Below the pieces are notes generated by a model. The model was not told the DNA's origin. It saw only the letters and a program-made list of their open reading frames with translations, and made no database searches. Positions 1-64,000 of a DNA stretch of 64,000 nucleotides are shown piece after piece (within the stretch, counting starts at the first letter, position 1; every line of letters begins with the position of its first letter). Made by a program: the position numbers and the translations under genes. The stretch lies in assembly GCA_020426005.1 (NCBI GenBank), contig JAGQQW010000003.1:1-64000 (forward strand), given 5' to 3'. This DNA is from Planctomycetota bacterium (GTDB lineage: Bacteria > Planctomycetota > UBA1135 > GCA-002748355).

Positions 1-1623
1 AAGGGGATCGCCGCGACGTCCGATGGCAGGCTCTGGTCGCTCGTCTACTTCGAGGACGGGTCTTGGAACGACAACATCGCGCTCAGCCCCAAGCGTGATC
101 TCGCGCGACACATGTTGCTCTGCGCCTCGAACGACGCAGGACAGACGTGGTCGCGGGTCACCGAGGCACGCACGACGGGCGAAGCCTACGGTTCGCTCGT
201 CGTCGACCCCGATGGTCGCACGCTGCACATCGCTTGGTACGCCTGGAACGGCAACAAGACTTCGGTCGGATGGTTCAACAGCGTGTTCTATGCCGCGTTC
301 GATACGCGCACCGACACGTGGATCGGCAACGACACGATGCTCGTGCAGGGCTTCGATGAATCGAACCAGACGTTTTCGATACCCGATATCGCGATCACGG
401 AATCGGGAGTCCTCGGTGTCGTCTTCGCGTGCGCACGAGGAGTTCCCAACGGTTGGGTCGGCGGAACGGGCGCTTGGCACAGTGGACTGCTCTGGAAGAA
501 GGGCACCAACTGGAGCGCCCCGCACCGCATCAACGACGACAGCTCGGGCGTGCAGGCGAGCATCGTCGCGCACGGCGACGACTTCCACATGTGCTATCGC
601 GTGACGACGGGCGGCTACGGCGTCGCGTATCGGCGCTTCGATACGGTCACTGCGAGCTTCGGTGCCGAGGGAGAACTCCCCGTGGTCCCGGATGCGAGCA
701 ATCCCAAGCGCAACGTCAGCACGCTGCACGCGAACAACGCGAGTCACGTCGCTGTCGACCGTGACGGCAACGTCACCGTGCTCTATGCGACGGGGACGAG
801 TTCCTCAGGCGGAGGCAAGCTGTTCTATGTCTATCAGAAGGCCGGGAGCTACACGTTCAGCGCGCCGATGCAGATCGATGACGACTCCGCGATGGGCTGG
901 GGGAACAGCACGTATCGCTTCTTCGAACTCGCACGCAGTTCGGGTGGTGGCTTGACGGCGGTCTACAGCAAGTTGACCGAGCAGAATCAGAACCTCTACA
1001 TGCGTCTCTTGCAGCCGAGCGGGCCCGTGCCGCCCTACGGTCAGTCCGCGCTGACGCTGCAGGCTGGCACGGCGAAAGATCAGTTCCAGCAGCTGTCGGC
1101 CCACGCGGATCACCGCGGGAGCGCGGAGCAGTACGTGCAGCATTCGGACCTGCGCCCGTTCGCGACGTTCACCGGCGGGTCGGCACGCCTTTTCGGTCAA
1201 CTCGCGGGTGTTGCCGTGCACCATGGTTCTTCGTGTGCCGGGAGCAAGACGTTCTTCCCGCGGCTGACTGCGGTGTCTCCGCCGGCGATCGGCATGACGT
1301 TGCAGATGGACCTCGCGCGCCATCCCGCGAACGGACCAGGTGTGCTCTTCCTCGGCTTCGACGATACGAAGTTGTTCGGTGCGATCCCGCTGCCGTTCGA
1401 GCTGGTGCCACTCGGGCTTCCGAAGTGCTACCTGACGCAGGACATTGCACTGTCGCTCGCCTACGCGACGAACGCGTCCGGTGAGTTGCGCGTACAGATC
1501 CCGATCCCCAACAACAGCAGCCTGGTCGGTGTGCCGCTCTACTGGCAGTCGTACGTCGTCGTCGCGGGTGCCAACGCGGGGAACGCGGTGTTGTCCAACG
1601 GCCTGTCGACGGTCGCGCGCTGA
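1..1623 (+). CDS. Secreted BNR-4/sialidase-like beta-propeller protein, 5' end outside window
   Basis: The reading frame is already open at base 1, so the start and any signal peptide are missing; 540 residues are visible. An Asp-box-like motif SNDAGQTWS is followed by blade-like repeats with SxDGR, W-rich and VAxDRDGN-type strands over roughly the first 350 visible residues, which resembles BNR-4 repeat proteins of the sialidase/glycosidase type. The last ~110 residues (GAIPLPFELVPLGLPKC, then a run ending VGVPLYWQS) match the C-terminal module seen in several other secreted proteins of this window. The protein is likely exported and may bind or cleave glycans, but no catalytic residues can be assigned from this fragment. 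Confidence 0.75.
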   Translation, partial: KGIAATSDGRLWSLVYFEDGSWNDNIALSPKRDLARHMLLCASNDAGQTWSRVTEARTTGEAYGSLVVDPDGRTLHIAWYAWNGNKTSVGWFNSVFYAAFDTRTDTWIGNDTMLVQGFDESNQTFSIPDIAITESGVLGVVFACARGVPNGWVGGTGAWHSGLLWKKGTNWSAPHRINDDSSGVQASIVAHGDDFHMCYRVTTGGYGVAYRRFDTVTASFGAEGELPVVPDASNPKRNVSTLHANNASHVAVDRDGNVTVLYATGTSSSGGGKLFYVYQKAGSYTFSAPMQIDDDSAMGWGNSTYRFFELARSSGGGLTAVYSKLTEQNQNLYMRLLQPSGPVPPYGQSALTLQAGTAKDQFQQLSAHADHRGSAEQYVQHSDLRPFATFTGGSARLFGQLAGVAVHHGSSCAGSKTFFPRLTAVSPPAIGMTLQMDLARHPANGPGVLFLGFDDTKLFGAIPLPFELVPLGLPKCYLTQDIALSLAYATNASGELRVQIPIPNNSSLVGVPLYWQSYVVVAGANAGNAVLSNGLSTVAR

Positions 1624-1755
1624 AGAACTGCGTTGCCGTGACGCGCGCGATCGTGCGGAGCGATCGGGGCATTCCGCATGGGCCCACGCGCGTTTGCAAT
1701 CCGCGCAATTCGGGTCATCGTTACGCGCGCGGTGTTCCAGAGTATGCAACCGTGC

Positions 1756-2394
1756 ATGCCTCGAGTCTCCGACCGCTTGCGCGTTCCCGTTTGGCTAGTC
1801 CTCTGCTGGACATTGGCCGGCTGCGTGACTCCGTCCGCTCGCTACGCGCAGATTCGGCTCGGCGCGGGCGTTCTCGGGGACTACGTGCAGGCTGTCTCCG
1901 GTCACGGTGTGATCGAGGAGGTTCGGACGCACGACGTCGGTCCGACGGCCGCCTTGGCAGTCGGCACGGAGTTCGATTCCTGGAGCTTCGAACTCGAGGC
2001 GGCGACGCGGCGCCACGAGCATGACGAGCTACGGACGAGGGGAATCAACGGTGGCGTGATCGATCTCGAGGGGCAAGTCACGATGCATACCCTTATGGCG
2101 AACGCGCTGTTCGAGATCGATACAGGAACGCCACTCCGTCCGTTCGTCGGGCTGGGCATCGGGACGACGTACCTGGACGTGCAGACGAGAACGTACGTTC
2201 CTAGCGAGCGCGACCTCGTGTTGGCAGCGCAAGGCCTCCTTGGCTTGTCCTGGAGATACTCCGAGGCGGTGTCGTTGGCGCTCACCTTCCGTCATCTCGA
2301 CAACACCGTGACGAGCCTCAGGGGAGGGCGACGCGACTTCTACGACGAGTACGTGAGCGACAGCATCGAACTCGGACTCCGTGTGCGTTTTTGA
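1756..2394 (+). CDS. Outer-membrane beta-barrel-like lipoprotein
   Basis: About 212 residues. The chosen start gives a short lipoprotein signal peptide ending in LAGC (Cys23); an ATG at 1744 would add four residues, and the frame is open further upstream without a better signal. The mature part alternates amphipathic beta strands (SWSFELEAATRRHEHDEL, TPLRPFVGLGIGTTYLDV, SEAVSLALTFRHLDNTV) and ends SIELGLRVRF with a terminal Phe, as in small outer-membrane barrels with the OprF/OmpW-type glycine-rich fold. It has no operon partner on its strand and converges on the next gene 14 bp away. Its function is unknown; an alternative is a soluble lipocalin-like sandwich. Confidence 0.7.
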   Translation: MPRVSDRLRVPVWLVLCWTLAGCVTPSARYAQIRLGAGVLGDYVQAVSGHGVIEEVRTHDVGPTAALAVGTEFDSWSFELEAATRRHEHDELRTRGINGGVIDLEGQVTMHTLMANALFEIDTGTPLRPFVGLGIGTTYLDVQTRTYVPSERDLVLAAQGLLGLSWRYSEAVSLALTFRHLDNTVTSLRGGRRDFYDEYVSDSIELGLRVRF

Positions 2395-2408
2395 CTCGCC
2401 AGTGTGAC

Positions 2409-5237
2409 TCAACGTTCGTCCACGTGGACGGACCCGCCCGAAAGGATCGTGCGTTCAGCGACGATGCGGCCCCGGTTCATGACCGTGACCGTGTGCGTCC
2501 CCGCAGGTAGATTGCGCACGAGTTGCGCGTGTTCGCGGGCGAGTGTTGACGCGCCTCCTTGGTAGACGATTCGCTTCTGAGTGTCGCGAACGACGAATCG
2601 TAGACCCTGCGCCCAGGACCACAGGCTCTGCGATTCGAGGGTCGATGCCGCTGGGGCGACCGTCACTCGTAGCAGCTCGAAGCGTACGATCGGCAGTTGG
2701 ATCGTGAGCGGCGGTGAGCGCATTCCGATCGTGACTTCGACGGGGGCGAGCGATGCCTTGCGTTGCGGTTGCAATCGTCTGCCCCAGCGATCGAAGGCCG
2801 CGTGTTCGAACGGCTCGACGAGGACCTGATACTGGCCTGGTGCCAGACCGCGGAACGTGAAGCGTCCTGACGAGTCGCTGCGCGCGATCGTCAGGCGCTC
2901 GCGTGCGATGTCCTTGGCAAGGACCTGCACGGGTTCGGAGAGCCTGTCCTCGGTGCAGGTCACGATTCCCAAGAGTTCGGCACCCTCGCCGAGGTGGACT
3001 TCGATACGCCGCGACTCGGACAGGTGGACGCCCGTGCTCCGACAGCCGAACCCCTCGGCGGAGACGGTCACGTCCCACGTCCCGAGAGGCAGGTCGTCGA
3101 GGCGGACTTCCGGACCGGGGCTCAACGCTCGCTTCGTTTGATCACCGGAAGCGATTTCCACTCGCACGAGGCTTTCGATGCCCATGCCAGTGAGTATGTC
3201 GTCCACACGGACGGTGAGAGAGGCGCGAACGGCAGTGATGTCGAGTGTGTCGAGCACGACACGCAAGGTTCCCGAACTGGCGTCGATGGTCGCGAGGATC
3301 TTCCGGTGCTCCTTGGAGCCAGAGCGGGGATGTTCGACGAGGATGCCGCACGATTTCGGGACCCCGATCAGTCGCACCGCACCGCGATCATCCGTGATGC
3401 CTCGTCCGAGCGCGGGTGGCCTGGATGCTCCGTTCTCGAAATCGTGCAATGCGCCCGCTTCGAAAGCCTGCACCGAAGCGTTCGGAACGGGACGCTGACC
3501 GCGATCGACGACGGAGACGGCGAGGTCGACTGCCGGCGCGAGAGTGATCGTGAGGCCATCGACCGGACACTCGCAGTAGTGAGGTCGTCGAGCCTCGCGT
3601 TTCGTGGGTTGGAGTTGGATTCGGTGCGTCGCGAATCCCGGCGCATGCGCCTCGAGCGACATTGCACCTTGGATGTTGCTGTCCAACGCGAGCTCGAAGC
3701 GACCCTCGGCGTCCGAGATCGTACGGCCTGTTCCGATGTCGATCGTCGCACAAGCCACGGGCCGACGCATTGGATCCTGCACGATGCCGTGCCAGTGGCG
3801 AAAGGCATCGGAAGGCCACACGAGGTCCGGGACCACGACGGTGTCGTCGGGTTTCGTGATCACGGTCGCACTCGGCCTGCCGAGACCGAGCGTGACGGTG
3901 ACGTCGCCGCCACTGGATGGACACGGGATGCCGTCCATCCGGTATGCACCCGCCGAGTCGGTGATGATGTCTCGCTCGACTTGCCATGGAGCAACATCCT
4001 CGGGCCGTCGAAGGCTCCACATCGCGGAGCCATGGCCCGTGTCGTGGCGCTGGAGGTCCAAGTCGGGGCCATCCTCGCACAGCGGTTGGGCCTTGGCTTC
4101 TGCCCAGACTCTTCGGCCAGCGAGCGGCGTGCCCGACTCGTCGACGACCCTGCCGCGCAAGCTTCCCGCTCGGTAGAGCGCGACCTTCAGCGCGTCGACA
4201 CGTTCGGGGAAGCGCACGATCTGCCAGTGCGGCGCATACGCAGGCGCCCTGACCCACAGATAAGTCTCCGGTCGCTTCTTGTCGGCAACACTCGGAAGTC
4301 GTTCGAGTCGGAACCTACCGTCGGCTTCGGTCGACGTGGTCTCTGCGCACAGCGAAGGGGGACTCCGCTTCCCGTCTCTGTCGTAACTACTGCGGTAGTA
4401 CCAGAGTTCGATCGTTGCGTTCTCCACGCCGTGGTCCGTCTCTGCATCGACGACCTTGCCGGTCACGATGCGCCCGTCGTCGACGACGATCACGACCTCT
4501 GGCATGCCCCAGTTCACGCGAACAGTCCGGAATGCCGGCAGCGCATCGGGTGCGAGCACTTCGACATACACCGTCCACGGGACAGCATCGAACTCGAAGC
4601 GTCCGTCGGCCGAGGTCGAGATGGTTGCGCCTGCACCCGGGGCGAGGAATGGGTTGGACCACCGAACGAGCGCATCGGCCACGGGGCTGTCATCCGTGCG
4701 TACGACGCGGCCCAGGAGTTTCGGTGAGCGTTCGAGAACCACGTCGTGCCCGCTCGACGGAGACCGCACTGGAAGATCCCTCGGCCGATAGCCAGGCAGG
4801 GAGAACGTCAAGGACGCGCGGGCATCGCGTTCCCACGAGATCGCGAATCTGCCGGTCTCATCGGTCACGAAGTCACCTAGAGGAGGATTGCGATCGCGAC
4901 TCGCATGTGCATCCGCGTCGCCTCGTGCGCCAGACGGCCTTCGAGTCTCGATCTGCACGCCCGCCAGGGGAGTCCCAAGGGCGTCGCGCACGCGGCCTTC
5001 CACCATCGCGCTCGGCGCAGCATCCTCCTCGCTCGAAGGCGGCGTGATGCGCCCGGCGTCGTTCGAATCGGTCGAGACGGTCTGGAGGGGGGTCGATGGA
5101 GTCGTTTCGACGGTCGACGAGGGTACGCCTGGGTCTTCGGCCTTGCGGTCGCCGTTGCCTCGGAGCCACCAAACCAACAACGCGAGGACCAGGACACTGG
5201 CGATCGCAACGAAGACACGATTCCTCAGCTTCGGCAT
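2409..5237 (-). CDS. Membrane-anchored protein of carboxypeptidase-regulatory-like repeats
   Basis: A 942-residue protein with a single N-terminal membrane segment (about residues 8-25, VFVAIASVLVLALLVWWL), then a Ser/Thr/Pro-rich linker and a chain of beta-sandwich repeats of the CarboxypepD_reg/transthyretin-like type. The repeats show the usual signature, for example EGRVRDALGTPLAGVQ, followed by ETGRF-like strands, and recur roughly every 80-100 residues. No enzymatic motif is visible. This is one of three such anchored proteins in the window (others at 7160-8770 and 51554-53269), which share architecture rather than close sequence. A role in binding or organising surface material is an inference; regulation cannot be read from the sequence. 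Confidence 0.75.
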   Translation of the reverse strand: MPKLRNRVFVAIASVLVLALLVWWLRGNGDRKAEDPGVPSSTVETTPSTPLQTVSTDSNDAGRITPPSSEEDAAPSAMVEGRVRDALGTPLAGVQIETRRPSGARGDADAHASRDRNPPLGDFVTDETGRFAISWERDARASLTFSLPGYRPRDLPVRSPSSGHDVVLERSPKLLGRVVRTDDSPVADALVRWSNPFLAPGAGATISTSADGRFEFDAVPWTVYVEVLAPDALPAFRTVRVNWGMPEVVIVVDDGRIVTGKVVDAETDHGVENATIELWYYRSSYDRDGKRSPPSLCAETTSTEADGRFRLERLPSVADKKRPETYLWVRAPAYAPHWQIVRFPERVDALKVALYRAGSLRGRVVDESGTPLAGRRVWAEAKAQPLCEDGPDLDLQRHDTGHGSAMWSLRRPEDVAPWQVERDIITDSAGAYRMDGIPCPSSGGDVTVTLGLGRPSATVITKPDDTVVVPDLVWPSDAFRHWHGIVQDPMRRPVACATIDIGTGRTISDAEGRFELALDSNIQGAMSLEAHAPGFATHRIQLQPTKREARRPHYCECPVDGLTITLAPAVDLAVSVVDRGQRPVPNASVQAFEAGALHDFENGASRPPALGRGITDDRGAVRLIGVPKSCGILVEHPRSGSKEHRKILATIDASSGTLRVVLDTLDITAVRASLTVRVDDILTGMGIESLVRVEIASGDQTKRALSPGPEVRLDDLPLGTWDVTVSAEGFGCRSTGVHLSESRRIEVHLGEGAELLGIVTCTEDRLSEPVQVLAKDIARERLTIARSDSSGRFTFRGLAPGQYQVLVEPFEHAAFDRWGRRLQPQRKASLAPVEVTIGMRSPPLTIQLPIVRFELLRVTVAPAASTLESQSLWSWAQGLRFVVRDTQKRIVYQGGASTLAREHAQLVRNLPAGTHTVTVMNRGRIVAERTILSGGSVHVDER

Positions 5238-5471
5238 GGAGAGATCCGGTACGGGGACGGGTGCTGGGTTTCCTCAGCGCGGGTTTGGCAGCAGCCCCAG
5301 GAAGGGCTGATGGTGCAGGCATCCGACGTGGAGAGGCGAGGTGAGGAGTCCTTACACGAGCTCCACGCGCGGCGTGTCGAGCCAAAGACACCGATCCGCA
5401 GAGGCCGGAACATCGCTGGAACCCGAACCCTCCCTCGCGTCCCGTCGCGACCGTGGTACGCTCGGCACGAC
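5238..5471. other. Divergent intergenic region without a gene
   Basis: About 234 bp separates the divergent starts at 5237 and 5472. No coding signal, RNA gene or strong inverted repeat was recognised; it must carry promoters for both flanking genes. The only promoter-like hexamer noted is TACGCT close to the plus-strand start. Confidence 0.5.
5457..5462 (+). promoter_or_regulatory. Possible -10 element TACGCT, leaderless type
   Basis: TACGCT ends 9 bases before the ATG at 5472, so transcription would begin at or just before the start codon. No convincing -35 hexamer was found at the usual distance. It is listed because several other genes here have the same arrangement. Confidence 0.3.
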
Positions 5472-5948
5472 ATGGGGGACCCCGCACGCAGTCGCGAACC
5501 GCGCGACGACCGCACGCAACCGCGCGTGATCTCGCTCTCGGACGTCAAGGATCGCGTCCAGAAGCAGCCGTTCTCGTACAAGATGTTCACGTGGGCGGCC
5601 TTCGTCTACCTGTGTGCCTCAGCGCTGCCGTGGAGTCCAGGTCAGAACGGCTGGAGCCACACGATGGTTCTCTTGATGTCGCTTTCGATCGCGTGTGGGC
5701 TCACGCTCCACGTGCTCGGCCTGCAGGGGATCGGACCCGGTGGCGGTAAGCGATTCTGGCGCCTGTATCGCTACGTCGTCGCGTTCCAGGCGTTCGTCTT
5801 CGTGCTGACGATCCTGACGAAGATCCCGCTGATCGGAAACTGGGACGTCGGCCTCGTGCTCGCGTGCTTCGCGCTGCCGACGATGTTCTACGCGGTGTAT
5901 CGCATCCTCGATGAGCGCGGGTTGCTGCCGGTGAAGATCACGCGTTGA
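5472..5948 (+). CDS. Small integral membrane protein, DUF3817-like
   Basis: 158 residues. The frame is open much further upstream, but the ATG at 5472 is chosen because residues start to look like protein there: a charged N-terminus (GDPARSREPRDDR) followed by four hydrophobic segments (MFTWAAFVYLCASALPW, MVLLMSLSIACGLTLHVLGL, YVVAFQAFVFVLTILTKIP, VGLVLACFALPTMFYAVYR). Size and spacing resemble small four-helix membrane proteins such as the DUF3817 family, though no diagnostic motif is clear. The function is unknown. It lies alone between a divergent neighbour and a further small membrane protein 59 bp downstream, which may be co-transcribed. Confidence 0.65.
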   Translation: MGDPARSREPRDDRTQPRVISLSDVKDRVQKQPFSYKMFTWAAFVYLCASALPWSPGQNGWSHTMVLLMSLSIACGLTLHVLGLQGIGPGGGKRFWRLYRYVVAFQAFVFVLTILTKIPLIGNWDVGLVLACFALPTMFYAVYRILDERGLLPVKITR

Positions 5949-6007
5949 GCGGGGTTCCGTCCCATGGGGTGCAGCGGAGCTTCGTGGATCACCCGTGAGG
6001 ATGCAGA

Positions 6008-6400
6008 GTGCTGACGCTCGTTTCGTTGGTTTGTCATGCGTTGGCTCTCTTGCTCGTCTTCACGATGCTTTGGCCACTGTTCTTCCTGCATTACGCTTGG
6101 CAGGTCCGGCGTGGTGTTGAGGAAGATCGTAGCTTTTGCATCATGCCAGTGCCATTCGTGCCCTTCCCGATCTTGCTCGTGCTCGTGGGGACGATGGCGC
6201 TTTCCGGCACGCGAGTTCTTGGATACTCGTGGTCGAGTGTCGCGTGGATCGGTGGTGTCGCCAGCGCTGGACCGATCGTCGTGATCGCGTTGGTCGTCCT
6301 CGTTGTGAAGACATTCTGCGGCGATCCTCCGGGAAGCGAGGGTGGATCCGCGACCGACAAGGAGATTGGCGATGACGGCGCCGATGCGGAGCATCGGTGA
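6008..6400 (+). CDS. Hypothetical small membrane protein
   Basis: 130 residues starting with GTG; a GAGG at 5997-6000 sits 7 bases upstream and decides the start. Hydrophobic segments at about residues 1-25, 44-65 and 78-101 indicate three membrane passes, and the last ~28 residues are hydrophilic and acidic (GGSATDKEIGDDGADAEHR). I do not recognise the family. It lies 59 bp after another small membrane protein on the same strand and may form a transcription unit with it. Confidence 0.55.
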   Translation: MLTLVSLVCHALALLLVFTMLWPLFFLHYAWQVRRGVEEDRSFCIMPVPFVPFPILLVLVGTMALSGTRVLGYSWSSVAWIGGVASAGPIVVIALVVLVVKTFCGDPPGSEGGSATDKEIGDDGADAEHR

Positions 6401-6526
6401 CGATCGGAGGAGACGAGCGCGACGCTACTGCGAAGAACGTAGAGCCGAGGTGATCCATCGAGTTTCCGTGCGCACAGCGCGCCGTCTGATGAACGACGAC
6501 GATCCTCCTGCGTTGGTGGCGCAATC

Positions 6527-7036
6527 ATGAGTGGCGTTCGCGCGGAGGACGGTTGCAGATGGGGACATCGTGGTATTCACACCGCCTTTTCTGTCCTCCT
6601 CGTGGCGTGTCAGACAAACCCCGAAGTCCGCCGTTGGTCCACCGTGGACGCAGCGATGCACGACATCGCGCGCGAGCTCGAGCGGAATGCTGTAGCGGGG
6701 TCGCGCCGCGTGGTGGAGAGGGTGAAGAGCGTCCCGGACGATGTTCCCCCCGAGCATCCGGAGTACGAGTTCCGCGGCCTCGGGCACGGCGAGGACTGGG
6801 ATGCCGAAGCGCTGCAGAGCTTCGTGGCCGAACTCGATCGTTGGCAGCTGCGAGGTCGAGGCTGGGAGATGCGGAACTACGCGACGTATTCCGGTGATTA
6901 CAGAAGCTGGGCCTCCGTCTCGATTCCTGTGCACATCCGCCGCAAGGATGGCTACGGCGGCAGGGGAACACTCGCAGAGTTCTGTTTGCTGCGCCGCAAT
7001 GCCGGCTGGGAACTCGTCCGCATCATGACTTTCTGA
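6527..7036 (+). CDS. Hypothetical lipoprotein
   Basis: 169 residues. A polar N-terminus leads into a short hydrophobic run ending LLVACQTN, a lipobox-like sequence with Cys at about residue 28, so this is probably an exported lipoprotein with an unusually long n-region. The mature part has no recognised domain; it contains a central WEMRNYATYSGDYRSWASVSIPV strand-rich section and ends in WELVRIMTF, reminiscent of small NTF2-like or immunity-type sandwiches, but this is only an impression. No partner gene is apparent. Confidence 0.55.
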   Translation: MSGVRAEDGCRWGHRGIHTAFSVLLVACQTNPEVRRWSTVDAAMHDIARELERNAVAGSRRVVERVKSVPDDVPPEHPEYEFRGLGHGEDWDAEALQSFVAELDRWQLRGRGWEMRNYATYSGDYRSWASVSIPVHIRRKDGYGGRGTLAEFCLLRRNAGWELVRIMTF

Positions 7037-7159
7037 GCAGTGCGCAGCTGGCATGGCGTAACGTGAGCGCTCCAGGGATGGGTGCCCGGCATATCGCGAC
7101 GTCGCTCCATCTCGTGGCCTTGCCGTCGCAACCCATGCGGCAAAGGTTGCGGTGCTCCG

Positions 7160-8770
7160 ATGAATTCCAAGCGACTGCCACTCCTGCTCGTTGCAGGCCT
7201 CCTTGGCTTGCTCGGTCTCGTGCTTTTTCTCCAACACGGGACCGGAAGCGCGTCTCTGCCCGACGATAGGGGAGCTCTCGACCGCAAGAACAACAGAGCC
7301 GTGCTCGATTCGACTGCGACGATCGCTGTCGACGAAGTGAGTGTTCGCGTGTCCGCCGACTTCGGTGCGATCGTGACCGTCGTCGACGCCAGATCGAAGA
7401 CGCCGATCGCAGGGGCTCGCGTGTGGTCCGCGAACGGTGTCCATGCGACCGATGACTCCGGTCGCACGCAGATCGGGGAAACCCTGACGGACGACACGGT
7501 TGCTGCTTGGGCGTCGGGGTACCAGGTCGCGTTCGCCTCGATCCATGCCTCGGAGCCCGTCGTCGTCGAGCTGGCGCACAGCCCTGACCTCACGATCGAA
7601 GTGTTCGACGAGCGCGGTGCGCCCGTCCTGGGTGCGATCGTGACGCTCACGTACGGGGGAGCGACAGCTTCCATGGGCACGGTTCCCTTGACCGTCGACC
7701 TCCGGGCGCAGGCGTCTTCGTATGCGCGCGAGCTGCGAACGGATGGCGCCGGCAAGGTCGTGTTCCGAGGCTTGTCGTCCGGGGATCACTTCGTGACCTG
7801 CCATGCGTTCGGATACTTGCCAGCGAAGGATGTGTTCGCCGAGATGTCGAACGGGATGACGTGGCCGGTCGGTTCCTCCAACGAGCCCCTTCGCATCGAG
7901 ATGGCGCGCCTCTACGCGATCGTCGTCGGCGTGACCAACACCGCCTATGACGAGCGGCATCCGTGGCCGGTGAACTCGATGTCGCTGGGGGTGAAGCCAC
8001 CGGTGGAGTTGGATGGCGATCTACCACCGGGACTCACCGCGAATGCGAGGACTTCCACAGAGAGTCTGTTGAGGCGACTCTCCCTCGAGTCGGGCGGTGC
8101 ATCGTATTGGTGTTGCAATGTCTACCGCGCCGGCCGAGGAGTCTTGCCGCGATACGAAATGCAGTACGACTTGCATCTTCAGTCTGCGAATCCGCTCCAT
8201 TGGAATGGCACGGCGGCGTGTGTGCCGCTCCTCGAGTTCTCGCACGACGACGCCGTCGCCCACACGATGCATCAGATCGAACCGCACGCCGATCTGCGCG
8301 TGAAGACGCCGTTTCCAATTTGGGCGAAGTCAGCAGCGCGTCGTCAGGTGACCGGGATCCGCCGCGTTCCAAAAGGCGGTGTCGCGACGTTCAGCCTCGT
8401 ACCCGGGGACTACGTCCTGACTCCGGCGGATGCCTTTTGCCGGAAGCTCGAGAAGCGAGTCCACCTGCCCATGTCTGGCGCCACGGTGGACGCAACCGAG
8501 TTGTTCGCGGAGGTCGGGTCGATTCAGCTCCGGGTCGTGGACGCTGGCGGGCGACCGACGTCGAACTACTCGCTCTGGATTCGGCCAGCGAACGACTCGT
8601 TCAGCCCGCACATCGATGGCTCGACCGGCAAGACCGAGGTCGATCTCCTGGTGCGCGCCGGCGACTACTCCGTCCACGTGCAGGACGCCACGATGAAGGA
8701 CTTGCGCGTGGTCAAGTTCCAGGTCGTGCCGGGGGTGAACGAACCGGTCGTCTTGCGCGCCACCAGATAG
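7160..8770 (+). CDS. Membrane-anchored carboxypeptidase-regulatory-like protein
   Basis: 536 residues from the ATG at 7160; the upstream extension of the frame is Arg-rich and not protein-like. An N-terminal hydrophobic segment (residues 5-24, RLPLLLVAGLLGLLGLVLFL) acts as anchor or signal. Several beta-rich modules follow with the CarboxypepD_reg pattern, e.g. VVDARSKTPIAGARVWSANG with a following TDDSGR turn, and IEVFDERGAPVLGAIVTL; a final module carries VVDAGGRPTSNYSLWI. No catalytic motif is visible. It shares architecture with the proteins at 2409-5237 and 51554-53269 and probably lies in the periplasm or on the outer surface. Confidence 0.7.
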   Translation: MNSKRLPLLLVAGLLGLLGLVLFLQHGTGSASLPDDRGALDRKNNRAVLDSTATIAVDEVSVRVSADFGAIVTVVDARSKTPIAGARVWSANGVHATDDSGRTQIGETLTDDTVAAWASGYQVAFASIHASEPVVVELAHSPDLTIEVFDERGAPVLGAIVTLTYGGATASMGTVPLTVDLRAQASSYARELRTDGAGKVVFRGLSSGDHFVTCHAFGYLPAKDVFAEMSNGMTWPVGSSNEPLRIEMARLYAIVVGVTNTAYDERHPWPVNSMSLGVKPPVELDGDLPPGLTANARTSTESLLRRLSLESGGASYWCCNVYRAGRGVLPRYEMQYDLHLQSANPLHWNGTAACVPLLEFSHDDAVAHTMHQIEPHADLRVKTPFPIWAKSAARRQVTGIRRVPKGGVATFSLVPGDYVLTPADAFCRKLEKRVHLPMSGATVDATELFAEVGSIQLRVVDAGGRPTSNYSLWIRPANDSFSPHIDGSTGKTEVDLLVRAGDYSVHVQDATMKDLRVVKFQVVPGVNEPVVLRATR

Positions 8771-8890
8771 CCGTTCGCCGTACGTCTTGTGGAGTTTTTC
8801 GACACGGCGGCGTGCACGAAGGCGTGATCTCGATGCCCCGCTCCGCGATGAGGTTCAGGTCGAGGCGCATCGTCAGCCGATCCGTAGTGC

Positions 8891-10069
8891 ATGAGAAGTT
8901 CCCACCGGATCGCGTGTTCGGCGAGCCTCGTGACCCTCGCGCTCGCCACGATCGCTTCCCCCGTTGCCCGTGCCCAGGACGTCCTCTGGTATTCGTTCGA
9001 AACGAACACCGGGACGACCGTCCGGAATCGCGCGCCGCTCGGCCCTTCGACGGCGACGATCGTCTCGACCAACAAGAACGGTTCGTACTTCCAGGGCATT
9101 CACGCCGACAACAAGCAGCAGCTGGATTACGCGCTCGCTTCGTTCGACGATTGGGATACGGCGACTCGCACCGCGAAGAACTACAACTACCTCGACACCG
9201 GCTGGACGGCAGCACACACCGGAAGCTGCACGATCGCGTTCTTCGTCCGATCGAAGATCGCGACGCAGCCCGGTGGTGCGCAGTATCTGTTCGGTGGTGA
9301 CGACGGGTTCCGCTGCTTCACGGAAGGGCGGGCGAAGTCCGGCCTGTCCCTCGCGGGGTGGGGTGGTTTCGGCTACCTCGATCTCCCCATGGACCTGCGC
9401 ATTCTGACGTGGGGGAAGTGGGTGCACGTCGCGATCGTGCTCGACGACAGCGCGCGGCTCGTGAAGTTCTACGTCGATGGGAAGGAAAAGGCGTCGCAGG
9501 TCCTCTACGGACCGATTTCCTTCGGCCCGCGCAAGAACGGCTTCCGCATCGGTGCGTATGACACGCTGCAATCGCCGAGCGTCTACAACGTCGACGACTT
9601 CCGATTCACGGCGCGTGCGCTGACCGAGAGTGAGATCGATGCGTGGCGCTACCAAAGCGGCGCGTTCGGAGCGGGGTGCAAAGCGACACTCGACGCGGTT
9701 TCCGGTGCCAAGCCGATCCTCGGTGGCGCCAACTACGAACTCGAGATTCGTGGTCAAGCCAACGCGGTCGCCGTCCTCGGGCTCGGCCTCTCGTCGACGA
9801 AGCTCGGAGCGATCGACCTCCCGTTGGACCTCGGACCGTTGATCGACAAGGACCTCGACGGGTGCAAGTGGTACACGAGTTCCGAGCTCATGATTCCGCT
9901 GCCGCTCGACGCTGCGGGCTATGCGAAGGTGCCCCTTCCGATGCCGACCGACCCGAATCTGTCGGGCTTGCCGCTGTGGTTCCAAGCGTTGGCGAGCTGG
10001 ACCGACACCAACAACACGACGAAGTGGCAGACGACCAACGGCTGGCGGATCGTGTTCGTGCCCCGGTAG
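8891..10069 (+). CDS. Secreted LamG/concanavalin-A-like protein with shared C-terminal module
   Basis: 392 residues with a clear Sec signal peptide (residues 1-29, cleavage after VARA). Residues ~30-250 form a concanavalin-A-like lectin/glucanase (LamG) domain: LWYSFETNTGTTVRNRAP at the start, WGKWVHVAIVLDD followed by VKFYVDGKEKA, and VDDFRFTARALTESEI at the end, all typical. From ~residue 255 the C-terminal module begins (GAGCKATLD, KLGAIDLPLDLGPL, DGCKW, LSGLPLWFQALAS), shared with other exported proteins here. The likely role is carbohydrate or surface binding outside the cell; no catalytic residues are apparent. Confidence 0.8.
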   Translation: MRSSHRIACSASLVTLALATIASPVARAQDVLWYSFETNTGTTVRNRAPLGPSTATIVSTNKNGSYFQGIHADNKQQLDYALASFDDWDTATRTAKNYNYLDTGWTAAHTGSCTIAFFVRSKIATQPGGAQYLFGGDDGFRCFTEGRAKSGLSLAGWGGFGYLDLPMDLRILTWGKWVHVAIVLDDSARLVKFYVDGKEKASQVLYGPISFGPRKNGFRIGAYDTLQSPSVYNVDDFRFTARALTESEIDAWRYQSGAFGAGCKATLDAVSGAKPILGGANYELEIRGQANAVAVLGLGLSSTKLGAIDLPLDLGPLIDKDLDGCKWYTSSELMIPLPLDAAGYAKVPLPMPTDPNLSGLPLWFQALASWTDTNNTTKWQTTNGWRIVFVPR

Positions 10070-10139
10070 CGAGGGCCGGTCGTGCGACGAGTCGGGCTCG
10101 TAGAGACCAATCCCGCTGACACCGACGATCGGATAATGC

Positions 10140-10169
10140 TTTACAACGCAAAGTGGATTGCGCTAGCAT
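10140..10169 (+). promoter_or_regulatory. Putative promoter with -35 and -10, leaderless start
   Basis: TTTACA (10140-10145) and TAGCAT (10164-10169) are separated by 18 bases, the best sigma-70-like pair noticed in the window. Only 7 bases lie between the -10 and the ATG at 10177, so the transcript would be leaderless. This also supports ATG 10177 over the GTG at 10153, which would lie between the two hexamers. Confidence 0.45.
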
Positions 10170-10176
10170 TCGCGTC

Positions 10177-10779
10177 ATGGTGGCTGCGACGAACTACAGC
10201 GCGGATTGGGCAAAGCACTTCGTGCACAACGCCGCGAGTCACCTCGAGCCCATCGCAGGCCAGCCGCTGCGCTGTCTCGAGATCGGAGTCTTCGAAGGTC
10301 GCAGTGCGCGATGGCTCTTCGAGAACGTGTTGACCCATCCAGCGTGCCGCTATGTCGGCATCGACGCATGGAACTGGGACGGTGCGGAGGCAAAGGCGCG
10401 TGCGAATCTCGCGCCGTTCCTCGATCGCACCGAGTTCGTAATCGGCGAATCACGAGACGTGCTCTGCAGTGCGTGTTGGCCGCAGAATTCCTTCGATCTC
10501 GTCTACATCGATGGCTGCCATCGGGCGCTCTCCGTGCTCACGGATTCGGTTCTCGCGTGGCGCTTGCTGAAGGTCGGTGGGGTCTGCATCTGGGACGATT
10601 ACCGGTGGCGCAGTCGATTTTGGAAACGCAAGCGCAAGCCCAGGCATTTGCGACCGAAGGAAGCGCTTGACGCGTTCCTGATGGCGGTGACGGGAGACTA
10701 CGAGCTCTTGTTCAAGAACTATCAGGTCGGTGTGCGGAAGCTGTCCGATCCGAAGTCGGCGAACGAGGACGCCGAATAG
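10177..10779 (+). CDS. Class I SAM-dependent methyltransferase
   Basis: 200 residues. Motif I appears as LRCLEIGVFEGRSARWL, followed by an acidic strand end (YVGIDAWNW) and the region FDLVYIDGCHRALSVLTDS and LLKVGGVCIWDDY, which together match the Methyltransf_24/class I Rossmann methyltransferase pattern in which the IDG-H segment helps to bind metal or substrate. The substrate is unknown. The start at ATG 10177 is preferred to GTG 10153 because of the promoter-like elements upstream. The gene stands alone between two exported proteins, so context gives no clue to its target. Confidence 0.75.
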   Translation: MVAATNYSADWAKHFVHNAASHLEPIAGQPLRCLEIGVFEGRSARWLFENVLTHPACRYVGIDAWNWDGAEAKARANLAPFLDRTEFVIGESRDVLCSACWPQNSFDLVYIDGCHRALSVLTDSVLAWRLLKVGGVCIWDDYRWRSRFWKRKRKPRHLRPKEALDAFLMAVTGDYELLFKNYQVGVRKLSDPKSANEDAE

Positions 10780-10924
10780 GAGCACGCGTGCGTTCCTCGT
10801 TTTGCTTTGCTACGTAGAGTGAGCGAGCGTTTCGGGTGCGATCTGGACTGGCCAGACGGAAGCCGCCTCGTGGCATTCGATCGCCGAGGTTGCCTTCGGG
10901 CTCGACGGGCGCCACGTTCACGGT

Positions 10925-12319
10925 GTGACCATCGACTGGAACCTCCTACGAGCGCTGCTCGGCGCTCGTCCACGGCCTCAGCTCCTCGCGTTCTTGGCCT
11001 TCGCGCTTGGCGTCGCGGCCACGACACGCGCGCAGAGCGACCCTGAACCCGAGCAGGAGCGCGTGTTCGATCCCGGCAAGAATCTCGGGCCCGATGGCAC
11101 GACGGTCATCAAGCCGGAGCTGCCGGCCGAACTGCCCAACCCCGAGCGGTGGCGCTACACGCCGGGCGGGCGGATCAAGCCCGGATCGATCTTCGAGCGC
11201 TTTCTCGTCTCGACATGGATCACGCCGCTCTTCTTTCGCGAGGAGGACATCGGGTTCGGTGGAGGGGTCGCGTTCACCGACCTCGACTTCCGCAACCAGG
11301 ACTGGCAGGAGTTCGCGAACATCGTCGCGACCGCGTCGGCCGAGGGACAACAAACGTATTCGTTCGCGTGGCGGCGCTGGCTCGAGCACCAGACGGTTCC
11401 CGAAGGCGGCATCATTCGGGACGAGCGCAGCACGCTGTCGGCCGGGTTCGAGTATTCGCGGACGTTGACGCGGCGCTTCTTCGGCTTCGACAGCAAAACG
11501 CGTGCGGCGGACGAGACGAGCTACACGGAAGAACTCGCTCGACTGCGCGTCGCGCTGCTTCGCAGCTTCCCGGATCCGGGGGACGATTGGATCTACGGTC
11601 TTCGTGCGCGCGTCGAGCACCACGGTCTCGAACGTGGTCAGGTCGAACGCGTGCCGAGCACGAACGACGTCTACCCGAGGATCTTTCGCGAGGGTGACGG
11701 CGTGCAGCAGCTCTGGGTCGGTTCCGGCATCGCATACGATTCGCGCGACAGCCTCGCGAACCCCTACGAAGGGCTGCGTGTCGGGCTCAACGTCGATGCG
11801 GCCGGCCTGCAGAGCGGTTTCGATCCGGGCATGATCGTGTCGCTCGACGCGAGCACGGCGCTCCGCGTGCCTCCTCTGTTCCACGACGGTGGCAGTGACG
11901 ACGAGGACAATCCGCCGACCGACGTCGTCGCGATCGGCGCATTCGGCCGTGCGACGTACGGCGAGTTGCCGTGGTATTCGCTCCCCACGCTGGGCGGCGA
12001 AGAAACGTTGCGCGGCTACATCCAGCGGCGGTTCACCGGCAAGGCCGTCGTGCACGGATCCGCCGAGTATCGCTTCGCGATCATCCCACGCGGCGTGCGC
12101 ATCACCGACACGATCCGCATCGAGCGCATCGGCGCGGCGCTGTTCTACGACTTCGGCACGGTCGCTTCGAACGTCGGGCGCCTCGGCAACGGGCGCTTTC
12201 TCGGAAGCTACGGTCTCGGCCTTCGGATCGGCTTCCAACGCGAAGCGGTCTTCCGCGTCGACTTCGGCATTTCGGACGAGGATCGACTGCTCACGATCGC
12301 GTTCGGGAACACGTTCTGA
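10925..12319 (+). CDS. Omp85/BamA-family outer-membrane barrel protein
   Basis: 464 residues from a GTG start; a hydrophobic stretch (LLAFLAFALGVAATTRAQ, cleavage near residue 37) is the signal peptide. The mature protein is made of alternating amphipathic strands with ends such as VWVGSGIAYDSRDSLANPY, YEGLRVGLNVDAAG and the LRGY motif (ETLRGYIQRRFTG) typical of the surface-antigen (D15) barrel, and ends ...LTIAFGNTF with a C-terminal Phe. No POTRA domains are visible between signal and barrel: only ~70 residues precede it. This suggests a barrel-only Omp85 relative in the outer membrane, perhaps a patatin-type partner or surface lipid transporter, rather than BamA itself. Confidence 0.75.
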   Translation: MTIDWNLLRALLGARPRPQLLAFLAFALGVAATTRAQSDPEPEQERVFDPGKNLGPDGTTVIKPELPAELPNPERWRYTPGGRIKPGSIFERFLVSTWITPLFFREEDIGFGGGVAFTDLDFRNQDWQEFANIVATASAEGQQTYSFAWRRWLEHQTVPEGGIIRDERSTLSAGFEYSRTLTRRFFGFDSKTRAADETSYTEELARLRVALLRSFPDPGDDWIYGLRARVEHHGLERGQVERVPSTNDVYPRIFREGDGVQQLWVGSGIAYDSRDSLANPYEGLRVGLNVDAAGLQSGFDPGMIVSLDASTALRVPPLFHDGGSDDEDNPPTDVVAIGAFGRATYGELPWYSLPTLGGEETLRGYIQRRFTGKAVVHGSAEYRFAIIPRGVRITDTIRIERIGAALFYDFGTVASNVGRLGNGRFLGSYGLGLRIGFQREAVFRVDFGISDEDRLLTIAFGNTF

Positions 12320-12368
12320 GCCCCATGTGTGCCTGCGAACTCGTGCCCTGCGGTGCTGGACGACTTCG

Positions 12369-12935
12369 ATGAGCGTGGATCGAGCGCGTCTGCGATTCGT
12401 CGAGGTCGTACGCGAGCAGTTTCTCGGCCTCGCTGCAATCGGCTACGAAGAAGCGGAAGCCTCCGAACTCGAAGTTCGATTCCGCAACGAAGAGTTCGGT
12501 GTCGATGTGAAGCTATGCCACGAAACCCTATCGTATGAAGTGTACTGCACTGTCGAGTGGGAACAGTACGCGTGTACGCCGGCGGACCTTCTGCGGGTGT
12601 CGGATCCCGAGGCAGCCAAGCGCTATCGAGATCCCAGCGGACACACACCGGAGAGCGTCCAGCTCGCTGTCGCCGAGGTCGCGCGTATCGTCGTGGCGCA
12701 CGGCACACGTGCGTTGCGCGGCGATCCTGGCTTCTTCGCGCGAGCTGCGGTGCTGCGTGCCGAAGCCGCCGATGTATGGTACAGGCAGCAGCGCGCGGTG
12801 GAGATTCGCCGAATGGCTTTCGCTGCGTTTCGCGAGCGGCGCTACTGCGAATGCATTGACCTGTACGAACAGATCGTCGACATGCTCAGTCCAGCCGAGA
12901 TGGCGAAGCTGCACTACGCGCGCCGGCGCGTGTGA
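12369..12935 (+). CDS. Hypothetical cytosolic protein
   Basis: 188 residues, ATG start 49 bp after the barrel gene; the open frame extends far upstream but only as a shadow of that gene. There is no signal peptide or membrane segment. The first half contains beta-strand sequences (LEVRFRNEEFGVDVKLCHE, YEVYCTVEWEQYACTPADLL); the second half is helical and ends with a TPR-like helix pair (FRERRYCECIDLYEQIVDML). Family not recognised; it could be an immunity-like or adaptor protein. It converges with the sulfatase gene. Confidence 0.6.
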   Translation: MSVDRARLRFVEVVREQFLGLAAIGYEEAEASELEVRFRNEEFGVDVKLCHETLSYEVYCTVEWEQYACTPADLLRVSDPEAAKRYRDPSGHTPESVQLAVAEVARIVVAHGTRALRGDPGFFARAAVLRAEAADVWYRQQRAVEIRRMAFAAFRERRYCECIDLYEQIVDMLSPAEMAKLHYARRRV

Positions 12936-12952
12936 GCTCGGTCAGCACGTAT

Positions 12953-14359
12953 TCACCGTGCGTGTCGTTGTCGCTTGCGCTTTTGTTCCTCATCGCATGC
13001 CCGAGTGACCGTGACGTGCTTGGCGAGTGCTTCCTGTAGCCGCAACATGGCCTCGTAGGCTGGTGCATGCGATGTATCGATGGCCTCGGTGGCGAGATCC
13101 CGTTCTTCGAGAGGATCGGCCACGGTGTCGTAGAACCTGCCATCCGCATAGAGCTTGAACCGCTGGTCCCGCACGTGTTGGGACGCCTTGGCGCGCACCC
13201 CGTTGCGCTCGTACCAGCAGTAGATGTGGTCCTTGGCCGGTCTGCGCGTCTTGCCCCGGAATACCGGCGCGAGACTGATGCCGTCGATCCGTGGTGCTGG
13301 ATCGGGTGGAAGCGAGACTCCCGCAACATCGAGCAGCGTCGGGAATACGTCGGCGAGATCGACCAACGCGTCGCTCGCCGTCTTCGGCTCGATGACGGCC
13401 GGCCAGCTCGCGACGAAACCGACGTGCGTGCCGTTGTCCTTCGGGCTGCCCTTGCCGCCGCGATAGTCGCGGCCACGAAAGCGGGACGTGATACTCGTGT
13501 AGGTGCCGTTGTCGCCGGTGAAGATCACGAGCGTGTCGTCGCGAATCCCCAGCGCTTCGAGCTTGTCCACGATGCGCCCGACCATCTTGTCCGTGTAGCG
13601 CACCATGGCGTCCCAATACTTCGGCTCCCGGAAGCCGCCGGGTTCGTCCTTCGCGTCGCGCCACATCTTCGGATCCCAGTCGGGATGATCCGGTGTCGGC
13701 ACGAACGGCCAGTGCGCGGCGATCATCGGATAGTAGACGAGGAACGGTCCGTTCTTCGGATCGCGGTGCTTCTCGAGGAAGTCGCAGATGTAGTCGCAGA
13801 CGATGTCCGGTCCGAACTGTCCCTCCTTGAAGTCCTTCTCGACGCCGTCGATCTCGAGCCCGGGATTGGGATAGCGACTCGGCCGACGGGTGAGCTGCCA
13901 CAGGCAGTAGTGGTCGAAGCCGAACTTGCGCGGGCCATCGAAGCCGCCTTCGAGCTGCCACTTGCCGGCGATGCACGTCGCGTAGCCTGCTTCTTTCAGC
14001 ACACTCGCGAACGTCCGAGCCGCGGGATCGAGCAGACCGAAGCGGATGTAGTTGCGGTTGTTGTAGATGCCGGTCATCAGCTGCACGCGCGATGGCGTGC
14101 AGATCGGTTGCGCATGCGCATGGTCGAAGCGCATGCCACTCGCCGCGAGCCGATCGATGTTGGGCGTCGCGTAGACCTTGCTGCCGTAGCAGCCGAGGTT
14201 CTCGTAGCCGAGGTCGTCGGCCATGATGAGGACGATGTTCGGCGGCCTGGCCTTGTCCGCACCGACCGCATCGTCCGTGCGTGACTGGAAGCCGGGCAGG
14301 ATGCACGGCGCCAGGAGGAGCGCTCGAAGATGTCGAGCGATCGGGACCGCGTCCGTCAT
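12953..14359 (-). CDS. Formylglycine-dependent sulfatase
   Basis: 468 residues of the sulfatase/alkaline phosphatase superfamily. The N-terminal metal site is ADD at residues 47-49 (NIVLIMADDLGYENLGCYG). The modification motif is C87-TPSR, so Cys87 should become formylglycine, followed by the expected MTG. The second metal site appears as FTGDNGTY, and a C-terminal subdomain ends in the usual YDLxxDPxE-like segment (FYDTVADPLEERDLA). The protein should hydrolyse sulfate esters, probably on polysaccharides. The N-terminus is weakly hydrophobic (LRALLLAPCILPG), so export is likely but uncertain. Its ATG overlaps the stop of the upstream M14 peptidase gene by the ATGA tetranucleotide, indicating translational coupling. 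Confidence 0.88.
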   Translation of the reverse strand: MTDAVPIARHLRALLLAPCILPGFQSRTDDAVGADKARPPNIVLIMADDLGYENLGCYGSKVYATPNIDRLAASGMRFDHAHAQPICTPSRVQLMTGIYNNRNYIRFGLLDPAARTFASVLKEAGYATCIAGKWQLEGGFDGPRKFGFDHYCLWQLTRRPSRYPNPGLEIDGVEKDFKEGQFGPDIVCDYICDFLEKHRDPKNGPFLVYYPMIAAHWPFVPTPDHPDWDPKMWRDAKDEPGGFREPKYWDAMVRYTDKMVGRIVDKLEALGIRDDTLVIFTGDNGTYTSITSRFRGRDYRGGKGSPKDNGTHVGFVASWPAVIEPKTASDALVDLADVFPTLLDVAGVSLPPDPAPRIDGISLAPVFRGKTRRPAKDHIYCWYERNGVRAKASQHVRDQRFKLYADGRFYDTVADPLEERDLATEAIDTSHAPAYEAMLRLQEALAKHVTVTRACDEEQKRKRQRHAR

Positions 14360-16215
14360 CGCACGAGTTGCACCGACGTCGGTGCTGCGATCGCACGCAC
14401 ACCGAGCGGCCAGCCTGGCTCGAACGTGACTGCGGCGAACCAGAAGCGCCAGCCGATGAAGATTGGTTCGTTGGGGAACGAGAACGTTGCGCTCGCCTTG
14501 CCGGACGCGTCGGTGCGTCCGACGTTGCCCGTGTAGAAGCCGGGCAGCGGCGTCGTCGAGAGCCAGAAGATCGGGTCTGCTGCGAGCGCGAGGCTACGCG
14601 GACCGATCGGAATCGCGGGTGACGAGCCGAGGGCCATCGGCATCCAGTAGTCGCGATTCGGTTCGCCGGCGTCGAGATCGATGCTCGCCGTGCGACCGAC
14701 GGGGAGCGTCGCGGGAGCGGTGACCGAGATCGCGGGCAGCGTTGGCACGAGCACCGGATCCAGACTCGACGTCGTGCCGAAGCGCGGCGCCGTGACCGAC
14801 AGCGGCGCACTGTCGTGACTGGGTGCGGCACACGTGATGGAGCGTGCGCCCTCGGGAGCCCACAGGTGCAAGCGTCCCGAACTCGCTGTGCGCGTCGTTT
14901 CTCCGAACGAGAACGCGAAGTCCTGGACGGCGATCGTCGCCTCGAGGGGAGCCGCGCTTCGCAACGACGTCACGTGCCCTCGGAACGAAGGTGTCCACGT
15001 CAAGAACTCGCGCACGGCAGGCCAGACCCGGATCTCTTCGGTCACGGTCGATGTGAACGGCGGCTGGAACGCGGTGCCGACTTCGACGAGGAAGCTCATC
15101 GTGCCGTTCTCCGCCCAATGCCACTCGGGTGCCTCGCCGGACGCGGACGGCGTGCGCGTGTTGTAGCCCGTCGCCTGCGCGAGGCGGTCCCGATACAGGT
15201 TGTGGAAGGCGAGCAGCTTGGAGCCGGGATAGCTGCTCGACGTGCATGGACTGTAGGTGTCGAGCACATCCTGCCCGTAGCTGTGGAAGTCGAGGTACTT
15301 CTCGAAGCGCAGCTTCCGCGCGAACGCCATCATCGTCTGCGTTTCGGGTTCGCTCGCGGGAGATGGTCCCATGTACGTCTGTGACGTCGCGTTGCTCGAC
15401 GCACCGCAAGCTCCCCAGCGGAACGGATAGTTGCGGTTGAGATCGACGCCGCGCGCGACCCCGTTGACGACGCGGCGGTTCTTGCGCCAGTAGTTGTCGA
15501 TGTTCCAGACGGCTTCGACGCCGTCCGGATTGACGGTCGGAACGAACCACAGCGCGCCTTCGCGCACGACCTTCTGGAGCGTCGGGTCGGTTGCTTGCCC
15601 TTCGAGCACCCGCTGCGCCGCGCGCAGGACCATGTACGGCGAGTTGAGTTCGCGGGCATGGTGTTGCCCGGCGATCAGAGCCTGCGGTTCGTCCTCTTCG
15701 ACGGCGACGTTCGTCGAGACTTTGAGCGCCCAGATCGTGCGGTTCTCGTGCGTCTTGGCGGTCTGTGTGAATGCCTGGAGATCGATGCGCTTCGCGATCG
15801 CGGGGTACTTCTGCTCGAGCGCGAGCAGCTCGGCTTCGATCTCGCTCGTCGTGAAGTAGTTGCCGTCCGGTGGACTCGACGGGCTCGCGGCCGCGCGCTC
15901 GCGCACGATGTCGGCGAACGGACGCCCGCGCTCCATGAGCCGAGCCGCGGGAAAGGCGCGGAGCAGGCGCGCCTCTTCTTCTCCATGCGCAACGACGCGG
16001 TAGACGCCGTTGCGCGTGTGTGCGAGAGCCTGCACGTGTCCGCTGCAGCAGCCCAGCACGTCGAAACTCTCGAGAAGCGCGAGGCTCCGTGCGTCGTCGT
16101 TCGTACGGATTTCGTAGACGCCGCTCGTCTGCGATGTGTGGACGGCCTGCTGTGACAAGAGCGCGGAGGCGGAGGCGAGAACGAGAGCCGCGAGACGCGC
16201 GAGGGGATTCCGCAT
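14356..16215 (-). CDS. Secreted M14 zinc carboxypeptidase with shared C-terminal module
   Basis: 619 residues from the ATG at 16215, which gives a clean signal peptide (RNPLARLAALVLASASALL); ATG 16260 is an alternative adding 15 polar residues. Peptidase M14 signatures are complete: zinc ligands H186 and E189 (GQHHAREL), VDLNRNYPFRWG with the Asn-Arg substrate-binding pair, H311 (YLDFHSYGQ) and the catalytic Glu378 (FLVEVG). Residues ~120-440 form the catalytic domain; a carboxypeptidase-regulatory-like linker follows (VTSLRSAAPLEATIAV), and the last ~120 residues resemble the shared C-terminal module. It removes C-terminal amino acids outside the cytoplasm. It precedes and overlaps the sulfatase gene, suggesting joint use on sulfated glycoprotein-like material. 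Confidence 0.88.
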   Translation of the reverse strand: MRNPLARLAALVLASASALLSQQAVHTSQTSGVYEIRTNDDARSLALLESFDVLGCCSGHVQALAHTRNGVYRVVAHGEEEARLLRAFPAARLMERGRPFADIVRERAAASPSSPPDGNYFTTSEIEAELLALEQKYPAIAKRIDLQAFTQTAKTHENRTIWALKVSTNVAVEEDEPQALIAGQHHARELNSPYMVLRAAQRVLEGQATDPTLQKVVREGALWFVPTVNPDGVEAVWNIDNYWRKNRRVVNGVARGVDLNRNYPFRWGACGASSNATSQTYMGPSPASEPETQTMMAFARKLRFEKYLDFHSYGQDVLDTYSPCTSSSYPGSKLLAFHNLYRDRLAQATGYNTRTPSASGEAPEWHWAENGTMSFLVEVGTAFQPPFTSTVTEEIRVWPAVREFLTWTPSFRGHVTSLRSAAPLEATIAVQDFAFSFGETTRTASSGRLHLWAPEGARSITCAAPSHDSAPLSVTAPRFGTTSSLDPVLVPTLPAISVTAPATLPVGRTASIDLDAGEPNRDYWMPMALGSSPAIPIGPRSLALAADPIFWLSTTPLPGFYTGNVGRTDASGKASATFSFPNEPIFIGWRFWFAAVTFEPGWPLGVRAIAAPTSVQLVR

Positions 16216-16392
16216 GAGAAGGGAGAGCGTCGAGAAGTCGAAGGAGGACGGGAGAGGCATGCCGGCATTGGCTCGCCGGCAGTCGGTCGAAGAGCACTCG
16301 ATCTTAGCAGCATGCGGAACGACGCGAACATGCACCGACCACGTGCAACGCGCCGCTCGCATCGAGCCCTCGAGTCGTGGCAGGAAGCCCGC

Positions 16393-18072
16393 TCAGCCGC
16401 GACGCCGCACGACGTTCGTGCCGCTCGCTTTGCTTGCCGAGGAGGGCTCGGCATTCGCGTCACCTCGAGCCGCGCCCGTCTTCTTCGCGTCGCCGTTCGT
16501 CGCTTCGACGGGCTGCATCCCTTCCGGTCGTGTGCGCGTCGCGTTGCGCCCGACCGAGTCCCGGCAGAGGAGGTTCGGCAGATTGGCGACCCCGAGCGCG
16601 ACGGTCGCGATCACGGTCGACGTGTGTCGTTGGTATTCCGGAATCGCGACGTCGTACGTGTCCCACTGGCTGTGCCACGTGTACTGGAAGTAGTCGCTCT
16701 TCCCACGCAGGCCCCAAGACCAAGCAGGAATGTCAGCCGTCAAGAAGCTCGCGTGATCGCTGCCACCTCCGCCGCGTCCGCCGCCGCCGATCGACTTGAG
16801 CTTGCCGAGCCGGAAGACTTCGCCGGAGTAGTCGGGTTCGGGAGACTTCAACGCGGCGAGCGGTGCGCACACGCGTTCCATGTCGTCGTACATGTCGACC
16901 GGCACCCCGAGCGAGTTGGCCCAGTTCGTGCCGGTGTCGTGATTGAAGACACCCGAGACCTTCGCGAGTTCCGAACGATGCTTGGCGACGTAGGCGCGCG
17001 AACCCAGCAGACCCTGCTCTTCGCCACCCCACAGGATGAAGCGAATCGTGCGCTTCGGCTTCGCGCCGACCGCGCTCAGGATGCGTGCCGCTTCCATCGT
17101 GCTGGTCGCGCCCGTACCGTTGTCGGTCGTGCCGGTCGCTTGGTGCCACGAGTCGAGGTGTCCGCAGACGATGACCATCTCGTCGGGTTTCTCGGTGCCC
17201 TTCAGGTCGGCGATCACGTTGTTGAGGACGACCTTCTCGCGACGAAACCGGTTACGGATGTCGAACTGCAAGTCGACGTCCTTGCCCGCCTTGACCATGT
17301 CGTCGATGTGATCCCATTGATCCTTGCGCACACAGATCAAGGGCAGCGTCGGGATCTTCGAGTTGGCCTTGAGCGCCATGTTGCGATCGCCGAACACGCG
17401 CATGCGGTTCGGATACTTCGCATCCCCCGTCGAGCTGTAGACGATGCCGGCGGCTCCCTCCGTTTCGGCGAAGAGCTGCAAGTGCTGCCATGCGAGTCGC
17501 GCATCCGTGGAGCGACGCGAAGGTTGGCGCGCGAGGATCCACTTGCCCTCGACCTTGCCCGTGAGCGCCTCGACCGCGTCGATCGTGACGTCCTCGATAC
17601 GGACGGCTTTTGCCGTGACGGCGCCGCGCGTGCCGGCAGTCCATGCTTCGGTCGCGATCTGGAGTTCGATGTTCTCGGGTGCGAGCAAGCGACCCGACCA
17701 CGGACCGCGGTTGAAGACGAACTCCCAGGTCTCCCAAGGTTCGAGGCGAGCCTCGAGGCCCATCTTCTCGAACTCGCTCTTGGCCCATTTGCAGGCCAAG
17801 GTGAAGTTGTCCGATCCGGTCAAGCGCTCGCCGATCGAGTTGGTCAGCGTGTCGAGGTAGTCCATGACCTTGGAGTGCTCGAGGCCCTCCTCGGCGATGG
17901 CCGCGTAGATCGCGGGGATCGCGGGTTTGGCCTCGCGATTCGGCGCGACTTCACCGGCCTGCGCGACGAGGCCCGTGGGGGCCCCGAGGGTCAGGCTCGC
18001 GAACGCGAGAAAAAGACATCGGGAAGAAAGGAGGCTTTGAGGCTGCCGCCGCCAGGGAGTGTTTGCCTGCAT
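16393..18072 (-). CDS. Secreted M28 metallo-aminopeptidase with PA-type insert
   Basis: 559 residues from the ATG at 18072; the frame upstream of it overlaps the divergent promoter region and is not protein-like. A signal peptide (RCLFLAFASLTLGAPTGLVAQA) leads to a protease-associated-like segment (residues ~130-290), then the M28 catalytic core. Metal-binding residues follow the family order: H305 and D307 in CGHLDSWH, D317 in TTDNGTGA, catalytic E351 and metal ligand E352 in WGGEEQGLLGS, with later GSDHASF (H440) and TWHSQWDTYD (H467). This should be a periplasmic or secreted aminopeptidase/dipeptidase. The C-terminal ~50 residues are low-complexity, Ala/Asn/Arg-rich and of unknown use. It lies 177 bp upstream of the M14 gene, same strand. 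Confidence 0.87.
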   Translation of the reverse strand: MQANTPWRRQPQSLLSSRCLFLAFASLTLGAPTGLVAQAGEVAPNREAKPAIPAIYAAIAEEGLEHSKVMDYLDTLTNSIGERLTGSDNFTLACKWAKSEFEKMGLEARLEPWETWEFVFNRGPWSGRLLAPENIELQIATEAWTAGTRGAVTAKAVRIEDVTIDAVEALTGKVEGKWILARQPSRRSTDARLAWQHLQLFAETEGAAGIVYSSTGDAKYPNRMRVFGDRNMALKANSKIPTLPLICVRKDQWDHIDDMVKAGKDVDLQFDIRNRFRREKVVLNNVIADLKGTEKPDEMVIVCGHLDSWHQATGTTDNGTGATSTMEAARILSAVGAKPKRTIRFILWGGEEQGLLGSRAYVAKHRSELAKVSGVFNHDTGTNWANSLGVPVDMYDDMERVCAPLAALKSPEPDYSGEVFRLGKLKSIGGGGRGGGGSDHASFLTADIPAWSWGLRGKSDYFQYTWHSQWDTYDVAIPEYQRHTSTVIATVALGVANLPNLLCRDSVGRNATRTRPEGMQPVEATNGDAKKTGAARGDANAEPSSASKASGTNVVRRRG

Positions 18073-18117
18073 GGTCCGCTCGGGGCCGAAGACCGGTTCA
18101 CGATTTACGAAGAAGGC

Positions 18118-18123
18118 CTTTAT
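18118..18123 (-). promoter_or_regulatory. Possible -10 element TATAAA for the M28 peptidase gene
   Basis: On the minus strand TATAAA lies about 45 bases before the ATG at 18072, in the divergent gap between the M28 gene and the plus-strand gene at 18186. It is conspicuous in GC-rich surroundings; no clear -35 was identified. Confidence 0.35.
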
Positions 18124-18185
18124 ACGGGACGATCCGGGGGGCGTGAGAGTGGATGTCTGGCCCGAAGTGAGCGAAACTCCGCGCC

Positions 18186-18821
18186 ATGAACGAACACACT
18201 TCCCGTATGCCTTCGCTCCGTCCGGAAGCCGGAGCCGTTTCTCTCGCTGCCATCGCCCTCGTGCTCCTCGGCGCCGGCTCGCTCTTGTCGACCTCGCTCT
18301 TCTCGTCGGGTTCGCCGACGACACCCGTGGCGAACGTCGCGTCGGTCGCTCAGGACGGGGATCAGGACGAGCACGAAGGGAAGGAAGGTCGCGAACACGA
18401 CGAGGATGACGACGAGGGCTCGCTCGGCCAGCACATGAAGGCGATCGGCCGTGCGCAGAAGGGCATCGGCGGTGTGCTCAAGACGCTCGGCGCGGACAGC
18501 GATGCCAGCGACTACGCTCGCGCGATCGATCTCACGCGCGAAGCCCAGATGCACGTCCTCGCCGCCAAGAACGACGACCCTGCCAAGATGGCCAAGATGC
18601 CCGAAGGCGATCGCATGAAGTTCGCGATCGAGTACCGCAAGGCGATGAAGGGTTTCCTGAACGGTTGGCTCGACCTCGAGATCGCGCTGATGGAACACGA
18701 CGTCGACGCTGCGCAGAAGGCGTTCAAGGCCGTTGGCGGCATGAAGAAGCAGGGCCACGACGCATTCAAGGCCAAGAAGGAGCGCGGTGCAGGCGGTGGC
18801 CGGGGCGGTCGCGGCCGCTGA
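18186..18821 (+). CDS. Secreted helical protein, cytochrome b562-like fold
   Basis: 211 residues. A hydrophobic segment at about 17-40 (VSLAAIALVLLGAGSLLSTSL) is a signal peptide or anchor; an acidic His/Asp/Glu-rich linker (DGDQDEHEGKEGREHDEDDD) follows. The remaining ~120 residues are four helices with Lys and Ala (MKAIGRAQKGIGGVLKTL, YARAIDLTREAQMHVLAA, EYRKAMKGFLNGWLDLEIAL, DAAQKAFKAVGGMKKQGHDAF), resembling the cytochrome b562 family; the final Met-Lys-Lys-x-x-His pattern may provide a His ligand but heme binding is not proven. The C-terminus is Gly/Arg-rich. The acidic linker may bind metal ions. Three bases separate it from the next gene, so the two are probably co-transcribed. Confidence 0.65.
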   Translation: MNEHTSRMPSLRPEAGAVSLAAIALVLLGAGSLLSTSLFSSGSPTTPVANVASVAQDGDQDEHEGKEGREHDEDDDEGSLGQHMKAIGRAQKGIGGVLKTLGADSDASDYARAIDLTREAQMHVLAAKNDDPAKMAKMPEGDRMKFAIEYRKAMKGFLNGWLDLEIALMEHDVDAAQKAFKAVGGMKKQGHDAFKAKKERGAGGGRGGRGR

Positions 18822-18824
18822 TCG

Positions 18825-19412
18825 ATGCGTCTCGTCGCGAGCGATCGCGTCCATGTGCGCGTGCCGAGCATCTGCGCATGGGCCGTGATCGCCGGACTGC
18901 TCGCCGGTTGTTCGCGAACCGGTGGAACGACGGAGGTGTCGCCATCGGAGAATGCGTCGCCGCGGACAACCGAGCGACCCTCGACGTATGAAGCGACGTT
19001 TCCGGGGCCGACGAAGAAGGGTCTCGAGCGCGTGCCCACCGACGCGGGGGTTCTCGAGACTCACTCCGAAACGTACGCAGGACCACAGGGCAGCTGCAAC
19101 GTGATGTGGACGGACTACCCGGACGCATGGGTCCGTCGCAAGACTCCGCGGGGGCTGCTCCTCGGTGCCGCGGATGGCGCAGCCCGTGCTTCACGGGCGA
19201 CCATCGAGTCGAAGCGCGAGACGACCTTCGATGGTCATGCCGCCCTGGAGTTCGTCGCGAAGGATCCGAACGAGGATGCGGTCTATCGCAGTCGGGCCGT
19301 GCTTGCGGGTAACCGCCTGTTCTTGCTCAGCGTGATCGGCACGCAGCAAGGCGTCGACTCGGCGCCGTTCGTCGCGTTCGAGCGCAGCTTTCGGTTGCGT
19401 CCAGCTCGCTGA
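18825..19412 (+). CDS. Hypothetical lipoprotein
   Basis: 195 residues with a lipoprotein signal ending LLAGC (Cys29), then a Ser/Thr-rich spacer. The domain from ~residue 55 has a strand-helix-strand pattern (RVPTDAGVLETHSETYAG, SCNVMWTDYP, TTFDGHAALEFVAKDP, YRSRAVLAGNRLFLLSVIG, FVAFERSFRLRP) reminiscent of PsbP/Mog1-like domains seen in many planctomycete lipoproteins; this assignment is by impression only. It follows the b562-like gene after 3 bp. Its function is unknown. Confidence 0.65.
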   Translation: MRLVASDRVHVRVPSICAWAVIAGLLAGCSRTGGTTEVSPSENASPRTTERPSTYEATFPGPTKKGLERVPTDAGVLETHSETYAGPQGSCNVMWTDYPDAWVRRKTPRGLLLGAADGAARASRATIESKRETTFDGHAALEFVAKDPNEDAVYRSRAVLAGNRLFLLSVIGTQQGVDSAPFVAFERSFRLRPAR

Positions 19413-19421
19413 GAGCGTTCG

Positions 19422-21437
19422 TCACTCGCGAACGTCGTCGCGGTGTCGCTTCTCAGGACGCACCTTGCTCCGTGCACCGCGACCGCTCCCGCGCGTGCGG
19501 GACGCGCGGCGATAGCCGGCGCGAGGGCGCGGTTCGGCCCCGGACATGGAGTCCTCGACGGAGTCCTTCGCGGCCTTGCGGCGTGCTTCGCGCGCTTCCT
19601 TGGGCGGATGCTCGGGGATCAGGCATTGTTTGCCGCGGCCGATGAGGTCCTTGCGCCCGTGGTCGATCAGCGCCTTGCGGACGACGAACCAGTTCTCGGG
19701 CGCGAAGAACTGCAAGAGCGCGCGCTGCACCTTGCGGTCGCGGAGTTTGGTCACCGTGTCGACCGGTTCCATCGTCATCGGATCGAGGCCGGTGAAGTAC
19801 ATGCACGTCGCGATGTCCATCGGCGCTGGGATGAAGTCCTGAACCTGGCGCGGCTTGTAGCCGTGCTCCTTGAGGAAGATCGCGAGTTCGATCATGTCCT
19901 CGGTCGTGCTGCCGGGGTGGCTCGCGATGAAGTAGGGGACGAGGTATTGATCCTTGCCTGCGCGCTGCGAGGCCTCGCGGAACGCCTCGTCGAACTCCTC
20001 GAAGGTCTTCTGCGCCGGCTTCTTCATCTTGGTCAGCACGCGGTCGCTGACGTGTTCGGGCGCGACCTTGAGGTGCCCGCCGACGTGATGCTGGACGAGT
20101 TCGTCGAGGTAGCGCTCCTCGCCGCGTGCGAGGTCCATGCGAATTCCCGAGGCGATGTGCACGCGCTCGATCCCTGGGATCGCACGGGCCTTCTGCATCA
20201 AGCGAACCGTCGGTGCGTGGCTCGTGTCGAGCAGCTTGCACACGGTCGGATGCACGCACGAGAGGCGCCTACAGATCGCTTCGACCTCGGGCTTCGTGCA
20301 CTTCATCTGCCACATGTTGGCCGTCGGACCGCCGAGGTCGGAGACGTGCCCCTTGAAGTCCGGGTCCTTCGCGACCTGCTCGAGTTCGCGCAGGATCGAA
20401 CCTTCGGTTCGGCTCTGGATCGCGCGGCCTTGGTGCATCGTGATCGAGCAGAAGGTGCAGCCACCGAAGCACCCGCGCATGATCTGCACCGAGTCCTTGA
20501 TCGTCGTCCACGCGGGAATCGGGTCGTGATACCGCGGATGCGGACGCCTGGTGTACGGCAGCTCGTGGCACGCGTCGAGTTCACACGGTGAGAGCGGCAG
20601 ATCCGGCGGATTGATCACGACGCGGCGAGCGCCGTGCTCCTGCACGAGTCGTCGACCGCTCCATGGATTGGTTTCGTGATGCAGTAGGCGCGTCATGTCG
20701 GCGAAGGCGCGCATGTCGTGCTGCACGAGCTCGTAACTCGGCAGCATCACATCCCGTCCGTCACTGCGTTGCAGGTCGTAGGTCGGGAGTGCGAGTTCTT
20801 CGTTCTTGCCGAGCAGGTAGGCGACGCTGCGCAACGAGCGAAGGTCGTGCACCGATGCACCGCCGTCGAGCCTTCGCGCGATCTCGACGATCGTGCGTTC
20901 GCCCATGCCGTAGGCGAGGAGGTCTGCCTTGCTCGAGACGAGCATCGAGGGGCGCACGGTCTCCGACCAATAGTCGAAGTGTGCGATGCGCCGCAGACTC
21001 GCTTCGACACCGCCGATCACGACGGGTACGTCCTTGCATGCTTCGCGACATCGCTGCGCGTAGACCGGCGTCGGTCGATCGGGTCTGAGGCCGATCGCAC
21101 CACCCGGCGAATAGGCGTCCGCGTTGCGACGCTTCTTGTTCGCCGTGTAGTGATTGATCATCGAGTCCATGTTCCCGGCACTGACGGCCCAGAAGAGGCG
21201 CGGCGGTCCGAGCTCGGTCCATGCGTCCTTCGAGCGCCAGTCGGGCTGCGCGAGGATCGCGACGCGGAAGCCCTCGCGCTCGAGCACACGGCCGAGGATC
21301 GCCATCGCGAACGACGGATGATCGACGTAGGCGTCGCCGGTCACGAACACGATGTCGGCGCGATCCCAACCCAGCGCGTCCATCTCGGCGCGCGTCGTCG
21401 GAAGCCATGCGGAAGGGTCGGAACTGCTCGTACTCAT
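19422..21437 (-). CDS. ygiQ: YgiQ-family radical SAM protein
   Basis: 671 residues, the usual length for YgiQ. The N-terminal domain has the family sequences [16 protein letters not shown] and [15 protein letters not shown]; the radical SAM cluster motif is C323-x3-C327-x2-C330 ([12 protein letters not shown]), which would bind a [4Fe-4S] cluster. A C-terminal QDFIPAPM segment and a basic, Arg-rich tail follow (about 45 residues). The biochemical role of YgiQ proteins is not established; they are widespread and cytosolic. It converges with the lipoprotein gene at 18825, with 9 bp between the stops, and has no operon partner. Confidence 0.9.
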
Positions 21438-21510
21438 GTCGTGGGAACTCGCCGAGTTTCACTCTCACCGGTTTTCGAGTTCCAGGGATCGCGCTGCGCC
21501 TGACAGGGGC

Positions 21511-22605
21511 TCAGTTGATCTTCATCACCGGCGAGTAGAAGAAGCCGACGCTCATCGCACCACTCGTTTGGTTCACGTAGCGCGCGAGGAAGTTGCTCTG
21601 GAAGCCCTGTCCCTTGGGCGGGTTGTCGAGGATGCGGATCGACCAGGCGTCCTGGGACAGGATCCAGTCCCCGGTCGTCGAGTCGGCCGCGAACCCCTGG
21701 AAGTAGAGGTGCGTGTCAGCAAGGGAAGGGTTGTTGGGCAGCATGATTGCCGGACTCGCGGGAAGCACGAGCAGCGGATCGATCGCGAGCGAACAACCCG
21801 GATGCGATGCGCCGATCGGGAGCGGCAGCGGAATGCTTCCGAAGGTCTTGTTGGTCGCGCCTAGGAAGAGCAACTGGATGTCCAGTTTGCCTGTTCCACC
21901 GAGGACCGGCGTCGACTTCACGTCGATCTGTCCACCGAGAACTCCTGTCGATCGAGTCAGAGAAATCGAGTGTGAGTCGCCGCGCGAGTTCGTGCACGAC
22001 GTGTCTCGGAAAACCCGTGTCACGAGCGATGCCGGGGACACCGGGTAGCTGACCGCGTCGATGTTGTAGCGCGAAAAGACATAGTTGCTCGAGTTGGCTT
22101 GCCAGTCGATGAGCAGGTTGCCTTGGTTCTGCACGAAGAAGAACGGCGCCGTGAACGCGACCGAGATCGTCCACGGATTCGGCAGCGGATACTGCACCGT
22201 GAATGCCGGCAGGTTGAGCGTGCCGTTGTAGACCTGCGTGCCCGTGCTCGAGCCGATGTTCGTGGCCCACGTCGTCGACATCTGAGCCGCGTTGACCGGC
22301 ACTTGGTACAGCGTCAGCTGAAGGGGCACGCTCGTTGCGGCGAAACTGCTCGTCGTTCCGCCGCCATCGGGCCGGAAGGACAGGTTGTTGATGACGCGAA
22401 GCGATCCTAGCTCGGTTGCATCGACGATCATCTGCATGCGAGCCTGGGTGTAGCTGAGCGGATAGGCGTGGATCGAGTTGCCTTCGCGCGTGTCCGCGAA
22501 GCTCGGCACCACGATGGCTTGCTGCGCGTGCAGGAGAGCTCCGGTCATGAGCATGGCCAGGACAGGGAGGGCGAGTCGTTTGGCAGTCGAGTCTCGGTAT
22601 CGCAT
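21511..22605 (-). CDS. Secreted protein with shared C-terminal module
   Basis: 364 residues with a Sec signal peptide (LALPVLAMLMTGALLHAQQ, cleavage near residue 28). The mature protein is beta-rich, with a jelly-roll-like first half (FADTREGNSIHAYPLSY, RMQMIVDATELG, VINNLSFRPDGG), then the C-terminal module: KLDIQLLFLGATNKTFGSIPLPLP, HPGC and LYFQGFAAD. Proteins of this type are common as multi-copy families in some planctomycete genomes, and none has an assigned biochemical role that I can name. The gene is divergent from the superoxide dismutase gene with a 204-bp gap; a TATCGT element lies directly upstream. Confidence 0.7.
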   Translation of the reverse strand: MRYRDSTAKRLALPVLAMLMTGALLHAQQAIVVPSFADTREGNSIHAYPLSYTQARMQMIVDATELGSLRVINNLSFRPDGGGTTSSFAATSVPLQLTLYQVPVNAAQMSTTWATNIGSSTGTQVYNGTLNLPAFTVQYPLPNPWTISVAFTAPFFFVQNQGNLLIDWQANSSNYVFSRYNIDAVSYPVSPASLVTRVFRDTSCTNSRGDSHSISLTRSTGVLGGQIDVKSTPVLGGTGKLDIQLLFLGATNKTFGSIPLPLPIGASHPGCSLAIDPLLVLPASPAIMLPNNPSLADTHLYFQGFAADSTTGDWILSQDAWSIRILDNPPKGQGFQSNFLARYVNQTSGAMSVGFFYSPVMKIN

Positions 22606-22612
22606 GGGGGAG

Positions 22613-22618
22613 ACGATA
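22613..22618 (-). promoter_or_regulatory. Possible -10 element TATCGT, leaderless type
   Basis: On the minus strand TATCGT is followed by 7 bases and the ATG at 22605, giving an essentially leaderless transcript if used. No -35 was assigned. Confidence 0.3.
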
Positions 22619-22809
22619 CCGCTCCAGCGGGCTGGATGCCGTATCGCGTGGCCCCGCGGCGCGGAAACTGAGGCGCGCGGAGCAGAAACCGGGGCGCCCG
22701 GGCTCGCGCCGTGGAGCAGGTGCGAGGAAAGGCGCGAAGCCGCCGTTGTTCCTCGCCCTCCGATGAGCTAAGGCTGGCCCTTTCGAACATTCGAACGAAA
22801 GGCGACGCC

Positions 22810-23415
22810 ATGTACACACTTCCCGATCTGCCGTACTCGAAGGACGCTCTCGACAGCTACCTCAGCTCCGAAATCCTCGAACTCCATCACGACAAGCACC
22901 ACGCAGGCTACGTCTCGGGTGCGAATGCGGCGCTCGAGGCTCTCGCCGAGGCCCGCAGCAAGGGCGACTTCAAGGCGGTCAAGGCACATTCGCGCGCCCT
23001 CGCCTTCCATGGGTCGGGCCACGTGCTTCACACGCTCTACTGGAACTCGATGAGCCCGAACGGTGGCGGCGATCCGACCGGAGAGCTCAAGACCGAACTC
23101 GAGAAGAGCTTCGGGTCGATCGACGGCTTCCGCGGACACTTCAAGGCCGCAACCGCGCAAGCGGAGGCCAGCGGATGGGGGATCCTCGCCTATGAGCCTC
23201 TCGCCGATCGCTGCGTCGTGCTCGCCGCCGAAGTGCACCAGCAAATGGGTGTGCAGGGAAGCATCCCGCTGCTCGTTTGCGACGTGTGGGAACACGCCTA
23301 CTACCTGCGGTATCAGAATCGCCGCCCTGACTACGTCAACGGCTTCTTCGACGTGATTCACTGGGACTACGCGGCCAAGCGACTCGCCGCAGCCAAGGCG
23401 CTCGCGGGCGCTTGA
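22810..23415 (+). CDS. sodA: Superoxide dismutase (Fe/Mn family)
   Basis: 201 residues, full length for the family. The metal ligands are H26 (ELHHDKHH), H74 (HVLHTLYW), D158 and H162 ([10 protein letters not shown]). It converts superoxide to oxygen and hydrogen peroxide in the cytosol; no signal peptide is present. The segment AEVHQQMG places a Gln where Mn enzymes carry one (N-Q-D), which leans towards manganese. The stretch [19 protein letters not shown] is closer to the style of haloarchaeal Mn enzymes than to the enterobacterial GGHxNHSxFW form. ATG 22810 is chosen because the family starts YTLPDLPY; the frame upstream is spurious. Gene symbol is by family; metal not proven. Confidence 0.92.
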
Positions 23416-23443
23416 TCGCGGTGCGATTCCGGCCGGCGCCCTC

Positions 23444-25624
23444 TTACTTCGATGGCGCGCCGAGCCCGCGGCGATAGGCAATGTCTCGATCCGCGAGCGT
23501 GTCATCGCGTGCGATGCGGCGTCGCAAGTCTTCGAGTCGTTCGGCCGACGCACAAAACTCGGCAGGAACGATCAAGACCGAACGGCTTTCAGGTAGGGAC
23601 CGCAGCACGTCGTTGACGTCCCCGTCGTCGCCGCCCGTGGCGATGCGCACCTGCCGACCGAGTTTCGCTTCGCGAAGGGCGAGGGCCTGCCACGCTGCGC
23701 GTTCCTGATCGTCTGTCTGTTCGGGCATGACCAGGACGGTCGTTCCGCCGAACGGGTCGGTGCTCTTCGGCACGCGGCCGAACAACTCGGCGATCGAGAG
23801 AGCGGGTGCGATTTCGTTCTCGTCGATCCGCAGCGGGCCGTAGTCGAGAACGAACATCTCTGTGCCCGCCTTGGCCGCGCCTGGCGTCGAGACAACGGTC
23901 GTCGCGACCTCCGGGTGCTCCCGTGCGATGCGAGCGAGATAGCTGCGTGTCCACGACCGTCGTCGCGGATCACCCTCGAGCGGGCGCGTGATCAGACTGC
24001 GTTCGCTCGTGACGACGTTCGTGTCTGGTTTCGCGCTGACGATTCCGAGCGCGGACGACAGCGCATGCGTGATCGAAGCCCCCTCGGGATCGCTCGGCGC
24101 GTCGACGACCGCGGTTTCGATCCCGATCTCGTGATCGAGAACTGCGAGCGCAGCGTAGACCTTCGGCTTTGCGAGCATCACGGTGAGGGATCTGCGCGCA
24201 TCGACGAGCGGCGGGGACGCCGTGCCGGACATCGCCACGTCGTCGAGGTCCTTCGGTTCGATCGCGACCGTGCTCCAGCTCAGCGCGCGCGCGGTGCGTG
24301 CGATTGCGAGTGCGACCGCTGCGCCCTGCCCCTCACCCGCGACGACGATCCGATCGCCAGCGATGGGGACGCGCTCGCTCAGATAGCGCAGGACTTCTTC
24401 GATGCCCTGACGAATGCCGCCCGTGGAGCCTTCGAGTTGTTCGTACCAACCTTGGATCGCGCCATGACGCCCGTGCACAAGTCGCGGTCCACCGAGCACG
24501 GCGATGCGCGTCCCTGAACCGAGCGTCGTCTGGAGCCAAGGCAGGTCGTCCTGTGGCGCGACGCCTGCATCCGGCAACCAGATCAGCAGCGGCAGCGCCT
24601 CGGTGCTCGGGTTGTGCACGAGCCTCCACGGCATCGAAGACGGAATCGTGACGCCGTAGTCGCCGTCGCTGCGAAAACGATCGCGCGCTCGATGTTCGAC
24701 GTAGACGACGTAGTCGGCACGATCGGCGTCGCTGCGAGCATCGACAGCGCGCACACCGAACGTCGGCTCGATGCTGACGGTCGCGACGTCGATGCCGGGA
24801 TCGCGTACGCGGATCTGATGCACGGTTCCGTTGCCGAAGGCCGAGTGGAACTCGCCGACGTAATGCACGATGCACCGCAATGGATCGTCGATGTGTCCGC
24901 GCACGATGGCGTCGGCCATGCAGTTGTCCCAGAGGTTCTGCGTCCAGTAGAGCCTCTCCATCGTCGGTGGGCCGGGTTCGCGACCGTGCGCGCGGGAGAT
25001 GCGGTCGTAGCGTTGCCAGTACGCGTCTTCCGCCGGATAGAGATCACTCGGCAGCATCGAGCGCTCGTCGTCCGACAGTCCATCGAACGAGCGCGCCTTC
25101 GAGACTTTGCGCAGCAGCTTGCGTTCGCCGTTCGCGGCGATGACGGGAAAACCGCGTTCGCGGCAATGCTCGAGGATCGGTCGATAGGCCTCGACGTAGT
25201 TCTTCCAAGGATCGATGCGGCTCAGGAACGTCGCTTCGTCGATGTTGCCACGCAGATACTCGTCGATCGCGGCCTGCTCGTGACGCTCGAACATCTCGAA
25301 GCTCGCCGTCGCAGCACGTCGCTCGCCGATGCCGCGCAGGATCGCGAGCTCGAGGCGGTGGGTGAGTGCGTCATCGTGCTTCTCACCGACGACGACGACA
25401 CCGCGACGTGAGAGATCGTCGATCATCGTGTCGAACGAGACCGGGCGCGTCCCGTGGAAGCACTGAGCTTCGCACCCGAAGTCGAGACCGAAACGCTCGT
25501 TTCCGCGCTGCGAATCCGACGGCGTTCCCGCACAACTCGTGAGCAGGATCGTCACCGCGACGAATGCGGACGCTTGTCGAGCACGCGCGAATCGATCTCG
25601 GAACCAAGCAAAACTCGAACTCAT
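23444..25624 (-). CDS. ChaN-like lipoprotein fused to a degenerate alpha/beta-hydrolase domain
   Basis: 726 residues from the ATG at 25624, which gives a lipoprotein signal ending LLTSC. Residues ~45-300 match the ChaN/DUF399 heme-binding-like family of the TIKI/EreA superfamily: VVVVGEKHDDALTHRLELAI, ATASFEMFERHEQAAIDEYL, IAANGERKLL, YVGEFHSAFGNG. From ~350 onwards an alpha/beta-hydrolase-like fold appears (LLIWLPDAGVAP, IVVAGEGQGAAVALAIA), but the nucleophile elbow reads G-E-G-Q-G, with Gly where Ser is expected, so it is probably not a serine hydrolase. It is anchored in the outer membrane or periplasm; iron/heme binding and peptidase activity are both possible. It follows LemA by 84 bp on the same strand. 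Confidence 0.75.
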   Translation of the reverse strand: MSSSFAWFRDRFARARQASAFVAVTILLTSCAGTPSDSQRGNERFGLDFGCEAQCFHGTRPVSFDTMIDDLSRRGVVVVGEKHDDALTHRLELAILRGIGERRAATASFEMFERHEQAAIDEYLRGNIDEATFLSRIDPWKNYVEAYRPILEHCRERGFPVIAANGERKLLRKVSKARSFDGLSDDERSMLPSDLYPAEDAYWQRYDRISRAHGREPGPPTMERLYWTQNLWDNCMADAIVRGHIDDPLRCIVHYVGEFHSAFGNGTVHQIRVRDPGIDVATVSIEPTFGVRAVDARSDADRADYVVYVEHRARDRFRSDGDYGVTIPSSMPWRLVHNPSTEALPLLIWLPDAGVAPQDDLPWLQTTLGSGTRIAVLGGPRLVHGRHGAIQGWYEQLEGSTGGIRQGIEEVLRYLSERVPIAGDRIVVAGEGQGAAVALAIARTARALSWSTVAIEPKDLDDVAMSGTASPPLVDARRSLTVMLAKPKVYAALAVLDHEIGIETAVVDAPSDPEGASITHALSSALGIVSAKPDTNVVTSERSLITRPLEGDPRRRSWTRSYLARIAREHPEVATTVVSTPGAAKAGTEMFVLDYGPLRIDENEIAPALSIAELFGRVPKSTDPFGGTTVLVMPEQTDDQERAAWQALALREAKLGRQVRIATGGDDGDVNDVLRSLPESRSVLIVPAEFCASAERLEDLRRRIARDDTLADRDIAYRRGLGAPSK

Positions 25625-25708
25625 CACGAGGCGAGCCTTCCCGATTTGCCGCCTCGCTACAAGAGGCAGCATGCCGCGGCGCCGCGGAAATGCGCGGTTC
25701 GGACCCTG

Positions 25709-26503
25709 TCACTCGGCGCTGATCAGCGAGTCGTCGTCGTCGACTTCGATGAAGCGCAGCTCGTCGTCCGCGTCCGCTCGCGTGGCGGCTGAGTAGTCCG
25801 ATTCTTCTTCTCCGTTGTCCGTCGGCGTCCATTGCGGGATGTCGTCGAGCTCGCCCCCGAACTCGTCGACATCCTCGGACAAGTCGAATTCGTCGCCGTC
25901 GGCGCTCGCTCCGGCCTGCGGTTCGTCTGCTGGACCGTCGCCGCTGAAGGGACTGGTCGCCTTCAGCAACTCCTGCGCCGTCATTTCGAGGCGTCGGAAC
26001 GGCGTGAGCGCGAAATACGCTCCGACCTTGGCGAGCAAGGGCGTCTCCAAGGCCGCGTTGTACTCGTCGACACGCAAGTTGAGACGACTCCGACGATCGG
26101 CGATCCGTGCCTCCGCATCGAAGATCTTACCGAGCAATTGTTGCAAGAAGACGTTCTTGGCTAGGCCCGGATGCGTGTCCACTTGCTTGACGAGATCCCG
26201 CACGAACTCACTGATCGCGTTCTCGATCAAGATGCGTTCTTTCGTGTCGGGCTGCTTCAGAAGCGCCCCGTGGAGTTCGCGGAGCTTCGTCAGCGTCGCG
26301 CGCTGGTAGTCCGTGAAGACACGGCAGATGCTGAGGAGTTCCGGTAGGCAATCGCGACGGATCCGCAGCAGTTCGTCGAGTTCGTCGAGCGCGAAGACGA
26401 CGTGCGCGAGCTCTTCCTTCTGCAAGCGAGACACGCGCCCTCGTACGACGGTGTACGCGACGACGACGCAGGCGAGTGGTAGGGAAAGCAGCAGCCAGAT
26501 CAC
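25709..26503 (-). CDS. LemA-family membrane protein
   Basis: 264 residues from a GTG at 26503, chosen because LemA proteins begin directly with the membrane segment (VIWLLLSLPLACVVVAYTVV) and because this start lies 14 bases after the upstream stop; the frame also extends further upstream within that gene. After the single N-terminal membrane segment, helices follow (LDELLRIRRDCLPELLSICRVF, LLKQPDTKERILIENAISEFV, FDAEARIADRRSRLNLRVDEYN, ETPLLAKVGAYFALTPFRRLEM), matching the LemA four-helix core. The last ~75 residues are highly acidic (DDIPQWTPTDNGEEE...), beyond the family core. The function of LemA is not settled. It follows the anti-sigma candidate within the same run of genes. Confidence 0.8.
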   Translation of the reverse strand: MIWLLLSLPLACVVVAYTVVRGRVSRLQKEELAHVVFALDELDELLRIRRDCLPELLSICRVFTDYQRATLTKLRELHGALLKQPDTKERILIENAISEFVRDLVKQVDTHPGLAKNVFLQQLLGKIFDAEARIADRRSRLNLRVDEYNAALETPLLAKVGAYFALTPFRRLEMTAQELLKATSPFSGDGPADEPQAGASADGDEFDLSEDVDEFGGELDDIPQWTPTDNGEEESDYSAATRADADDELRFIEVDDDDSLISAE

Positions 26504-26517
26504 TTGATCACCAATAC

Positions 26518-27633
26518 TTACTTCGTATCGACCGGTGGGAAGTCCGACTGATGGTCCGAGTCGTTCGGTCCGTTCGCATCGGGGTTTGGTGTCGCCTGGG
26601 AACGACCTGCGAGTGCTTCGAATCGCCGCAGCACGCTGTCCGCCTCCGGGCTTTCCAGGCGACTCAGAGCCTGCCACAGGGTCGCGAGACCGAGGCGCGA
26701 GTCCGGCTCGCGCGCCACGAAGCGCCTCGCCGGCTGTTCGGCTTGGCGCACGTGATCGAGCCGCAGTGCGTAGTGGGCGACGAGAAGGTCTTCGAGCGGG
26801 CGATTGCGTGCACGCTCCTGGAACTCCCGGAAGTGGGCACGCTCGCCGTCCCCCGCGATCGTGAAGATGCGAGGCGTCGACGACTCCAACGGGAATCCAG
26901 CCGCGGGGTCATCCTCCGAGGAACCGCCCTGGGACGACAGTTCCCAGATGAAGGTCTGACCCGGTGCGAGCAGGCGCGCGTGATCGGCCGTGAGGCGCAG
27001 GGGAGACTTGCCGCGCGCTTGGCACAAGATGGTCCCCGAAACATGGCGCACGATCACGAGTGCCTCCATCTGCGGCGGTGACCAATGGAAGACGATGTTC
27101 GGATCGAGCACGTGTCCGGATGGCCACAGCGCGCGCAGGCGCGATGCGGATCGAGACTCGGATGGGTCTTGGCCCGGTTGTTGGACGACTTCGAGTGCGG
27201 GCGGCTTCTCGAGCAGTTCGTGAAACGGAATCGCCTCGAAGCCGAGACTGCGTGCTTCGCCTGCGAGGATCTGCATCTCGGACCGACCGTTCGTCGTGGA
27301 TGCTCGAATCGAAAGCCACACGACGATGCTCGCAGCGACCGTCGCGAGCATGAGCCACGGCCACGTTCGCTTGGACGTCGTCGCGGAGAGTTCGGGTGCG
27401 GGAATCGGAACGTGACCTTCGAACATGCGAAGGATGCGGCGCGTCCGGCGTGATACTGCCGTGCGCGCACCGAACGTTTCGAGTTCGTCTTGGGTCATTC
27501 CGCCGTCGAGCCAACTCGCCAAACGGTTGGTGTCGATCGGACGATGGTCGTCATCGGGTTGATCCGGTGGCAGATTCGCGCGCAACACACGATCGAGACC
27601 TGCTCCGTTCTTGTTGCCGACGTGCGCTTTCAC
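26518..27633 (-). CDS. Single-pass membrane protein, candidate anti-sigma factor
   Basis: 371 residues from a GTG at 27633 that overlaps the stop of the sigma factor gene (GTGA overlap), so it should be translationally coupled. Residues ~1-95 form a cytosolic part with a helical segment (TNRLASWLDGGMTQDELETFG, AVSRRTRRILRMFE); a membrane helix follows (WPWLMLATVAASIVVWLSI), then a ~250-residue periplasmic part including FHWSPPQMEALVIVRHVSGTILC and a helical tail. The layout and coupling match membrane anti-sigma factors, but the HxxxCxxC zinc motif of ZAS proteins is absent. Function is inferred from position and topology only. Confidence 0.6.
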   Translation of the reverse strand: MKAHVGNKNGAGLDRVLRANLPPDQPDDDHRPIDTNRLASWLDGGMTQDELETFGARTAVSRRTRRILRMFEGHVPIPAPELSATTSKRTWPWLMLATVAASIVVWLSIRASTTNGRSEMQILAGEARSLGFEAIPFHELLEKPPALEVVQQPGQDPSESRSASRLRALWPSGHVLDPNIVFHWSPPQMEALVIVRHVSGTILCQARGKSPLRLTADHARLLAPGQTFIWELSSQGGSSEDDPAAGFPLESSTPRIFTIAGDGERAHFREFQERARNRPLEDLLVAHYALRLDHVRQAEQPARRFVAREPDSRLGLATLWQALSRLESPEADSVLRRFEALAGRSQATPNPDANGPNDSDHQSDFPPVDTK

Positions 27634-28556
27634 GGACGACCTCCCCGTTGTCCGCTCGCAGCTTCGGGGATGCCGAGATGCTGCGGCGGTCGTGGGCGAG
27701 CACTCCGGAGTAGCGCGTCGAGTGCGTGTTCGAACCACATTTGGATGTCGACGAAGAACTGCGGCGGGATGTGGCCTTCGAGGTGCTGTTGCACGTGACC
27801 GCGAATCGACTCGAGACCGAACTGCAGCTTGTTCCGCACGCGAGAGATCGATTGGCGGGTGATCGAAGCGATCGTGCTCGCTTGGAGTCGATCGCCCACG
27901 TGGAGCGCGAGTACGAGTCGGATGTCATTCGGAACCGCGTCCCACGCCTCGCGCATCGCGGTGGCAATCAAGGCTCCGCTGTCCGTGCTCTGGTTGCGGC
28001 GAACGGCTTCGCGCGTGCCACTGTGGTGCACGCTCTCGAGACGCTGGCGAGCACGAAGCGCTTTGTCGTGGAGTTCGACGAGGAGCCAGGTTCGCAACGA
28101 CGCACTGCCGTCATACGTGCCGATCCTCGTGGCGAAGGGGCCGTCGTTCTTCGTCTCCCGAAAGATGGCTGCGAGGAAGTCCGCGACGAACCGCTCGCGT
28201 TTGGGAAGGCCGACCGTGAGCGATGCTGCTCGGTCGGCGAGTTGCGACTCGTAGAGTTCGAGCAAGCGAGTCCACGCATCCGCGTGTCCGAGATCGCAGC
28301 CGATCGCGAGATACAGGTCGGACGTGTACGTCGCGGCGACGAGCGCTTCGAACAGTGCGCTGTCCTCGCGGCCCGCGCGCCGCGTCAACAGCAACCGTAC
28401 GCGGTCGTGCCAGTCCGAGAATTTGACGTCGATTCGAGGATGGTTCTCTCGCGCATCCTCATACGCGAGCTGCAGTGCACGGGGTATCGCACGGGACCGC
28501 CACATCGCTCGGTACATCGGCAAAGCGCGGGTCAGACCTGCGCGGTTTTCATACAC
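27630..28556 (-). CDS. RNA polymerase sigma factor, ECF-like with long N-terminal part
   Basis: 308 residues from a GTG at 28556, overlapping the upstream GH57 stop by 8 bases; ATG 28517 is an alternative. Sigma region 2 is recognisable at FVADFLAAIFRETKNDGPF followed by TYDGSASLRTWLLVELHDKA, and region 4 at MREAWDAVPNDIRLVLALHV with ASTIASITRQSISRVRNKLQ as the helix-turn-helix. An extra ~110 residues precede region 2 (DVKFSDWHDRVRLLL, LFEALVAATYTSDLYLAIGC), unlike standard short ECF factors. It should direct RNA polymerase to its own promoters, probably controlled by the membrane protein encoded next to it. The very tight spacing with GH57 is unusual. Confidence 0.75.
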   Translation of the reverse strand: MYENRAGLTRALPMYRAMWRSRAIPRALQLAYEDARENHPRIDVKFSDWHDRVRLLLTRRAGREDSALFEALVAATYTSDLYLAIGCDLGHADAWTRLLELYESQLADRAASLTVGLPKRERFVADFLAAIFRETKNDGPFATRIGTYDGSASLRTWLLVELHDKALRARQRLESVHHSGTREAVRRNQSTDSGALIATAMREAWDAVPNDIRLVLALHVGDRLQASTIASITRQSISRVRNKLQFGLESIRGHVQQHLEGHIPPQFFVDIQMWFEHALDALLRSARPRPPQHLGIPEAASGQRGGRP

Positions 28557-29775
28557 CTCCGAGATCGCAGAGCGCCTCGATCGCGCGCACGAACAGCACG
28601 TAGGCGTCGTGCGGACCGAAGTAGGGCGAGAAGTAGTCGTGGACGTCCCCATCGGACCGACGCTTCGTGCACATGTAGTAGACATGGTCACTCGTCGACA
28701 GCAGACGCCAGGCATCGACCAGTTCCGCGTCGCTCTGCAGTTTCGGCAACGCCGCGTACAGGGCCTTGTGAGCGTCGTTCTGCATCGGGTTGCCGAGCCA
28801 AGCGCTCACATCCCGCTCGGCGTCGGCCCAAGATACGGGGCGGTCGATCTTCAATTCGCCGAGTGGAGCGAACCGTGTCGTGACCTCGTGGGGTGTCGCG
28901 AAGGTCACGCGGTCCTCTGGATCACGGTCGTCGTCTTCGAGGACGTGGCGTGGTAGCCAGGCCAGGAAGTCGAGGATGCCGGTGTCATCGCCCTGATGCT
29001 CACCGAAGGTCTCGTAGTCCATGAAGAGGCCGACGAACGGATCACTCGATGGAACCGCGCGCAACCAACCGGCGAATCGCTTCGCATCGATCGGGTAGTG
29101 TTCCCATTCGCGATTGCTGAATCGGAACGCGATGTCGTCGGAGAAGCGATAGTCGCGCAGCAGGGTGACGATGCGCTCGCACCCACGCGGTCGCCAGAGC
29201 TCGTGCGGATTGCGGCCTTTGAGGAGCGTCTCGATACCTTCCCCGAGGATCGCCTGGAAGCCGAGCCTCTCGGCCGTGCGCGCGATGGGTTCGCTGAGGA
29301 TGCACTCGGTGTTGCGGAACGTCGTCGGTCGCCGTCCGAACAGCGCTTCGACGCGATCCTGATGGGTTCGGATCTGCTCTTCGAACTCCGGTGCATCCCC
29401 GAAGCACGCGAGCGAGTGCATGGACGTCTCGGCAAGGAACTCGACGGCACCGGTTTCCGCCAGCTGCACGAACGTGTCGAGCGCCTCGGGGGCCCACTCC
29501 TCGAGTTGGCGCAAGGCCGTCCCGGAAATGGAGAACGCGCAGCGAAACGCTCCTTCGGTCTCGTCGATCGCCCGCAACAGGATGCGGTTGGTCCGTGCGT
29601 AGCCACGAGCGGCCACGCGACGGCAGATGCGCTCGTTCTCCTTGCGGTCGAAGAGGTCCCCCGGCCGCCTCGGTGCCTTGCGCTTGCGTCCCGGCCGCAA
29701 GAGGCGGTAGGGCTGGTGGACCTGAAAGTAGAACGTGACGGCAGTCAAGATCGATCCCCTCGTGGAGCCCGTCAT
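28549..29775 (-). CDS. GH57 family alpha-amylase-like glycoside hydrolase
   Basis: 408 residues. GH57 conserved regions are seen: TFYFQVHQPYRL near the N-terminus (region 1, HQP), a central TFRNTECILS segment, and FMDYETFGEHQG (region 4 with the conserved acidic residue). The overall length matches the short alpha-amylase-type GH57 proteins that act on alpha-glucans such as glycogen. There is no signal peptide, so it is cytosolic. It is divergent from glgC with an 85-bp gap and leads the run of sigma factor, anti-sigma candidate and LemA genes, so glycogen turnover may be tied to that regulator. Substrate is inferred from family and neighbour. Confidence 0.85.
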   Translation of the reverse strand: MTGSTRGSILTAVTFYFQVHQPYRLLRPGRKRKAPRRPGDLFDRKENERICRRVAARGYARTNRILLRAIDETEGAFRCAFSISGTALRQLEEWAPEALDTFVQLAETGAVEFLAETSMHSLACFGDAPEFEEQIRTHQDRVEALFGRRPTTFRNTECILSEPIARTAERLGFQAILGEGIETLLKGRNPHELWRPRGCERIVTLLRDYRFSDDIAFRFSNREWEHYPIDAKRFAGWLRAVPSSDPFVGLFMDYETFGEHQGDDTGILDFLAWLPRHVLEDDDRDPEDRVTFATPHEVTTRFAPLGELKIDRPVSWADAERDVSAWLGNPMQNDAHKALYAALPKLQSDAELVDAWRLLSTSDHVYYMCTKRRSDGDVHDYFSPYFGPHDAYVLFVRAIEALCDLGGV

Positions 29776-29860
29776 GTTTCACGATCGGGGCGGGCAGTCC
29801 ATGCTTTCCGCGACCGATTGTGAAGTAGACGGCGCGACGCTCCTTCGGCATCCTCATGCC

Positions 29861-31084
29861 ATGGCATTGACCGACGAACTCAAGCACACGGTGACGTTCC
29901 TGCTGGCTGGCGGACAGGGCGAACGCTTGATGCCCCTGACGAAGTCGCGTGCCAAGCCCGCGGTCCCGTTCGGCGGCGCCTATCGCATCATCGATTTCAC
30001 GCTGAGCAACTGTATTCATTCGGGCCTGCGTCGGATCTACGTGCTGACGCAGTACCAGGCGCGGAGTCTCGAGGAGCACATCCGCTTCGGTTGGAATTTC
30101 CTGCCGCGGCGGCTCGAGCAGTTCATCAGCGTGCGGCCGCCGCATCACGGCATCCACGCCAAGTGGTACCTCGGCACCGCCGATGCGATCTATCGCAACC
30201 TCGACACGCTCGAACACGATCGTCCTCGGCACACGTTGATCCTGTCGGGGGATCACATCTACAAGATGGATTACGGTCGCATGTTGCGGCAGCACGTGCG
30301 GACGGGTGCCAAGCTCACGATCGGTGCGGTCGAGATCGATGCGTCGGAGAGTCCGCGCTTCGGAATCTTCCAGGTCGATGACGAGCACCGTGTCGTCGCG
30401 TTCGAAGAGAAACCCGAGAAGGGCTCCGAGATCCCCGGCAAGCCGGGTCGCTGTCTCGCATCGATGGGGATCTACATCTTCGAGACCGGGGAGTTGATTC
30501 GACGTCTGCGCGAGAACGCGGCGATCGGAACCGGACACGACTTCGGGCACGACGTCATTCCTCGCATGATCGGGGAGTCGCCCGTCTTCGCGCATCCGTA
30601 TCAGGAGTTCGGTCGACAGGACGGGCCTTCGTACTGGCGCGACGTCGGGACGATCGAATCGTACTTCGACGCCAATCTCGATCTCTGTTCTCCGACGCCA
30701 TCCTTCAACCTCTATCAGAAGGAGTGGCAGACGTACACGCTCTGGCACAACGAACCGCCGGCAAAGACCGTCGCGGCGCGCGGGCGCGTCTGCGAGGTCG
30801 TCGACTCGATGTTGTGCCCGGGATCGATCGTCAGCGGCGCCACGGTCAAGAACTCGATCCTGTCCAACCGCGTCTACATCCAAGAAGGTAGCGAGCTCGA
30901 CGGTGCGATCCTGTTCGCCGGCGTCGTCGTCGGCCAAGGCGCGAAGCTACGGCGTTGCATCGTCGACAAGTGGACCGTCATCCCGGCCGGCGTCGAGATC
31001 GGCTACGACGAAGAGGACGACAGCGCACGCTATCCGCGCAGTGATACCGGCATCGTCGTGATCCCTAGCGGGTTCGAGTTCTGA
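29861..31084 (+). CDS. glgC: Glucose-1-phosphate adenylyltransferase
   Basis: 407 residues. The ATG at 29861 is chosen since the family begins just before VTFLLAGGQGERLMPLT (nucleotide-binding GGGxGxRLxPLT motif); the open frame continues ~126 bases upstream without homology. Other family marks are KPAVPFGGAYRIIDFTLSNC, HYxYxMDY-type ILSGDHIYKMDYGRM, the glucose-1-phosphate site FEEKP, and a C-terminal left-handed beta-helix (IVSGATVKNSILSNRVYIQ, LRRCIVDKWTVIPAG). It makes ADP-glucose from glucose-1-phosphate and ATP, the committed step in bacterial glycogen synthesis. glgA is 16 kb away in this window; no branching enzyme was seen. Confidence 0.95.
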   Translation: MALTDELKHTVTFLLAGGQGERLMPLTKSRAKPAVPFGGAYRIIDFTLSNCIHSGLRRIYVLTQYQARSLEEHIRFGWNFLPRRLEQFISVRPPHHGIHAKWYLGTADAIYRNLDTLEHDRPRHTLILSGDHIYKMDYGRMLRQHVRTGAKLTIGAVEIDASESPRFGIFQVDDEHRVVAFEEKPEKGSEIPGKPGRCLASMGIYIFETGELIRRLRENAAIGTGHDFGHDVIPRMIGESPVFAHPYQEFGRQDGPSYWRDVGTIESYFDANLDLCSPTPSFNLYQKEWQTYTLWHNEPPAKTVAARGRVCEVVDSMLCPGSIVSGATVKNSILSNRVYIQEGSELDGAILFAGVVVGQGAKLRRCIVDKWTVIPAGVEIGYDEEDDSARYPRSDTGIVVIPSGFEF

Positions 31085-31120
31085 AGCCCACGTTCGTGTC
31101 GATCTTCCGAAGTCCGAATC

Positions 31121-31513
31121 GTGTATGGGCAACGGCTCGATAGGCCGTGGATCGCCACGGCGTTGTTCAGTCTGACGGCCTCGTCGTTCCTGTACGCGCT
31201 GGGAAATCCGATTCTGCCGGTCGAACGCAGATCCCACGCGGCTGCCTTGGGAATCCTGAGCGCCTTGTTCTTCTTGAGCTGCGTCGTTGCGTGGATCGTC
31301 GGGAAGAAGAAACGCGTGTGGATCGGTGTTGCCGTGACCTCGTGGCTCGCCTCGTGGATCGCGCCCGCGATGATCGAGATCCATTACTTGTTTGCCGATC
31401 CACCAGAATTCGTGGTTCGAGTCGGATCTTTCATTTCTGTGGGCCTTCATCTCTGCTCATTCGGTTGCCTCGTTTGTGCATTGCGTGAGTCGCAGCGACA
31501 CGGGCGCCGTTGA
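31121..31513 (+). CDS. Hypothetical four-helix membrane protein
   Basis: 130 residues from a GTG 36 bp after glgC; ATG is not available upstream without overlap. Hydrophobic segments at about residues 10-28, 41-62, 66-86 and 100-123 (WIATALFSLTASSFLYAL, ALGILSALFFLSCVVAWIV, VWIGVAVTSWLASWIAPA, VGLHLCSFGCLVCAL) indicate four membrane passes. No family was recognised. It may be cotranscribed with glgC, but nothing suggests a functional link. Confidence 0.55.
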   Translation: MYGQRLDRPWIATALFSLTASSFLYALGNPILPVERRSHAAALGILSALFFLSCVVAWIVGKKKRVWIGVAVTSWLASWIAPAMIEIHYLFADPPEFVVRVGSFISVGLHLCSFGCLVCALRESQRHGRR

Positions 31514-31608
31514 CGGGGTTCCACGTACGTTGTCGTCAGCAACGTGCCTGGGGACGCGATGGAAATCCACAGGGCACGGTTGCATAGCGCGAAGCGTAGG
31601 TTGTCGTG

Positions 31609-32868
31609 CTACCGAGTCTCGGCGCCGCGCAAGATGCGTCCGACCCGTTCGATTCCCGCGAGGACGGCGGGGCGCGGCAGCCCCGCGTAGCAAAGCCGGA
31701 AGAAACCCGGCTCCGAGATCCGGCACGCGCCGCCCGGGGTCAGGTTGACCCCCGCCTCGTCGACGAGGCGCCGCCACAGCGCGTGCTCCGCCTCCTTGCT
31801 CGGAGTCTCCAAGAAACGGCGCAGGTCGCAGAGCACGAAGATCCCGCCGCCCGCGGGCACGACCGGGATGCCCACAGTATCGAGAGCTTCGGCGACGCTG
31901 CGGTAGGTCTCGCCGAGACGCTCGTGGAGTGCGTGCGTGTATCGCGCGACGAAGTCGTCGTCCGAGATCATCTGCCCGAGCATCCACTGCGTGTGTCCCG
32001 ACACAGCGCCCCAGTACGCGACGCTATCGACCGCGCGTATGACGGCTTCGTTCTCGCTGACGAGCACACCGCAGCGCAGGCCGCTCGCGCCGAAGTCCTT
32101 GCTGAAGGCCCACACGATGTGCACGTACGGACCGAGCTCCTCACGCACTCGGGCCACGCTCGTGAATGCGCACTCGCCGAACACCGAGAGCGCGTAGATC
32201 TCGTCGAAGACGACATGGATGCGCCTCGATTCTGCCCAATGCGCGATCGCGCGCACGTCGTCCGCGCTCGCGACGCGGCCGAGCGGATTGTCGGGGTTGG
32301 TGAAGAGCAGCGCGCGCACACGACCGCCGGCGTGCGCATGGGCACGGTCGAGCCGTTCGATCGTCAACGCGAAGCCGTCCTCGCTCGAGCACGGGACAGG
32401 CTCGATGCGCAAGGCGTTGCGCGTCTCGAGGTCCGTCCAGAAGCCCGCGTAACTCGGCGTCGGCACGAGCACGACGTCGCCAGGATCGCCGATCGCGTAG
32501 AAGAGCGCCTCGAGCACGGTCCCCGCCCCGGCCAGCGTCGCGATCTGCTCGGGCCCGAAGCGTCGCCCGAGGAAGGTGCGCTCGAAGAACCGAGCGAGTT
32601 GTTCGCGGAACGGCTGCGCCCCGACCATCGCGTCGTACGCGAGGACACGCGCGGGCGGCTGCGCGTCGCGATGGAGCCATGGGACGAGCAGGTCGTCCAT
32701 CAAGTGGTTCTCGGCGATACAGAGCGCGATGTAGCCCGCCGCGTTGTCGCTTGCATCCCACGCGTCTACCTTCCGAGCGAAGTGTTCGAGGATGTAGGGT
32801 GCCATCGGTGAGGCGCCCGCGAGTTTCGCGCCGCGCGCCGATAGCCGCTGCATCGGATCTTCTTGCAT
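31609..32868 (-). CDS. PLP-dependent aminotransferase, ACC-synthase-like
   Basis: 419 residues of the class I/II aminotransferase fold. Key residues are N194 (TNPDNPLGR), D222 and Y225 (VVFDEIYALS), and the Schiff-base K257 (AFSKDFGASGLRCG). The N-terminal AENHLMDDLLVPWL resembles the AENQLxxDL segment of 1-aminocyclopropane-1-carboxylate synthases and their fungal/animal relatives more than aspartate or alanine aminotransferases. In bacteria such proteins may be C-S lyases, aminotransferases or true ACC synthases; the reaction cannot be decided here. It is cytosolic, with no operon partner, and is divergent from a secreted hydrolase. Confidence 0.8.
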   Translation of the reverse strand: MQEDPMQRLSARGAKLAGASPMAPYILEHFARKVDAWDASDNAAGYIALCIAENHLMDDLLVPWLHRDAQPPARVLAYDAMVGAQPFREQLARFFERTFLGRRFGPEQIATLAGAGTVLEALFYAIGDPGDVVLVPTPSYAGFWTDLETRNALRIEPVPCSSEDGFALTIERLDRAHAHAGGRVRALLFTNPDNPLGRVASADDVRAIAHWAESRRIHVVFDEIYALSVFGECAFTSVARVREELGPYVHIVWAFSKDFGASGLRCGVLVSENEAVIRAVDSVAYWGAVSGHTQWMLGQMISDDDFVARYTHALHERLGETYRSVAEALDTVGIPVVPAGGGIFVLCDLRRFLETPSKEAEHALWRRLVDEAGVNLTPGGACRISEPGFFRLCYAGLPRPAVLAGIERVGRILRGAETR

Positions 32869-33001
32869 GCCAGTAGTTCCCGTTCGTAACGCGCTTGCAA
32901 CACCTGCTCACACGGGAGTGACCGCGGCCACGCCAAGCGATAGCGTCGTCGATCCGCGTTCCGATTCCCCGCACAAAGAAACGACCGAACCGATTTTCGC
33001 C

Positions 33002-34171
33002 ATGATGTCGACCCGCCCCCTTGCGTTCCGTCTCGCCGTCGCCTGCCTCGCCGCTGCTTCGATTGCCGTGGATGCGACCGCGCAGAATGCGCGCTACCGC
33101 GATGCGCTCTTCTCGAATGTCGATCGCCAGACCAACATCGTCTTTGGCTCCGCGGTCAACCGCTACACACAGCAGACGCAGACACTCCGCCTCGACCTCT
33201 ACACGCCGCAAGGGGACACAGCGAGCGCGCGCGCTGCGGTCGTCGTCGTGCACGGCGGTGGCTTCCGCAGCGGCGACAAAGGAACGGCACAGTTCGTGAA
33301 CGTGTGCAGCGACTTCGCGCGGCGTGGCTACATCGCGATCTCGATCAACTACCGCCTCAGGCCGCTGACGCAGCCGCTCATCCGCGAGAACGCGATCGAT
33401 GCGGCCCACGACATGAAGGCTGCCGTGCGCTGGTTGCGGAAGAACGGTGCGCAGCTGCGACTCGATGAGACTCGCATCGCGTGCCTCGGTTCGTCCGCAG
33501 GTGCGATCACCTGTTGCGAGGCCGCCTACGTTCCCGGTGAGGGCTCGAGTGGCAACCCCGGGTTCTCGTCGAAGGTCCACGCGGTGATCGACCTCTGGGG
33601 CTATCTCTGGGATCTCTCGGAGATGCAAGCGGGCGAAGCGCCGGTGCAGATCATCCATGGCACGAACGACCAGACGGTGCCCTACACCCACGCCGTGGAG
33701 CTCGACCAACGCGCACGCCAGGTCGGCGTGCCGTCCGAGCTCCACCCGATCCAGGGCGGGCACGCACCGTGGGGCGAATACAACGCGAACTTCCACGTCC
33801 AGCACGTCGTGCCCTTCCTCTACGAACACCTGCGCCTCGCGCAGGTCTCGGGTCTCGGTGCGCGAGCGGGCTGGGCTTCGCCGGGCACGCTCACGCTCGA
33901 CAGCGTCGGCGTCGCCTCGGACTTCGTCGTGCTCTACGTTGCGGGCGCGACGGCGAACATTCCGGTGCCGCCCTTCGGTACGCTGTGCCTCGATCCGTCC
34001 AGCATGATCTACCTCGGCGCTCTGCGCCTCGATGCGACACCGCGTCTGCCACGCGCGACGCTCCGGCTGAGCGTCCCTGCGGGGATCCGCGGCGACGTCC
34101 ACTGGCAGACGCTGCAGCTCGACGGTGCGTGGATCCGCGTGCTCAGCAACTGCGTGTCGACGGGCTTCTGA
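33002..34171 (+). CDS. Secreted alpha/beta-hydrolase (BD-FAE-like esterase) with C-terminal module
   Basis: 389 residues from tandem ATGs at 33002/33005, with a signal peptide (FRLAVACLAAASIAVDATAQ). The hydrolase core has the oxyanion HGGG (VVVVHGGGFRSGD), a nucleophile elbow CLGSSAGAIT (G-S-S-A-G), Asp in IIHGTNDQTVP and His in QGGHAPWG, i.e. a complete Ser-Asp-His set as in feruloyl-esterase-like or carboxylesterase proteins. The final ~100 residues (FVVLYVAGATANIPVPPFGTLCL...) resemble the secreted C-terminal module seen elsewhere in the window. The likely function is exported carbohydrate or aryl esterase. Its stop is 1 bp from that of the convergent kinase gene. Confidence 0.82.
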   Translation: MMSTRPLAFRLAVACLAAASIAVDATAQNARYRDALFSNVDRQTNIVFGSAVNRYTQQTQTLRLDLYTPQGDTASARAAVVVVHGGGFRSGDKGTAQFVNVCSDFARRGYIAISINYRLRPLTQPLIRENAIDAAHDMKAAVRWLRKNGAQLRLDETRIACLGSSAGAITCCEAAYVPGEGSSGNPGFSSKVHAVIDLWGYLWDLSEMQAGEAPVQIIHGTNDQTVPYTHAVELDQRARQVGVPSELHPIQGGHAPWGEYNANFHVQHVVPFLYEHLRLAQVSGLGARAGWASPGTLTLDSVGVASDFVVLYVAGATANIPVPPFGTLCLDPSSMIYLGALRLDATPRLPRATLRLSVPAGIRGDVHWQTLQLDGAWIRVLSNCVSTGF

Positions 34172-34172
34172 G

Positions 34173-37100
34173 TCATCGCGGTGCCTTCTCCAAGGTCGTA
34201 CGCATGCGCGTCGGGAGCGAGTGCGTCGTCCAAGGACGCAAGGTTCCGTCACCCGAGGCGGTGACGAGAGCATCGCGTGGATTCCATGCGAGGGCGTGGA
34301 CGTAGTCGCGATGAGCTACGAAGCGCGCGACGAGTTCGTGGTGCTCGGTTTCCCAGAAGAGCACCGAGCCGTCGCGGCCTCCCGTCACGATACGCGTGCC
34401 GTCGGGACTCTCTGCGCAGCACAACACGTCGGCGCCTTGGGGACCGAGGACCGCGATTCGTTCGCCCGTGGCCGTGTCCCAGACTCCCGTGGTGTCATCC
34501 TCCGACGCGCTGAGGAGTCTGGTTCCGTCGCGTGTGAAGGCGAGCTGCGTGATGGCTCCCGCATGAGCCTGCCACTCGCGTTCGATTGCTCCCGAATCGA
34601 GGTCGATGAGCGCGATGAGGGAGCGCCGTCGCGTGAGCGCGAGCGTGTGTCCGTCCGGTGAGATCGCGCATCCCACTGGATCGACGATGTCGCTTTGGAC
34701 CGGCCATCGATGTTGGACGATTCCACTCTCGAGATCCCAGAGGATGGCTTCTTCGAGGCCCCCGACGCTGACGACTCGGCGCCCGTCGGGATGCAGTGCC
34801 ACGCCGACGACCGTGTCGTTGTGTTCGTCGAAGCGTCGCAGCTCGCGCCCGGACGCGAGGTCGTAGACGACGACCGCACTCGTCTCCTGGCGTGTGGAGA
34901 TCGCAGCGACGACTCGTGAGTCGTCCTTCGTGATCTCGAGGGATCGGACGTAGGTTTCGGGCGCCAGGTGAGCAGCGATCGGTTCGCCCGTCGTCGCGTC
35001 CCAGATGCGGAGCGAACCGGGCTGCCTCGTGAAGCCGTCCCAGCCACCGGAAACGAGCAAGCTTCCATCGTGCGAGAACTGCACGTCATAGACGAAGCTC
35101 GTGTGTCCGCGGAGGATGCCGCCTTCTGGCGGCGCGATGAGCCAGGCGCGGTGCTTTCCGCTGCGGTCGCAGACGATCATGCGATCGGGCTTCTTGCGAT
35201 CGAACTCGATGCTGCTGATGCACGAAGAGTCATCGCTGTAACTGACCACGTGCGCGCCACTCGCGGTGTCCCAAACATGGACGCGACCTTGTCTGGTACC
35301 GACGATGAAGAACCGTCCGTCAGGTGAGAACGCGCACACGGTCGCCGTTCCGGTGCTGCCATGCAGTTCACGGCATGGGACGAAACGGCCGTCTTCGAAT
35401 CCGATCAACCACATGCGCCCCGATGCGGTCATGACGCCGAAGAGACTTCCGTCCGGCGACCACGTACCTCCAAGCAGTTGTCCCGCGTCGGGCAGTGGGT
35501 AGCTCTCGAGGAGTGGCTGCAGTGTCGTCGGATCACAGAGGCCGAGGCTCGAGTCGTAGGCCATGGCCAACGCATCGCGTCCCGGATGATAGGCTGCCCA
35601 CCACGCGTAGCACGGTGCATCGATCAAGACGTGGTCGTCGTCGCCGTCGCGCAACTCCGCGTGTCCCCGACGGTACGTGAGGTAGCCATGCTTGCCGAGG
35701 TCCACGGCCCACGAGAGGCCATGGGTTCCGCGGAACACGCACTCGAGTGGGTCGAGCTTCCAGCGTTCGAGCGTCTCGCCGAACAGCACGATCGAGTCGT
35801 CGCTCCGTGACATGGCCACGTATTGGCGTACACCCGAGTCGAGTCTGGCCAGTTCGAGACCGGCCTCGTCGACGACCGTGAACCTGCTGCTGCCAAAGGT
35901 CACGAGGCCGCTCACGAGCCACCGCGCATTCGAGAGCGGTAGTAACGAGGTCGCGAGCATCGAACTCGGAAATCCGGATTCGAAGCTGCGTTCGAATCGA
36001 CTCGCGAGATGGAACCACTCGAAGCCACGCAAGTGTTCCGGTGCTTCGGCGAGTAGGGGACGAGCGATCTCGATCCTGCCGTCGGCGATTGCGGTGGCGG
36101 CGCGGTCGATCTGCGAACGGTAGAGCTGTCGTTCGACCGCTTGGCGGGCGCGTTCGCTCTGGGTCGCGAGGTCGCTCATGCGCACGGCGACGATGGTCGT
36201 GAACAGGGCGGTCCCGGTGACGAGCGTGGCGATGACCGCGATCGACGTCGCGAGCGCACGGTTGCGTGCCACCCATCGACGAACGCGTCCGAGGGGTGAC
36301 GTGCGCCGCGCGTGGATCGGTTGATGCTCGACGAAGCGCTGCAGGTCGTCGCCGAGCTCCTTCGCGGACTCGTAACGACGACGCGGATCCTTCTCGAGTG
36401 CCTTCATCACGATCGTCTCGAGATCGACCGGAACGCTCGGATCGATCGACCGCGGAGGCTTGGGGTCCTCCTTCGTGATGCGCTCGATCAGGTGCAGGCG
36501 ATCCGGCGAATGAAACGCGGGTTGGAGTACCAGGAGTTCGTAGAGAGTCGCGCCGAGCGCGAACACGTCCGCACGTTCGTCGCACTGTCCGCGGAAGCGC
36601 TCGGGCGACATGAAGCGCAGCGTTCCGACGACGTCGCCACTATTGGTGAGTCCGCTGTCCTCGACCTTGGCGAGACCGAAGTCGGTCACCCAGACCGTGC
36701 CACTCGGATCGAGCAGCAGGTTGGATGGCTTAATGTCGCGATGAACGATGCCACGCTCGTGCGCGAAGGCGAGCGCATTCGCGACCTGCACGCCGATCTT
36801 CGCGATGCTGTACCAATACTGTCGACCGGCGAGTTTCGACGTTCCATTCGAGCCGGGCTCAGGTGTGTCCGAGATCAGGGACTCTCCGCGATCCGGTCCC
36901 TCATGGGATCGAAGGCGGCGAACTTCGTCCTGCACTTCATCGAGCGAGCGACCCGGCACGTACTGCATCGCGTAGTAGCGGACGTCGCCATCGGATCCGA
37001 TGTCGATGATCGGCACGATGTTGGGATGCTGCAGCTGGGCGGCAGAGCGCGCTTCGCGTTGGAACCTCTGCGTCGCGGTCTCGTCGTGCGCCGCGCGCGC

Positions 37101-37445
37101 CGGCAGGACCTTCAACGCGACGTGACGTCCGAGCGACAACTGCTCGGCTTCGTAGACGACGCCCATCCCGCCACGACCGATTTCGCGAAGGATGCGATAG
37201 TCGCCGATGTGTTCGAGGCGCGGCTGCGCGTGCATGTCTCCCGTGCGTTCGTCATGCGCCGCATCGTCCGGCGTCGGCTTGAACTGCTCGAGGAAGCGCA
37301 GCGTGGGAAACACGTCGCGGATCTGCTCGGCGAGTTCGGGGTGGCGCGCACAGTACTCCTCGAGCTCGGGTCGTTCGCCCGTGCGCAGACGCGCGAGGTA
37401 GTCCTCGCTGAGCCGATCCAGGAGCGGTAGCGCGTCGCCGTCCAT
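34173..37445 (-). CDS. Ser/Thr protein kinase with C-terminal WD40 repeats
   Basis: 1090 residues. Residues 1-75 form an N-terminal domain common in planctomycete kinases (DYLARLRTGERPELEEYCARHPELAEQI). The kinase domain (~82-375) has the Gly loop G90-x-G-x-x-G95, K112 (VALK), the catalytic HRDIKPSN at 235-242, DFG at 255-257 and SPE at 280-282. A membrane helix follows (~399-421), then ~650 residues with about seven or more WD40 repeats (e.g. VCAFSPDGRFFIVGTRQGRV, LRIWDATTGEP, LLSASEDDTTGVWDTATGE), so the propeller lies outside the cytoplasm and could sense a ligand. In planctomycetes such kinases often sit near ECF sigma factors, and one lies at 40081-40713. A TACGAT element lies just upstream. 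Confidence 0.92.
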   Translation of the reverse strand: MDGDALPLLDRLSEDYLARLRTGERPELEEYCARHPELAEQIRDVFPTLRFLEQFKPTPDDAAHDERTGDMHAQPRLEHIGDYRILREIGRGGMGVVYEAEQLSLGRHVALKVLPARAAHDETATQRFQREARSAAQLQHPNIVPIIDIGSDGDVRYYAMQYVPGRSLDEVQDEVRRLRSHEGPDRGESLISDTPEPGSNGTSKLAGRQYWYSIAKIGVQVANALAFAHERGIVHRDIKPSNLLLDPSGTVWVTDFGLAKVEDSGLTNSGDVVGTLRFMSPERFRGQCDERADVFALGATLYELLVLQPAFHSPDRLHLIERITKEDPKPPRSIDPSVPVDLETIVMKALEKDPRRRYESAKELGDDLQRFVEHQPIHARRTSPLGRVRRWVARNRALATSIAVIATLVTGTALFTTIVAVRMSDLATQSERARQAVERQLYRSQIDRAATAIADGRIEIARPLLAEAPEHLRGFEWFHLASRFERSFESGFPSSMLATSLLPLSNARWLVSGLVTFGSSRFTVVDEAGLELARLDSGVRQYVAMSRSDDSIVLFGETLERWKLDPLECVFRGTHGLSWAVDLGKHGYLTYRRGHAELRDGDDDHVLIDAPCYAWWAAYHPGRDALAMAYDSSLGLCDPTTLQPLLESYPLPDAGQLLGGTWSPDGSLFGVMTASGRMWLIGFEDGRFVPCRELHGSTGTATVCAFSPDGRFFIVGTRQGRVHVWDTASGAHVVSYSDDSSCISSIEFDRKKPDRMIVCDRSGKHRAWLIAPPEGGILRGHTSFVYDVQFSHDGSLLVSGGWDGFTRQPGSLRIWDATTGEPIAAHLAPETYVRSLEITKDDSRVVAAISTRQETSAVVVYDLASGRELRRFDEHNDTVVGVALHPDGRRVVSVGGLEEAILWDLESGIVQHRWPVQSDIVDPVGCAISPDGHTLALTRRRSLIALIDLDSGAIEREWQAHAGAITQLAFTRDGTRLLSASEDDTTGVWDTATGERIAVLGPQGADVLCCAESPDGTRIVTGGRDGSVLFWETEHHELVARFVAHRDYVHALAWNPRDALVTASGDGTLRPWTTHSLPTRMRTTLEKAPR

Positions 37446-37451
37446 CCCCGA

Positions 37452-37457
37452 ATCGTA
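37452..37457 (-). promoter_or_regulatory. Possible -10 element TACGAT for the kinase gene
   Basis: On the minus strand TACGAT is followed by only 6 bases and then the ATG at 37445, fitting the leaderless pattern. No -35 assigned. Confidence 0.3.
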
Positions 37458-37496
37458 TGCGACTCGCCGGATGCAGGCGACGGGGTCGCGCCGTGC

Positions 37497-38948
37497 TCAG
37501 CGGCGTCGTTCCGGCTCTCGGGCCGCGATTGCCTCACGAACTCGCCGGAAGACCGGGTTGCCGAGGAGTCGGCTCTCTTCGGCGATGTAGAAGCAGTTCT
37601 CGAACTGTTTCGACCGCAGTACGAGCTCGTCCCCGTGCACGGCGGTCGCCGCAACGTCGACGGGAATGCCGAGTCCGTTGCAGGAGGACAGGATCGTTAC
37701 GGTCTTGCGCTGGGCAGGAACGCGCTTTTGAAGCCAGCAGCCAGGGTAGACGTGAGCGCAGCCACGAAGCACGAGGATCTTGCTCGCTGGCTCCTCCGCG
37801 AAACAGCGCGCGATGGTCTCGGCACACTCGGTATCCCGCGGACCGAAGAGCCGTAGGGCAATTCCAGTGTTCCAGTTCTGCTCGGCGCTGAGTGGCTTCA
37901 GGCCCCGCGATGCCGCGTGTTCGATCACTCCTGCTTGTTGGCGTTCGACCGAAGGCTCGAAGGCGCACCACATGCGTTTCGCCTCACGGTCATGGATCAT
38001 CATGTCGACGACGCGCTTCTGATGGCGACGCACTGGACTTCCGGGTGCATGATGCGTTTCGCCGTAGAAGATCAAATCGGCAGCGCGAACCGCGCGTTCG
38101 ATATCGGTCCAGTTCGAAGCAGTCCATCCGCTAGCTGCGAGCATGCTGCGACTGGCACGTGAGGCAGCAAGTCCAGTGTCCCCGAGCGCAAGCTGCACCT
38201 GACGACGAGTGTCATGGCTGATCGCGCCTTCCTCTTGTTGCAACTGGGTCCACCGCAACGCCGCCTCGAGGCGAACGCGCGGATCCTTGTTCGTGAGCAA
38301 AGGATAGAGGCAGCCCGCATCGTCTTGCTGGATCAACGGGACGCCCGGCATGACTGCGCGGATGCACTTCAACGCCGAACCTTCGTCGGTGTAGGACGAC
38401 ACGTGCTTCTTCGTCGCGCGTTGAACGCATCGCGCGATGCATGCGGAGAGGTCCTTCGCGTCGTGCTGGTTCGCGGCAATCATCGCAAACTGGATCGCGG
38501 ACCAGTCCGGAGTGTCGGCCTCGAGGATCTCGAAGACGTACTGCTTGACGTGCTGCCAGTCGAGTCCGAGGTCCTTGCTCGCCGTGAGTGCGTTGAGGCC
38601 TAACGACGTCGAGGTCTGTTCCGACAGCAACGACTGGCAGACTCGTCGACTGTCGGCATCTTGTGGGAGGCGCGTGAGCACACTGAGCGCTGATCGTCGA
38701 ATCGAGACAGTCTGGGACGCGTCGAGGATGATCGCGCTCAGCGGAGACGAGAGCCCCGGACACCGGTACGAGCCGACAAGCCGCAGTGTCATGTACACGG
38801 TCCCTGGGTCCGGATCCTGTAAGGAATCCACGATGATGCGGCGTGCGATCTCACGCGCAGTCGGGTGCGTATCGCCAGCATCCTGAGAGGTACCGACGCT
38901 CGTGACGAAGCAGAAGAGAATGGGCCATGCGTACGACGTTCCATGCAT
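37497..38948 (-). CDS. HEAT-like repeats fused to a ChaN/TIKI-like domain, secreted
   Basis: 483 residues with a signal peptide (SYAWPILFCFVTSVGTSQ). A strong Shine-Dalgarno GGGGAGG lies 5 bases before the ATG. Residues ~30-270 are short alpha-helical HEAT-like repeats (TVSIRRSALSVLTRLPQD, DPRVRLEAALRWTQLQQE). From ~285 the sequence LIFYGETHHAPGSPVRRHQK, then MWCAFEPSVERQQAGVI and ILVLRGCAHVYPG matches the pattern of ChaN/TIKI/EreA-like proteins (GExH, FE, GxGH), related in fold to the lipoprotein at 23444-25624. The role is unknown; heme binding or metallopeptidase-like activity are possibilities. It precedes the kinase gene on the same strand with a 51-bp gap. Confidence 0.65.
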   Translation of the reverse strand: MHGTSYAWPILFCFVTSVGTSQDAGDTHPTAREIARRIIVDSLQDPDPGTVYMTLRLVGSYRCPGLSSPLSAIILDASQTVSIRRSALSVLTRLPQDADSRRVCQSLLSEQTSTSLGLNALTASKDLGLDWQHVKQYVFEILEADTPDWSAIQFAMIAANQHDAKDLSACIARCVQRATKKHVSSYTDEGSALKCIRAVMPGVPLIQQDDAGCLYPLLTNKDPRVRLEAALRWTQLQQEEGAISHDTRRQVQLALGDTGLAASRASRSMLAASGWTASNWTDIERAVRAADLIFYGETHHAPGSPVRRHQKRVVDMMIHDREAKRMWCAFEPSVERQQAGVIEHAASRGLKPLSAEQNWNTGIALRLFGPRDTECAETIARCFAEEPASKILVLRGCAHVYPGCWLQKRVPAQRKTVTILSSCNGLGIPVDVAATAVHGDELVLRSKQFENCFYIAEESRLLGNPVFRRVREAIAAREPERRR

Positions 38949-38953
38949 GATTG

Positions 38954-38960
38954 CCTCCCC
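38954..38960 (-). promoter_or_regulatory. Strong ribosome binding site GGGGAGG
   Basis: Lies 5 bases before the ATG at 38948 on the minus strand and fixes that start. It contrasts with the many genes here that lack any Shine-Dalgarno sequence. Confidence 0.6.
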
Positions 38961-39125
38961 ATGGGCACCGCCGGGATGAGACGTCCCACGGATACCGAGA
39001 GACCGAGACCGCGAGTGCGTTTTCAGAGTATCGCAGGTTCCTCTCGATCGTGTGCGGAGCGGATTCGTCGAATCGGCTGTGGACGCGCCTCATCACTTCG
39101 CAGGCTCTGGACAAGACTGAGAACC

Positions 39126-40061
39126 ATGAAGCACATGCACATCCCTCGAACGCTGTCGTGCGGCGCTGCCGCATTCTTGCTCGCCATCGACTTCGGCCTG
39201 GAATCGCGTGCGCAGGGTGCCCCGGACCACGAAGCGCTCATCCGCGGCTTCGTCGACATGTTCAACGACAACGACATGGAGATCGCGGACCGCATCCTCG
39301 GCGAGAACGTCGTGCGCTTCCATCCGCGCGATGAAGTGATTCGTTCGCGCGACGACTTCAAAGCCTTCGTTCGGAGCTGCCACGAGCAGTTCGAGGGCTT
39401 CCACGTCGAAGCGGGGGAGATCGTCGCGACGAGGACGGGCGGCTTCCTGACGTGGACCGTTACCGGCAAGCACACGGGCACGTTGGACGGTCCCGCCACC
39501 AACAAGACGTTCGCGCTGGCCGGCTCCGACAACTTCGTCATCGTGGGCGGCAAGATCGTGCACGACGTCGCGGGTTGGAACGCGGTCGAGTTCTACCGCC
39601 AACTCGGGGTCGACCCGTGTCCGCCACCCAAGGCGTATCGCAACCTGCTCACGCTGCGTCGCGTGCCGCTCGAAGTCCACAACGAGCAGTCGATGGCCGT
39701 CGCCAGGGAGATCTTCGCGGCGAATCACGAGTTCGTCGAGAACGGTCGACAGTACCGCGGCATCGAGGGCTTCCAGCGACGTTGTGAGCCGCTCTTTGCG
39801 GCCTTCCCCGATCTGCGTCTCGAGGTCTCGGACGAGATCGCCGAGGGGGATCGATGCTCGCACCGCTGGGTCGCGACCGGCACGCACTCCGGGACGTTCC
39901 TCGGTATTCCAGCGACGGAGAAGCGAGTGCGCGTCGAGGGTATGTGTCAGGCCCGCTTCGATCGCGAGGGCAAGATCGTGACGACGATCGTGAGTTGGGA
40001 CAGTGCACAGCTGCTCCAACAGCTCGGAGTCATGCCCGGAGCTCGTCCGGTCGGCAAATGA
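39126..40061 (+). CDS. Secreted protein with two SnoaL-like (NTF2 fold) domains
   Basis: 311 residues from the ATG at 39126, with a signal peptide (SCGAAAFLLAIDFGLESRAQ). Two SnoaL-like ester-cyclase domains stand in tandem: residues ~32-155 (FVDMFNDNDMEIADRILGENVVRFHP, TWTVTGKHTGTL, GKIVHDVAGWNAVEFYRQLG) and ~175-300 (IFAANHEFVENGRQYRGIEGFQRR, RWVATGTHSGTFLGIPATEKR, GKIVTTIVSWDSAQLLQQLG). The repeated endings show internal duplication. SnoaL-like proteins can be cyclases, isomerases or simple ligand binders; none can be assigned. It lies 19 bp before the ECF sigma factor gene, possibly in one transcript. Confidence 0.8.
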   Translation: MKHMHIPRTLSCGAAAFLLAIDFGLESRAQGAPDHEALIRGFVDMFNDNDMEIADRILGENVVRFHPRDEVIRSRDDFKAFVRSCHEQFEGFHVEAGEIVATRTGGFLTWTVTGKHTGTLDGPATNKTFALAGSDNFVIVGGKIVHDVAGWNAVEFYRQLGVDPCPPPKAYRNLLTLRRVPLEVHNEQSMAVAREIFAANHEFVENGRQYRGIEGFQRRCEPLFAAFPDLRLEVSDEIAEGDRCSHRWVATGTHSGTFLGIPATEKRVRVEGMCQARFDREGKIVTTIVSWDSAQLLQQLGVMPGARPVGK

Positions 40062-40067
40062 CAGCGC

Positions 40068-40073
40068 TACGAT
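40068..40073 (+). promoter_or_regulatory. Possible -10 element TACGAT for the ECF sigma gene
   Basis: TACGAT ends 7 bases before the ATG at 40081, in the 19-bp gap behind the SnoaL gene, so the sigma gene could be transcribed separately as a leaderless message. Confidence 0.3.
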
Positions 40074-40080
40074 TGCCCGG

Positions 40081-40713
40081 ATGATGCAAGGGCCCGCAGG
40101 CACCGAGGAGCTCATCGAGCGCGCCAAGGCAGGCGATGCGACGGCGCTCGCGCATCTCTTCGAAGGCTATCGTGCGCGGCTCCGCAAGCTCGTCGACCTG
40201 CGTCTCGACCGCCGGCTCGCCGGACGGGTCGATCCATCGGACGTGCTCCAGGAAGCCTTCATCGATCTCGCGCAGAAGCTCCCGACGTACGATCGGCGCC
40301 GTGACTTGCAGTTCTTTTTGTGGCTCCGGCTGGTGACGGGCGAGCGTCTCGCGGAGATCCACCGTCGCCATCTCGGCACCAAGAAGCGGGATGCCGCTCT
40401 CGAGGTCTCGCTGTACCGCGGCTCGATGCCCACGGCGGAGTCCGTGACGCTCGCGCACAGCTTGTTCGGTCGCTTCAGCTCACCGAGTCACGGCGCCATG
40501 CGTGCCGAGATTCAGATCCAGCTCCAAGACGTGCTGAACGCGATGGAGCCGATCGACCGCGAGGTGCTCGTGCTGCGGCACTTCGAAGAACTCACCAACG
40601 ACGAAGCCGCTGCCGTGCTCGGACTCAAGAAGACGGCGGCGAGCAACCGCTACATGCGTGCGCTCGGGCGACTGCGCGAAGCGCTCGTGCGCATGCCCGG
40701 ATTCTTGCAGTGA
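40081..40713 (+). CDS. ECF-type RNA polymerase sigma factor, planctomycete type
   Basis: 210 residues. The start is the tandem ATG at 40081/40084; the open frame extends upstream over the SnoaL gene end. Region 2 is seen at ALAHLFEGYRARLRKLVDLR, VDPSDVLQEAFIDLAQKLPT and FFLWLRLVTGERLAEIHRRH; region 4 at LNAMEPIDREVLVLRHFEEL with TNDEAAAVLGLKKTAASNRY as helix-turn-helix. This is the short ECF group abundant in planctomycetes, in which sigma activity is thought to be linked to membrane Ser/Thr kinases. The kinase at 34173-37445 is a possible partner on distance (about 2.6 kb away, opposite strand), which is an inference. Confidence 0.88.
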   Translation: MMQGPAGTEELIERAKAGDATALAHLFEGYRARLRKLVDLRLDRRLAGRVDPSDVLQEAFIDLAQKLPTYDRRRDLQFFLWLRLVTGERLAEIHRRHLGTKKRDAALEVSLYRGSMPTAESVTLAHSLFGRFSSPSHGAMRAEIQIQLQDVLNAMEPIDREVLVLRHFEELTNDEAAAVLGLKKTAASNRYMRALGRLREALVRMPGFLQ

Positions 40714-40724
40714 CCTTCGGTCAC
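40710..40724. terminator. Short hairpin across both stop codons
   Basis: GTGACC-TTC-GGTCAC, 6-bp perfect arms, covers the TGA of the ECF gene (40711-40713) and the TGA of the convergent esterase gene (40721-40723). No U-tract follows. It may be a weak bidirectional terminator or a coincidence of opposed stop codons. Confidence 0.3.
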
Positions 40725-41494
40725 GCGTCGCTGGTCGTCGCCGTTTCCTTCGCTTCGATCGGAAACAGCTCGTCGAGGTAGTACGGCAGCATGCGTCGCC
40801 ACAGCGGCCAGTCGTGGTCCCAGCCTTCCCACTCGATCACACGGTTGGGGATGCGGGCTGCACCGAGGAGGTCCGCGAGTTGCCACGATTGTTCGGGGTC
40901 CTCGAAGCGCCCCGTGCCGGTCACGATCAGTGCGAGGCGTTCGCGTGCTTTCGTGAGCGTCGGCCCTTGCGGGTCGAGTCGCGGCAAGAAGTGCATGGGG
41001 GACGCGGCGACGAACGCGTCGTCGACCGGACCGCGCAGGATCTTCTGCGTCAGGTCGTAGGTGCCACTCATCAGGATCGCGTGCGAGACGTCGTAGGGGT
41101 GGCGCAAGAACATCGAGAGCGCTTGGAACGCGCCGATCGACGGACCGGTCACGACCAGCTCGATCGCGTCGTCGCCGCAGTCCTTGCGGATCGCGGGCAG
41201 CACTTCGTGTTCGAGCGCTTGATCGTACGCGTGCTGGATTCGCGCACCACCCTTGGTCGACGCGTCCTCCTTGAGCCACACCATGCCTGCCGTCGAGTCG
41301 CACGAGTAGAGCTTGATGCGTCCTGCTTCGAGCAGGTCGGACAATGCGTCCACGAGCAAGAAGCGCTCACATTCCTCCGCATCACCGGCGGCGGTCGGGA
41401 AGAAGAGGACCGGGCGTCCGACTTCCCCCCAACGGCAGAGCGTCAAGTCGCGCGACAAGCGCTCCGAGTACCAGGTTTCCTTCGCCTTCGTCAT
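40721..41494 (-). CDS. Cytosolic esterase-family alpha/beta-hydrolase
   Basis: 257 residues with no signal peptide. The fold resembles the esterase D/COG4947 group: GRPVLFFPTAAGDAEECERF at the first strand, a nucleophile elbow VTGPSIGAFQ (S119 in G-P-S-I-G), HAILMSGTYDLTQKI, and a late His in WEGWDHDWPLWRRMLPYYL. It is the last gene of the six-gene minus-strand run; its ATG overlaps the upstream ATP-grasp stop (ATGA), so the two are coupled. It may hydrolyse an ester or thioester of the product or precursor made by the ligases; the substrate is unknown. Confidence 0.82.
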   Translation of the reverse strand: MTKAKETWYSERLSRDLTLCRWGEVGRPVLFFPTAAGDAEECERFLLVDALSDLLEAGRIKLYSCDSTAGMVWLKEDASTKGGARIQHAYDQALEHEVLPAIRKDCGDDAIELVVTGPSIGAFQALSMFLRHPYDVSHAILMSGTYDLTQKILRGPVDDAFVAASPMHFLPRLDPQGPTLTKARERLALIVTGTGRFEDPEQSWQLADLLGAARIPNRVIEWEGWDHDWPLWRRMLPYYLDELFPIEAKETATTSDA

Positions 41495-42720
41495 CGAGTC
41501 TTTCTCGGTTGGTTGCTGTCTCGCTCACGCTCGCGCCACAGTTGGACGCGGCGCCAGAAGAGTTCGGAGAACTCGTCGTGTTCGTCCTCGGGATACAGGG
41601 CTGCGACCTTGGCGCGAATCGCGTTGTGGCAGTCCTCGGTGCCGAACCAATCCCATGCGATGGAATCGAGGTCGGCGAGTTCGGACTTGCAGAACGACTC
41701 GAACGCATCTGCATCGAAACGCTTGCGCGCGATGTTCGCGTACGCGGTGAGGCGCTCGCGATACGGCAGATCGGGATCGACCTCGAAGAACTCGCCCCAC
41801 GACAGATTGAGGCGCATCTTGCGCTGCGTCATCGCGCAGAACAGCGACCAACGGATCTTGGCCTTGATCAGCCAAGGCCAGTGGAAGTGCAGCGACGTGA
41901 CCTGACTGTCGGGGCACGGGTTCGCGAAGTCGATCGGATACCACGTCCCGTCCTGTCGCAGCGACTCGCACGAGTTGAAGTCCCAGCCGAAGAACGCGTT
42001 GATCGTCAGCGTGATGTCCTCGAGCTCCTTCACGTCGTCCGGTTCGAGGAAGTCGAAGTCGATCGTGTAACGATCGTGCAGGGGGGCCGAGGGTGCGTAG
42101 CGCACGTAGCGAACTTGCGGACCGAGGCCGATGCAGCGCACGAACGCGTCGTGCGGGACGATACCGCGCTGCAGATGCATGACGAGGTTGCCGCTCTCGT
42201 CGTAGGCCTGGGCGAGCTCTTCGCCGTCATCGGCTTTGGCGACACCGACCCAGCCACCGCCGTCGTACGGCTTCATGAAGATCGGGTAGCCGATCTGCTC
42301 ACCGATCGCGGGCAGATCGAAGAGCTTGGCGTAGCTCTGCAGCGTCCGCTCGAGGTCGGGCACGTCCTTGTAGCTCTTGGGCGGAATCAACCAGGTCTTG
42401 GGCACGTGGAGGCCGAGCCGCATCATCGCGCAGTAGGTGGTCTGCTTCTCCATCGACTGGACCGACCACGGATTGTTGAAGACGTACACGTCGTCGAGCA
42501 GCAGTGCCTTCTTGATCCATTCGCGACGCACGCCGTACCAGTGCGTGAGACGATCGATCACGACGTCGTAGTCGATCGACTGCTCGAGATCGAAGGGCTC
42601 GATCGGCACGCGATCGATCGCCACGTCGAGTCCGAGTTGATTGACGATGTGCTCGTACGCGATCGGCCAACAGATGTCGGCGCCGAGAGAGAGCCCGATG
42701 CGCCGGGTCGTGGAAGTCAT
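41491..42720 (-). CDS. ATP-grasp ligase A (RimK-like type)
   Basis: 409 residues of the ATP-grasp fold: the ATP-binding lysine lies in YPIFMKPYDGGGWVGVAKAD, and the metal-binding end reads WYPIDFANPCPDS, with Asp and Asn as in D-x-x-N variants of the E-x-N motif. The N-terminal pre-ATP-grasp domain starts GLSLGADICWPIAYEHIVNQL. It belongs to a different group than the three 406-residue ligases nearby. Such enzymes join a carboxylate to an amine via an acyl phosphate. A Shine-Dalgarno AAGGGGA lies in the 46-bp gap upstream, and its stop overlaps the esterase start. The substrate is unknown; it acts in the cytosol. Confidence 0.82.
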   Translation of the reverse strand: MTSTTRRIGLSLGADICWPIAYEHIVNQLGLDVAIDRVPIEPFDLEQSIDYDVVIDRLTHWYGVRREWIKKALLLDDVYVFNNPWSVQSMEKQTTYCAMMRLGLHVPKTWLIPPKSYKDVPDLERTLQSYAKLFDLPAIGEQIGYPIFMKPYDGGGWVGVAKADDGEELAQAYDESGNLVMHLQRGIVPHDAFVRCIGLGPQVRYVRYAPSAPLHDRYTIDFDFLEPDDVKELEDITLTINAFFGWDFNSCESLRQDGTWYPIDFANPCPDSQVTSLHFHWPWLIKAKIRWSLFCAMTQRKMRLNLSWGEFFEVDPDLPYRERLTAYANIARKRFDADAFESFCKSELADLDSIAWDWFGTEDCHNAIRAKVAALYPEDEHDEFSELFWRRVQLWRERERDSNQPRKTR

Positions 42721-42766
42721 GCAGTCCCCTTGTCAGTCGGGCGAGAGAAAGCGAGAAGCGAGCCGA

Positions 42767-43900
42767 TCATTCGTAGACGAGCCAGAGCGGACCCGGGAAG
42801 AGCCACGAAAGCCCCTCGCGCATGCGATCTCGCCAGTTCTCCCAGTTGTGGCCGTCGCGTGCTTCGACATAGCGCAGCTCGGCGCCCGTGTCGCGAAGGA
42901 TCGGGACCATCGAGCGGTTGTAGTAGATCAGCGATTCGTAGGTGCCACAGCTCACGAAGATGCGTTGCGCAGGCCGCTTCGGATCGTCGCGATAGCGATT
43001 GACGAACTGAACGACGGGGTCGAAGAGCGGCCCGCGGTCGTGATCCCCGATGTCCGTGAACGCGAAGCTACCGGACTGGAGGAAGAGGTTCTCGAACACA
43101 CCCGGCTTGCGCAACGCGGTCGACAGGGACGCGACCGCGCCGAAGCTCGCGCCGCCGAGACCGCGCGCGGCTGGACTGTCGACGAGCGAGAACCGCTCGT
43201 CCGCCCACGACACGACTTCGTCGGCGATGAAGTCCGCATGCCGCGGATCGTCGGCGTACTCGTGGAGCCGGTTGGGTGATTGCGTCATCACGACGACCAT
43301 CTGCGGAATCTCGAGGCGATGCGTGAGGTTGTCGAGGATCGTCACGAGACTCGCGAAGCGCTCATAGTCCTGACCGTCGTGCATGACGAGGAGCGGATAG
43401 CGTCGCGTCGGTCGATACCGAGCTGGCAGATAGACACGAAGGTCACGTGAGCCGCCGAAGACCCGGCTCTCGATCTTGTGGTCCTGCGTCTCGCCGCGCC
43501 GAGCCTCGGAGTCTTCGAGCGCCCAGTCCGGGAACTCGTAGCCGGCCCCTTGGACGACCGAGTTCGCTCCGTATGGATCGCGCGCGAAGTGTGGATTGTG
43601 AGGGTCGGCGATCAGTCGCCGCTGCCCGTTCTTGCGGATCTCGAGCTTGTACTCGACGCGCGAGCGCTCGGGGATATCGATCGTCAGGTGGAAGAGGTTC
43701 GTCCCCGGCATGCGCTCGAACTGTTGGCTCGACGGCAGTCCGAAGATCCAGTGTTGGAGGTAGACCTCGTCGACGAAGCCGTGGAAGACGAACGTGACCT
43801 TCGATCCGTCGACGAACGGCAGCTCGTGTTGTTCGAGGAAGGCGTCGATTGCCGCTTCGTTGCGGCCTTGTTCGGCGAGTTCGCGAAGGAGCTGGTTCAT
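42767..43900 (-). CDS. Fes-like esterase with N-terminal CBM48/E-set-like domain
   Basis: 377 residues from the ATG at 43900 (the frame continues upstream, but this ATG overlaps the S51 gene stop as ATGA). Residues ~30-122 form a small beta-sandwich (VTFVFHGFVDEVYLQHWIF, FHLTIDIPERSRVEYKLEI, NPHFARDPYGANSVV) like the CBM48/E-set domain in front of enterochelin esterases and glycogen enzymes. The alpha/beta-hydrolase follows: YPLLVMHDGQDYERF, nucleophile S252 in G-A-S-F-G, and a late GHNWENW His. It is cytosolic, as no signal peptide is seen. The E-set domain may bind carbohydrate, which would fit glgA nearby; this is inference. Confidence 0.83.
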   Translation of the reverse strand: MNQLLRELAEQGRNEAAIDAFLEQHELPFVDGSKVTFVFHGFVDEVYLQHWIFGLPSSQQFERMPGTNLFHLTIDIPERSRVEYKLEIRKNGQRRLIADPHNPHFARDPYGANSVVQGAGYEFPDWALEDSEARRGETQDHKIESRVFGGSRDLRVYLPARYRPTRRYPLLVMHDGQDYERFASLVTILDNLTHRLEIPQMVVVMTQSPNRLHEYADDPRHADFIADEVVSWADERFSLVDSPAARGLGGASFGAVASLSTALRKPGVFENLFLQSGSFAFTDIGDHDRGPLFDPVVQFVNRYRDDPKRPAQRIFVSCGTYESLIYYNRSMVPILRDTGAELRYVEARDGHNWENWRDRMREGLSWLFPGPLWLVYE

Positions 43901-44862
43901 GCTGCACTCCCGCTCGTCTGGAGCAACACGACCGAACCGTCTTCCTCGAGCCGGCTCGAACCATCGACATGCGTCAAGACGTTCTGGCGCGCTTCGAGGC
44001 AAGCTCCATCATCGAGTGCGATCGCGCGCGCTGGTGCGAACCGCCGCGCGAACAAGGCGACCCGCATCGGATCATCGAGACGCAGACGCCGCTTGGCATG
44101 TGGCAGCACGACGATGTCCTTCACGAGACCGAAGCCCGGTTCGAGCAACTCCGCATCGCCGGCGCCTTGAGGCGGGCGATCGTGGAACAACACGATGTCG
44201 TCGCAGAGGACCATCGCACCGGCCGACCATGCGAAGATCGGACGAGCGCCCCAGTGGTCGAGGACGCCGAGGGCTCGCATGCGGTTGAGCAGGATCGCGA
44301 CATGGCCACCGGCGATGCAGAGCGCGCTGCAGGTCTCGAGAGTGGCACGGATCTCATCACGCTGGCGTTCGAGCTCCGGGTGACGAGATGGATCGAGACG
44401 CTCGCGGAACGCCGTGTGGATGTCCGCGACGTGTTCTCGATGCTTGCGATCGATGATGCGAACGGCATCGATCGACGCCTCGGTCGCGAGTTCGTAGAGG
44501 TCCTCGCACCAGCCATCGTGCGTCGTCAGGAGTTCTCGCGCCGACGCGAGTGCATGGGCGAGCTGCCTCTGGTAGAGGCGCCGCAGGACGCGAATGCGAT
44601 CGTAGCGCTCTTGCATCGCCGCGCGCAGTTCCGAGTCCGCTGCGAAGACTCCTTCGAGTCGGCCCCAGATGCGGAGGTCGACGACGTCGCGCGCGACGTG
44701 CGAACGCAGTTCTTCGTCCTCGCCTTCGCGTTCTTCCCAGCCGCCCGTGATCGTCGCGATGCGATCCCCGATCTGCGCGCGATCGAGTGCGGGACGCAAC
44801 GTCGGATGCAGTCGCTGCGGTCCGAGAAGATGGACGTGGTCCGGAATGTGGAGCGTGGTCAT
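43897..44862 (-). CDS. S51/cyanophycinase-like serine hydrolase with helical insertion
   Basis: 321 residues from the ATG at 44862, 11 bp after the ATP-grasp B stop; the frame continues upstream antisense to that gene. The class I glutamine-amidotransferase-like/S51 pattern is visible: a first strand ending ITGGWEE (36-44), then ALCIAGGHVAILLNRMRALG and a nucleophile elbow at S213 (AWSAGAMVL), then FHDRPPQ. Between the first strand and the second there are ~130 residues, mostly helical (RIRVLRRLYQRQLAHALASA), against ~50 in typical S51 peptidases. S51 enzymes cut cyanophycin or dipeptides ending in Asp; here it probably cleaves an amide product of the neighbouring ligases. Catalysis is not proven. 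Confidence 0.75.
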   Translation of the reverse strand: MTTLHIPDHVHLLGPQRLHPTLRPALDRAQIGDRIATITGGWEEREGEDEELRSHVARDVVDLRIWGRLEGVFAADSELRAAMQERYDRIRVLRRLYQRQLAHALASARELLTTHDGWCEDLYELATEASIDAVRIIDRKHREHVADIHTAFRERLDPSRHPELERQRDEIRATLETCSALCIAGGHVAILLNRMRALGVLDHWGARPIFAWSAGAMVLCDDIVLFHDRPPQGAGDAELLEPGFGLVKDIVVLPHAKRRLRLDDPMRVALFARRFAPARAIALDDGACLEARQNVLTHVDGSSRLEEDGSVVLLQTSGSAA

Positions 44863-44873
44863 GGCCTTGCCGG

Positions 44874-46094
44874 TCAACCGGCCCTCAGGATCAGGTCCGT
44901 GGCGATGCTGTCCGCCATGCGGCACGTGGTTTCGAAATCGGGATGACGCACGACGATCCAGCCGTCGCCGTGCACGATCTTTCGCCAGTCGCGCTTGGGC
45001 GCGCCGACGCGATTGAGGTCGATCGCGGCGATGTGCTCGCCGAACCGCGCGAAGACGCTCTCGAGTCCTTCGATCGCCGTGATGCGTGGTCCAGCGCCCT
45101 GCGCCTTCTTGAAGATGACGGCTGCCGCGAATTTCTTGGATACGTCCTGCGAGATGCGCCCGTGACAGACGGCTTCGGCCCAGCCGGTGAAGAGATCGGC
45201 GTCGGTCGAGTAGTTCATGACGTGCACGAGACGACCGCCGGGGCTGCGCCCACCGATCTCCCCGAAGACCGCTTCTCCGTCCTTCGTTCGGAACCACTCC
45301 ATGTGCGTGAAACCACTCTCGAACCCGAGTGCGTCGAGCACACGCCGACCCATCTCGCGACCCTGCGCCGGGATCTCCTGATCGAGGTCGTGGTAGCACA
45401 CGTTGACAGCGCTGATCCACGGGTTGAGCCGCGCGATCAGTGGTCCGGGACGGTACCAACCGACGTTCTCGAAGAGCGGTGTGCCGTGCGCGCAGACCGT
45501 GTCGTAGGTGTATTCCTCGCCTTCGATGAACTCTTCGACACTGACGACCGGCACGTGTTGAATCGCGCGCAAGGCGTGCTCGAGTTCGTCGTTCGAGCGA
45601 ATCGGCCACGTGTCGGCAGAACCCGCTCCGTCGAGCGGCTTGACGATGATCGGATACCCGATGCGGTCCGCAGCCTGGCGCACTTCCTCGCGCGTGCGCG
45701 CGTCGTAGTGGTGCGGCGTGCGGATGCCGGCGGCGTCGAGCACGCGCTTCATGCGCTCCTTGTCCCGGAACGGCACGGTCTGCTCCGCGCGCAGGCCCGG
45801 TGCACCGAGAGCTTCGCGCAGCTTGGCCGCGAGCATCATGCCCGGTTCCCAGAGCACCTCGACGCGATCGATCCGGCGGTTGCCGAGCCAGTGCCGGACT
45901 TCCCCGACGACGCGGGCTTCGTCCCACAGATCGCGCACCTGGAGATAGTCGTGCAGCGAAGCGGCGACGTCGGGTGCGAGGGCCGACCTCGGTTGGTCGC
46001 CGAGGCCGTAGACCTCGGCGCCGACGCGAGCGAGGCCACGCGTGAACAGCGGCATCTCGGTCGGGAACCCCGGAGAAATCATCAAGACGCGCAT
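44874..46094 (-). CDS. ATP-grasp ligase B, 406-residue paralogue
   Basis: 406 residues. An N-terminal pre-ATP-grasp domain (MRVLMISPGFPTEMPLFTRG, LGDQPRSAL) leads to the ATP-grasp core: RDKERMKRVLDAAGI (110-124), IIVKPLDGAGSADTW with K152, and the hinge VSVEEFIEGEEYTYDTV. The signature T263-HMEWF is followed by E279-IGGRSPGG where most ATP-grasp enzymes have E-x-N. It should form an amide bond using ATP and a carboxylate; the substrate is unknown. It lies 28 bp after ligase C and 11 bp before the S51 gene on the same strand, and is cytosolic. The length equals ligases C and D exactly. Confidence 0.85.
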   Translation of the reverse strand: MRVLMISPGFPTEMPLFTRGLARVGAEVYGLGDQPRSALAPDVAASLHDYLQVRDLWDEARVVGEVRHWLGNRRIDRVEVLWEPGMMLAAKLREALGAPGLRAEQTVPFRDKERMKRVLDAAGIRTPHHYDARTREEVRQAADRIGYPIIVKPLDGAGSADTWPIRSNDELEHALRAIQHVPVVSVEEFIEGEEYTYDTVCAHGTPLFENVGWYRPGPLIARLNPWISAVNVCYHDLDQEIPAQGREMGRRVLDALGFESGFTHMEWFRTKDGEAVFGEIGGRSPGGRLVHVMNYSTDADLFTGWAEAVCHGRISQDVSKKFAAAVIFKKAQGAGPRITAIEGLESVFARFGEHIAAIDLNRVGAPKRDWRKIVHGDGWIVVRHPDFETTCRMADSIATDLILRAG

Positions 46095-46122
46095 CGTTCG
46101 TTCCTCGTGAGTCCGTTGCCGT

Positions 46123-47343
46123 TCATGCGAGTTCGACGCGGATCGTTCGCACGACGCGCGCGAGAGCTTGTTCGATCGCCGTGCTGTCCTCACCACGCAG
46201 GATGACGTATCCCTCGCCTTCGTAGCTGCTCGCGCCGGGTTGGCCGGTCTTCGGCAGCTTCGCCTCGACGACGAGGTCGCCGAGATCGCGCCTCGCTTCT
46301 TCGATGCCGTGGATCTTCTTGACCTTGCCACGACCTTGTCCGCGCAAGAACGCCGCTCCGACCGAGTAGCGACGCTTCGGCACGTCGAATCGATCACAGC
46401 TCACGAGCTCCGCCCAGCCGCGATAGAAGTCGAAGTCGTAGGCGTACGAGAGCAACGACGTGAACTGCGCCCCTGGCGGTCGCGCCGCTACTTCGGAGAT
46501 CGCGATCGAACCATCGGGACGCGCGAACCACTCCATGTGCGTGAGTCCCGTGTGCATGCCGAGTGTGTCGAGCGCCCGTGGCCCGGCCTCGAAGATCGGG
46601 GCGTACTCCGGACGATCGAGTTCGCGCCGTAGCAGCACGCACCACTGGATCCACGGATTCTCCATCACCTCGAGGGGCGTGGGGAAGTACTCGGTGATCG
46701 AATGCAGCAGGTGACGTCCGCGAATGGACGCACTGTCGAAGCTGAACTCGCGCCCGGTCACGAACTCCTCGAGCATGAGTGGCGCCTTCGGAGTCGGCGG
46801 GAAACTGCGCAGCCAGTTCCCGAGCTGTTCGACGGTCTCGAGGCGTGCCGTGTTGCGCGCTCCGGCGCCCGCGATCGGTTTGGCGACGACGGGGAAGCCG
46901 ACCTGTTCGGCGAAGTGCATGGCTTCGGAGGCCGAATGGCAGCGGCGATGCTTGGCGCATGGGATCTGTGCTGCGCCGAAGCGGTCCTTCATCCGCGCCT
47001 TGTCGCGGAAGTTGTGGGCCGCGTCGACCGAGAGCCCTTCGATCCCGAGTTCCTGACGCAGCTCGGCGAGCGGCACCTGGAGTTGTTCGAGGATGCCCAC
47101 GACGCGATCGATTCCGTGCATCGAGTGCGCCAACTTGCGGACCGCGTGGCGCAGGTGCTGGAGGTTCTCGGCATTGTCGACGCGCTCGAACCCCGAGATC
47201 CGACTCTTGAGGTCGGCGCCGAGACGCTCGAAGGGCTCTTGAGTCACGATGCCGAGTTCGACGTCGGGAAGCGACGCGGCGGCGCGGACGAAGCGCATCG
47301 TGGTGTCGAGGGCGAACGGGGCGACGAAGAGGACGCGGACCAT
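46123..47343 (-). CDS. ATP-grasp ligase C, 406-residue paralogue, first gene of the run
   Basis: 406 residues from the ATG at 47343. The pre-ATP-grasp domain starts MVRVLFVAPFALDTTMRFV. Core motifs: NFRDKARMKDRFGAAQI, VVAKPIAGAGARNTAR with K155, LMLEEFVTGREFSFDS, then T268-HMEWF and E284-VAARPPGA, again lacking the usual Asn after Glu. It is the first gene of the minus-strand run and is divergent from glgA, with only 52 bp between the start codons. A TATGCT element at 47354-47359 lies 10 bases before its ATG. As for the other ligases, amide bond formation is inferred from the fold; the substrates are not known. Confidence 0.85.
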   Translation of the reverse strand: MVRVLFVAPFALDTTMRFVRAAASLPDVELGIVTQEPFERLGADLKSRISGFERVDNAENLQHLRHAVRKLAHSMHGIDRVVGILEQLQVPLAELRQELGIEGLSVDAAHNFRDKARMKDRFGAAQIPCAKHRRCHSASEAMHFAEQVGFPVVAKPIAGAGARNTARLETVEQLGNWLRSFPPTPKAPLMLEEFVTGREFSFDSASIRGRHLLHSITEYFPTPLEVMENPWIQWCVLLRRELDRPEYAPIFEAGPRALDTLGMHTGLTHMEWFARPDGSIAISEVAARPPGAQFTSLLSYAYDFDFYRGWAELVSCDRFDVPKRRYSVGAAFLRGQGRGKVKKIHGIEEARRDLGDLVVEAKLPKTGQPGASSYEGEGYVILRGEDSTAIEQALARVVRTIRVELA

Positions 47344-47353
47344 GAATGACGCA

Positions 47354-47387
47354 AGCATACGAGGGACGCTGGTCCTACTGCTATGCT
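47354..47387. promoter_or_regulatory. Divergent leaderless-type promoter pair between ligase C and glgA
   Basis: In the 52-bp gap between the two start codons, TATGCT stands on the minus strand (47359 down to 47354), 10 bases before the ligase C ATG, and TATGCT stands on the plus strand (47382-47387), 8 bases before the glgA ATG. Both are good -10 matches in the same small region. -35 regions would overlap each other; none is clear. Confidence 0.45.
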
Positions 47388-47395
47388 TCGCGCCG

Positions 47396-48859
47396 ATGGA
47401 TCCGCTCGAAATCCTCTCGGTCAGCTCGGTGGTCGCCCCGTTCGCCAAGACGGGGGGGCTCGCCGACGTTTGCAATGCACTCCCTGCGGGCTTGGTCCGG
47501 CATGGCGAGCGCGCGCGCGCGGTCATGCCGTTCTACGGGCGCGTCCGCAAGGAGGTGCGGGCGAAGCCGGTGCCCGGGTTGCAGTCGCTGCGATTCGAAA
47601 TGGGAGGCAAGGACTATGGCGCGTCGGTCCATCGGACGACGCTTCCCGGTTCGAAGACCGAGGTTCTGCTCGTCGACGTACCCGGCTTGTTCGACGGGGA
47701 TGCGATCTACGACGGCGACCGCGACGCGCTGCGCTTCCTCGCCTTTTCTCGGGCGGTCATCGCGTTGATGCAGTGGGAAGGTCGAGCGCCCGACATCCTG
47801 CACTGTCACGATTGGCACACGGCGCTCCTGCCGCTCTTCCTGAAGAAGGCCTACGACTGGGACCGTCTCTTCGCCCAGACCAAGACCGTCCTGACGATCC
47901 ACAACCTCGGGTATCAAGGTGTCGTGCCGGCGAGTCACATCGGAGCGCTCGGCCTCGAGCCGATCCGCAGTGCTCTGCATCAGGACGAACTCGCGCAAGG
48001 GCGCTTCTCGTGCCTCTTGCACGGAATCTTGTACGCCGATGTCCTCACGACCGTCAGCAAGACCTACGCGCGTGAAATCCGGACGCCCGAGCACGGCATG
48101 GGGCTCGATCGGGTGCTCGAGGCGCGCAAGGACAGTCTCTTCGGAATCGTCAACGGGATCGACGATCGCATTTGGAATCCGCGCACCGACACGGCGATCG
48201 CGGCCACGTACGATGCCGAGGATCGCTCCGGAAAAGTGCGCTGCAAGAAGGATCTCGCGAAGCACTTCGGTCTCGAACTCGGACCGACGACGCCGCTCTT
48301 CGGGATCGTGTCGCGACTCACGCCGCAGAAGGGCTTCGAGCTCCTCCCCGATGTCCTACCGGTCTTCTTGCAGCGTGAGGACATGGCGCTCGTCGTGCTC
48401 GGTAGCGGTGACGAACGCCACGAACGCTACTTCGCGTGGCTCGAGGATGCGTTCCGCGGCCGCGTCGGTTTTCATCGCGGCTACGACGACGCGCTCGCGC
48501 ATCGGATCGAAGCGGGTGCCGACGCGTTCTTGATGCCGAGTCGATACGAACCGTGCGGGCTCAATCAGCTCTACAGCCTCGCCTACGGGACGATCCCGAT
48601 CGTGCGTCGCACGGGTGGGCTCGCCGACACGGTGGTCGACTGGGATCCCGAGACCGGCGCGGGCAATGGATTCGTGTTCGACGACTTCACGAGTGCCGCG
48701 CTGCAGCAAGCGATCCGGCGCTGCCTCGACGCTTGGAAGTTCGACAAGGGGTGGGCCCGCCTGCAGGAGAACGCGATGGCGGTCGACTTCTCGTGGGACA
48801 AGCAGATCCTCGAGTACGTCACGCTCTACGAGCGTCTCGCGCGGCGTTCGTCGGTCTGA
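47396..48859 (+). CDS. glgA: Glycogen synthase (ADP-glucose dependent)
   Basis: 487 residues of the GT5 family. The ATG at 47396 starts just before the typical SVSSVVAPFAKTGGLADVC, with the ADP-glucose-binding K18-TGGL motif. Further marks are DILHCHDWHTALLPLFL, VLTIHNLGYQG, TTVSKTYAREI, GIVNGIDDRIWNP, and the C-terminal PSRYEPCGLNQLYSLAYGT with TGGLADTV near the end. It transfers glucose from ADP-glucose to the growing alpha-1,4 chain. GlgC is 16 kb away. The position divergent from the ligase run, with TATGCT elements on both strands, suggests the two could be controlled together. The CDF gene follows after 13 bp. Confidence 0.95.
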   Translation: MDPLEILSVSSVVAPFAKTGGLADVCNALPAGLVRHGERARAVMPFYGRVRKEVRAKPVPGLQSLRFEMGGKDYGASVHRTTLPGSKTEVLLVDVPGLFDGDAIYDGDRDALRFLAFSRAVIALMQWEGRAPDILHCHDWHTALLPLFLKKAYDWDRLFAQTKTVLTIHNLGYQGVVPASHIGALGLEPIRSALHQDELAQGRFSCLLHGILYADVLTTVSKTYAREIRTPEHGMGLDRVLEARKDSLFGIVNGIDDRIWNPRTDTAIAATYDAEDRSGKVRCKKDLAKHFGLELGPTTPLFGIVSRLTPQKGFELLPDVLPVFLQREDMALVVLGSGDERHERYFAWLEDAFRGRVGFHRGYDDALAHRIEAGADAFLMPSRYEPCGLNQLYSLAYGTIPIVRRTGGLADTVVDWDPETGAGNGFVFDDFTSAALQQAIRRCLDAWKFDKGWARLQENAMAVDFSWDKQILEYVTLYERLARRSSV

Positions 48860-48872
48860 AACCGAGTCGATC

Positions 48873-49745
48873 ATGAGCACGCTTTCGTGGCTGCACGATC
48901 CGGGGCTCAGGGCCCACGCCGTCGGGCTCACGATCAATCTCTTCTTGACGATTGCGAAGTTCGTCGTCGGATGGATCGCGGCAAGTGAGGCGTTGACGGC
49001 CGACGGCTTCAATTCGGCGGGGGACATCTTCGCGACCGCGGTCGGCTTCGCAGGCTACGCGTATTCGAAGAAGCCGGCCGACGACGACCATCACTACGGT
49101 CACGGCAACGCGGAGAGCATCGCCGGCCTCGTGATCGGAACCGTCCTCGCCGCGACGGGCATCTTCATCGCGATCGAAGGCTTGCTCGCCTGGATCGCGG
49201 GCAAGACCGAACCCCCGGGCTCACTCGCACTCTGGGTCGCGGCGATCACGGTCGTGTCCAAAGAAGCGCTCTATCGCTACGCACACGCTGTCGGCAGCCG
49301 GTTGCGTTCTCCGTCCCTGCTCGCGAGCGCGCGCGACCATCGAGGGGACGTGCTCGTCGCGTCGACGGTGTTCGCCGGGATCTTCACGGCGCGGCTCGGG
49401 GTGCCTGCGCTCGACCCGATTGCCGCGTGCGGCATCGGGCTCTACATCTCGTGGTTCGCGATCGAACCGATTCGCTCCAACGTCGGCATTCTGATGGATC
49501 AGGCTCCGCCGGACCTGAAGGACAGCTTCGAGCGTCTCGTGCTCGAGGACGAAGACGTTCGCCGCGTCGACCAACTGCGGGTCCATCCGGTCGGAGCGCG
49601 CTTCGTCGTCGATCTCGAGATCTACGTCGATGGCGAGATCTCCCTACGCGACGCTCACGAGATCGCGCACAGGGTCGAAGACCGCATCCAGGCCGCGCGC
49701 GACGACATTGACAGCGTGCACGTGCACGTCAATCCGGATCCGTGA
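48873..49745 (+). CDS. Cation diffusion facilitator transporter
   Basis: 290 residues, typical for the CDF family. The metal site motif of helix II is ALTADGFNSAGD, followed by YGHGNAESIAGLVIG (the HxxxE-like pattern), later SARDHRGDVLVASTVFAG for helix V, where H/D residues bind metal, and the cytosolic C-terminal domain IDSVHVHVNPD. About six membrane passes are seen. It would export Zn, Mn, Fe or Co using proton exchange; the ion cannot be chosen from the sequence. It lies 13 bp behind glgA, probably in one transcript, and its end overlaps the convergent DUF1648 gene by 17 bp. Confidence 0.9.
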   Translation: MSTLSWLHDPGLRAHAVGLTINLFLTIAKFVVGWIAASEALTADGFNSAGDIFATAVGFAGYAYSKKPADDDHHYGHGNAESIAGLVIGTVLAATGIFIAIEGLLAWIAGKTEPPGSLALWVAAITVVSKEALYRYAHAVGSRLRSPSLLASARDHRGDVLVASTVFAGIFTARLGVPALDPIAACGIGLYISWFAIEPIRSNVGILMDQAPPDLKDSFERLVLEDEDVRRVDQLRVHPVGARFVVDLEIYVDGEISLRDAHEIAHRVEDRIQAARDDIDSVHVHVNPDP

Positions 49746-50241
49746 CGGCGGGTCGTCGGAAGCGGAGCACGAACCGAACGGTCACGACCGTGATGACGGC
49801 GAGATAGGTGCCGAGGACGAGCCACGGCGAGAGTCGCGCTTCGCTCGTGCCGAGGTTGTTCCGCACGATCTCGACGTCGATGACCAGTAGCAGGGCCATC
49901 GTGACGAGGAGGAAGAGCGTCATGGTGTTCTGGATCGCCTCGAACGTCGCATCCCGCCTCGTCGGGTGCAGCCAGTAGTCCTTGTGCGGCAGATTGATGA
50001 GCGAAGCCGGCATCTTGGGGATCAGCCATAGGGTCCCGGCGAACGTCCCGAGCAAGAAGGTCGCGACAGCGGTCATCGTCAGGACGAACGCATCCCGGCT
50101 CATCGTGTCGACGGCGTTGCCGGCCATGTCGAAGCGCGTCGCGACCGGATCGCGCAGGTCGTTCCAGGACCACAACAGGTGACCGACGACGAGGGCGTAG
50201 GGAGCAAAAAGGAGGAACGCACGCTTCACGGCTGCGACCAT
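49729..50241 (-). CDS. DUF1648-domain membrane protein
   Basis: 170 residues. The N-terminal AFLLFAPYALVVGHLLWSWNDLRDPVATRFDMAGNAVD matches the DUF1648 signature (LPxxVxxHFxxxGxxD) found in SdpI-like and other membrane proteins; three further hydrophobic segments follow (VLTMTAVATFLLGTFAG, TMTLFLLVTMALLLVIDV, WLVLGTYLAVITVVTVRFVL). Its role is unknown; SdpI proteins act in immunity to a killing peptide, but this protein is shorter. It lies divergent from ligase D with a 34-bp gap. Confidence 0.75.
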   Translation of the reverse strand: MVAAVKRAFLLFAPYALVVGHLLWSWNDLRDPVATRFDMAGNAVDTMSRDAFVLTMTAVATFLLGTFAGTLWLIPKMPASLINLPHKDYWLHPTRRDATFEAIQNTMTLFLLVTMALLLVIDVEIVRNNLGTSEARLSPWLVLGTYLAVITVVTVRFVLRFRRPAVTDPD

Positions 50242-50262
50242 AACGATTTCGCGATCGCCTGG

Positions 50263-50268
50263 TAGGCT
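50263..50268 (+). promoter_or_regulatory. Possible -10 element TAGGCT for ATP-grasp ligase D
   Basis: TAGGCT ends 7 bases before the GTG at 50276 within the 34-bp divergent gap. No -35 assigned. Confidence 0.3.
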
Positions 50269-50275
50269 GTGGCGC

Positions 50276-51496
50276 GTGCACGTCCTCTTCGTCGAACCGG
50301 CTTTCCCCGCGAACCAACGCGAATTCGTCAGGGCCTTGACGCAGGTCGGGGCCGCCGTGACCGGAATCGGAGAATCGCCGGCCTCGGCGTTGCCCGAAGA
50401 CGTGCGGCGACAACTGACGCACTACGAACAAGTGCGCTCGGTCGTCGACGGCGGCGCCCTCTATGACGCGGTGCGCCGTTGCCAGCAGCGCGGCTGGGTC
50501 GATCGACTCGAGTGCACGGTCGAAGCGCACGTCGAGCCGACCGCGGCCGTGCGCGAAGCGTGTGACATCCCGGGCATTTCCAAGCAGACGGCGTTCCTCT
50601 GCCGCGACAAGCCGGCGATGAAGGCGGCGCTCCGCGAGGCCGGTATCCCGTGCGCGCAAACGATCGGCACGGGGGACTTCGCCGAGGCCAAGGAGTTCGC
50701 CGCGTCCGTTGGCTACCCGGTCTGCGTCAAGCCACGCGATGCCGCGGGGGCGTCGGGGACGCATCGCTGCAATGACGAAGAAGAACTCGTGCGCGCGCTC
50801 GAAGTCAGCGGCGTGGGCCGCGGTGCCCAGGTCGGGATCGAAGAGTGGATCGAAGGCCACGAGGGCTTCTACGACACGATCTGCGCCGACGGCGAGATCC
50901 TCCACGACTTCGCGTGTCACTACTTTCCCGGCGTGCTCGAGGCCATGCGCACGCGCTGGATCTCGCCGCAGATCGTCCTGACCAACCGTCTCGACTCCGC
51001 GCCCGACTATGCCGAAGTCCGCGAACTCGGAAAACGCGTGATCGACACGCTCGGCATCACGACGGCGGCGACGCACATGGAGTGGTTCTTCGGGCCGAAG
51101 GGACTGAAGTTCTCCGAGATCGGTTGTCGTCCACCCGGGGTGCGCGTGTGGGACTTCTACGGAAAGGGTAACGACATCGATTGCTACCTCGAGTGGGCCA
51201 AAGCGATCGTGCACGGCAAGACCGACGTGAAGTGCAGCCGAAGACTCGCAGCCGGCATGATCGCACTGCGTCCGGACCGAGATGGTCGCATTCAGGGCTA
51301 CTCCGGCCGTGAGATCCTCGATCGCTACGAGGACTGCTTGATCGATGCGCACTTCCCGGCGCCGGGCACGCCGACGCAACCCGTCGAGAATGGGTATCTC
51401 GCCAACGCCTGGGTGCGTATGGCGCATCCCGACTTCGATCGCTTGCAGCAGATCCTCGGCGAGGTGGGCGAGACCGTTCGCGTGCACGCAGGCTGA
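50276..51496 (+). CDS. ATP-grasp ligase D, 406-residue paralogue
   Basis: 406 residues from a GTG start. The pre-ATP-grasp part begins MHVLFVEPAFPANQREFVRA; the core has LCRDKPAMKAALREAGI, VCVKPRDAAGASGTH with K152, and the hinge VGIEEWIEGHEGFYDTI. The shared signature is T266-HMEWF followed by E281-IGCRPPGV, with Gly in place of the usual Asn. Its length and motifs group it with ligases B and C. It stands alone on the plus strand, divergent from a DUF1648 gene, and ~3 kb away from the main run, so it may have a separate promoter. Function is inferred from family; the substrate is unknown. Confidence 0.85.
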   Translation: MHVLFVEPAFPANQREFVRALTQVGAAVTGIGESPASALPEDVRRQLTHYEQVRSVVDGGALYDAVRRCQQRGWVDRLECTVEAHVEPTAAVREACDIPGISKQTAFLCRDKPAMKAALREAGIPCAQTIGTGDFAEAKEFAASVGYPVCVKPRDAAGASGTHRCNDEEELVRALEVSGVGRGAQVGIEEWIEGHEGFYDTICADGEILHDFACHYFPGVLEAMRTRWISPQIVLTNRLDSAPDYAEVRELGKRVIDTLGITTAATHMEWFFGPKGLKFSEIGCRPPGVRVWDFYGKGNDIDCYLEWAKAIVHGKTDVKCSRRLAAGMIALRPDRDGRIQGYSGREILDRYEDCLIDAHFPAPGTPTQPVENGYLANAWVRMAHPDFDRLQQILGEVGETVRVHAG

Positions 51497-51553
51497 TTCC
51501 TTTGCGCGGTTCGGGCTTTCCTCGTCCCGTCGATGGGGCGACCGCCCTCGGGT

Positions 51554-53269
51554 TCAGTGCAGTCGCTGCGTGACGCCTGTCGTCGGGCCTGCATATCTCG
51601 TGCACGCGGCGTCGAAATCCGTGCGGTGAACGCGCGGCAACACGCGTCGCTGCCACTTGCGTTGCACGCAAATGCGTAGTGGACCCGCGGGCAGACCGCG
51701 AATCGTGTAGCGGCCATCCGTCGCCGTTTCGGTGCACTTGAGCAAGAAGCCGTCCATCGTACGTGCGACGACTCGGGCGCCGGCGAGTGGAGTGCTCGAC
51801 ACGTCGTCGACGATGCAGCCACTCATCACGTGTGGCGATGTCTGGATCGACGCGTGCCAGGTCGGTGGGCGATCGGGGCCGAGATCGATGCGGGCGACGT
51901 GCGCGGGACACGTGTCGCTTCTGGGATCGAGGGACACGTAGACGTACCAGGGACCGGGTCTGAGGACGACTTCGCCGAAGTCACACAGCACGGCGGTGGT
52001 GCTGGTGCCGTCGCCGATCTGTTCGCCCATCCGCATCGTGACGGTCTGTGTCGACTGCATCGCGAAGATCGACCGGACAGCCGCTTCGTCGAGTCCTGTC
52101 CAGTCCCTGTAGCGACGGTTCGCGGACGCATCGGGAAGACAGGGTTCGAAGACGATCGCCGTATTGAGGTCGCAGCCCTCGACGGTTGCGCGCAAAGAGA
52201 TGGGGGCGACGACGCGAAGGACCGCGCGCCGCGTGACACCCGGTTCGAGGTGTATTCGCTGCGTCTCGGCGAACGCGCGCTGCCGACCGACTTCGTCGTC
52301 GTGCCACACGACTTCGACGGTTGCGATGCCGGGTCGCAGATTCCCGAAGGACGCGAGGCCACGCAGGTCCGTGAGTCCGACGGCAATCGTGTCGAGTGGG
52401 CGCGCGCTCGGGGAAAACGTCGAATGGGGTGTGACGAACAGTTCGTCTTCGAATGGTACGTCGATCGGCTCGTCGCGCTTCGGACGCACGTGACAACTCG
52501 TGCAACTCACGGGATCGAGAATCGGGTAACGCTCGCCCGTCGGGCGCGTGCAGGCCGGTGTGGCCGAAAACGGGCGCGAGCCGATCGATGCCGCGTATGC
52601 CGGATCGCGATTGCGCTCGGGCTTCGCTTCGCCCGCACGTCGCACGAGGATGGTGGCGCCATCGACGAAGCGATCCGAATGGTCGACCACGACGACATCG
52701 AGCCCCGCGTTGGTGCGACCGAGCTCCACGACCAGGGTCCTGTCGCCGTCTTGCGTCCGAGACGGTGGCCATGTCAGGCCGTAAGCCGCGTGCTCCACGC
52801 CGCGCTTTACTGCCGTCCGAGCGTCGATTGCGTGGTTGACCTTAAGGAGGTGCTGACCCTTGCGTGGCGTGAAGCGTGCCGTGCCGTGCGCATCGGTGGT
52901 CAGGTCGATTCGTTCGGCGTGTGTCGCTCCCGACAGGCGTAGGAGCGAGAGCCCGATGTTCGGGAGTGGGTGCGATGTCTCGTCGGTCACCAGAACCTCG
53001 AGATCCGAGTCCGCACCGATGCGTCCGCTGTCGGGGACGCGGTCCTTCACCGTGACCGTGACCTCGGGCAGGACCGGTGCGTCCTCGGGCTCGACCTGCT
53101 CGTCGATCGTGTCGGTGAGCATCGTCACGTTACGCTGCCGATCGAAGAGGCCGAACAACACACCCGCACCGACGATCGATGCGAGACCGAGCGCCGCGAC
53201 GAGCAAGCGTCGGTGGGTTCTGCGAGCGCGCTTCGCTGGTCGTCGATGCGCTTCGTTCACGGACCGCAT
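51554..53269 (-). CDS. Membrane-anchored carboxypeptidase-regulatory-like protein with a CXXCH motif
   Basis: 571 residues from the ATG at 53269; the upstream frame overlaps a hairpin. A very basic N-terminus (RRPAKRARRTHRR) precedes one membrane segment (LLVAALGLASIVGAGVLFGLF), so the bulk is extracytoplasmic. Modules have transthyretin/CarboxypepD_reg-like features (LEVLVTDETSHPLPNIGLSL, CIVDDVSSTPLAGARVVART with a DGRYTIRGLPAGP turn). Residues 256-260 read CTSCH, a c-type heme attachment motif, in a section also containing PDxTCxxPTGERYPILDP-like cysteines. With one such motif a single heme is possible, but chance is not excluded. It is the third protein of this architecture here. Confidence 0.7.
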   Translation of the reverse strand: MRSVNEAHRRPAKRARRTHRRLLVAALGLASIVGAGVLFGLFDRQRNVTMLTDTIDEQVEPEDAPVLPEVTVTVKDRVPDSGRIGADSDLEVLVTDETSHPLPNIGLSLLRLSGATHAERIDLTTDAHGTARFTPRKGQHLLKVNHAIDARTAVKRGVEHAAYGLTWPPSRTQDGDRTLVVELGRTNAGLDVVVVDHSDRFVDGATILVRRAGEAKPERNRDPAYAASIGSRPFSATPACTRPTGERYPILDPVSCTSCHVRPKRDEPIDVPFEDELFVTPHSTFSPSARPLDTIAVGLTDLRGLASFGNLRPGIATVEVVWHDDEVGRQRAFAETQRIHLEPGVTRRAVLRVVAPISLRATVEGCDLNTAIVFEPCLPDASANRRYRDWTGLDEAAVRSIFAMQSTQTVTMRMGEQIGDGTSTTAVLCDFGEVVLRPGPWYVYVSLDPRSDTCPAHVARIDLGPDRPPTWHASIQTSPHVMSGCIVDDVSSTPLAGARVVARTMDGFLLKCTETATDGRYTIRGLPAGPLRICVQRKWQRRVLPRVHRTDFDAACTRYAGPTTGVTQRLH

Positions 53270-53302
53270 CTCCAATGGCAAGACTCGCGGTGGACAATTG
53301 CA

Positions 53303-53328
53303 AACGGACCGCGAATCCGCGGTCCGTT
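53303..53328 (-). terminator. Perfect hairpin, likely terminator of the small lipoprotein gene
   Basis: The inverted repeat has 11-bp perfect arms (AACGGACCGCG) and a 4-base loop. On the minus strand it lies 58 bases after the stop of the lipoprotein gene at 53387 and before the start of the next gene at 53269. It is followed by TTTG rather than a long T-run, so it is a plausible but not classical intrinsic terminator. Confidence 0.5.
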
Positions 53329-53386
53329 CCACAGTGTACTCGCGTACGTTCGGTGGGACGTCACCCGACCGAAGTCGAGACCTCGA

Positions 53387-53800
53387 TCAGCCGCCGATGT
53401 TCGGGAGCATCTTGAGGAGGCCCGGCAACTTGTCGCTGAGGACCTTCACGATGTCGGCCTTCCCGGCGAACTTGGCGGCGAGACCGCTCAGCATCGCCTT
53501 GAGGTCGCCGAACTTGCTCGTCGCGGTCGACAGCATCGTCTTGACGGCTTCGGGAGCCGCGGCGCTGTCGCCGAGCTTCTTGAGGCTGTCGAAGGCCGTC
53601 TTGGCCGCGGGCAGGGTCGACTCGGCGAAGCTGACCGCGGTCTTGGCGCTGGCTTCGTCCTTGATGTCGTTGAACTTGGTCGTGATTTCTCCGACCTTCT
53701 CGGTGATGGTCTTGAGCGCCGATTCGCCAGCGTTCGCGCCACCGCACGAAGCAAGGAAGAGCGTGAGCGTGACGAGTGCCGAGGCAAGAAGAGTCTTCAT
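53387..53800 (-). CDS. Small helical lipoprotein
   Basis: 137 residues from the ATG at 53800 (ATG 53815 would add five residues); a lipoprotein signal ends LFLASC (Cys19). The mature protein is made of amphipathic helices rich in Ala and Lys (ALKTITEKVGEITTKFNDIK, SAKTAVSFAESTLPAAKTAF, APEAVKTMLSTATSKFGDL), with a Gly/Leu-rich end (LSDKLPGLLKMLPNIGG). No family is recognised; such proteins recall small murein-like or apolipoprotein-like coiled lipoproteins. It lies alone, divergent from the SBBP gene, with a probable terminator behind. Confidence 0.65.
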   Translation of the reverse strand: MKTLLASALVTLTLFLASCGGANAGESALKTITEKVGEITTKFNDIKDEASAKTAVSFAESTLPAAKTAFDSLKKLGDSAAAPEAVKTMLSTATSKFGDLKAMLSGLAAKFAGKADIVKVLSDKLPGLLKMLPNIGG

Positions 53801-54061
53801 CGTAGTTCGATCCATGTCTGGGTGACGAGAAATGCCCGGCATACTGCCGATGGCGGGCAACGAGGATTCCACAAGAGCGCGGATCTGTCCACGCCCATGC
53901 AACGCAAGCCGTTGCGGCGAAAGGTCCAGGAGATTTGGGATCGACGGATGGGCCCATGACAACGCCCTCTACAGATTGTGCGTTACCACGCGCAAGTCTG
54001 GGAATAGAGCGGGGTTGCCCTGTTCGTGTTATCGTCCCGCACCTACGAATCACGACCACCC
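53801..54061. other. Divergent intergenic region without a gene
   Basis: About 261 bp, the largest gap in the window. No coding or RNA gene was recognised. A TATCGT hexamer at 54030-54035 could be the -10 of the SBBP gene, with a leader of roughly 20 bases; no good -35 was seen at the usual distance. Confidence 0.4.
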
Positions 54062-56596
54062 ATGATGCTCCACAGTCTCGCACTGGCGGCCCTGTCGTGG
54101 ACCGGCGTCGCACCCTCGACCGGTCCCCAAGACCTCGCACTTGCGAGCGCACGATGCTCGGAGAGACCGGCGCCCGCTGCGTTGCATGCGTTTCGAATCG
54201 TGGAGAACCGCGGTCAATGGGATGAGCGCGTGCGCTTCGGTGTGCGTCGTCCGGACCTCTGGGCGGATTGGGATGGTTCGTCTTGGACGGTCGGTGCGCC
54301 GAGATCCGCGGCATGCCTACGCTTCGTGCCGCAGTGGTCGGATCGTCCGGACGATCCTGTAGGCGACCACGTTCGCGGCGAGGACCTCTCGCCGACGCGC
54401 ATGCACGTGTACTCGGGCACGCGCGCGGTCGAGGACATTCGCTGTCACGAGCGGCTCACATGGGACTTGTCGGACGAGGTGGCACTCGTGTTTCGACAAG
54501 GCGTGCACCGTGGACGGCTCGAGTATGACGTGTGCGTTCGCGATGCGGCTTCGCTCGAACGACTCGTGATCCGCGTCGACGGCGCGACGCGACTCAGCTC
54601 GAGTGCCGATGGTGAACTCCTGTGCCACGTGCGCGGCCTGCCCGCGGATGGCGCCGATGGCGATGCACGGGAGGTGATCCTGCGACACACCGCTCCGGTC
54701 ACGTTCGGACTCGATGGGAGCGGTCGGCGAGTTCCGTTGCGAGCGCGCTATCGAATCGTCGGCGAGCGGTGTTTTGGATTCGTGCTCGAGGACACCGAGT
54801 GGCGCGGCGAAATCGTCGTCGACCCGGGTCTCGTGTGGTCGAGTTACTTCGGCGGCAGTGGCCGGGTCGAAGGGATCTTCGATCTGCACGTCGATGCCGA
54901 CGGCACGACCTACGTCTGTGGATTCACGGACAGCGTTCTGTTCAACGTGACGAACGGCGCACAACAACCGCGCTTCGGTGGCGGTGCGCTCGATGGGTTT
55001 CTCGCGCGAATCGCGCCGGACGGCAAGACGCTCGCGTGGTGCACGTACATCGGCGGCGGTGGCGAGGACAGTCTGATTCGGTTGGCGAAGGCGCCGGACT
55101 CGAGCCTCTATGCGGCCGGCTATTCCGCGTCGGCGAACTTCCCGTTGCTGCAACCCATTCAGAAGTCGCTCGGCGGCAACGTGCAGGATGCCGTGATCAC
55201 GCGATGGAGCGATCAGGGCAAGCTGCGGTTCTCGACGTACTTCGGCGGTTCTGCGAGCGAGGCAGCGCGTGGAATCGCCTTCGACGCTGCGGGTCGTGCG
55301 TACGTCGGCGGCATCACGAACTCGGTCGACTTTCCGACGACGCAGAACAGTTATCAGCGTGTGCTCGCGGGTAGTTGGGACGCATTCGCGCTGGTTCTCG
55401 ATGGAACGTCGGATCGACTTCTCCACTCGACGATGGTCGGCGGGCTCAACGTCGACGATCTCTGGTCGATCGACGTGTCACCGGCCGGCGATGTCGTGAT
55501 GGCGATCACGACGCAGAGTCCGTTCTTGCCGACGACATCCGGGGCCTTGCAGACGTCGTATCGCGGGGGAGTTGCGGACGGGTATCTCTTCGGGCTCGAC
55601 AAGACGCTCCGGTCCCGAATCGGAGCGACGTACCTCGGTGGTAGCAGCGACGATCGACTCAATGCCGTTCGCGTGCTCGACGACGGTTCGATCGCGGTCT
55701 GTGGTTGGTCGGATTCGGGCAATTTGCCGACGGTGAATTCGTTCCAAGGATCGCCGACGGGCAACTACGACGGCTATGTCGCGCACGTGGCGAGAGACTT
55801 CAAGAGCCTCGTGTGGGGCACGTACGTCGGCGGCGGAGCGAACGACTTCTTCTGGGATCTCGACGTCGATGCCGCGTCGATGTGGACGGTCGCGGGGCTC
55901 ACCTACGCGAACGACTTTCCCGTGACGGCAGGTGCGTACAAGTCGACGATCGGACGCAACGGATCCAACGGTGGCGATGGCGTCGTCGTTCGGATCGCAC
56001 CGTGGTTGCGACCCTTCTCGCGGGAACTCGTGTACGCCTCGTACGTCGGCGGCAACGACTACGAGTACGTCTACGCCCTCGACGTGCGCAATCAGGAAGC
56101 GACGCTCGCCGGTGAGACTTCGTCGACCAACTACGAAACGACGACCGGCGCGTTTCAAACGATGCGCGGTGGCAACACCGGAGAAGGCATGGTGACGCGG
56201 CTCGACCTGCTGCCGGCGTCGTGCACGCGCTTCGGCGTGTCCTCGCCTTGCAAGGACGAGTGGCCGTTCGAACCGAGCGAGCACGCAGCGAAGGGCATCA
56301 CGAGCTTCGCGATGATCACGGGCGGTTTGCCACCGTCGACTGCAGGCATTCTCGCGCTCGGCGTGCCGACGTCGAACGGGCTACCGATTCTGGGTTCGGT
56401 CGCGTACTTGGACCCGCTGTTTCCGATCCTCACGTTCCCAATGGCGAGTGATTCGAACGGGAACATCGAGATCGCGTTGCCGCTGCCGATGCAGAGTCTG
56501 CGCTTCGCGCTGCAGGCGTTCCTCTTGCGTGCGACCAACTGCCAGGGAGGCGGGGCGCTGATTTCCTCGCCAGCGATCGAGATCCGCGTGCAGTAG
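54062..56596 (+). CDS. Secreted SBBP beta-propeller protein with C-terminal module
   Basis: 844 residues from tandem ATGs at 54062/54065; a weak signal peptide (LHSLALAALSWTGVAPSTGP). Residues ~40-260 form a domain typical of the start of SBBP proteins: FRIVENRGQWDERVRFGVR, then GxxxDLxxDV-type strands ending IVVDPGLVWSSYFGG. SBBP repeats follow, each with a YxGGSGxD-like turn (VWSSYFGGSGR, CTYIGGGGEDS, STYFGGSASEAARG, ATYLGGSSDDRLN, GTYVGGGANDFF, ASYVGGNDYEYV), i.e. about six or more blades. The last ~100 residues resemble the shared secreted C-terminal module. It is exported and probably interacts with a surface; no catalytic function can be named. Confidence 0.8.
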   Translation: MMLHSLALAALSWTGVAPSTGPQDLALASARCSERPAPAALHAFRIVENRGQWDERVRFGVRRPDLWADWDGSSWTVGAPRSAACLRFVPQWSDRPDDPVGDHVRGEDLSPTRMHVYSGTRAVEDIRCHERLTWDLSDEVALVFRQGVHRGRLEYDVCVRDAASLERLVIRVDGATRLSSSADGELLCHVRGLPADGADGDAREVILRHTAPVTFGLDGSGRRVPLRARYRIVGERCFGFVLEDTEWRGEIVVDPGLVWSSYFGGSGRVEGIFDLHVDADGTTYVCGFTDSVLFNVTNGAQQPRFGGGALDGFLARIAPDGKTLAWCTYIGGGGEDSLIRLAKAPDSSLYAAGYSASANFPLLQPIQKSLGGNVQDAVITRWSDQGKLRFSTYFGGSASEAARGIAFDAAGRAYVGGITNSVDFPTTQNSYQRVLAGSWDAFALVLDGTSDRLLHSTMVGGLNVDDLWSIDVSPAGDVVMAITTQSPFLPTTSGALQTSYRGGVADGYLFGLDKTLRSRIGATYLGGSSDDRLNAVRVLDDGSIAVCGWSDSGNLPTVNSFQGSPTGNYDGYVAHVARDFKSLVWGTYVGGGANDFFWDLDVDAASMWTVAGLTYANDFPVTAGAYKSTIGRNGSNGGDGVVVRIAPWLRPFSRELVYASYVGGNDYEYVYALDVRNQEATLAGETSSTNYETTTGAFQTMRGGNTGEGMVTRLDLLPASCTRFGVSSPCKDEWPFEPSEHAAKGITSFAMITGGLPPSTAGILALGVPTSNGLPILGSVAYLDPLFPILTFPMASDSNGNIEIALPLPMQSLRFALQAFLLRATNCQGGGALISSPAIEIRVQ

Positions 56597-56650
56597 GGGA
56601 CCGCTGCTGCGTACCATGGGTGGACACCCCTCTTACCCATGAGGTTCGAC

Positions 56651-57604
56651 ATGCAGACTCTCACGATTTCGCTTGCGACGTCGCGTCGGTTGCGATGCAT
56701 GGCATCGTTCACGTTCGCCATTTTGGGCGCCTTCCTCGTCCACACGAGTGCCGCAGCACAGAACTACATTCGCTGGCAGTCGTTGACTCCGAACGCGGGA
56801 ACTGGATTCGTCGACGCGGCGAACAAGGTTGCTGTCCGTAGTTGGTCCGGTCCCGGATTGGACATGAGAGGCGACGTCCGGTACGACGAAGACACGTCGT
56901 ACGCGACGCAGAACTTCCAGGCGGACTTCACGGTCGATTCGACGACTCCCTACAAAGCGATCTACTCGGCGATCGATGCACAGGGCACGCCGGGCTACCA
57001 CAAGTACCTCGTCGAGTTCGATGCGATTCATCAGGACAAGATCTCGGTGAACTGGAGTTCGTACGCTCGCAATGGCGTGTTCCTGGATGCGCGCCTGCTG
57101 GGCCCCAGAGCCGGAGTGTTCACGAACCAGAAGGTCCAGTTCTTGATCGAAATCGGCTACTACGTCGATCCCAGCAAGATCCAGCAGCAGGGACAGTTCG
57201 GGTACCGCTTCTTCCTCGATGTGTCGCACGTGCTCCGCTACAGCTCGATCACTCCTGCGTGCGGCTCTTCGAGTCTGGAGTTCGACTCCCTCAACCAGGC
57301 CTTCGACAAACCGGCGATGTTGCGGGTCGTCCGCGTTCCATCGCCGGGGATCGCGGTGCTCATCGCGGGCGTCTACGGCCGCACGATCGACCTGACCGCG
57401 CTTGGCGCAACCGGGTGCACGCTCGGCGTTGCCGAACCGATCTTCGTGCCCCTCGCCGTCCAGAACGGTACGGCGATCTGCCCACCGTTGCCGGCGATCA
57501 GTAGCTACCAGCCGTTCCACTCGACAGCGCAGGCGCTCGTCGTGGATCGCGCTGCCAATCCGGCGGGCTTCACGCTGACGCAGACCTACTGGCTGCGCTG
57601 GTAG
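56651..57604 (+). CDS. Secreted protein, tandem paralogue 1
   Basis: 317 residues from the ATG at 56651. The ATG at 56639 is also in frame, but the sequence CCCATGAGGTTC there also precedes the next gene at the equivalent place, where it is not in frame; GAGG therefore serves as ribosome binding site. A signal peptide ends near SAAAQ. The mature part begins YIRWQSLTPNAGTGFVDAANK and is beta-rich (YKAIYSAIDAQGTPGYHKYL, VFTNQKVQFLIEIGYYVDPS); the C-terminal ~110 residues (ACGSSSLEF, IAVLIAGVYGRTIDLTALGA, FVPLAVQNG) relate to the shared secreted module. No known family. Confidence 0.7.
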   Translation: MQTLTISLATSRRLRCMASFTFAILGAFLVHTSAAAQNYIRWQSLTPNAGTGFVDAANKVAVRSWSGPGLDMRGDVRYDEDTSYATQNFQADFTVDSTTPYKAIYSAIDAQGTPGYHKYLVEFDAIHQDKISVNWSSYARNGVFLDARLLGPRAGVFTNQKVQFLIEIGYYVDPSKIQQQGQFGYRFFLDVSHVLRYSSITPACGSSSLEFDSLNQAFDKPAMLRVVRVPSPGIAVLIAGVYGRTIDLTALGATGCTLGVAEPIFVPLAVQNGTAICPPLPAISSYQPFHSTAQALVVDRAANPAGFTLTQTYWLRW

Positions 57605-57670
57605 AGAGCGGGGGTCTTAGCAGCGTGTTGGGGCTACGATGGGCTTCCCCCAAAATCCCATGAGGTTCCG

Positions 57671-58627
57671 ATGATGCCTTCCTCGAGTTCGAACTCGTTT
57701 CGTTCGCGACGCCTCGGCGCGTTGCTGTTCGTGGCCGCGACCGCTCTCACTGTGCACGCGAGTGTCGGTGCGCAGTACATCCGCGTGCAGTCGTTGACTC
57801 CGGGTGCCGCTACAGGATTCGTCGATGCGGCCAACAAGGTCACGGTCGGTCCGTGGGCCGGCCCGGGTCTGAGCTGGAGAGGGAAGACGCAGTACTTCGA
57901 AGAGTCGGCGTACGCGACCCAGATCATCGACGCGTTCTACACGGCCGATGCGACCGCCCCCTTCAAAGCTGTCTATTCTGCAATCGATGCACGAGGTACG
58001 CCGGGCTATCACCAGTACCTCATCGAGTTCGATGCCGTGAACCAGGACAAAGTCTATCTGGGGTGGAGTCAGGACTCCCGCAGCACGCCCGGGCTGTTCT
58101 TCGACGCGCGCCTCCTCGGCCCTCGGGATGGTGTGTTCGCGAACCAAAAGGTCCGCTACTTGCTCGAAGTCGCCTACTACGTCGAGCCGAGCAAGCTGCA
58201 GCAGCAGGAGCGCTTCGGGTACGGCTTTTCCCTCGATGCGCGGCACCTGCTGAACGTCAGACAGATCACGGGAGCGTGCGGAACCGCCGAACTCGAAGTC
58301 GCCGCGCTCAACGCGAGTGCGCAGGACCGAGCCGCTCTTCAGGTCGTCCGCATCCCTACGCCCGGCATCGCGGTCTTCATCGCCGGTGTCTACGGACAGA
58401 CGATCGATTTGTCCCGGTACGGTGCGACCGGCTGCATGCTCGGAGTCGCCGAGCCGATCTTCGTGCCCCTCGTCGCTCAGAACGGTAGTGCGTTCTGCCC
58501 ACGGCTTCCACCGATGACGAAGCTACCCCCATGGATGGCGACTGCGCAGGCTCTCGTCGTGGACCCGACCGCGAATGCCGCCGGGTTCACGCTCACGAAT
58601 ACCTTGCTCTTGCGCTGGTTCTTCTGA
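57671..58627 (+). CDS. Secreted protein, tandem paralogue 2
   Basis: 318 residues from tandem ATGs at 57671. It aligns with paralogue 1 over its full length: VQSLTPGAATGFVDAANKVT, FKAVYSAIDARGTPGYHQYL, VFANQKVRYLLEVAYYVEPS, IAVFIAGVYGQTIDLSRYGA, AEPIFVPLVAQNG. The signal peptide ends near HASVGAQ. The two genes lie 66 bp apart on the same strand and share the leader element CCCATGAGGTTC, 30 bases after a TACGAT/TACCAT hexamer. They arose by duplication. The role is unknown, probably surface or extracellular. Confidence 0.7.
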   Translation: MMPSSSSNSFRSRRLGALLFVAATALTVHASVGAQYIRVQSLTPGAATGFVDAANKVTVGPWAGPGLSWRGKTQYFEESAYATQIIDAFYTADATAPFKAVYSAIDARGTPGYHQYLIEFDAVNQDKVYLGWSQDSRSTPGLFFDARLLGPRDGVFANQKVRYLLEVAYYVEPSKLQQQERFGYGFSLDARHLLNVRQITGACGTAELEVAALNASAQDRAALQVVRIPTPGIAVFIAGVYGQTIDLSRYGATGCMLGVAEPIFVPLVAQNGSAFCPRLPPMTKLPPWMATAQALVVDPTANAAGFTLTNTLLLRWFF

Positions 58628-58630
58628 AGC

Positions 58631-58885
58631 TCACGACGCCTGGCTGAGACGCCAGGCCGACACGGCGAACCAGATGAGTTCGAGTGTCATCGTCGGCCAA
58701 TCGCGCTTGCGAACGCAGACGACGAAGAGCGCGAGCGCGCCGACTGCGTTGAGCGTCTGGTAGAACCAGCCATCGCCGAGGACGTGCGCGGCGTTGAGCC
58801 CGAACGCAGCCGTCACCGCGAGCATGCCGGTCCAGCCGAGTGCCTCGACGGCGCTGCTCGAGCGTGCTGTCTCGAGCTCCGTCAT
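58631..58885 (-). CDS. Small membrane protein, CBU_0592-like, second of a tandem pair
   Basis: 84 residues from the ATG at 58885, which overlaps the stop of the upstream gene (ATGA). It contains three hydrophobic segments (ALGWTGMLAVTAAFGLNAA, TLNAVGALALFVVCVR, MTLELIWFAVSAWRL). The pattern LGW-x-GM, then Y/F-x-x-LN-x-x-GA, then a final L-x-x-IW matches the small CBU_0592-type membrane protein family and also its upstream neighbour. Function unknown. Confidence 0.65.
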   Translation of the reverse strand: MTELETARSSSAVEALGWTGMLAVTAAFGLNAAHVLGDGWFYQTLNAVGALALFVVCVRKRDWPTMTLELIWFAVSAWRLSQAS

Positions 58886-59145
58886 CGTCCGAAGCCTCCG
58901 AGTAGCGAGACGATGGCGATCACGGTCCAGACCGCATTGAGCGCGAACGACGGATAGTTGACGCGCGCGAGGTTGGCGACACAGAGCAGAACGGACCCTG
59001 TTGCCGTCGCTGCGAAATACAGTGCGCCGCGATCGATCCACTCGAGGTTGGCTGCCGCGAACGCGCCGACGACGAGCACCATCCCGATCCAGCCGAGATT
59101 GAGCGCGCCACGCTGCCGCGCTGTTTTGTTGTCCGTACCCTTCAA
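58882..59145 (-). CDS. Small membrane protein, CBU_0592-like, first of a tandem pair
   Basis: 87 residues if started at the TTG at 59145; the frame is open to 59280 but that part is basic and unlikely. Three hydrophobic segments (LNLGWIGMVLVVGAFAAANL, LYFAATATGSVLLCVANLA, FALNAVWTVIAIVSLLG) align with those of the downstream gene (LGWIGM against LGWTGM). The start is uncertain, since no ATG or clear Shine-Dalgarno is near. It is divergent from serA. Confidence 0.6.
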   Translation of the reverse strand: MKGTDNKTARQRGALNLGWIGMVLVVGAFAAANLEWIDRGALYFAATATGSVLLCVANLARVNYPSFALNAVWTVIAIVSLLGGFGR

Positions 59146-59333
59146 GATCCGTCTCTTTCCGCGGGATCGTTCGATTGGACGGGCACCGTTGCAAGTGTGC
59201 AGCGAAAAACCGTGTCGAAAAACCGTGCCGAAAACCGTGTCCCGAGAGCGGGCAGGAAACGACGCGCAGACGCGACGCATGGGTTTCCGCAGAAGGGCCT
59301 GCTACGCTGCCGCGCGAATCGATCCAGAACTAC

Positions 59334-59341
59334 GAAGGGGG
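59334..59341 (+). promoter_or_regulatory. Ribosome binding site of serA
   Basis: GAAGGGGG ends 6 bases before the ATG at 59348 and touches the ATG at 59342, so the downstream ATG is the better start. A TACGCT hexamer at 59303-59308 could be the -10 of a normal, leadered transcript. Confidence 0.55.
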
Positions 59342-59347
59342 ATGGCG

Positions 59348-60961
59348 ATGGAGAGCGATGACAGCAAGCCGTGGCGTGTCCTCGTCGCGGACGATCTCAC
59401 GCCGGACGGGCTGGAGATTCTTCGCGACAAGGCCGAGGTAAGAGTCTTCAAGGGAATGACACCGGACCAACTCCTCGCGGAGTTGCCCGGGACGCACGCG
59501 CTCATCGTTCGTTCGGCGACGACCGTGTCGCGCGAGGTTCTGGAAGCTGCGCCTGACCTTCTCGTCGTCGGGCGCGCGGGGATCGGCGTCGACAATGTCG
59601 ACGTCGAGGCCGCCACCGAGCGCGGAATCGCGGTCATGAACACGCCCGAGTCCGGTGCGACGACCACAGCCGAGCACGCGATCGCGCTCTTGTGTTCGCT
59701 CGCGCGCAACATCCCGTTCGCGAGCGAGTCGATGCACGCGGGCAAGTGGGAGAAGAGCAAGCTCACCGGAGTCGAACTCACGGGCAAGACGTTCGGAATC
59801 GTCGGGCTCGGACGGATCGGGTCGATCGTCGCGGCTCGTGGCCAAGGCCTTGCCATGCGCGTGATCGCGTATGACCCGCACCTTCCGAAGGACCGAGCGC
59901 CCGAGGGCGTGACGTTGGTCCCCTTCGAGCGTCTGCTTGCCGAGTCGGACTTCGTGTCGATCCACGTTCCGCTCCTCGATGCGACGCATCACCTGTTCGA
60001 CGCGCGCGCGTTCGCGCAGATGAAGTCGACGGCACGCCTCGTCGATTGCGCGCGCGGTGGAATCGTCGATGAGACAGCGCTCTGCGAAGCGCTCGAGAAT
60101 GGCACGATCGCGGGAGCCGCGCTCGATGTGTTCGAAGTCGAGCCCTTGCCTGTCGATTCACCCCTTCGCAAGCAAGAACGCCTCTTGCTCACGCCGCACC
60201 TCGGTGCGTCGACGAAGGAAGCGTCCAGGAAGATCGGCGTCGACATGGCGAAACAGATCGTCAACTGTCTCGAGTTCGGCACGGTCATCAACGGCGTCAA
60301 CGTGCCGCGTATTCCTCCCGACCAGGCCGAGGAAGTCGCCCCGTGGCTCGATCTCGTGACGTGCCTCGCGGCGTTGCTCACGCAGGCGTTCCCGGGGCAA
60401 CTCGAGTCGTTGCGACTCGACCTGCAGGGCGAACGCGTGCAGCGCCATCAGGAGTCGCTCGGTGTTGCCGCACTGGTCGGTGCACTCCGGGGTTCGAGGC
60501 AGACCGTCACGGCCGTGAACGCGCGCACTGCTGCCACGCGCTCCGGCATCGCGCACGAAACCCAGCGGATCCAGGTCGACGGTGCCTTCGTCGACGTCGT
60601 GCGTGTGACGTGCGTGCTCGATGGTCGAGCACGCTGCGCAACCGGAACGTTGCTGGGGAGGCGCGGACTGACGATCCTCGAACTCGAGAACGCGAGCCTC
60701 GATGCGCATCCGTCGCCGGACATGATTCTCACGTTTCACGACGACTCACCGGGGGTCATCGGCCGGATCGGGTCGATCCTCGGCGAACGCGGGATCAACA
60801 TCTCGAGCATGCAAGTGGCACTCGGTGGTGATTCGGGTGCAGCCGCAATGGCGCTGCTCGCGGTCGACAGCCCGCTCGACGCCGAGGCCGTTACCGATCT
60901 CGAAAAGATCGATCACGTACACCGAGTCGCGCGCATCGATTTCCGGCGTGGAGGACGTTGA
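59348..60961 (+). CDS. serA: D-3-phosphoglycerate dehydrogenase, long form
   Basis: 537 residues. ATG 59348 is preferred over 59342 by its Shine-Dalgarno spacing. Residues ~1-320 hold the catalytic and NAD-binding domains: VGRAGIGVDNVDV, GIVGLGRIGS (dinucleotide site), ARGGIVDE with the substrate Arg, and LLTPHLGAST with the catalytic His. An intervening ASB-like domain (~330-455) and a C-terminal ACT domain (DDSPGVIGRIGSILGERGIN) follow, as in Mycobacterium-type enzymes that respond to serine. It oxidises 3-phosphoglycerate to 3-phosphohydroxypyruvate, the first step of serine synthesis. Its stop overlaps the next start (TGATG). Confidence 0.93.
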   Translation: MESDDSKPWRVLVADDLTPDGLEILRDKAEVRVFKGMTPDQLLAELPGTHALIVRSATTVSREVLEAAPDLLVVGRAGIGVDNVDVEAATERGIAVMNTPESGATTTAEHAIALLCSLARNIPFASESMHAGKWEKSKLTGVELTGKTFGIVGLGRIGSIVAARGQGLAMRVIAYDPHLPKDRAPEGVTLVPFERLLAESDFVSIHVPLLDATHHLFDARAFAQMKSTARLVDCARGGIVDETALCEALENGTIAGAALDVFEVEPLPVDSPLRKQERLLLTPHLGASTKEASRKIGVDMAKQIVNCLEFGTVINGVNVPRIPPDQAEEVAPWLDLVTCLAALLTQAFPGQLESLRLDLQGERVQRHQESLGVAALVGALRGSRQTVTAVNARTAATRSGIAHETQRIQVDGAFVDVVRVTCVLDGRARCATGTLLGRRGLTILELENASLDAHPSPDMILTFHDDSPGVIGRIGSILGERGINISSMQVALGGDSGAAAMALLAVDSPLDAEAVTDLEKIDHVHRVARIDFRRGGR

Positions 60962-62070
60962 TGGGCGAGTTCGACGACATTCTGTTCGGTGATCACGAGA
61001 TCCTCTGGATTCCGGGTCCGACCGAGATGTACCCCGAGATTCGTGCAGCGCTCGCGAGGCCGACGATCGGGCACCGTTCGCAGGCGTGCAAGGACCTCAT
61101 GCTGCGTTGTCGCGACAAGCTCGCGCCTTTGTTCGGCACGACGCAACACGTGCTCTTCGAGAGCGTGCCTGCGACCGCGTTGTGGGAGGCCGCGATTCGC
61201 AACCTCGTTCCGAAACGCAGTCTGCACGTGCATTGCGGCGCGTTCTCCGAGCGCTGGGCCAAGGTCGCGCGTGCGTGCGGTCGCGAGGCCGACGAGATCA
61301 GTGTGCCGTGGGGCCAGGCGAATCGCCCGGACACGTTGCGCGCGAAGCTCGCGGAGTCGTCGTACGACGCGGTCTGCTTGATCCACAACGAGACCGCGAC
61401 CGGGGTGACCAATCCTCTGCGTGAACTCGCATCGGTCGTGCGTGAGCAGCCAGACACGCTCGTGCTCGTGGACGCGGTCACGAGCTTCTCCGGTATCCCG
61501 ATCGACTTCGACGAACTCGGGATCGATCTCGCGTTCGCGAGTGCGCAGAAGTGCCTCGCGTTGCCTGCAGGGTTCACCGTGTACGCGTTGTCGGATCGCG
61601 CGCTCGAGCGAGCCGCGACGGCCGAGGGGCGCGGTTGGCTGCTCGATTTCGTGCGCGCACAGGAAGGTTTGTCCAAGGGTGAATCGGTCGCGACGCCGTC
61701 GATTCCGCACCTCTACGCGCTCGAGCTCCAGCTCGATCGCATCGCGGCCGAGGGGCTCGACGCGCGGTACGCGCGGCACCAGGCGATGGCGACGCGCATG
61801 CGGTCCTGGGCCGGCGATCGTGGGTTCGCGATGTTCTCCGAGGCCGGCTTCGAGTCGGACACGACGAGCTGCGTGGCGGCTGGCGACCTCGATGTGGCGT
61901 GGTTCGTCAAAGAGTTGCGCGCGCGCGGGAAGTTCATCAGCAACGGCTACGGTAAGCTCAAGGGGCAGACGTTCCGGATCGGGCACATGGGGGACCACGG
62001 CGAGGCACAGCTCGAAGAGTTGCTGTCGGACATGGATGCCTGCCTGGTGCAGCGCGGCTCGCCGACATAA
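60961..62070 (+). CDS. Class V aminotransferase, probable phosphoserine aminotransferase
   Basis: 369 residues, PLP-dependent class V fold: IPGPTEMYPEIRAAL at the start, HNETATGVTNPL, D171-AVTSFSG for the PLP pyridine, and the Schiff-base K197 (FASAQKCLALPAG). This is the alanine-glyoxylate/serine-pyruvate type rather than the classical SerC; such enzymes replace SerC in several lineages. Its ATG shares one base with the serA stop (TGATG), so the two are translationally coupled, and 3-phosphohydroxypyruvate to phosphoserine is the most likely reaction. Alternatively it acts on glyoxylate or serine. No SerB phosphatase was seen in the window. Confidence 0.85.
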   Translation: MGEFDDILFGDHEILWIPGPTEMYPEIRAALARPTIGHRSQACKDLMLRCRDKLAPLFGTTQHVLFESVPATALWEAAIRNLVPKRSLHVHCGAFSERWAKVARACGREADEISVPWGQANRPDTLRAKLAESSYDAVCLIHNETATGVTNPLRELASVVREQPDTLVLVDAVTSFSGIPIDFDELGIDLAFASAQKCLALPAGFTVYALSDRALERAATAEGRGWLLDFVRAQEGLSKGESVATPSIPHLYALELQLDRIAAEGLDARYARHQAMATRMRSWAGDRGFAMFSEAGFESDTTSCVAAGDLDVAWFVKELRARGKFISNGYGKLKGQTFRIGHMGDHGEAQLEELLSDMDACLVQRGSPT

Positions 62071-62073
62071 GCT
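62068..62073 (+). promoter_or_regulatory. Possible -10 element TAAGCT for the ClpX-like gene
   Basis: TAAGCT includes the stop codon of the aminotransferase gene and ends 6 bases before the ATG at 62080. Read-through from upstream is equally possible. Confidence 0.25.
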
Positions 62074-62079
62074 CGCTGT

Positions 62080-63327
62080 ATGACGCGGATCGACAGCGGC
62101 GCATTCGAGTTCGAACACGACGACGAGTCGGCGATCGAGGACGATTTCGGGGACGAGGCGCTCGATCTAGGGCGCAGCGACCAGGGGCCGCCGGGTTCTC
62201 CGGACGCGCCGCCTTCGCCCGCGTTCCGCGAGTGGCTCGCAGGACTCCCGTTCCCGACGCCCAAGGAGATCGTCGGTGCGCTTCGCCAGCATGGTTACCG
62301 CGGGCAGGATGCGGCGGTCAAGTCGGTTTCGCTCGCTGCCCATCGTCACCTGCGGCGAGCCCGCCATCTGTATCTCGACGGCGTGCCGCGGCGCTCGCTG
62401 CCACCCAAGCAGAATCTCCTGCTGATCGGCCCCACCGGCTGCGGAAAGACGTTCCTGGCCGAGACGCTGTTCGAACGTGTGCTGGAGATCCCGACGACGA
62501 CGGTCGACATCACGGCGTTCTCCGAAAGTGGCTACATCGGTGAGGACGTCAACACGCTCGTCACGCGGCTGCTCTTCGCCTCGGAGGGTGACATCGAGAA
62601 GACGCGGGTCGGCATGATCTGCATCGATGAGTTCGACAAGCTCGCGAGTTCGAGCAATCGCGCAGTGTTCGCTGGGCAGGGGACGACCAAGGACGTCAGC
62701 GGCTTCGGCGTGCAGCGCGAGCTGCTCAAGATGTTCGACGGCGCGACGATCCCGGTGCCGACGCATTTCAGTCACGAGAGCTACTCGAGCAAGCCACTCG
62801 CGCCGACGCACGACATCGCGTTCGTTTGCTGTGGCGCGTTCTCAGGTCTCAAGTCGATCAGTCAGGCCAAGGGATTCGGCATCGGCTTCGGGCGCGACGA
62901 CGGCGTCATCGGCGGAAGTGAATCGATCGCCGTTCTCTATGACCAAGAAGAGGTCGAGAACGTCGTGCACTTTCAGGAATACGGTTTCTTGCCCGAACTC
63001 ATCGGTCGGTTCACGCGCATCGTTCCGTTCGCGCCACTCGACGAGAAGACGCTGCTCACGATCCTCGAGGACAACGTGCTCGCCGGCGTGCGCAAGGAAC
63101 TCGAACTCGGCAAGATCGAACTCGTCGTCGAGGACGACGTCGCCAAGAAGGTCGTGCGCGAAGCGATCGAAAAAGAGACCGGGGCGCGCGGCCTCAGAGC
63201 ACGCCTGTCGATGCACCTCGAAGAAGCGCTGTTCGAAGCGTTTTCGGGCAAGCCTGGATCGACGGTCGTGCTCGAACTCGACGGGGATAGCATCCGGTCG
63301 AGGCTGGTGTCGCGGAAGGGGCGGTAG
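62080..63327 (+). CDS. ClpX-like AAA+ ATPase without zinc-binding domain
   Basis: 415 residues. The Walker A motif is GPTGCGKTFLA, the pore loop SGYIGEDVNTL (ClpX GYVG), Walker B ICIDEFDK, and sensor and arginine-finger regions GFLPELIGRFTRIVPF and TGARGLRARL. All are close to ClpX. The N-terminal ~60 residues are acidic and carry no C4 zinc site (no Cys pairs), unlike standard ClpX. It should unfold proteins in the cytosol; whether it binds ClpP is open, as the IGF-type loop is not obvious. It follows the aminotransferase gene by 9 bp and converges on the amidohydrolase gene. Confidence 0.85.
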   Translation: MTRIDSGAFEFEHDDESAIEDDFGDEALDLGRSDQGPPGSPDAPPSPAFREWLAGLPFPTPKEIVGALRQHGYRGQDAAVKSVSLAAHRHLRRARHLYLDGVPRRSLPPKQNLLLIGPTGCGKTFLAETLFERVLEIPTTTVDITAFSESGYIGEDVNTLVTRLLFASEGDIEKTRVGMICIDEFDKLASSSNRAVFAGQGTTKDVSGFGVQRELLKMFDGATIPVPTHFSHESYSSKPLAPTHDIAFVCCGAFSGLKSISQAKGFGIGFGRDDGVIGGSESIAVLYDQEEVENVVHFQEYGFLPELIGRFTRIVPFAPLDEKTLLTILEDNVLAGVRKELELGKIELVVEDDVAKKVVREAIEKETGARGLRARLSMHLEEALFEAFSGKPGSTVVLELDGDSIRSRLVSRKGR

Positions 63328-63341
63328 CGGAACTACCGCCC
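63319..63341. terminator. Bidirectional hairpin overlapping both stop codons
   Basis: GGGCGGTAG and CTACCGCCC are perfect 9-bp arms around a 5-base loop. The TAG stop of the ClpX-like gene lies in the left arm and the TAG of the convergent amidohydrolase gene in the right arm. No U-tract follows on either strand. The symmetry suits a shared bidirectional terminator or an mRNA 3'-end stabiliser. Confidence 0.5.
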
Positions 63342-64000
63342 AGTCCCGACGTCGATCTTGAACAGCTTCGCCGCCGTCTTCCACGCGATGTTCTCGGACG
63401 TTTCGTCGTCGAAGCCGAGACCGCGGAAGAAGCGCAAGTAACTGCCCATGTCGACGAGCGGCCAATCCGTGCCGTACATGAGCTGCTTCCCGGGTTCTCC
63501 CATGTAGGTGACCATGTCCTTCACGCGTTGCACGAGATAGCGTTCGAAGTCGACGCTGAAACTGCCGAGGGTCAATCCGGAGATGTCGGCGTAGACGTTG
63601 TCGTTCTTGTAGAGGACTTGTGCGGTGTCCTGGAACCACGGGTTGCCGAGGTGGCAAATGACGAATTTGACGTCCGGGTAGTCGACCGCGACATCGTCGA
63701 CGAGGAGCGGATGCGCGTAGCGTAGCTTGGCGCCTTTCGCATAGGTGTCGCCGCAGTGGATCATGACGGGGACATCGTGCTTTGCCGCGATCGTGTAGAC
63801 GGCTTCGAGCGACGGGTCGTTGATCGGATACGGTTCGTAGCCCGGATAGATCTTGATCCCTCGCACGAGTTTGTCCCGAATGCGCTCTTCGAGGTTGAAG
63901 AGGTCGGTGCGTTCGTGATCACGCCAACGGAGCCCTTCGATGACCGTCGTGCGCGGATCACCAGCCAGTTCTTCGACGATGTGTTCGACCGACGGGCGAT
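63333..64000 (-). CDS. Amidohydrolase-2 family protein, 5' end outside window
   Basis: The frame is open to the window edge; 221 residues of the C-terminal part are seen. Marks of the amidohydrolase 2 (TIM-barrel metal-dependent hydrolase) family are GIKIYPGYEPYPINDPSLEA, VPVMIHCGDT (His ligand), FVICHLGNPW (His ligand) and the late YGTDWPLVD (catalytic Asp). Such proteins are decarboxylases or hydrolases acting on small carboxylates or lactones; the substrate is not clear. There is no signal peptide information since the N-terminus is missing. Confidence 0.82.
   Translation of the reverse strand, partial: RPSVEHIVEELAGDPRTTVIEGLRWRDHERTDLFNLEERIRDKLVRGIKIYPGYEPYPINDPSLEAVYTIAAKHDVPVMIHCGDTYAKGAKLRYAHPLLVDDVAVDYPDVKFVICHLGNPWFQDTAQVLYKNDNVYADISGLTLGSFSVDFERYLVQRVKDMVTYMGEPGKQLMYGTDWPLVDMGSYLRFFRGLGFDDETSENIAWKTAAKLFKIDVGTGR

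Follow-up and report, generated by a model that had tools for sequence, protein, structure and literature searches.

Gene organisation of the locus

The window, the whole stretch of DNA analysed here, comprises 64,000 nucleotides (positions 1 to 64,000 of contig JAGQQW010000003.1, GenBank assembly GCA_020426005.1) from a bacterium of the phylum Planctomycetota. It carries a group of genes predicted to encode four ATP-grasp ligases (A, B, C and D), two esterase-like hydrolases (E1 and F), a protein with a peptidase S51 fold (S) and a glycogen synthase (GlgA), with a looser member, a glgC-like gene, lying further away (Table 1). In the minus-strand run from E1 to C, open reading frame calling revealed 4-bp ATGA overlaps at E1/A and F/S and intergenic gaps of 46 bp (A/F), 11 bp (S/B) and 28 bp (B/C). 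C and glgA form a divergent pair separated by 52 bp, and in the window genome two genes, encoding a cation-diffusion transporter and a DUF1648 protein, are located between glgA and D.

Table 1. Genes of the locus, with positions in the window and family assignments based on Pfam and NCBIfam profiles and predicted folds.
Gene	Position	Strand	Assignment
E1	40721..41494	-	short alpha/beta-hydrolase; Pfam Esterase, 34 bits
A	41491..42720	-	predicted ATP-grasp ligase, RimK/ArgX/LysX/Ddl-like fold with C-terminal helical domain
F	42767..43900	-	enterochelin-esterase/CE1-like hydrolase with N-terminal domain; Pfam Esterase, 75 bits
S	43897..44862	-	peptidase-S51/cyanophycinase fold; Peptidase_S51, 27.5 bits (cut-off 23.9)
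B	44874..46094	-	ATP-grasp, L-amino acid ligase family; Pfam ATP-grasp above cut-off
C	46123..47343	-	ATP-grasp, L-amino acid ligase family, LAL_C2 domain; Pfam ATP-grasp above cut-off
glgA	47396..48859	+	glycogen synthase of the clade found with the system; TIGR02095, 513.8 bits (cut-off 328.45)
D	50276..51496	+	ATP-grasp, L-amino acid ligase family; CPSase_L_D2 above cut-off
glgC-like	29861..31084	+	nucleotidyltransferase (ADP-glucose synthesis); looser member of the set

A first-pass annotation, made from the letters of the DNA alone, had already described this run, and its gene order, strands, overlaps and gaps proved correct to the base. Searches against Pfam and NCBIfam profiles with their curated cut-offs likewise bore out its assignment of E1 and F to the esterases, S to the S51 peptidases, B, C and D to the ATP-grasp proteins, and glgA to the glycogen synthases. 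Its reading of A as an ATP-grasp protein is backed by weak matches to Ddl and by the predicted fold, although no Pfam or NCBIfam cut-off was reached. The CBM48 domain that it had proposed for F was not recovered: the domain search found no CBM48 in F or its homologues (18 sequences), and the N-terminal domain of the window protein matched only Enterochelin_N, below the cut-off (17.3 versus 27.1 bits). Enterochelin_N was detected at E <= 0.01 in 12 of the 18 F homologues.

Predicted ligases

Structure prediction for A (pLDDT 86.6) followed by a fold search identified RimK, ArgX/LysX and Ddl as the closest solved folds, with an E-value of 6.8e-11 for RimK (5zk6). Lys150, Glu252, Asp264 and Asn267 are invariant in all 43 homologues and, by the roles of their counterparts in the superfamily, are inferred to be putative ATP- and metal-binding residues. 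On the basis of its model, A is thus predicted to be an ATP-grasp ligase of the RimK/Ddl type. It shares with RimK, ArgX/LysX and the D-Ala-D-Ala ligases the predicted fold and the conserved nucleotide- and metal-binding residues, but it is only about 15% identical to them, has an extra C-terminal helical domain, falls under every family cut-off, and belongs to a run that has no carrier protein gene.

The affinity to RimK and ArgX/LysX would fit a protein-tagging or tail-adding function, with A attaching amino acids to a target protein, perhaps GlgA or a carrier. We consider this improbable, given the low identity to these enzymes and the fact that no small carrier gene was seen in the run, where the gaps measure only 11–46 bp.

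A joint profile of B, C and D had its best PDB matches among the L-amino acid ligases, with E-values of 1.2e-35 for 4wd3, 9.6e-28 for BL00235 (3vot) and 4.5e-24 for BacD. The HxE and ExxxR motifs of L-amino acid ligases are aligned in this profile, and the ATP-grasp catalytic residues K152, E189/E190, E269, E281 and R285 are invariant in 19 sequences of the B/C/D family. The Pfam domain LAL_C2 is above its cut-off of 29.4 bits in C (32.4 bits), below it in D (17.0 bits) and absent from B; identity among the three proteins is about 30–35%. By the profile match and the catalytic residues, B, C and D belong to the L-amino acid ligases and are predicted to be active in ligation, and the profile match agrees with the earlier reading of the run as one that carries out ligations. 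The three proteins match BL00235, the 4WD3 enzyme and the alanine-anticapsin ligase BacD over much of their length; the difference is that here three paralogues occur together and are accompanied by esterases, GlgA and one further ligase.

Amidoligase operons, which are multi-ligase ATP-grasp peptide pathways, likewise have several ligases per operon and perform successive ligations (PMC4431377). However, the open-access literature searched contains no description of the gene set found here, of the dedicated GlgA clade to which it is linked or of its occurrence in seven phyla or more, and to that extent the earlier statement that no described system has exactly this set held.

Predicted hydrolases

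The putative catalytic residues of both esterase-like proteins are conserved: Ser119, His227 and Asp228 of E1 and Ser252, Glu322 and His351 of F are each invariant in 18 of 18 homologues. The closest PDB match of F is enterochelin esterase, and CE1 feruloyl esterases are also similar. F resembles Fes and the CE1 enzymes in its catalytic domain and triad but differs in scoring under the NCBIfam enterochelin esterase equivalog cut-off (92.6 versus 222 bits), in an N-terminal domain that has no assignment, and in its setting among ligases and GlgA.

One could therefore ask whether the locus encodes a secondary-metabolite or siderophore pathway with release esterases of the Fes type, especially since antibiotic-making clusters of amide ligases are known (PMC4431377). 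There is little probability in this explanation: the score of F lies far from that of a true enterochelin esterase, siderophore genes were not noticed near the locus, and the distribution of the set, broad and steady and accompanied by glycogen genes, is unlike that of a patchy metabolite cluster.

The model of S (pLDDT 92.4) has the S51 peptidase and cyanophycinase as its nearest folds and carries two inserted long helices (residues 77–155). In the profile alignment, Ser213 and His255 coincide with the catalytic Ser and His of true cyanophycinases. Ser213 is kept in 46 of 48 homologues and replaced by Ala in two, and position 255 is His in 32 of the 48, including the window protein, and is replaced in 16 (by Asp in 12). 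Since His255 is present in the S of the window and lost in a third of the homologues, the predicted peptidase activity is plausible for the window protein but questionable in other loci. Of the S51-like hydrolase proposed earlier, the fold, the Pfam assignment and the nucleophilic Ser were upheld, whereas a working peptidase as a general property of the family was unsupported.

The relation to cyanophycin that had been drawn from S and the ligases did not survive closer comparison. S shares the fold and nucleophile of cyanophycinase but lies far under the equivalog cut-off (14.1 versus 126.6 bits), does not universally have the catalytic His and carries a helical insert. No match to cyanophycinase was found in the window genome, which is 67% complete, and the best score of the window ligases against cyanophycin synthetase was 45 bits against a cut-off of 850; the architecture of that synthetase is not present here. 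A cyanophycin system was rejected on these synthetase scores and the absent cyanophycinase.

Conservation of the gene neighbourhood

With A as a query, we searched 154 genomes of the window's class and found it in 75, with high similarity in 72. The 40 neighbourhoods retrieved displayed a recurrent order D-glgA / C-B-S-F-A-E1, with glgA adjoining D, and family f8 carries the full set in two places, S-F-A-E1 and D-glgA/C-B. An alignment of A scanned against a species-level genome collection yielded 583 stretches, among which 530 A relatives were confirmed. The best 80 of the 530, sampled by similarity to A and the only ones inspected, belong to Planctomycetota, Myxococcota, Pseudomonadota (alpha and gamma), Acidobacteriota, Gemmatimonadota, Actinomycetota and Candidatus Eisenbacteria; these names are taken from the submitters' record titles, and metagenome bins may contain foreign contigs.

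Adjacency was counted in 108 distinct loci, all found by way of A and spread over at least seven phyla, after duplicates had been removed. S and F are neighbours on one strand in all 80 loci having both, with the 4-bp ATGA overlap in 63; A and E1 are adjacent in 93 of 100 (ATGA coupling in 48), F and A in 81 of 99 (coupling in 3), and glgA and D in 41 of 46 (coupling in 11). In the named collection, 45 loci (duplicates kept) are 15 kb or longer; all of them contain A by construction, and F was found in 45, E1 in 40, S in 37, D in 36, B in 29, glgA in 28 and C in 27. The gene set is conserved well beyond chance. Loss of neighbourhood in relatives, named in the first-pass annotation as what would speak against a common pathway, did not occur in these phyla. 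That the genes are unrelated enzymes lying side by side by chance is hardly credible and already contradicted by the order, overlaps and co-occurrence conserved in at least seven phyla.

A is the most conserved member of the set. A-like genes with 41–45% identity lie within full or shortened sets, and those with 33–39% identity are solitary; the neighbours of the solitary homologues (protein kinases, YqeC, an aminotransferase and an ABC ATPase) have no common theme that would point to the substrate of A. Cluster 36, an unassigned neighbour of divergent A genes, is unrelated to A, B–D, F, E1 or S.

Lineage variants and evolutionary history

As comparison of the loci has shown, the core consists of the predicted ligases A and D with the putative serine esterases F and E1; S and the predicted ligases B and C are added in most lineages, and D and C are linked to a dedicated GlgA. 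Alphaproteobacteria and Granulosicoccus have F-A-E1 and mostly D, and lack glgA; a gene for a GCS2 carboxylate-amine ligase often lies immediately upstream. In Actinomycetota, the core likewise occurs without a linked glgA. Since the core of both Alphaproteobacteria and Actinomycetota does without a linked glgA, the connection to glucan can be dispensed with.

A GCS2-CBS protein is encoded after E1 in Myxococcota, Actinomycetota and Candidatus Eisenbacteria, and the Myxococcota loci also contain an N-formylglutamate-amidohydrolase-like gene. GCS2-CBS was rejected as a marker of the system, since it was found in 107 of the 154 class genomes, many of which do not have the system.

The identity of A across phyla, about 60%, led us to suspect recent horizontal spread, which was rejected on the grounds that the A tree largely tracks phyla, requiring 11 changes where 6 would be the least possible. 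Such a tree is better explained by strong constraint and an old origin than by recent transfer. A plasmid-borne trait was rejected after no match to A was found in 72,556 plasmids, and anti-phage defence after a PADLOC search gave no match.

Co-occurrence and the glycogen synthase clade

The 154 class genomes were scored for A, S, D and the GlgA of the system type. Pairs of these were common to 67–70 genomes (69–70 for each of A/S, A/D, S/D and D/glgA of the system type) and wholly missing in 78–80, with 1–5 exceptions each way per pair, mostly in incomplete genomes. The p-values for co-occurrence (< 1e-31) ignore shared ancestry and are not for literal reading; the split yet complete set of family f8 is the stronger argument. 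Taken together, the persistence of the neighbourhood in at least seven phyla and the near-perfect co-occurrence agree with the earlier view of the genes as one functional unit, and D, which had been noted close by, belongs to it by both measures.

The membership of glgA, which had been noted beside the run, is supported by its neighbourhood, its co-occurrence and a dedicated clade. In a GlgA tree of 86 rows, built by a quick method with limited outgroups, all locus-linked GlgAs fall into one clade (SH-aLRT 99), and those not linked to a locus, from these or related genomes, fall outside it. The few sequences labelled "other" that group within the clade are either linked genes detected a second time or genes from genomes carrying the system elsewhere. 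An ordinary GlgA, about 30–36% identical, occurs in class genomes both with and without the system, and most genomes of family f8 have a single GlgA match, of the system type. glgC lies near the set in 41 clustered loci (duplicates kept), and the branching enzyme gene glgB adjoins some sets.

It is quite possible, if short of an even chance, that the locus represents two co-regulated but chemically separate reserves, with A–D making a peptide or amide compound (a nitrogen reserve or compatible solute) next to ordinary glycogen produced by GlgC and GlgA. The loci of Alphaproteobacteria and Actinomycetota without glgA are consistent with such a separation, as is the single GlgA of family f8, which could serve ordinary glycogen synthesis; on the other hand, the frequent adjacency of glgA and D (41 of 46) and the locus-specific GlgA clade suggest more than shared regulation.

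Proposed pathway

The conserved, co-occurring set and the families of its ligases and esterases look like an old amide-ligation pathway coupled to ADP-glucose and glycogen genes. Judging from the sequence comparisons, we consider it probable that this is an old, multi-phylum amide-ligation locus in which A–D build an amino-acid-derived compound alongside, or joined to, an alpha-glucan formed by GlgC and GlgA. A and D, and then B and C, would form successive ATP-dependent amide (peptide) bonds, yielding a small amino-acid-derived compound, with the GCS2 carboxylate-amine ligase adding a further step in some lineages. F and E1 could attach acyl groups to this compound, remove them or trim them, and S may act on it as well, with hydrolase activity limited to proteins that retain the His. 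The compound would be made alongside, or be joined to, the alpha-glucan synthesised by GlgC and the dedicated GlgA. A storage or osmotic role of the product is conjecture, and its cleavage by the run, suggested in the first-pass annotation, is likewise hypothetical.

How closely the two products might be connected can be considered further. The esterase fold of F and E1 also includes acyltransferases, which would allow an alpha-glucan bearing amino-acyl or peptide groups, whose peptide is made by the ligases and transferred to or removed from glucan hydroxyls by F/E1-fold enzymes while GlgA extends the glucan. The dedicated GlgA clade coupled to D and the recurrence of glgC and glgB nearby would agree with such a product, but F has no glucan-binding domain at the cut-off and GlgA is missing from minimal loci, and we regard it as unlikely. 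In a fully specified version, ADP-glucose/GlgA and all four ligases would build an alpha-glucan to which amino acids or peptides are attached through amide or ester links, and F, E1 and S would open it; this is a speculative proposal and would seem somewhat less likely still.

For the amide-ligation locus as a whole, the at least 530 candidate loci with A relatives in at least seven phyla of the species-level collection indicate a common and strongly conserved pathway. Amide-ligase chemistry tied to a dedicated branch of glycogen synthases lies outside the textbook picture of bacterial glycogen, and a glucan conjugate, if true, would be a bacterial reserve polymer holding carbon and nitrogen in one molecule. 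The compact form GCS2-F-A-E1-D is present in cultured Alphaproteobacteria, namely marine Rhodobacteraceae (Aliiruegeria) and soil Microvirga, which makes the question directly testable.

Gene neighbourhoods of D and its paralogue

Neighbourhood comparison revealed that glgA directly adjoins the gene for the ATP-grasp ligase D in most relatives, unlike in the window, where the two are separated by intervening genes. An extra D-like ATP-grasp paralogue, with 43–48% identity to D, was observed in several genomes of the window's class (loci L164, L165, and L166 in genomes G081, G071, and G132, respectively), and none of the other system genes were found among its neighbours at these three loci.

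Other genes in the window
Feature	Window position	Location or detail
GH57 glycosidase and glgC-like gene	28549-31084	adjacent to each other; ~10 kb from the minus-strand run
Large protein kinase	34173-37445	WD40 repeats at the C-terminus
CDF cation transporter and DUF1648 protein	48873-50241	between glgA and D

GCS2 ligases and homologues of system proteins

The window's genome (G000) encodes a carboxylate-amine (GCS2) ligase of the GCS2-CBS type on a separate contig (locus L170, contig C304), which shares 53% identity with the GCS2-CBS protein adjoining the esterase E1 in Candidatus Eisenbacteria. At loci L051, L060, and L061, genes with about 30% identity to the ATP-grasp ligase A are accompanied by a GCS2 ligase and a member of the cluster 36 family; these cluster 36 proteins, of about 400 aa, had no Pfam matches. 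At L060, genes for an M29-like peptidase and for a branching enzyme also lie next to E1.

A-like ligases with 33–39% identity occur alone, without the remaining system genes, at six loci (L203, L207, L208, L209, L210, and L212), and at L203 protein kinases are encoded downstream of the solo gene. In the alignment of homologues of the S51-like protein S, those at L099 and L134 carry Ala at the position of the putative catalytic Ser, while the His position is retained.
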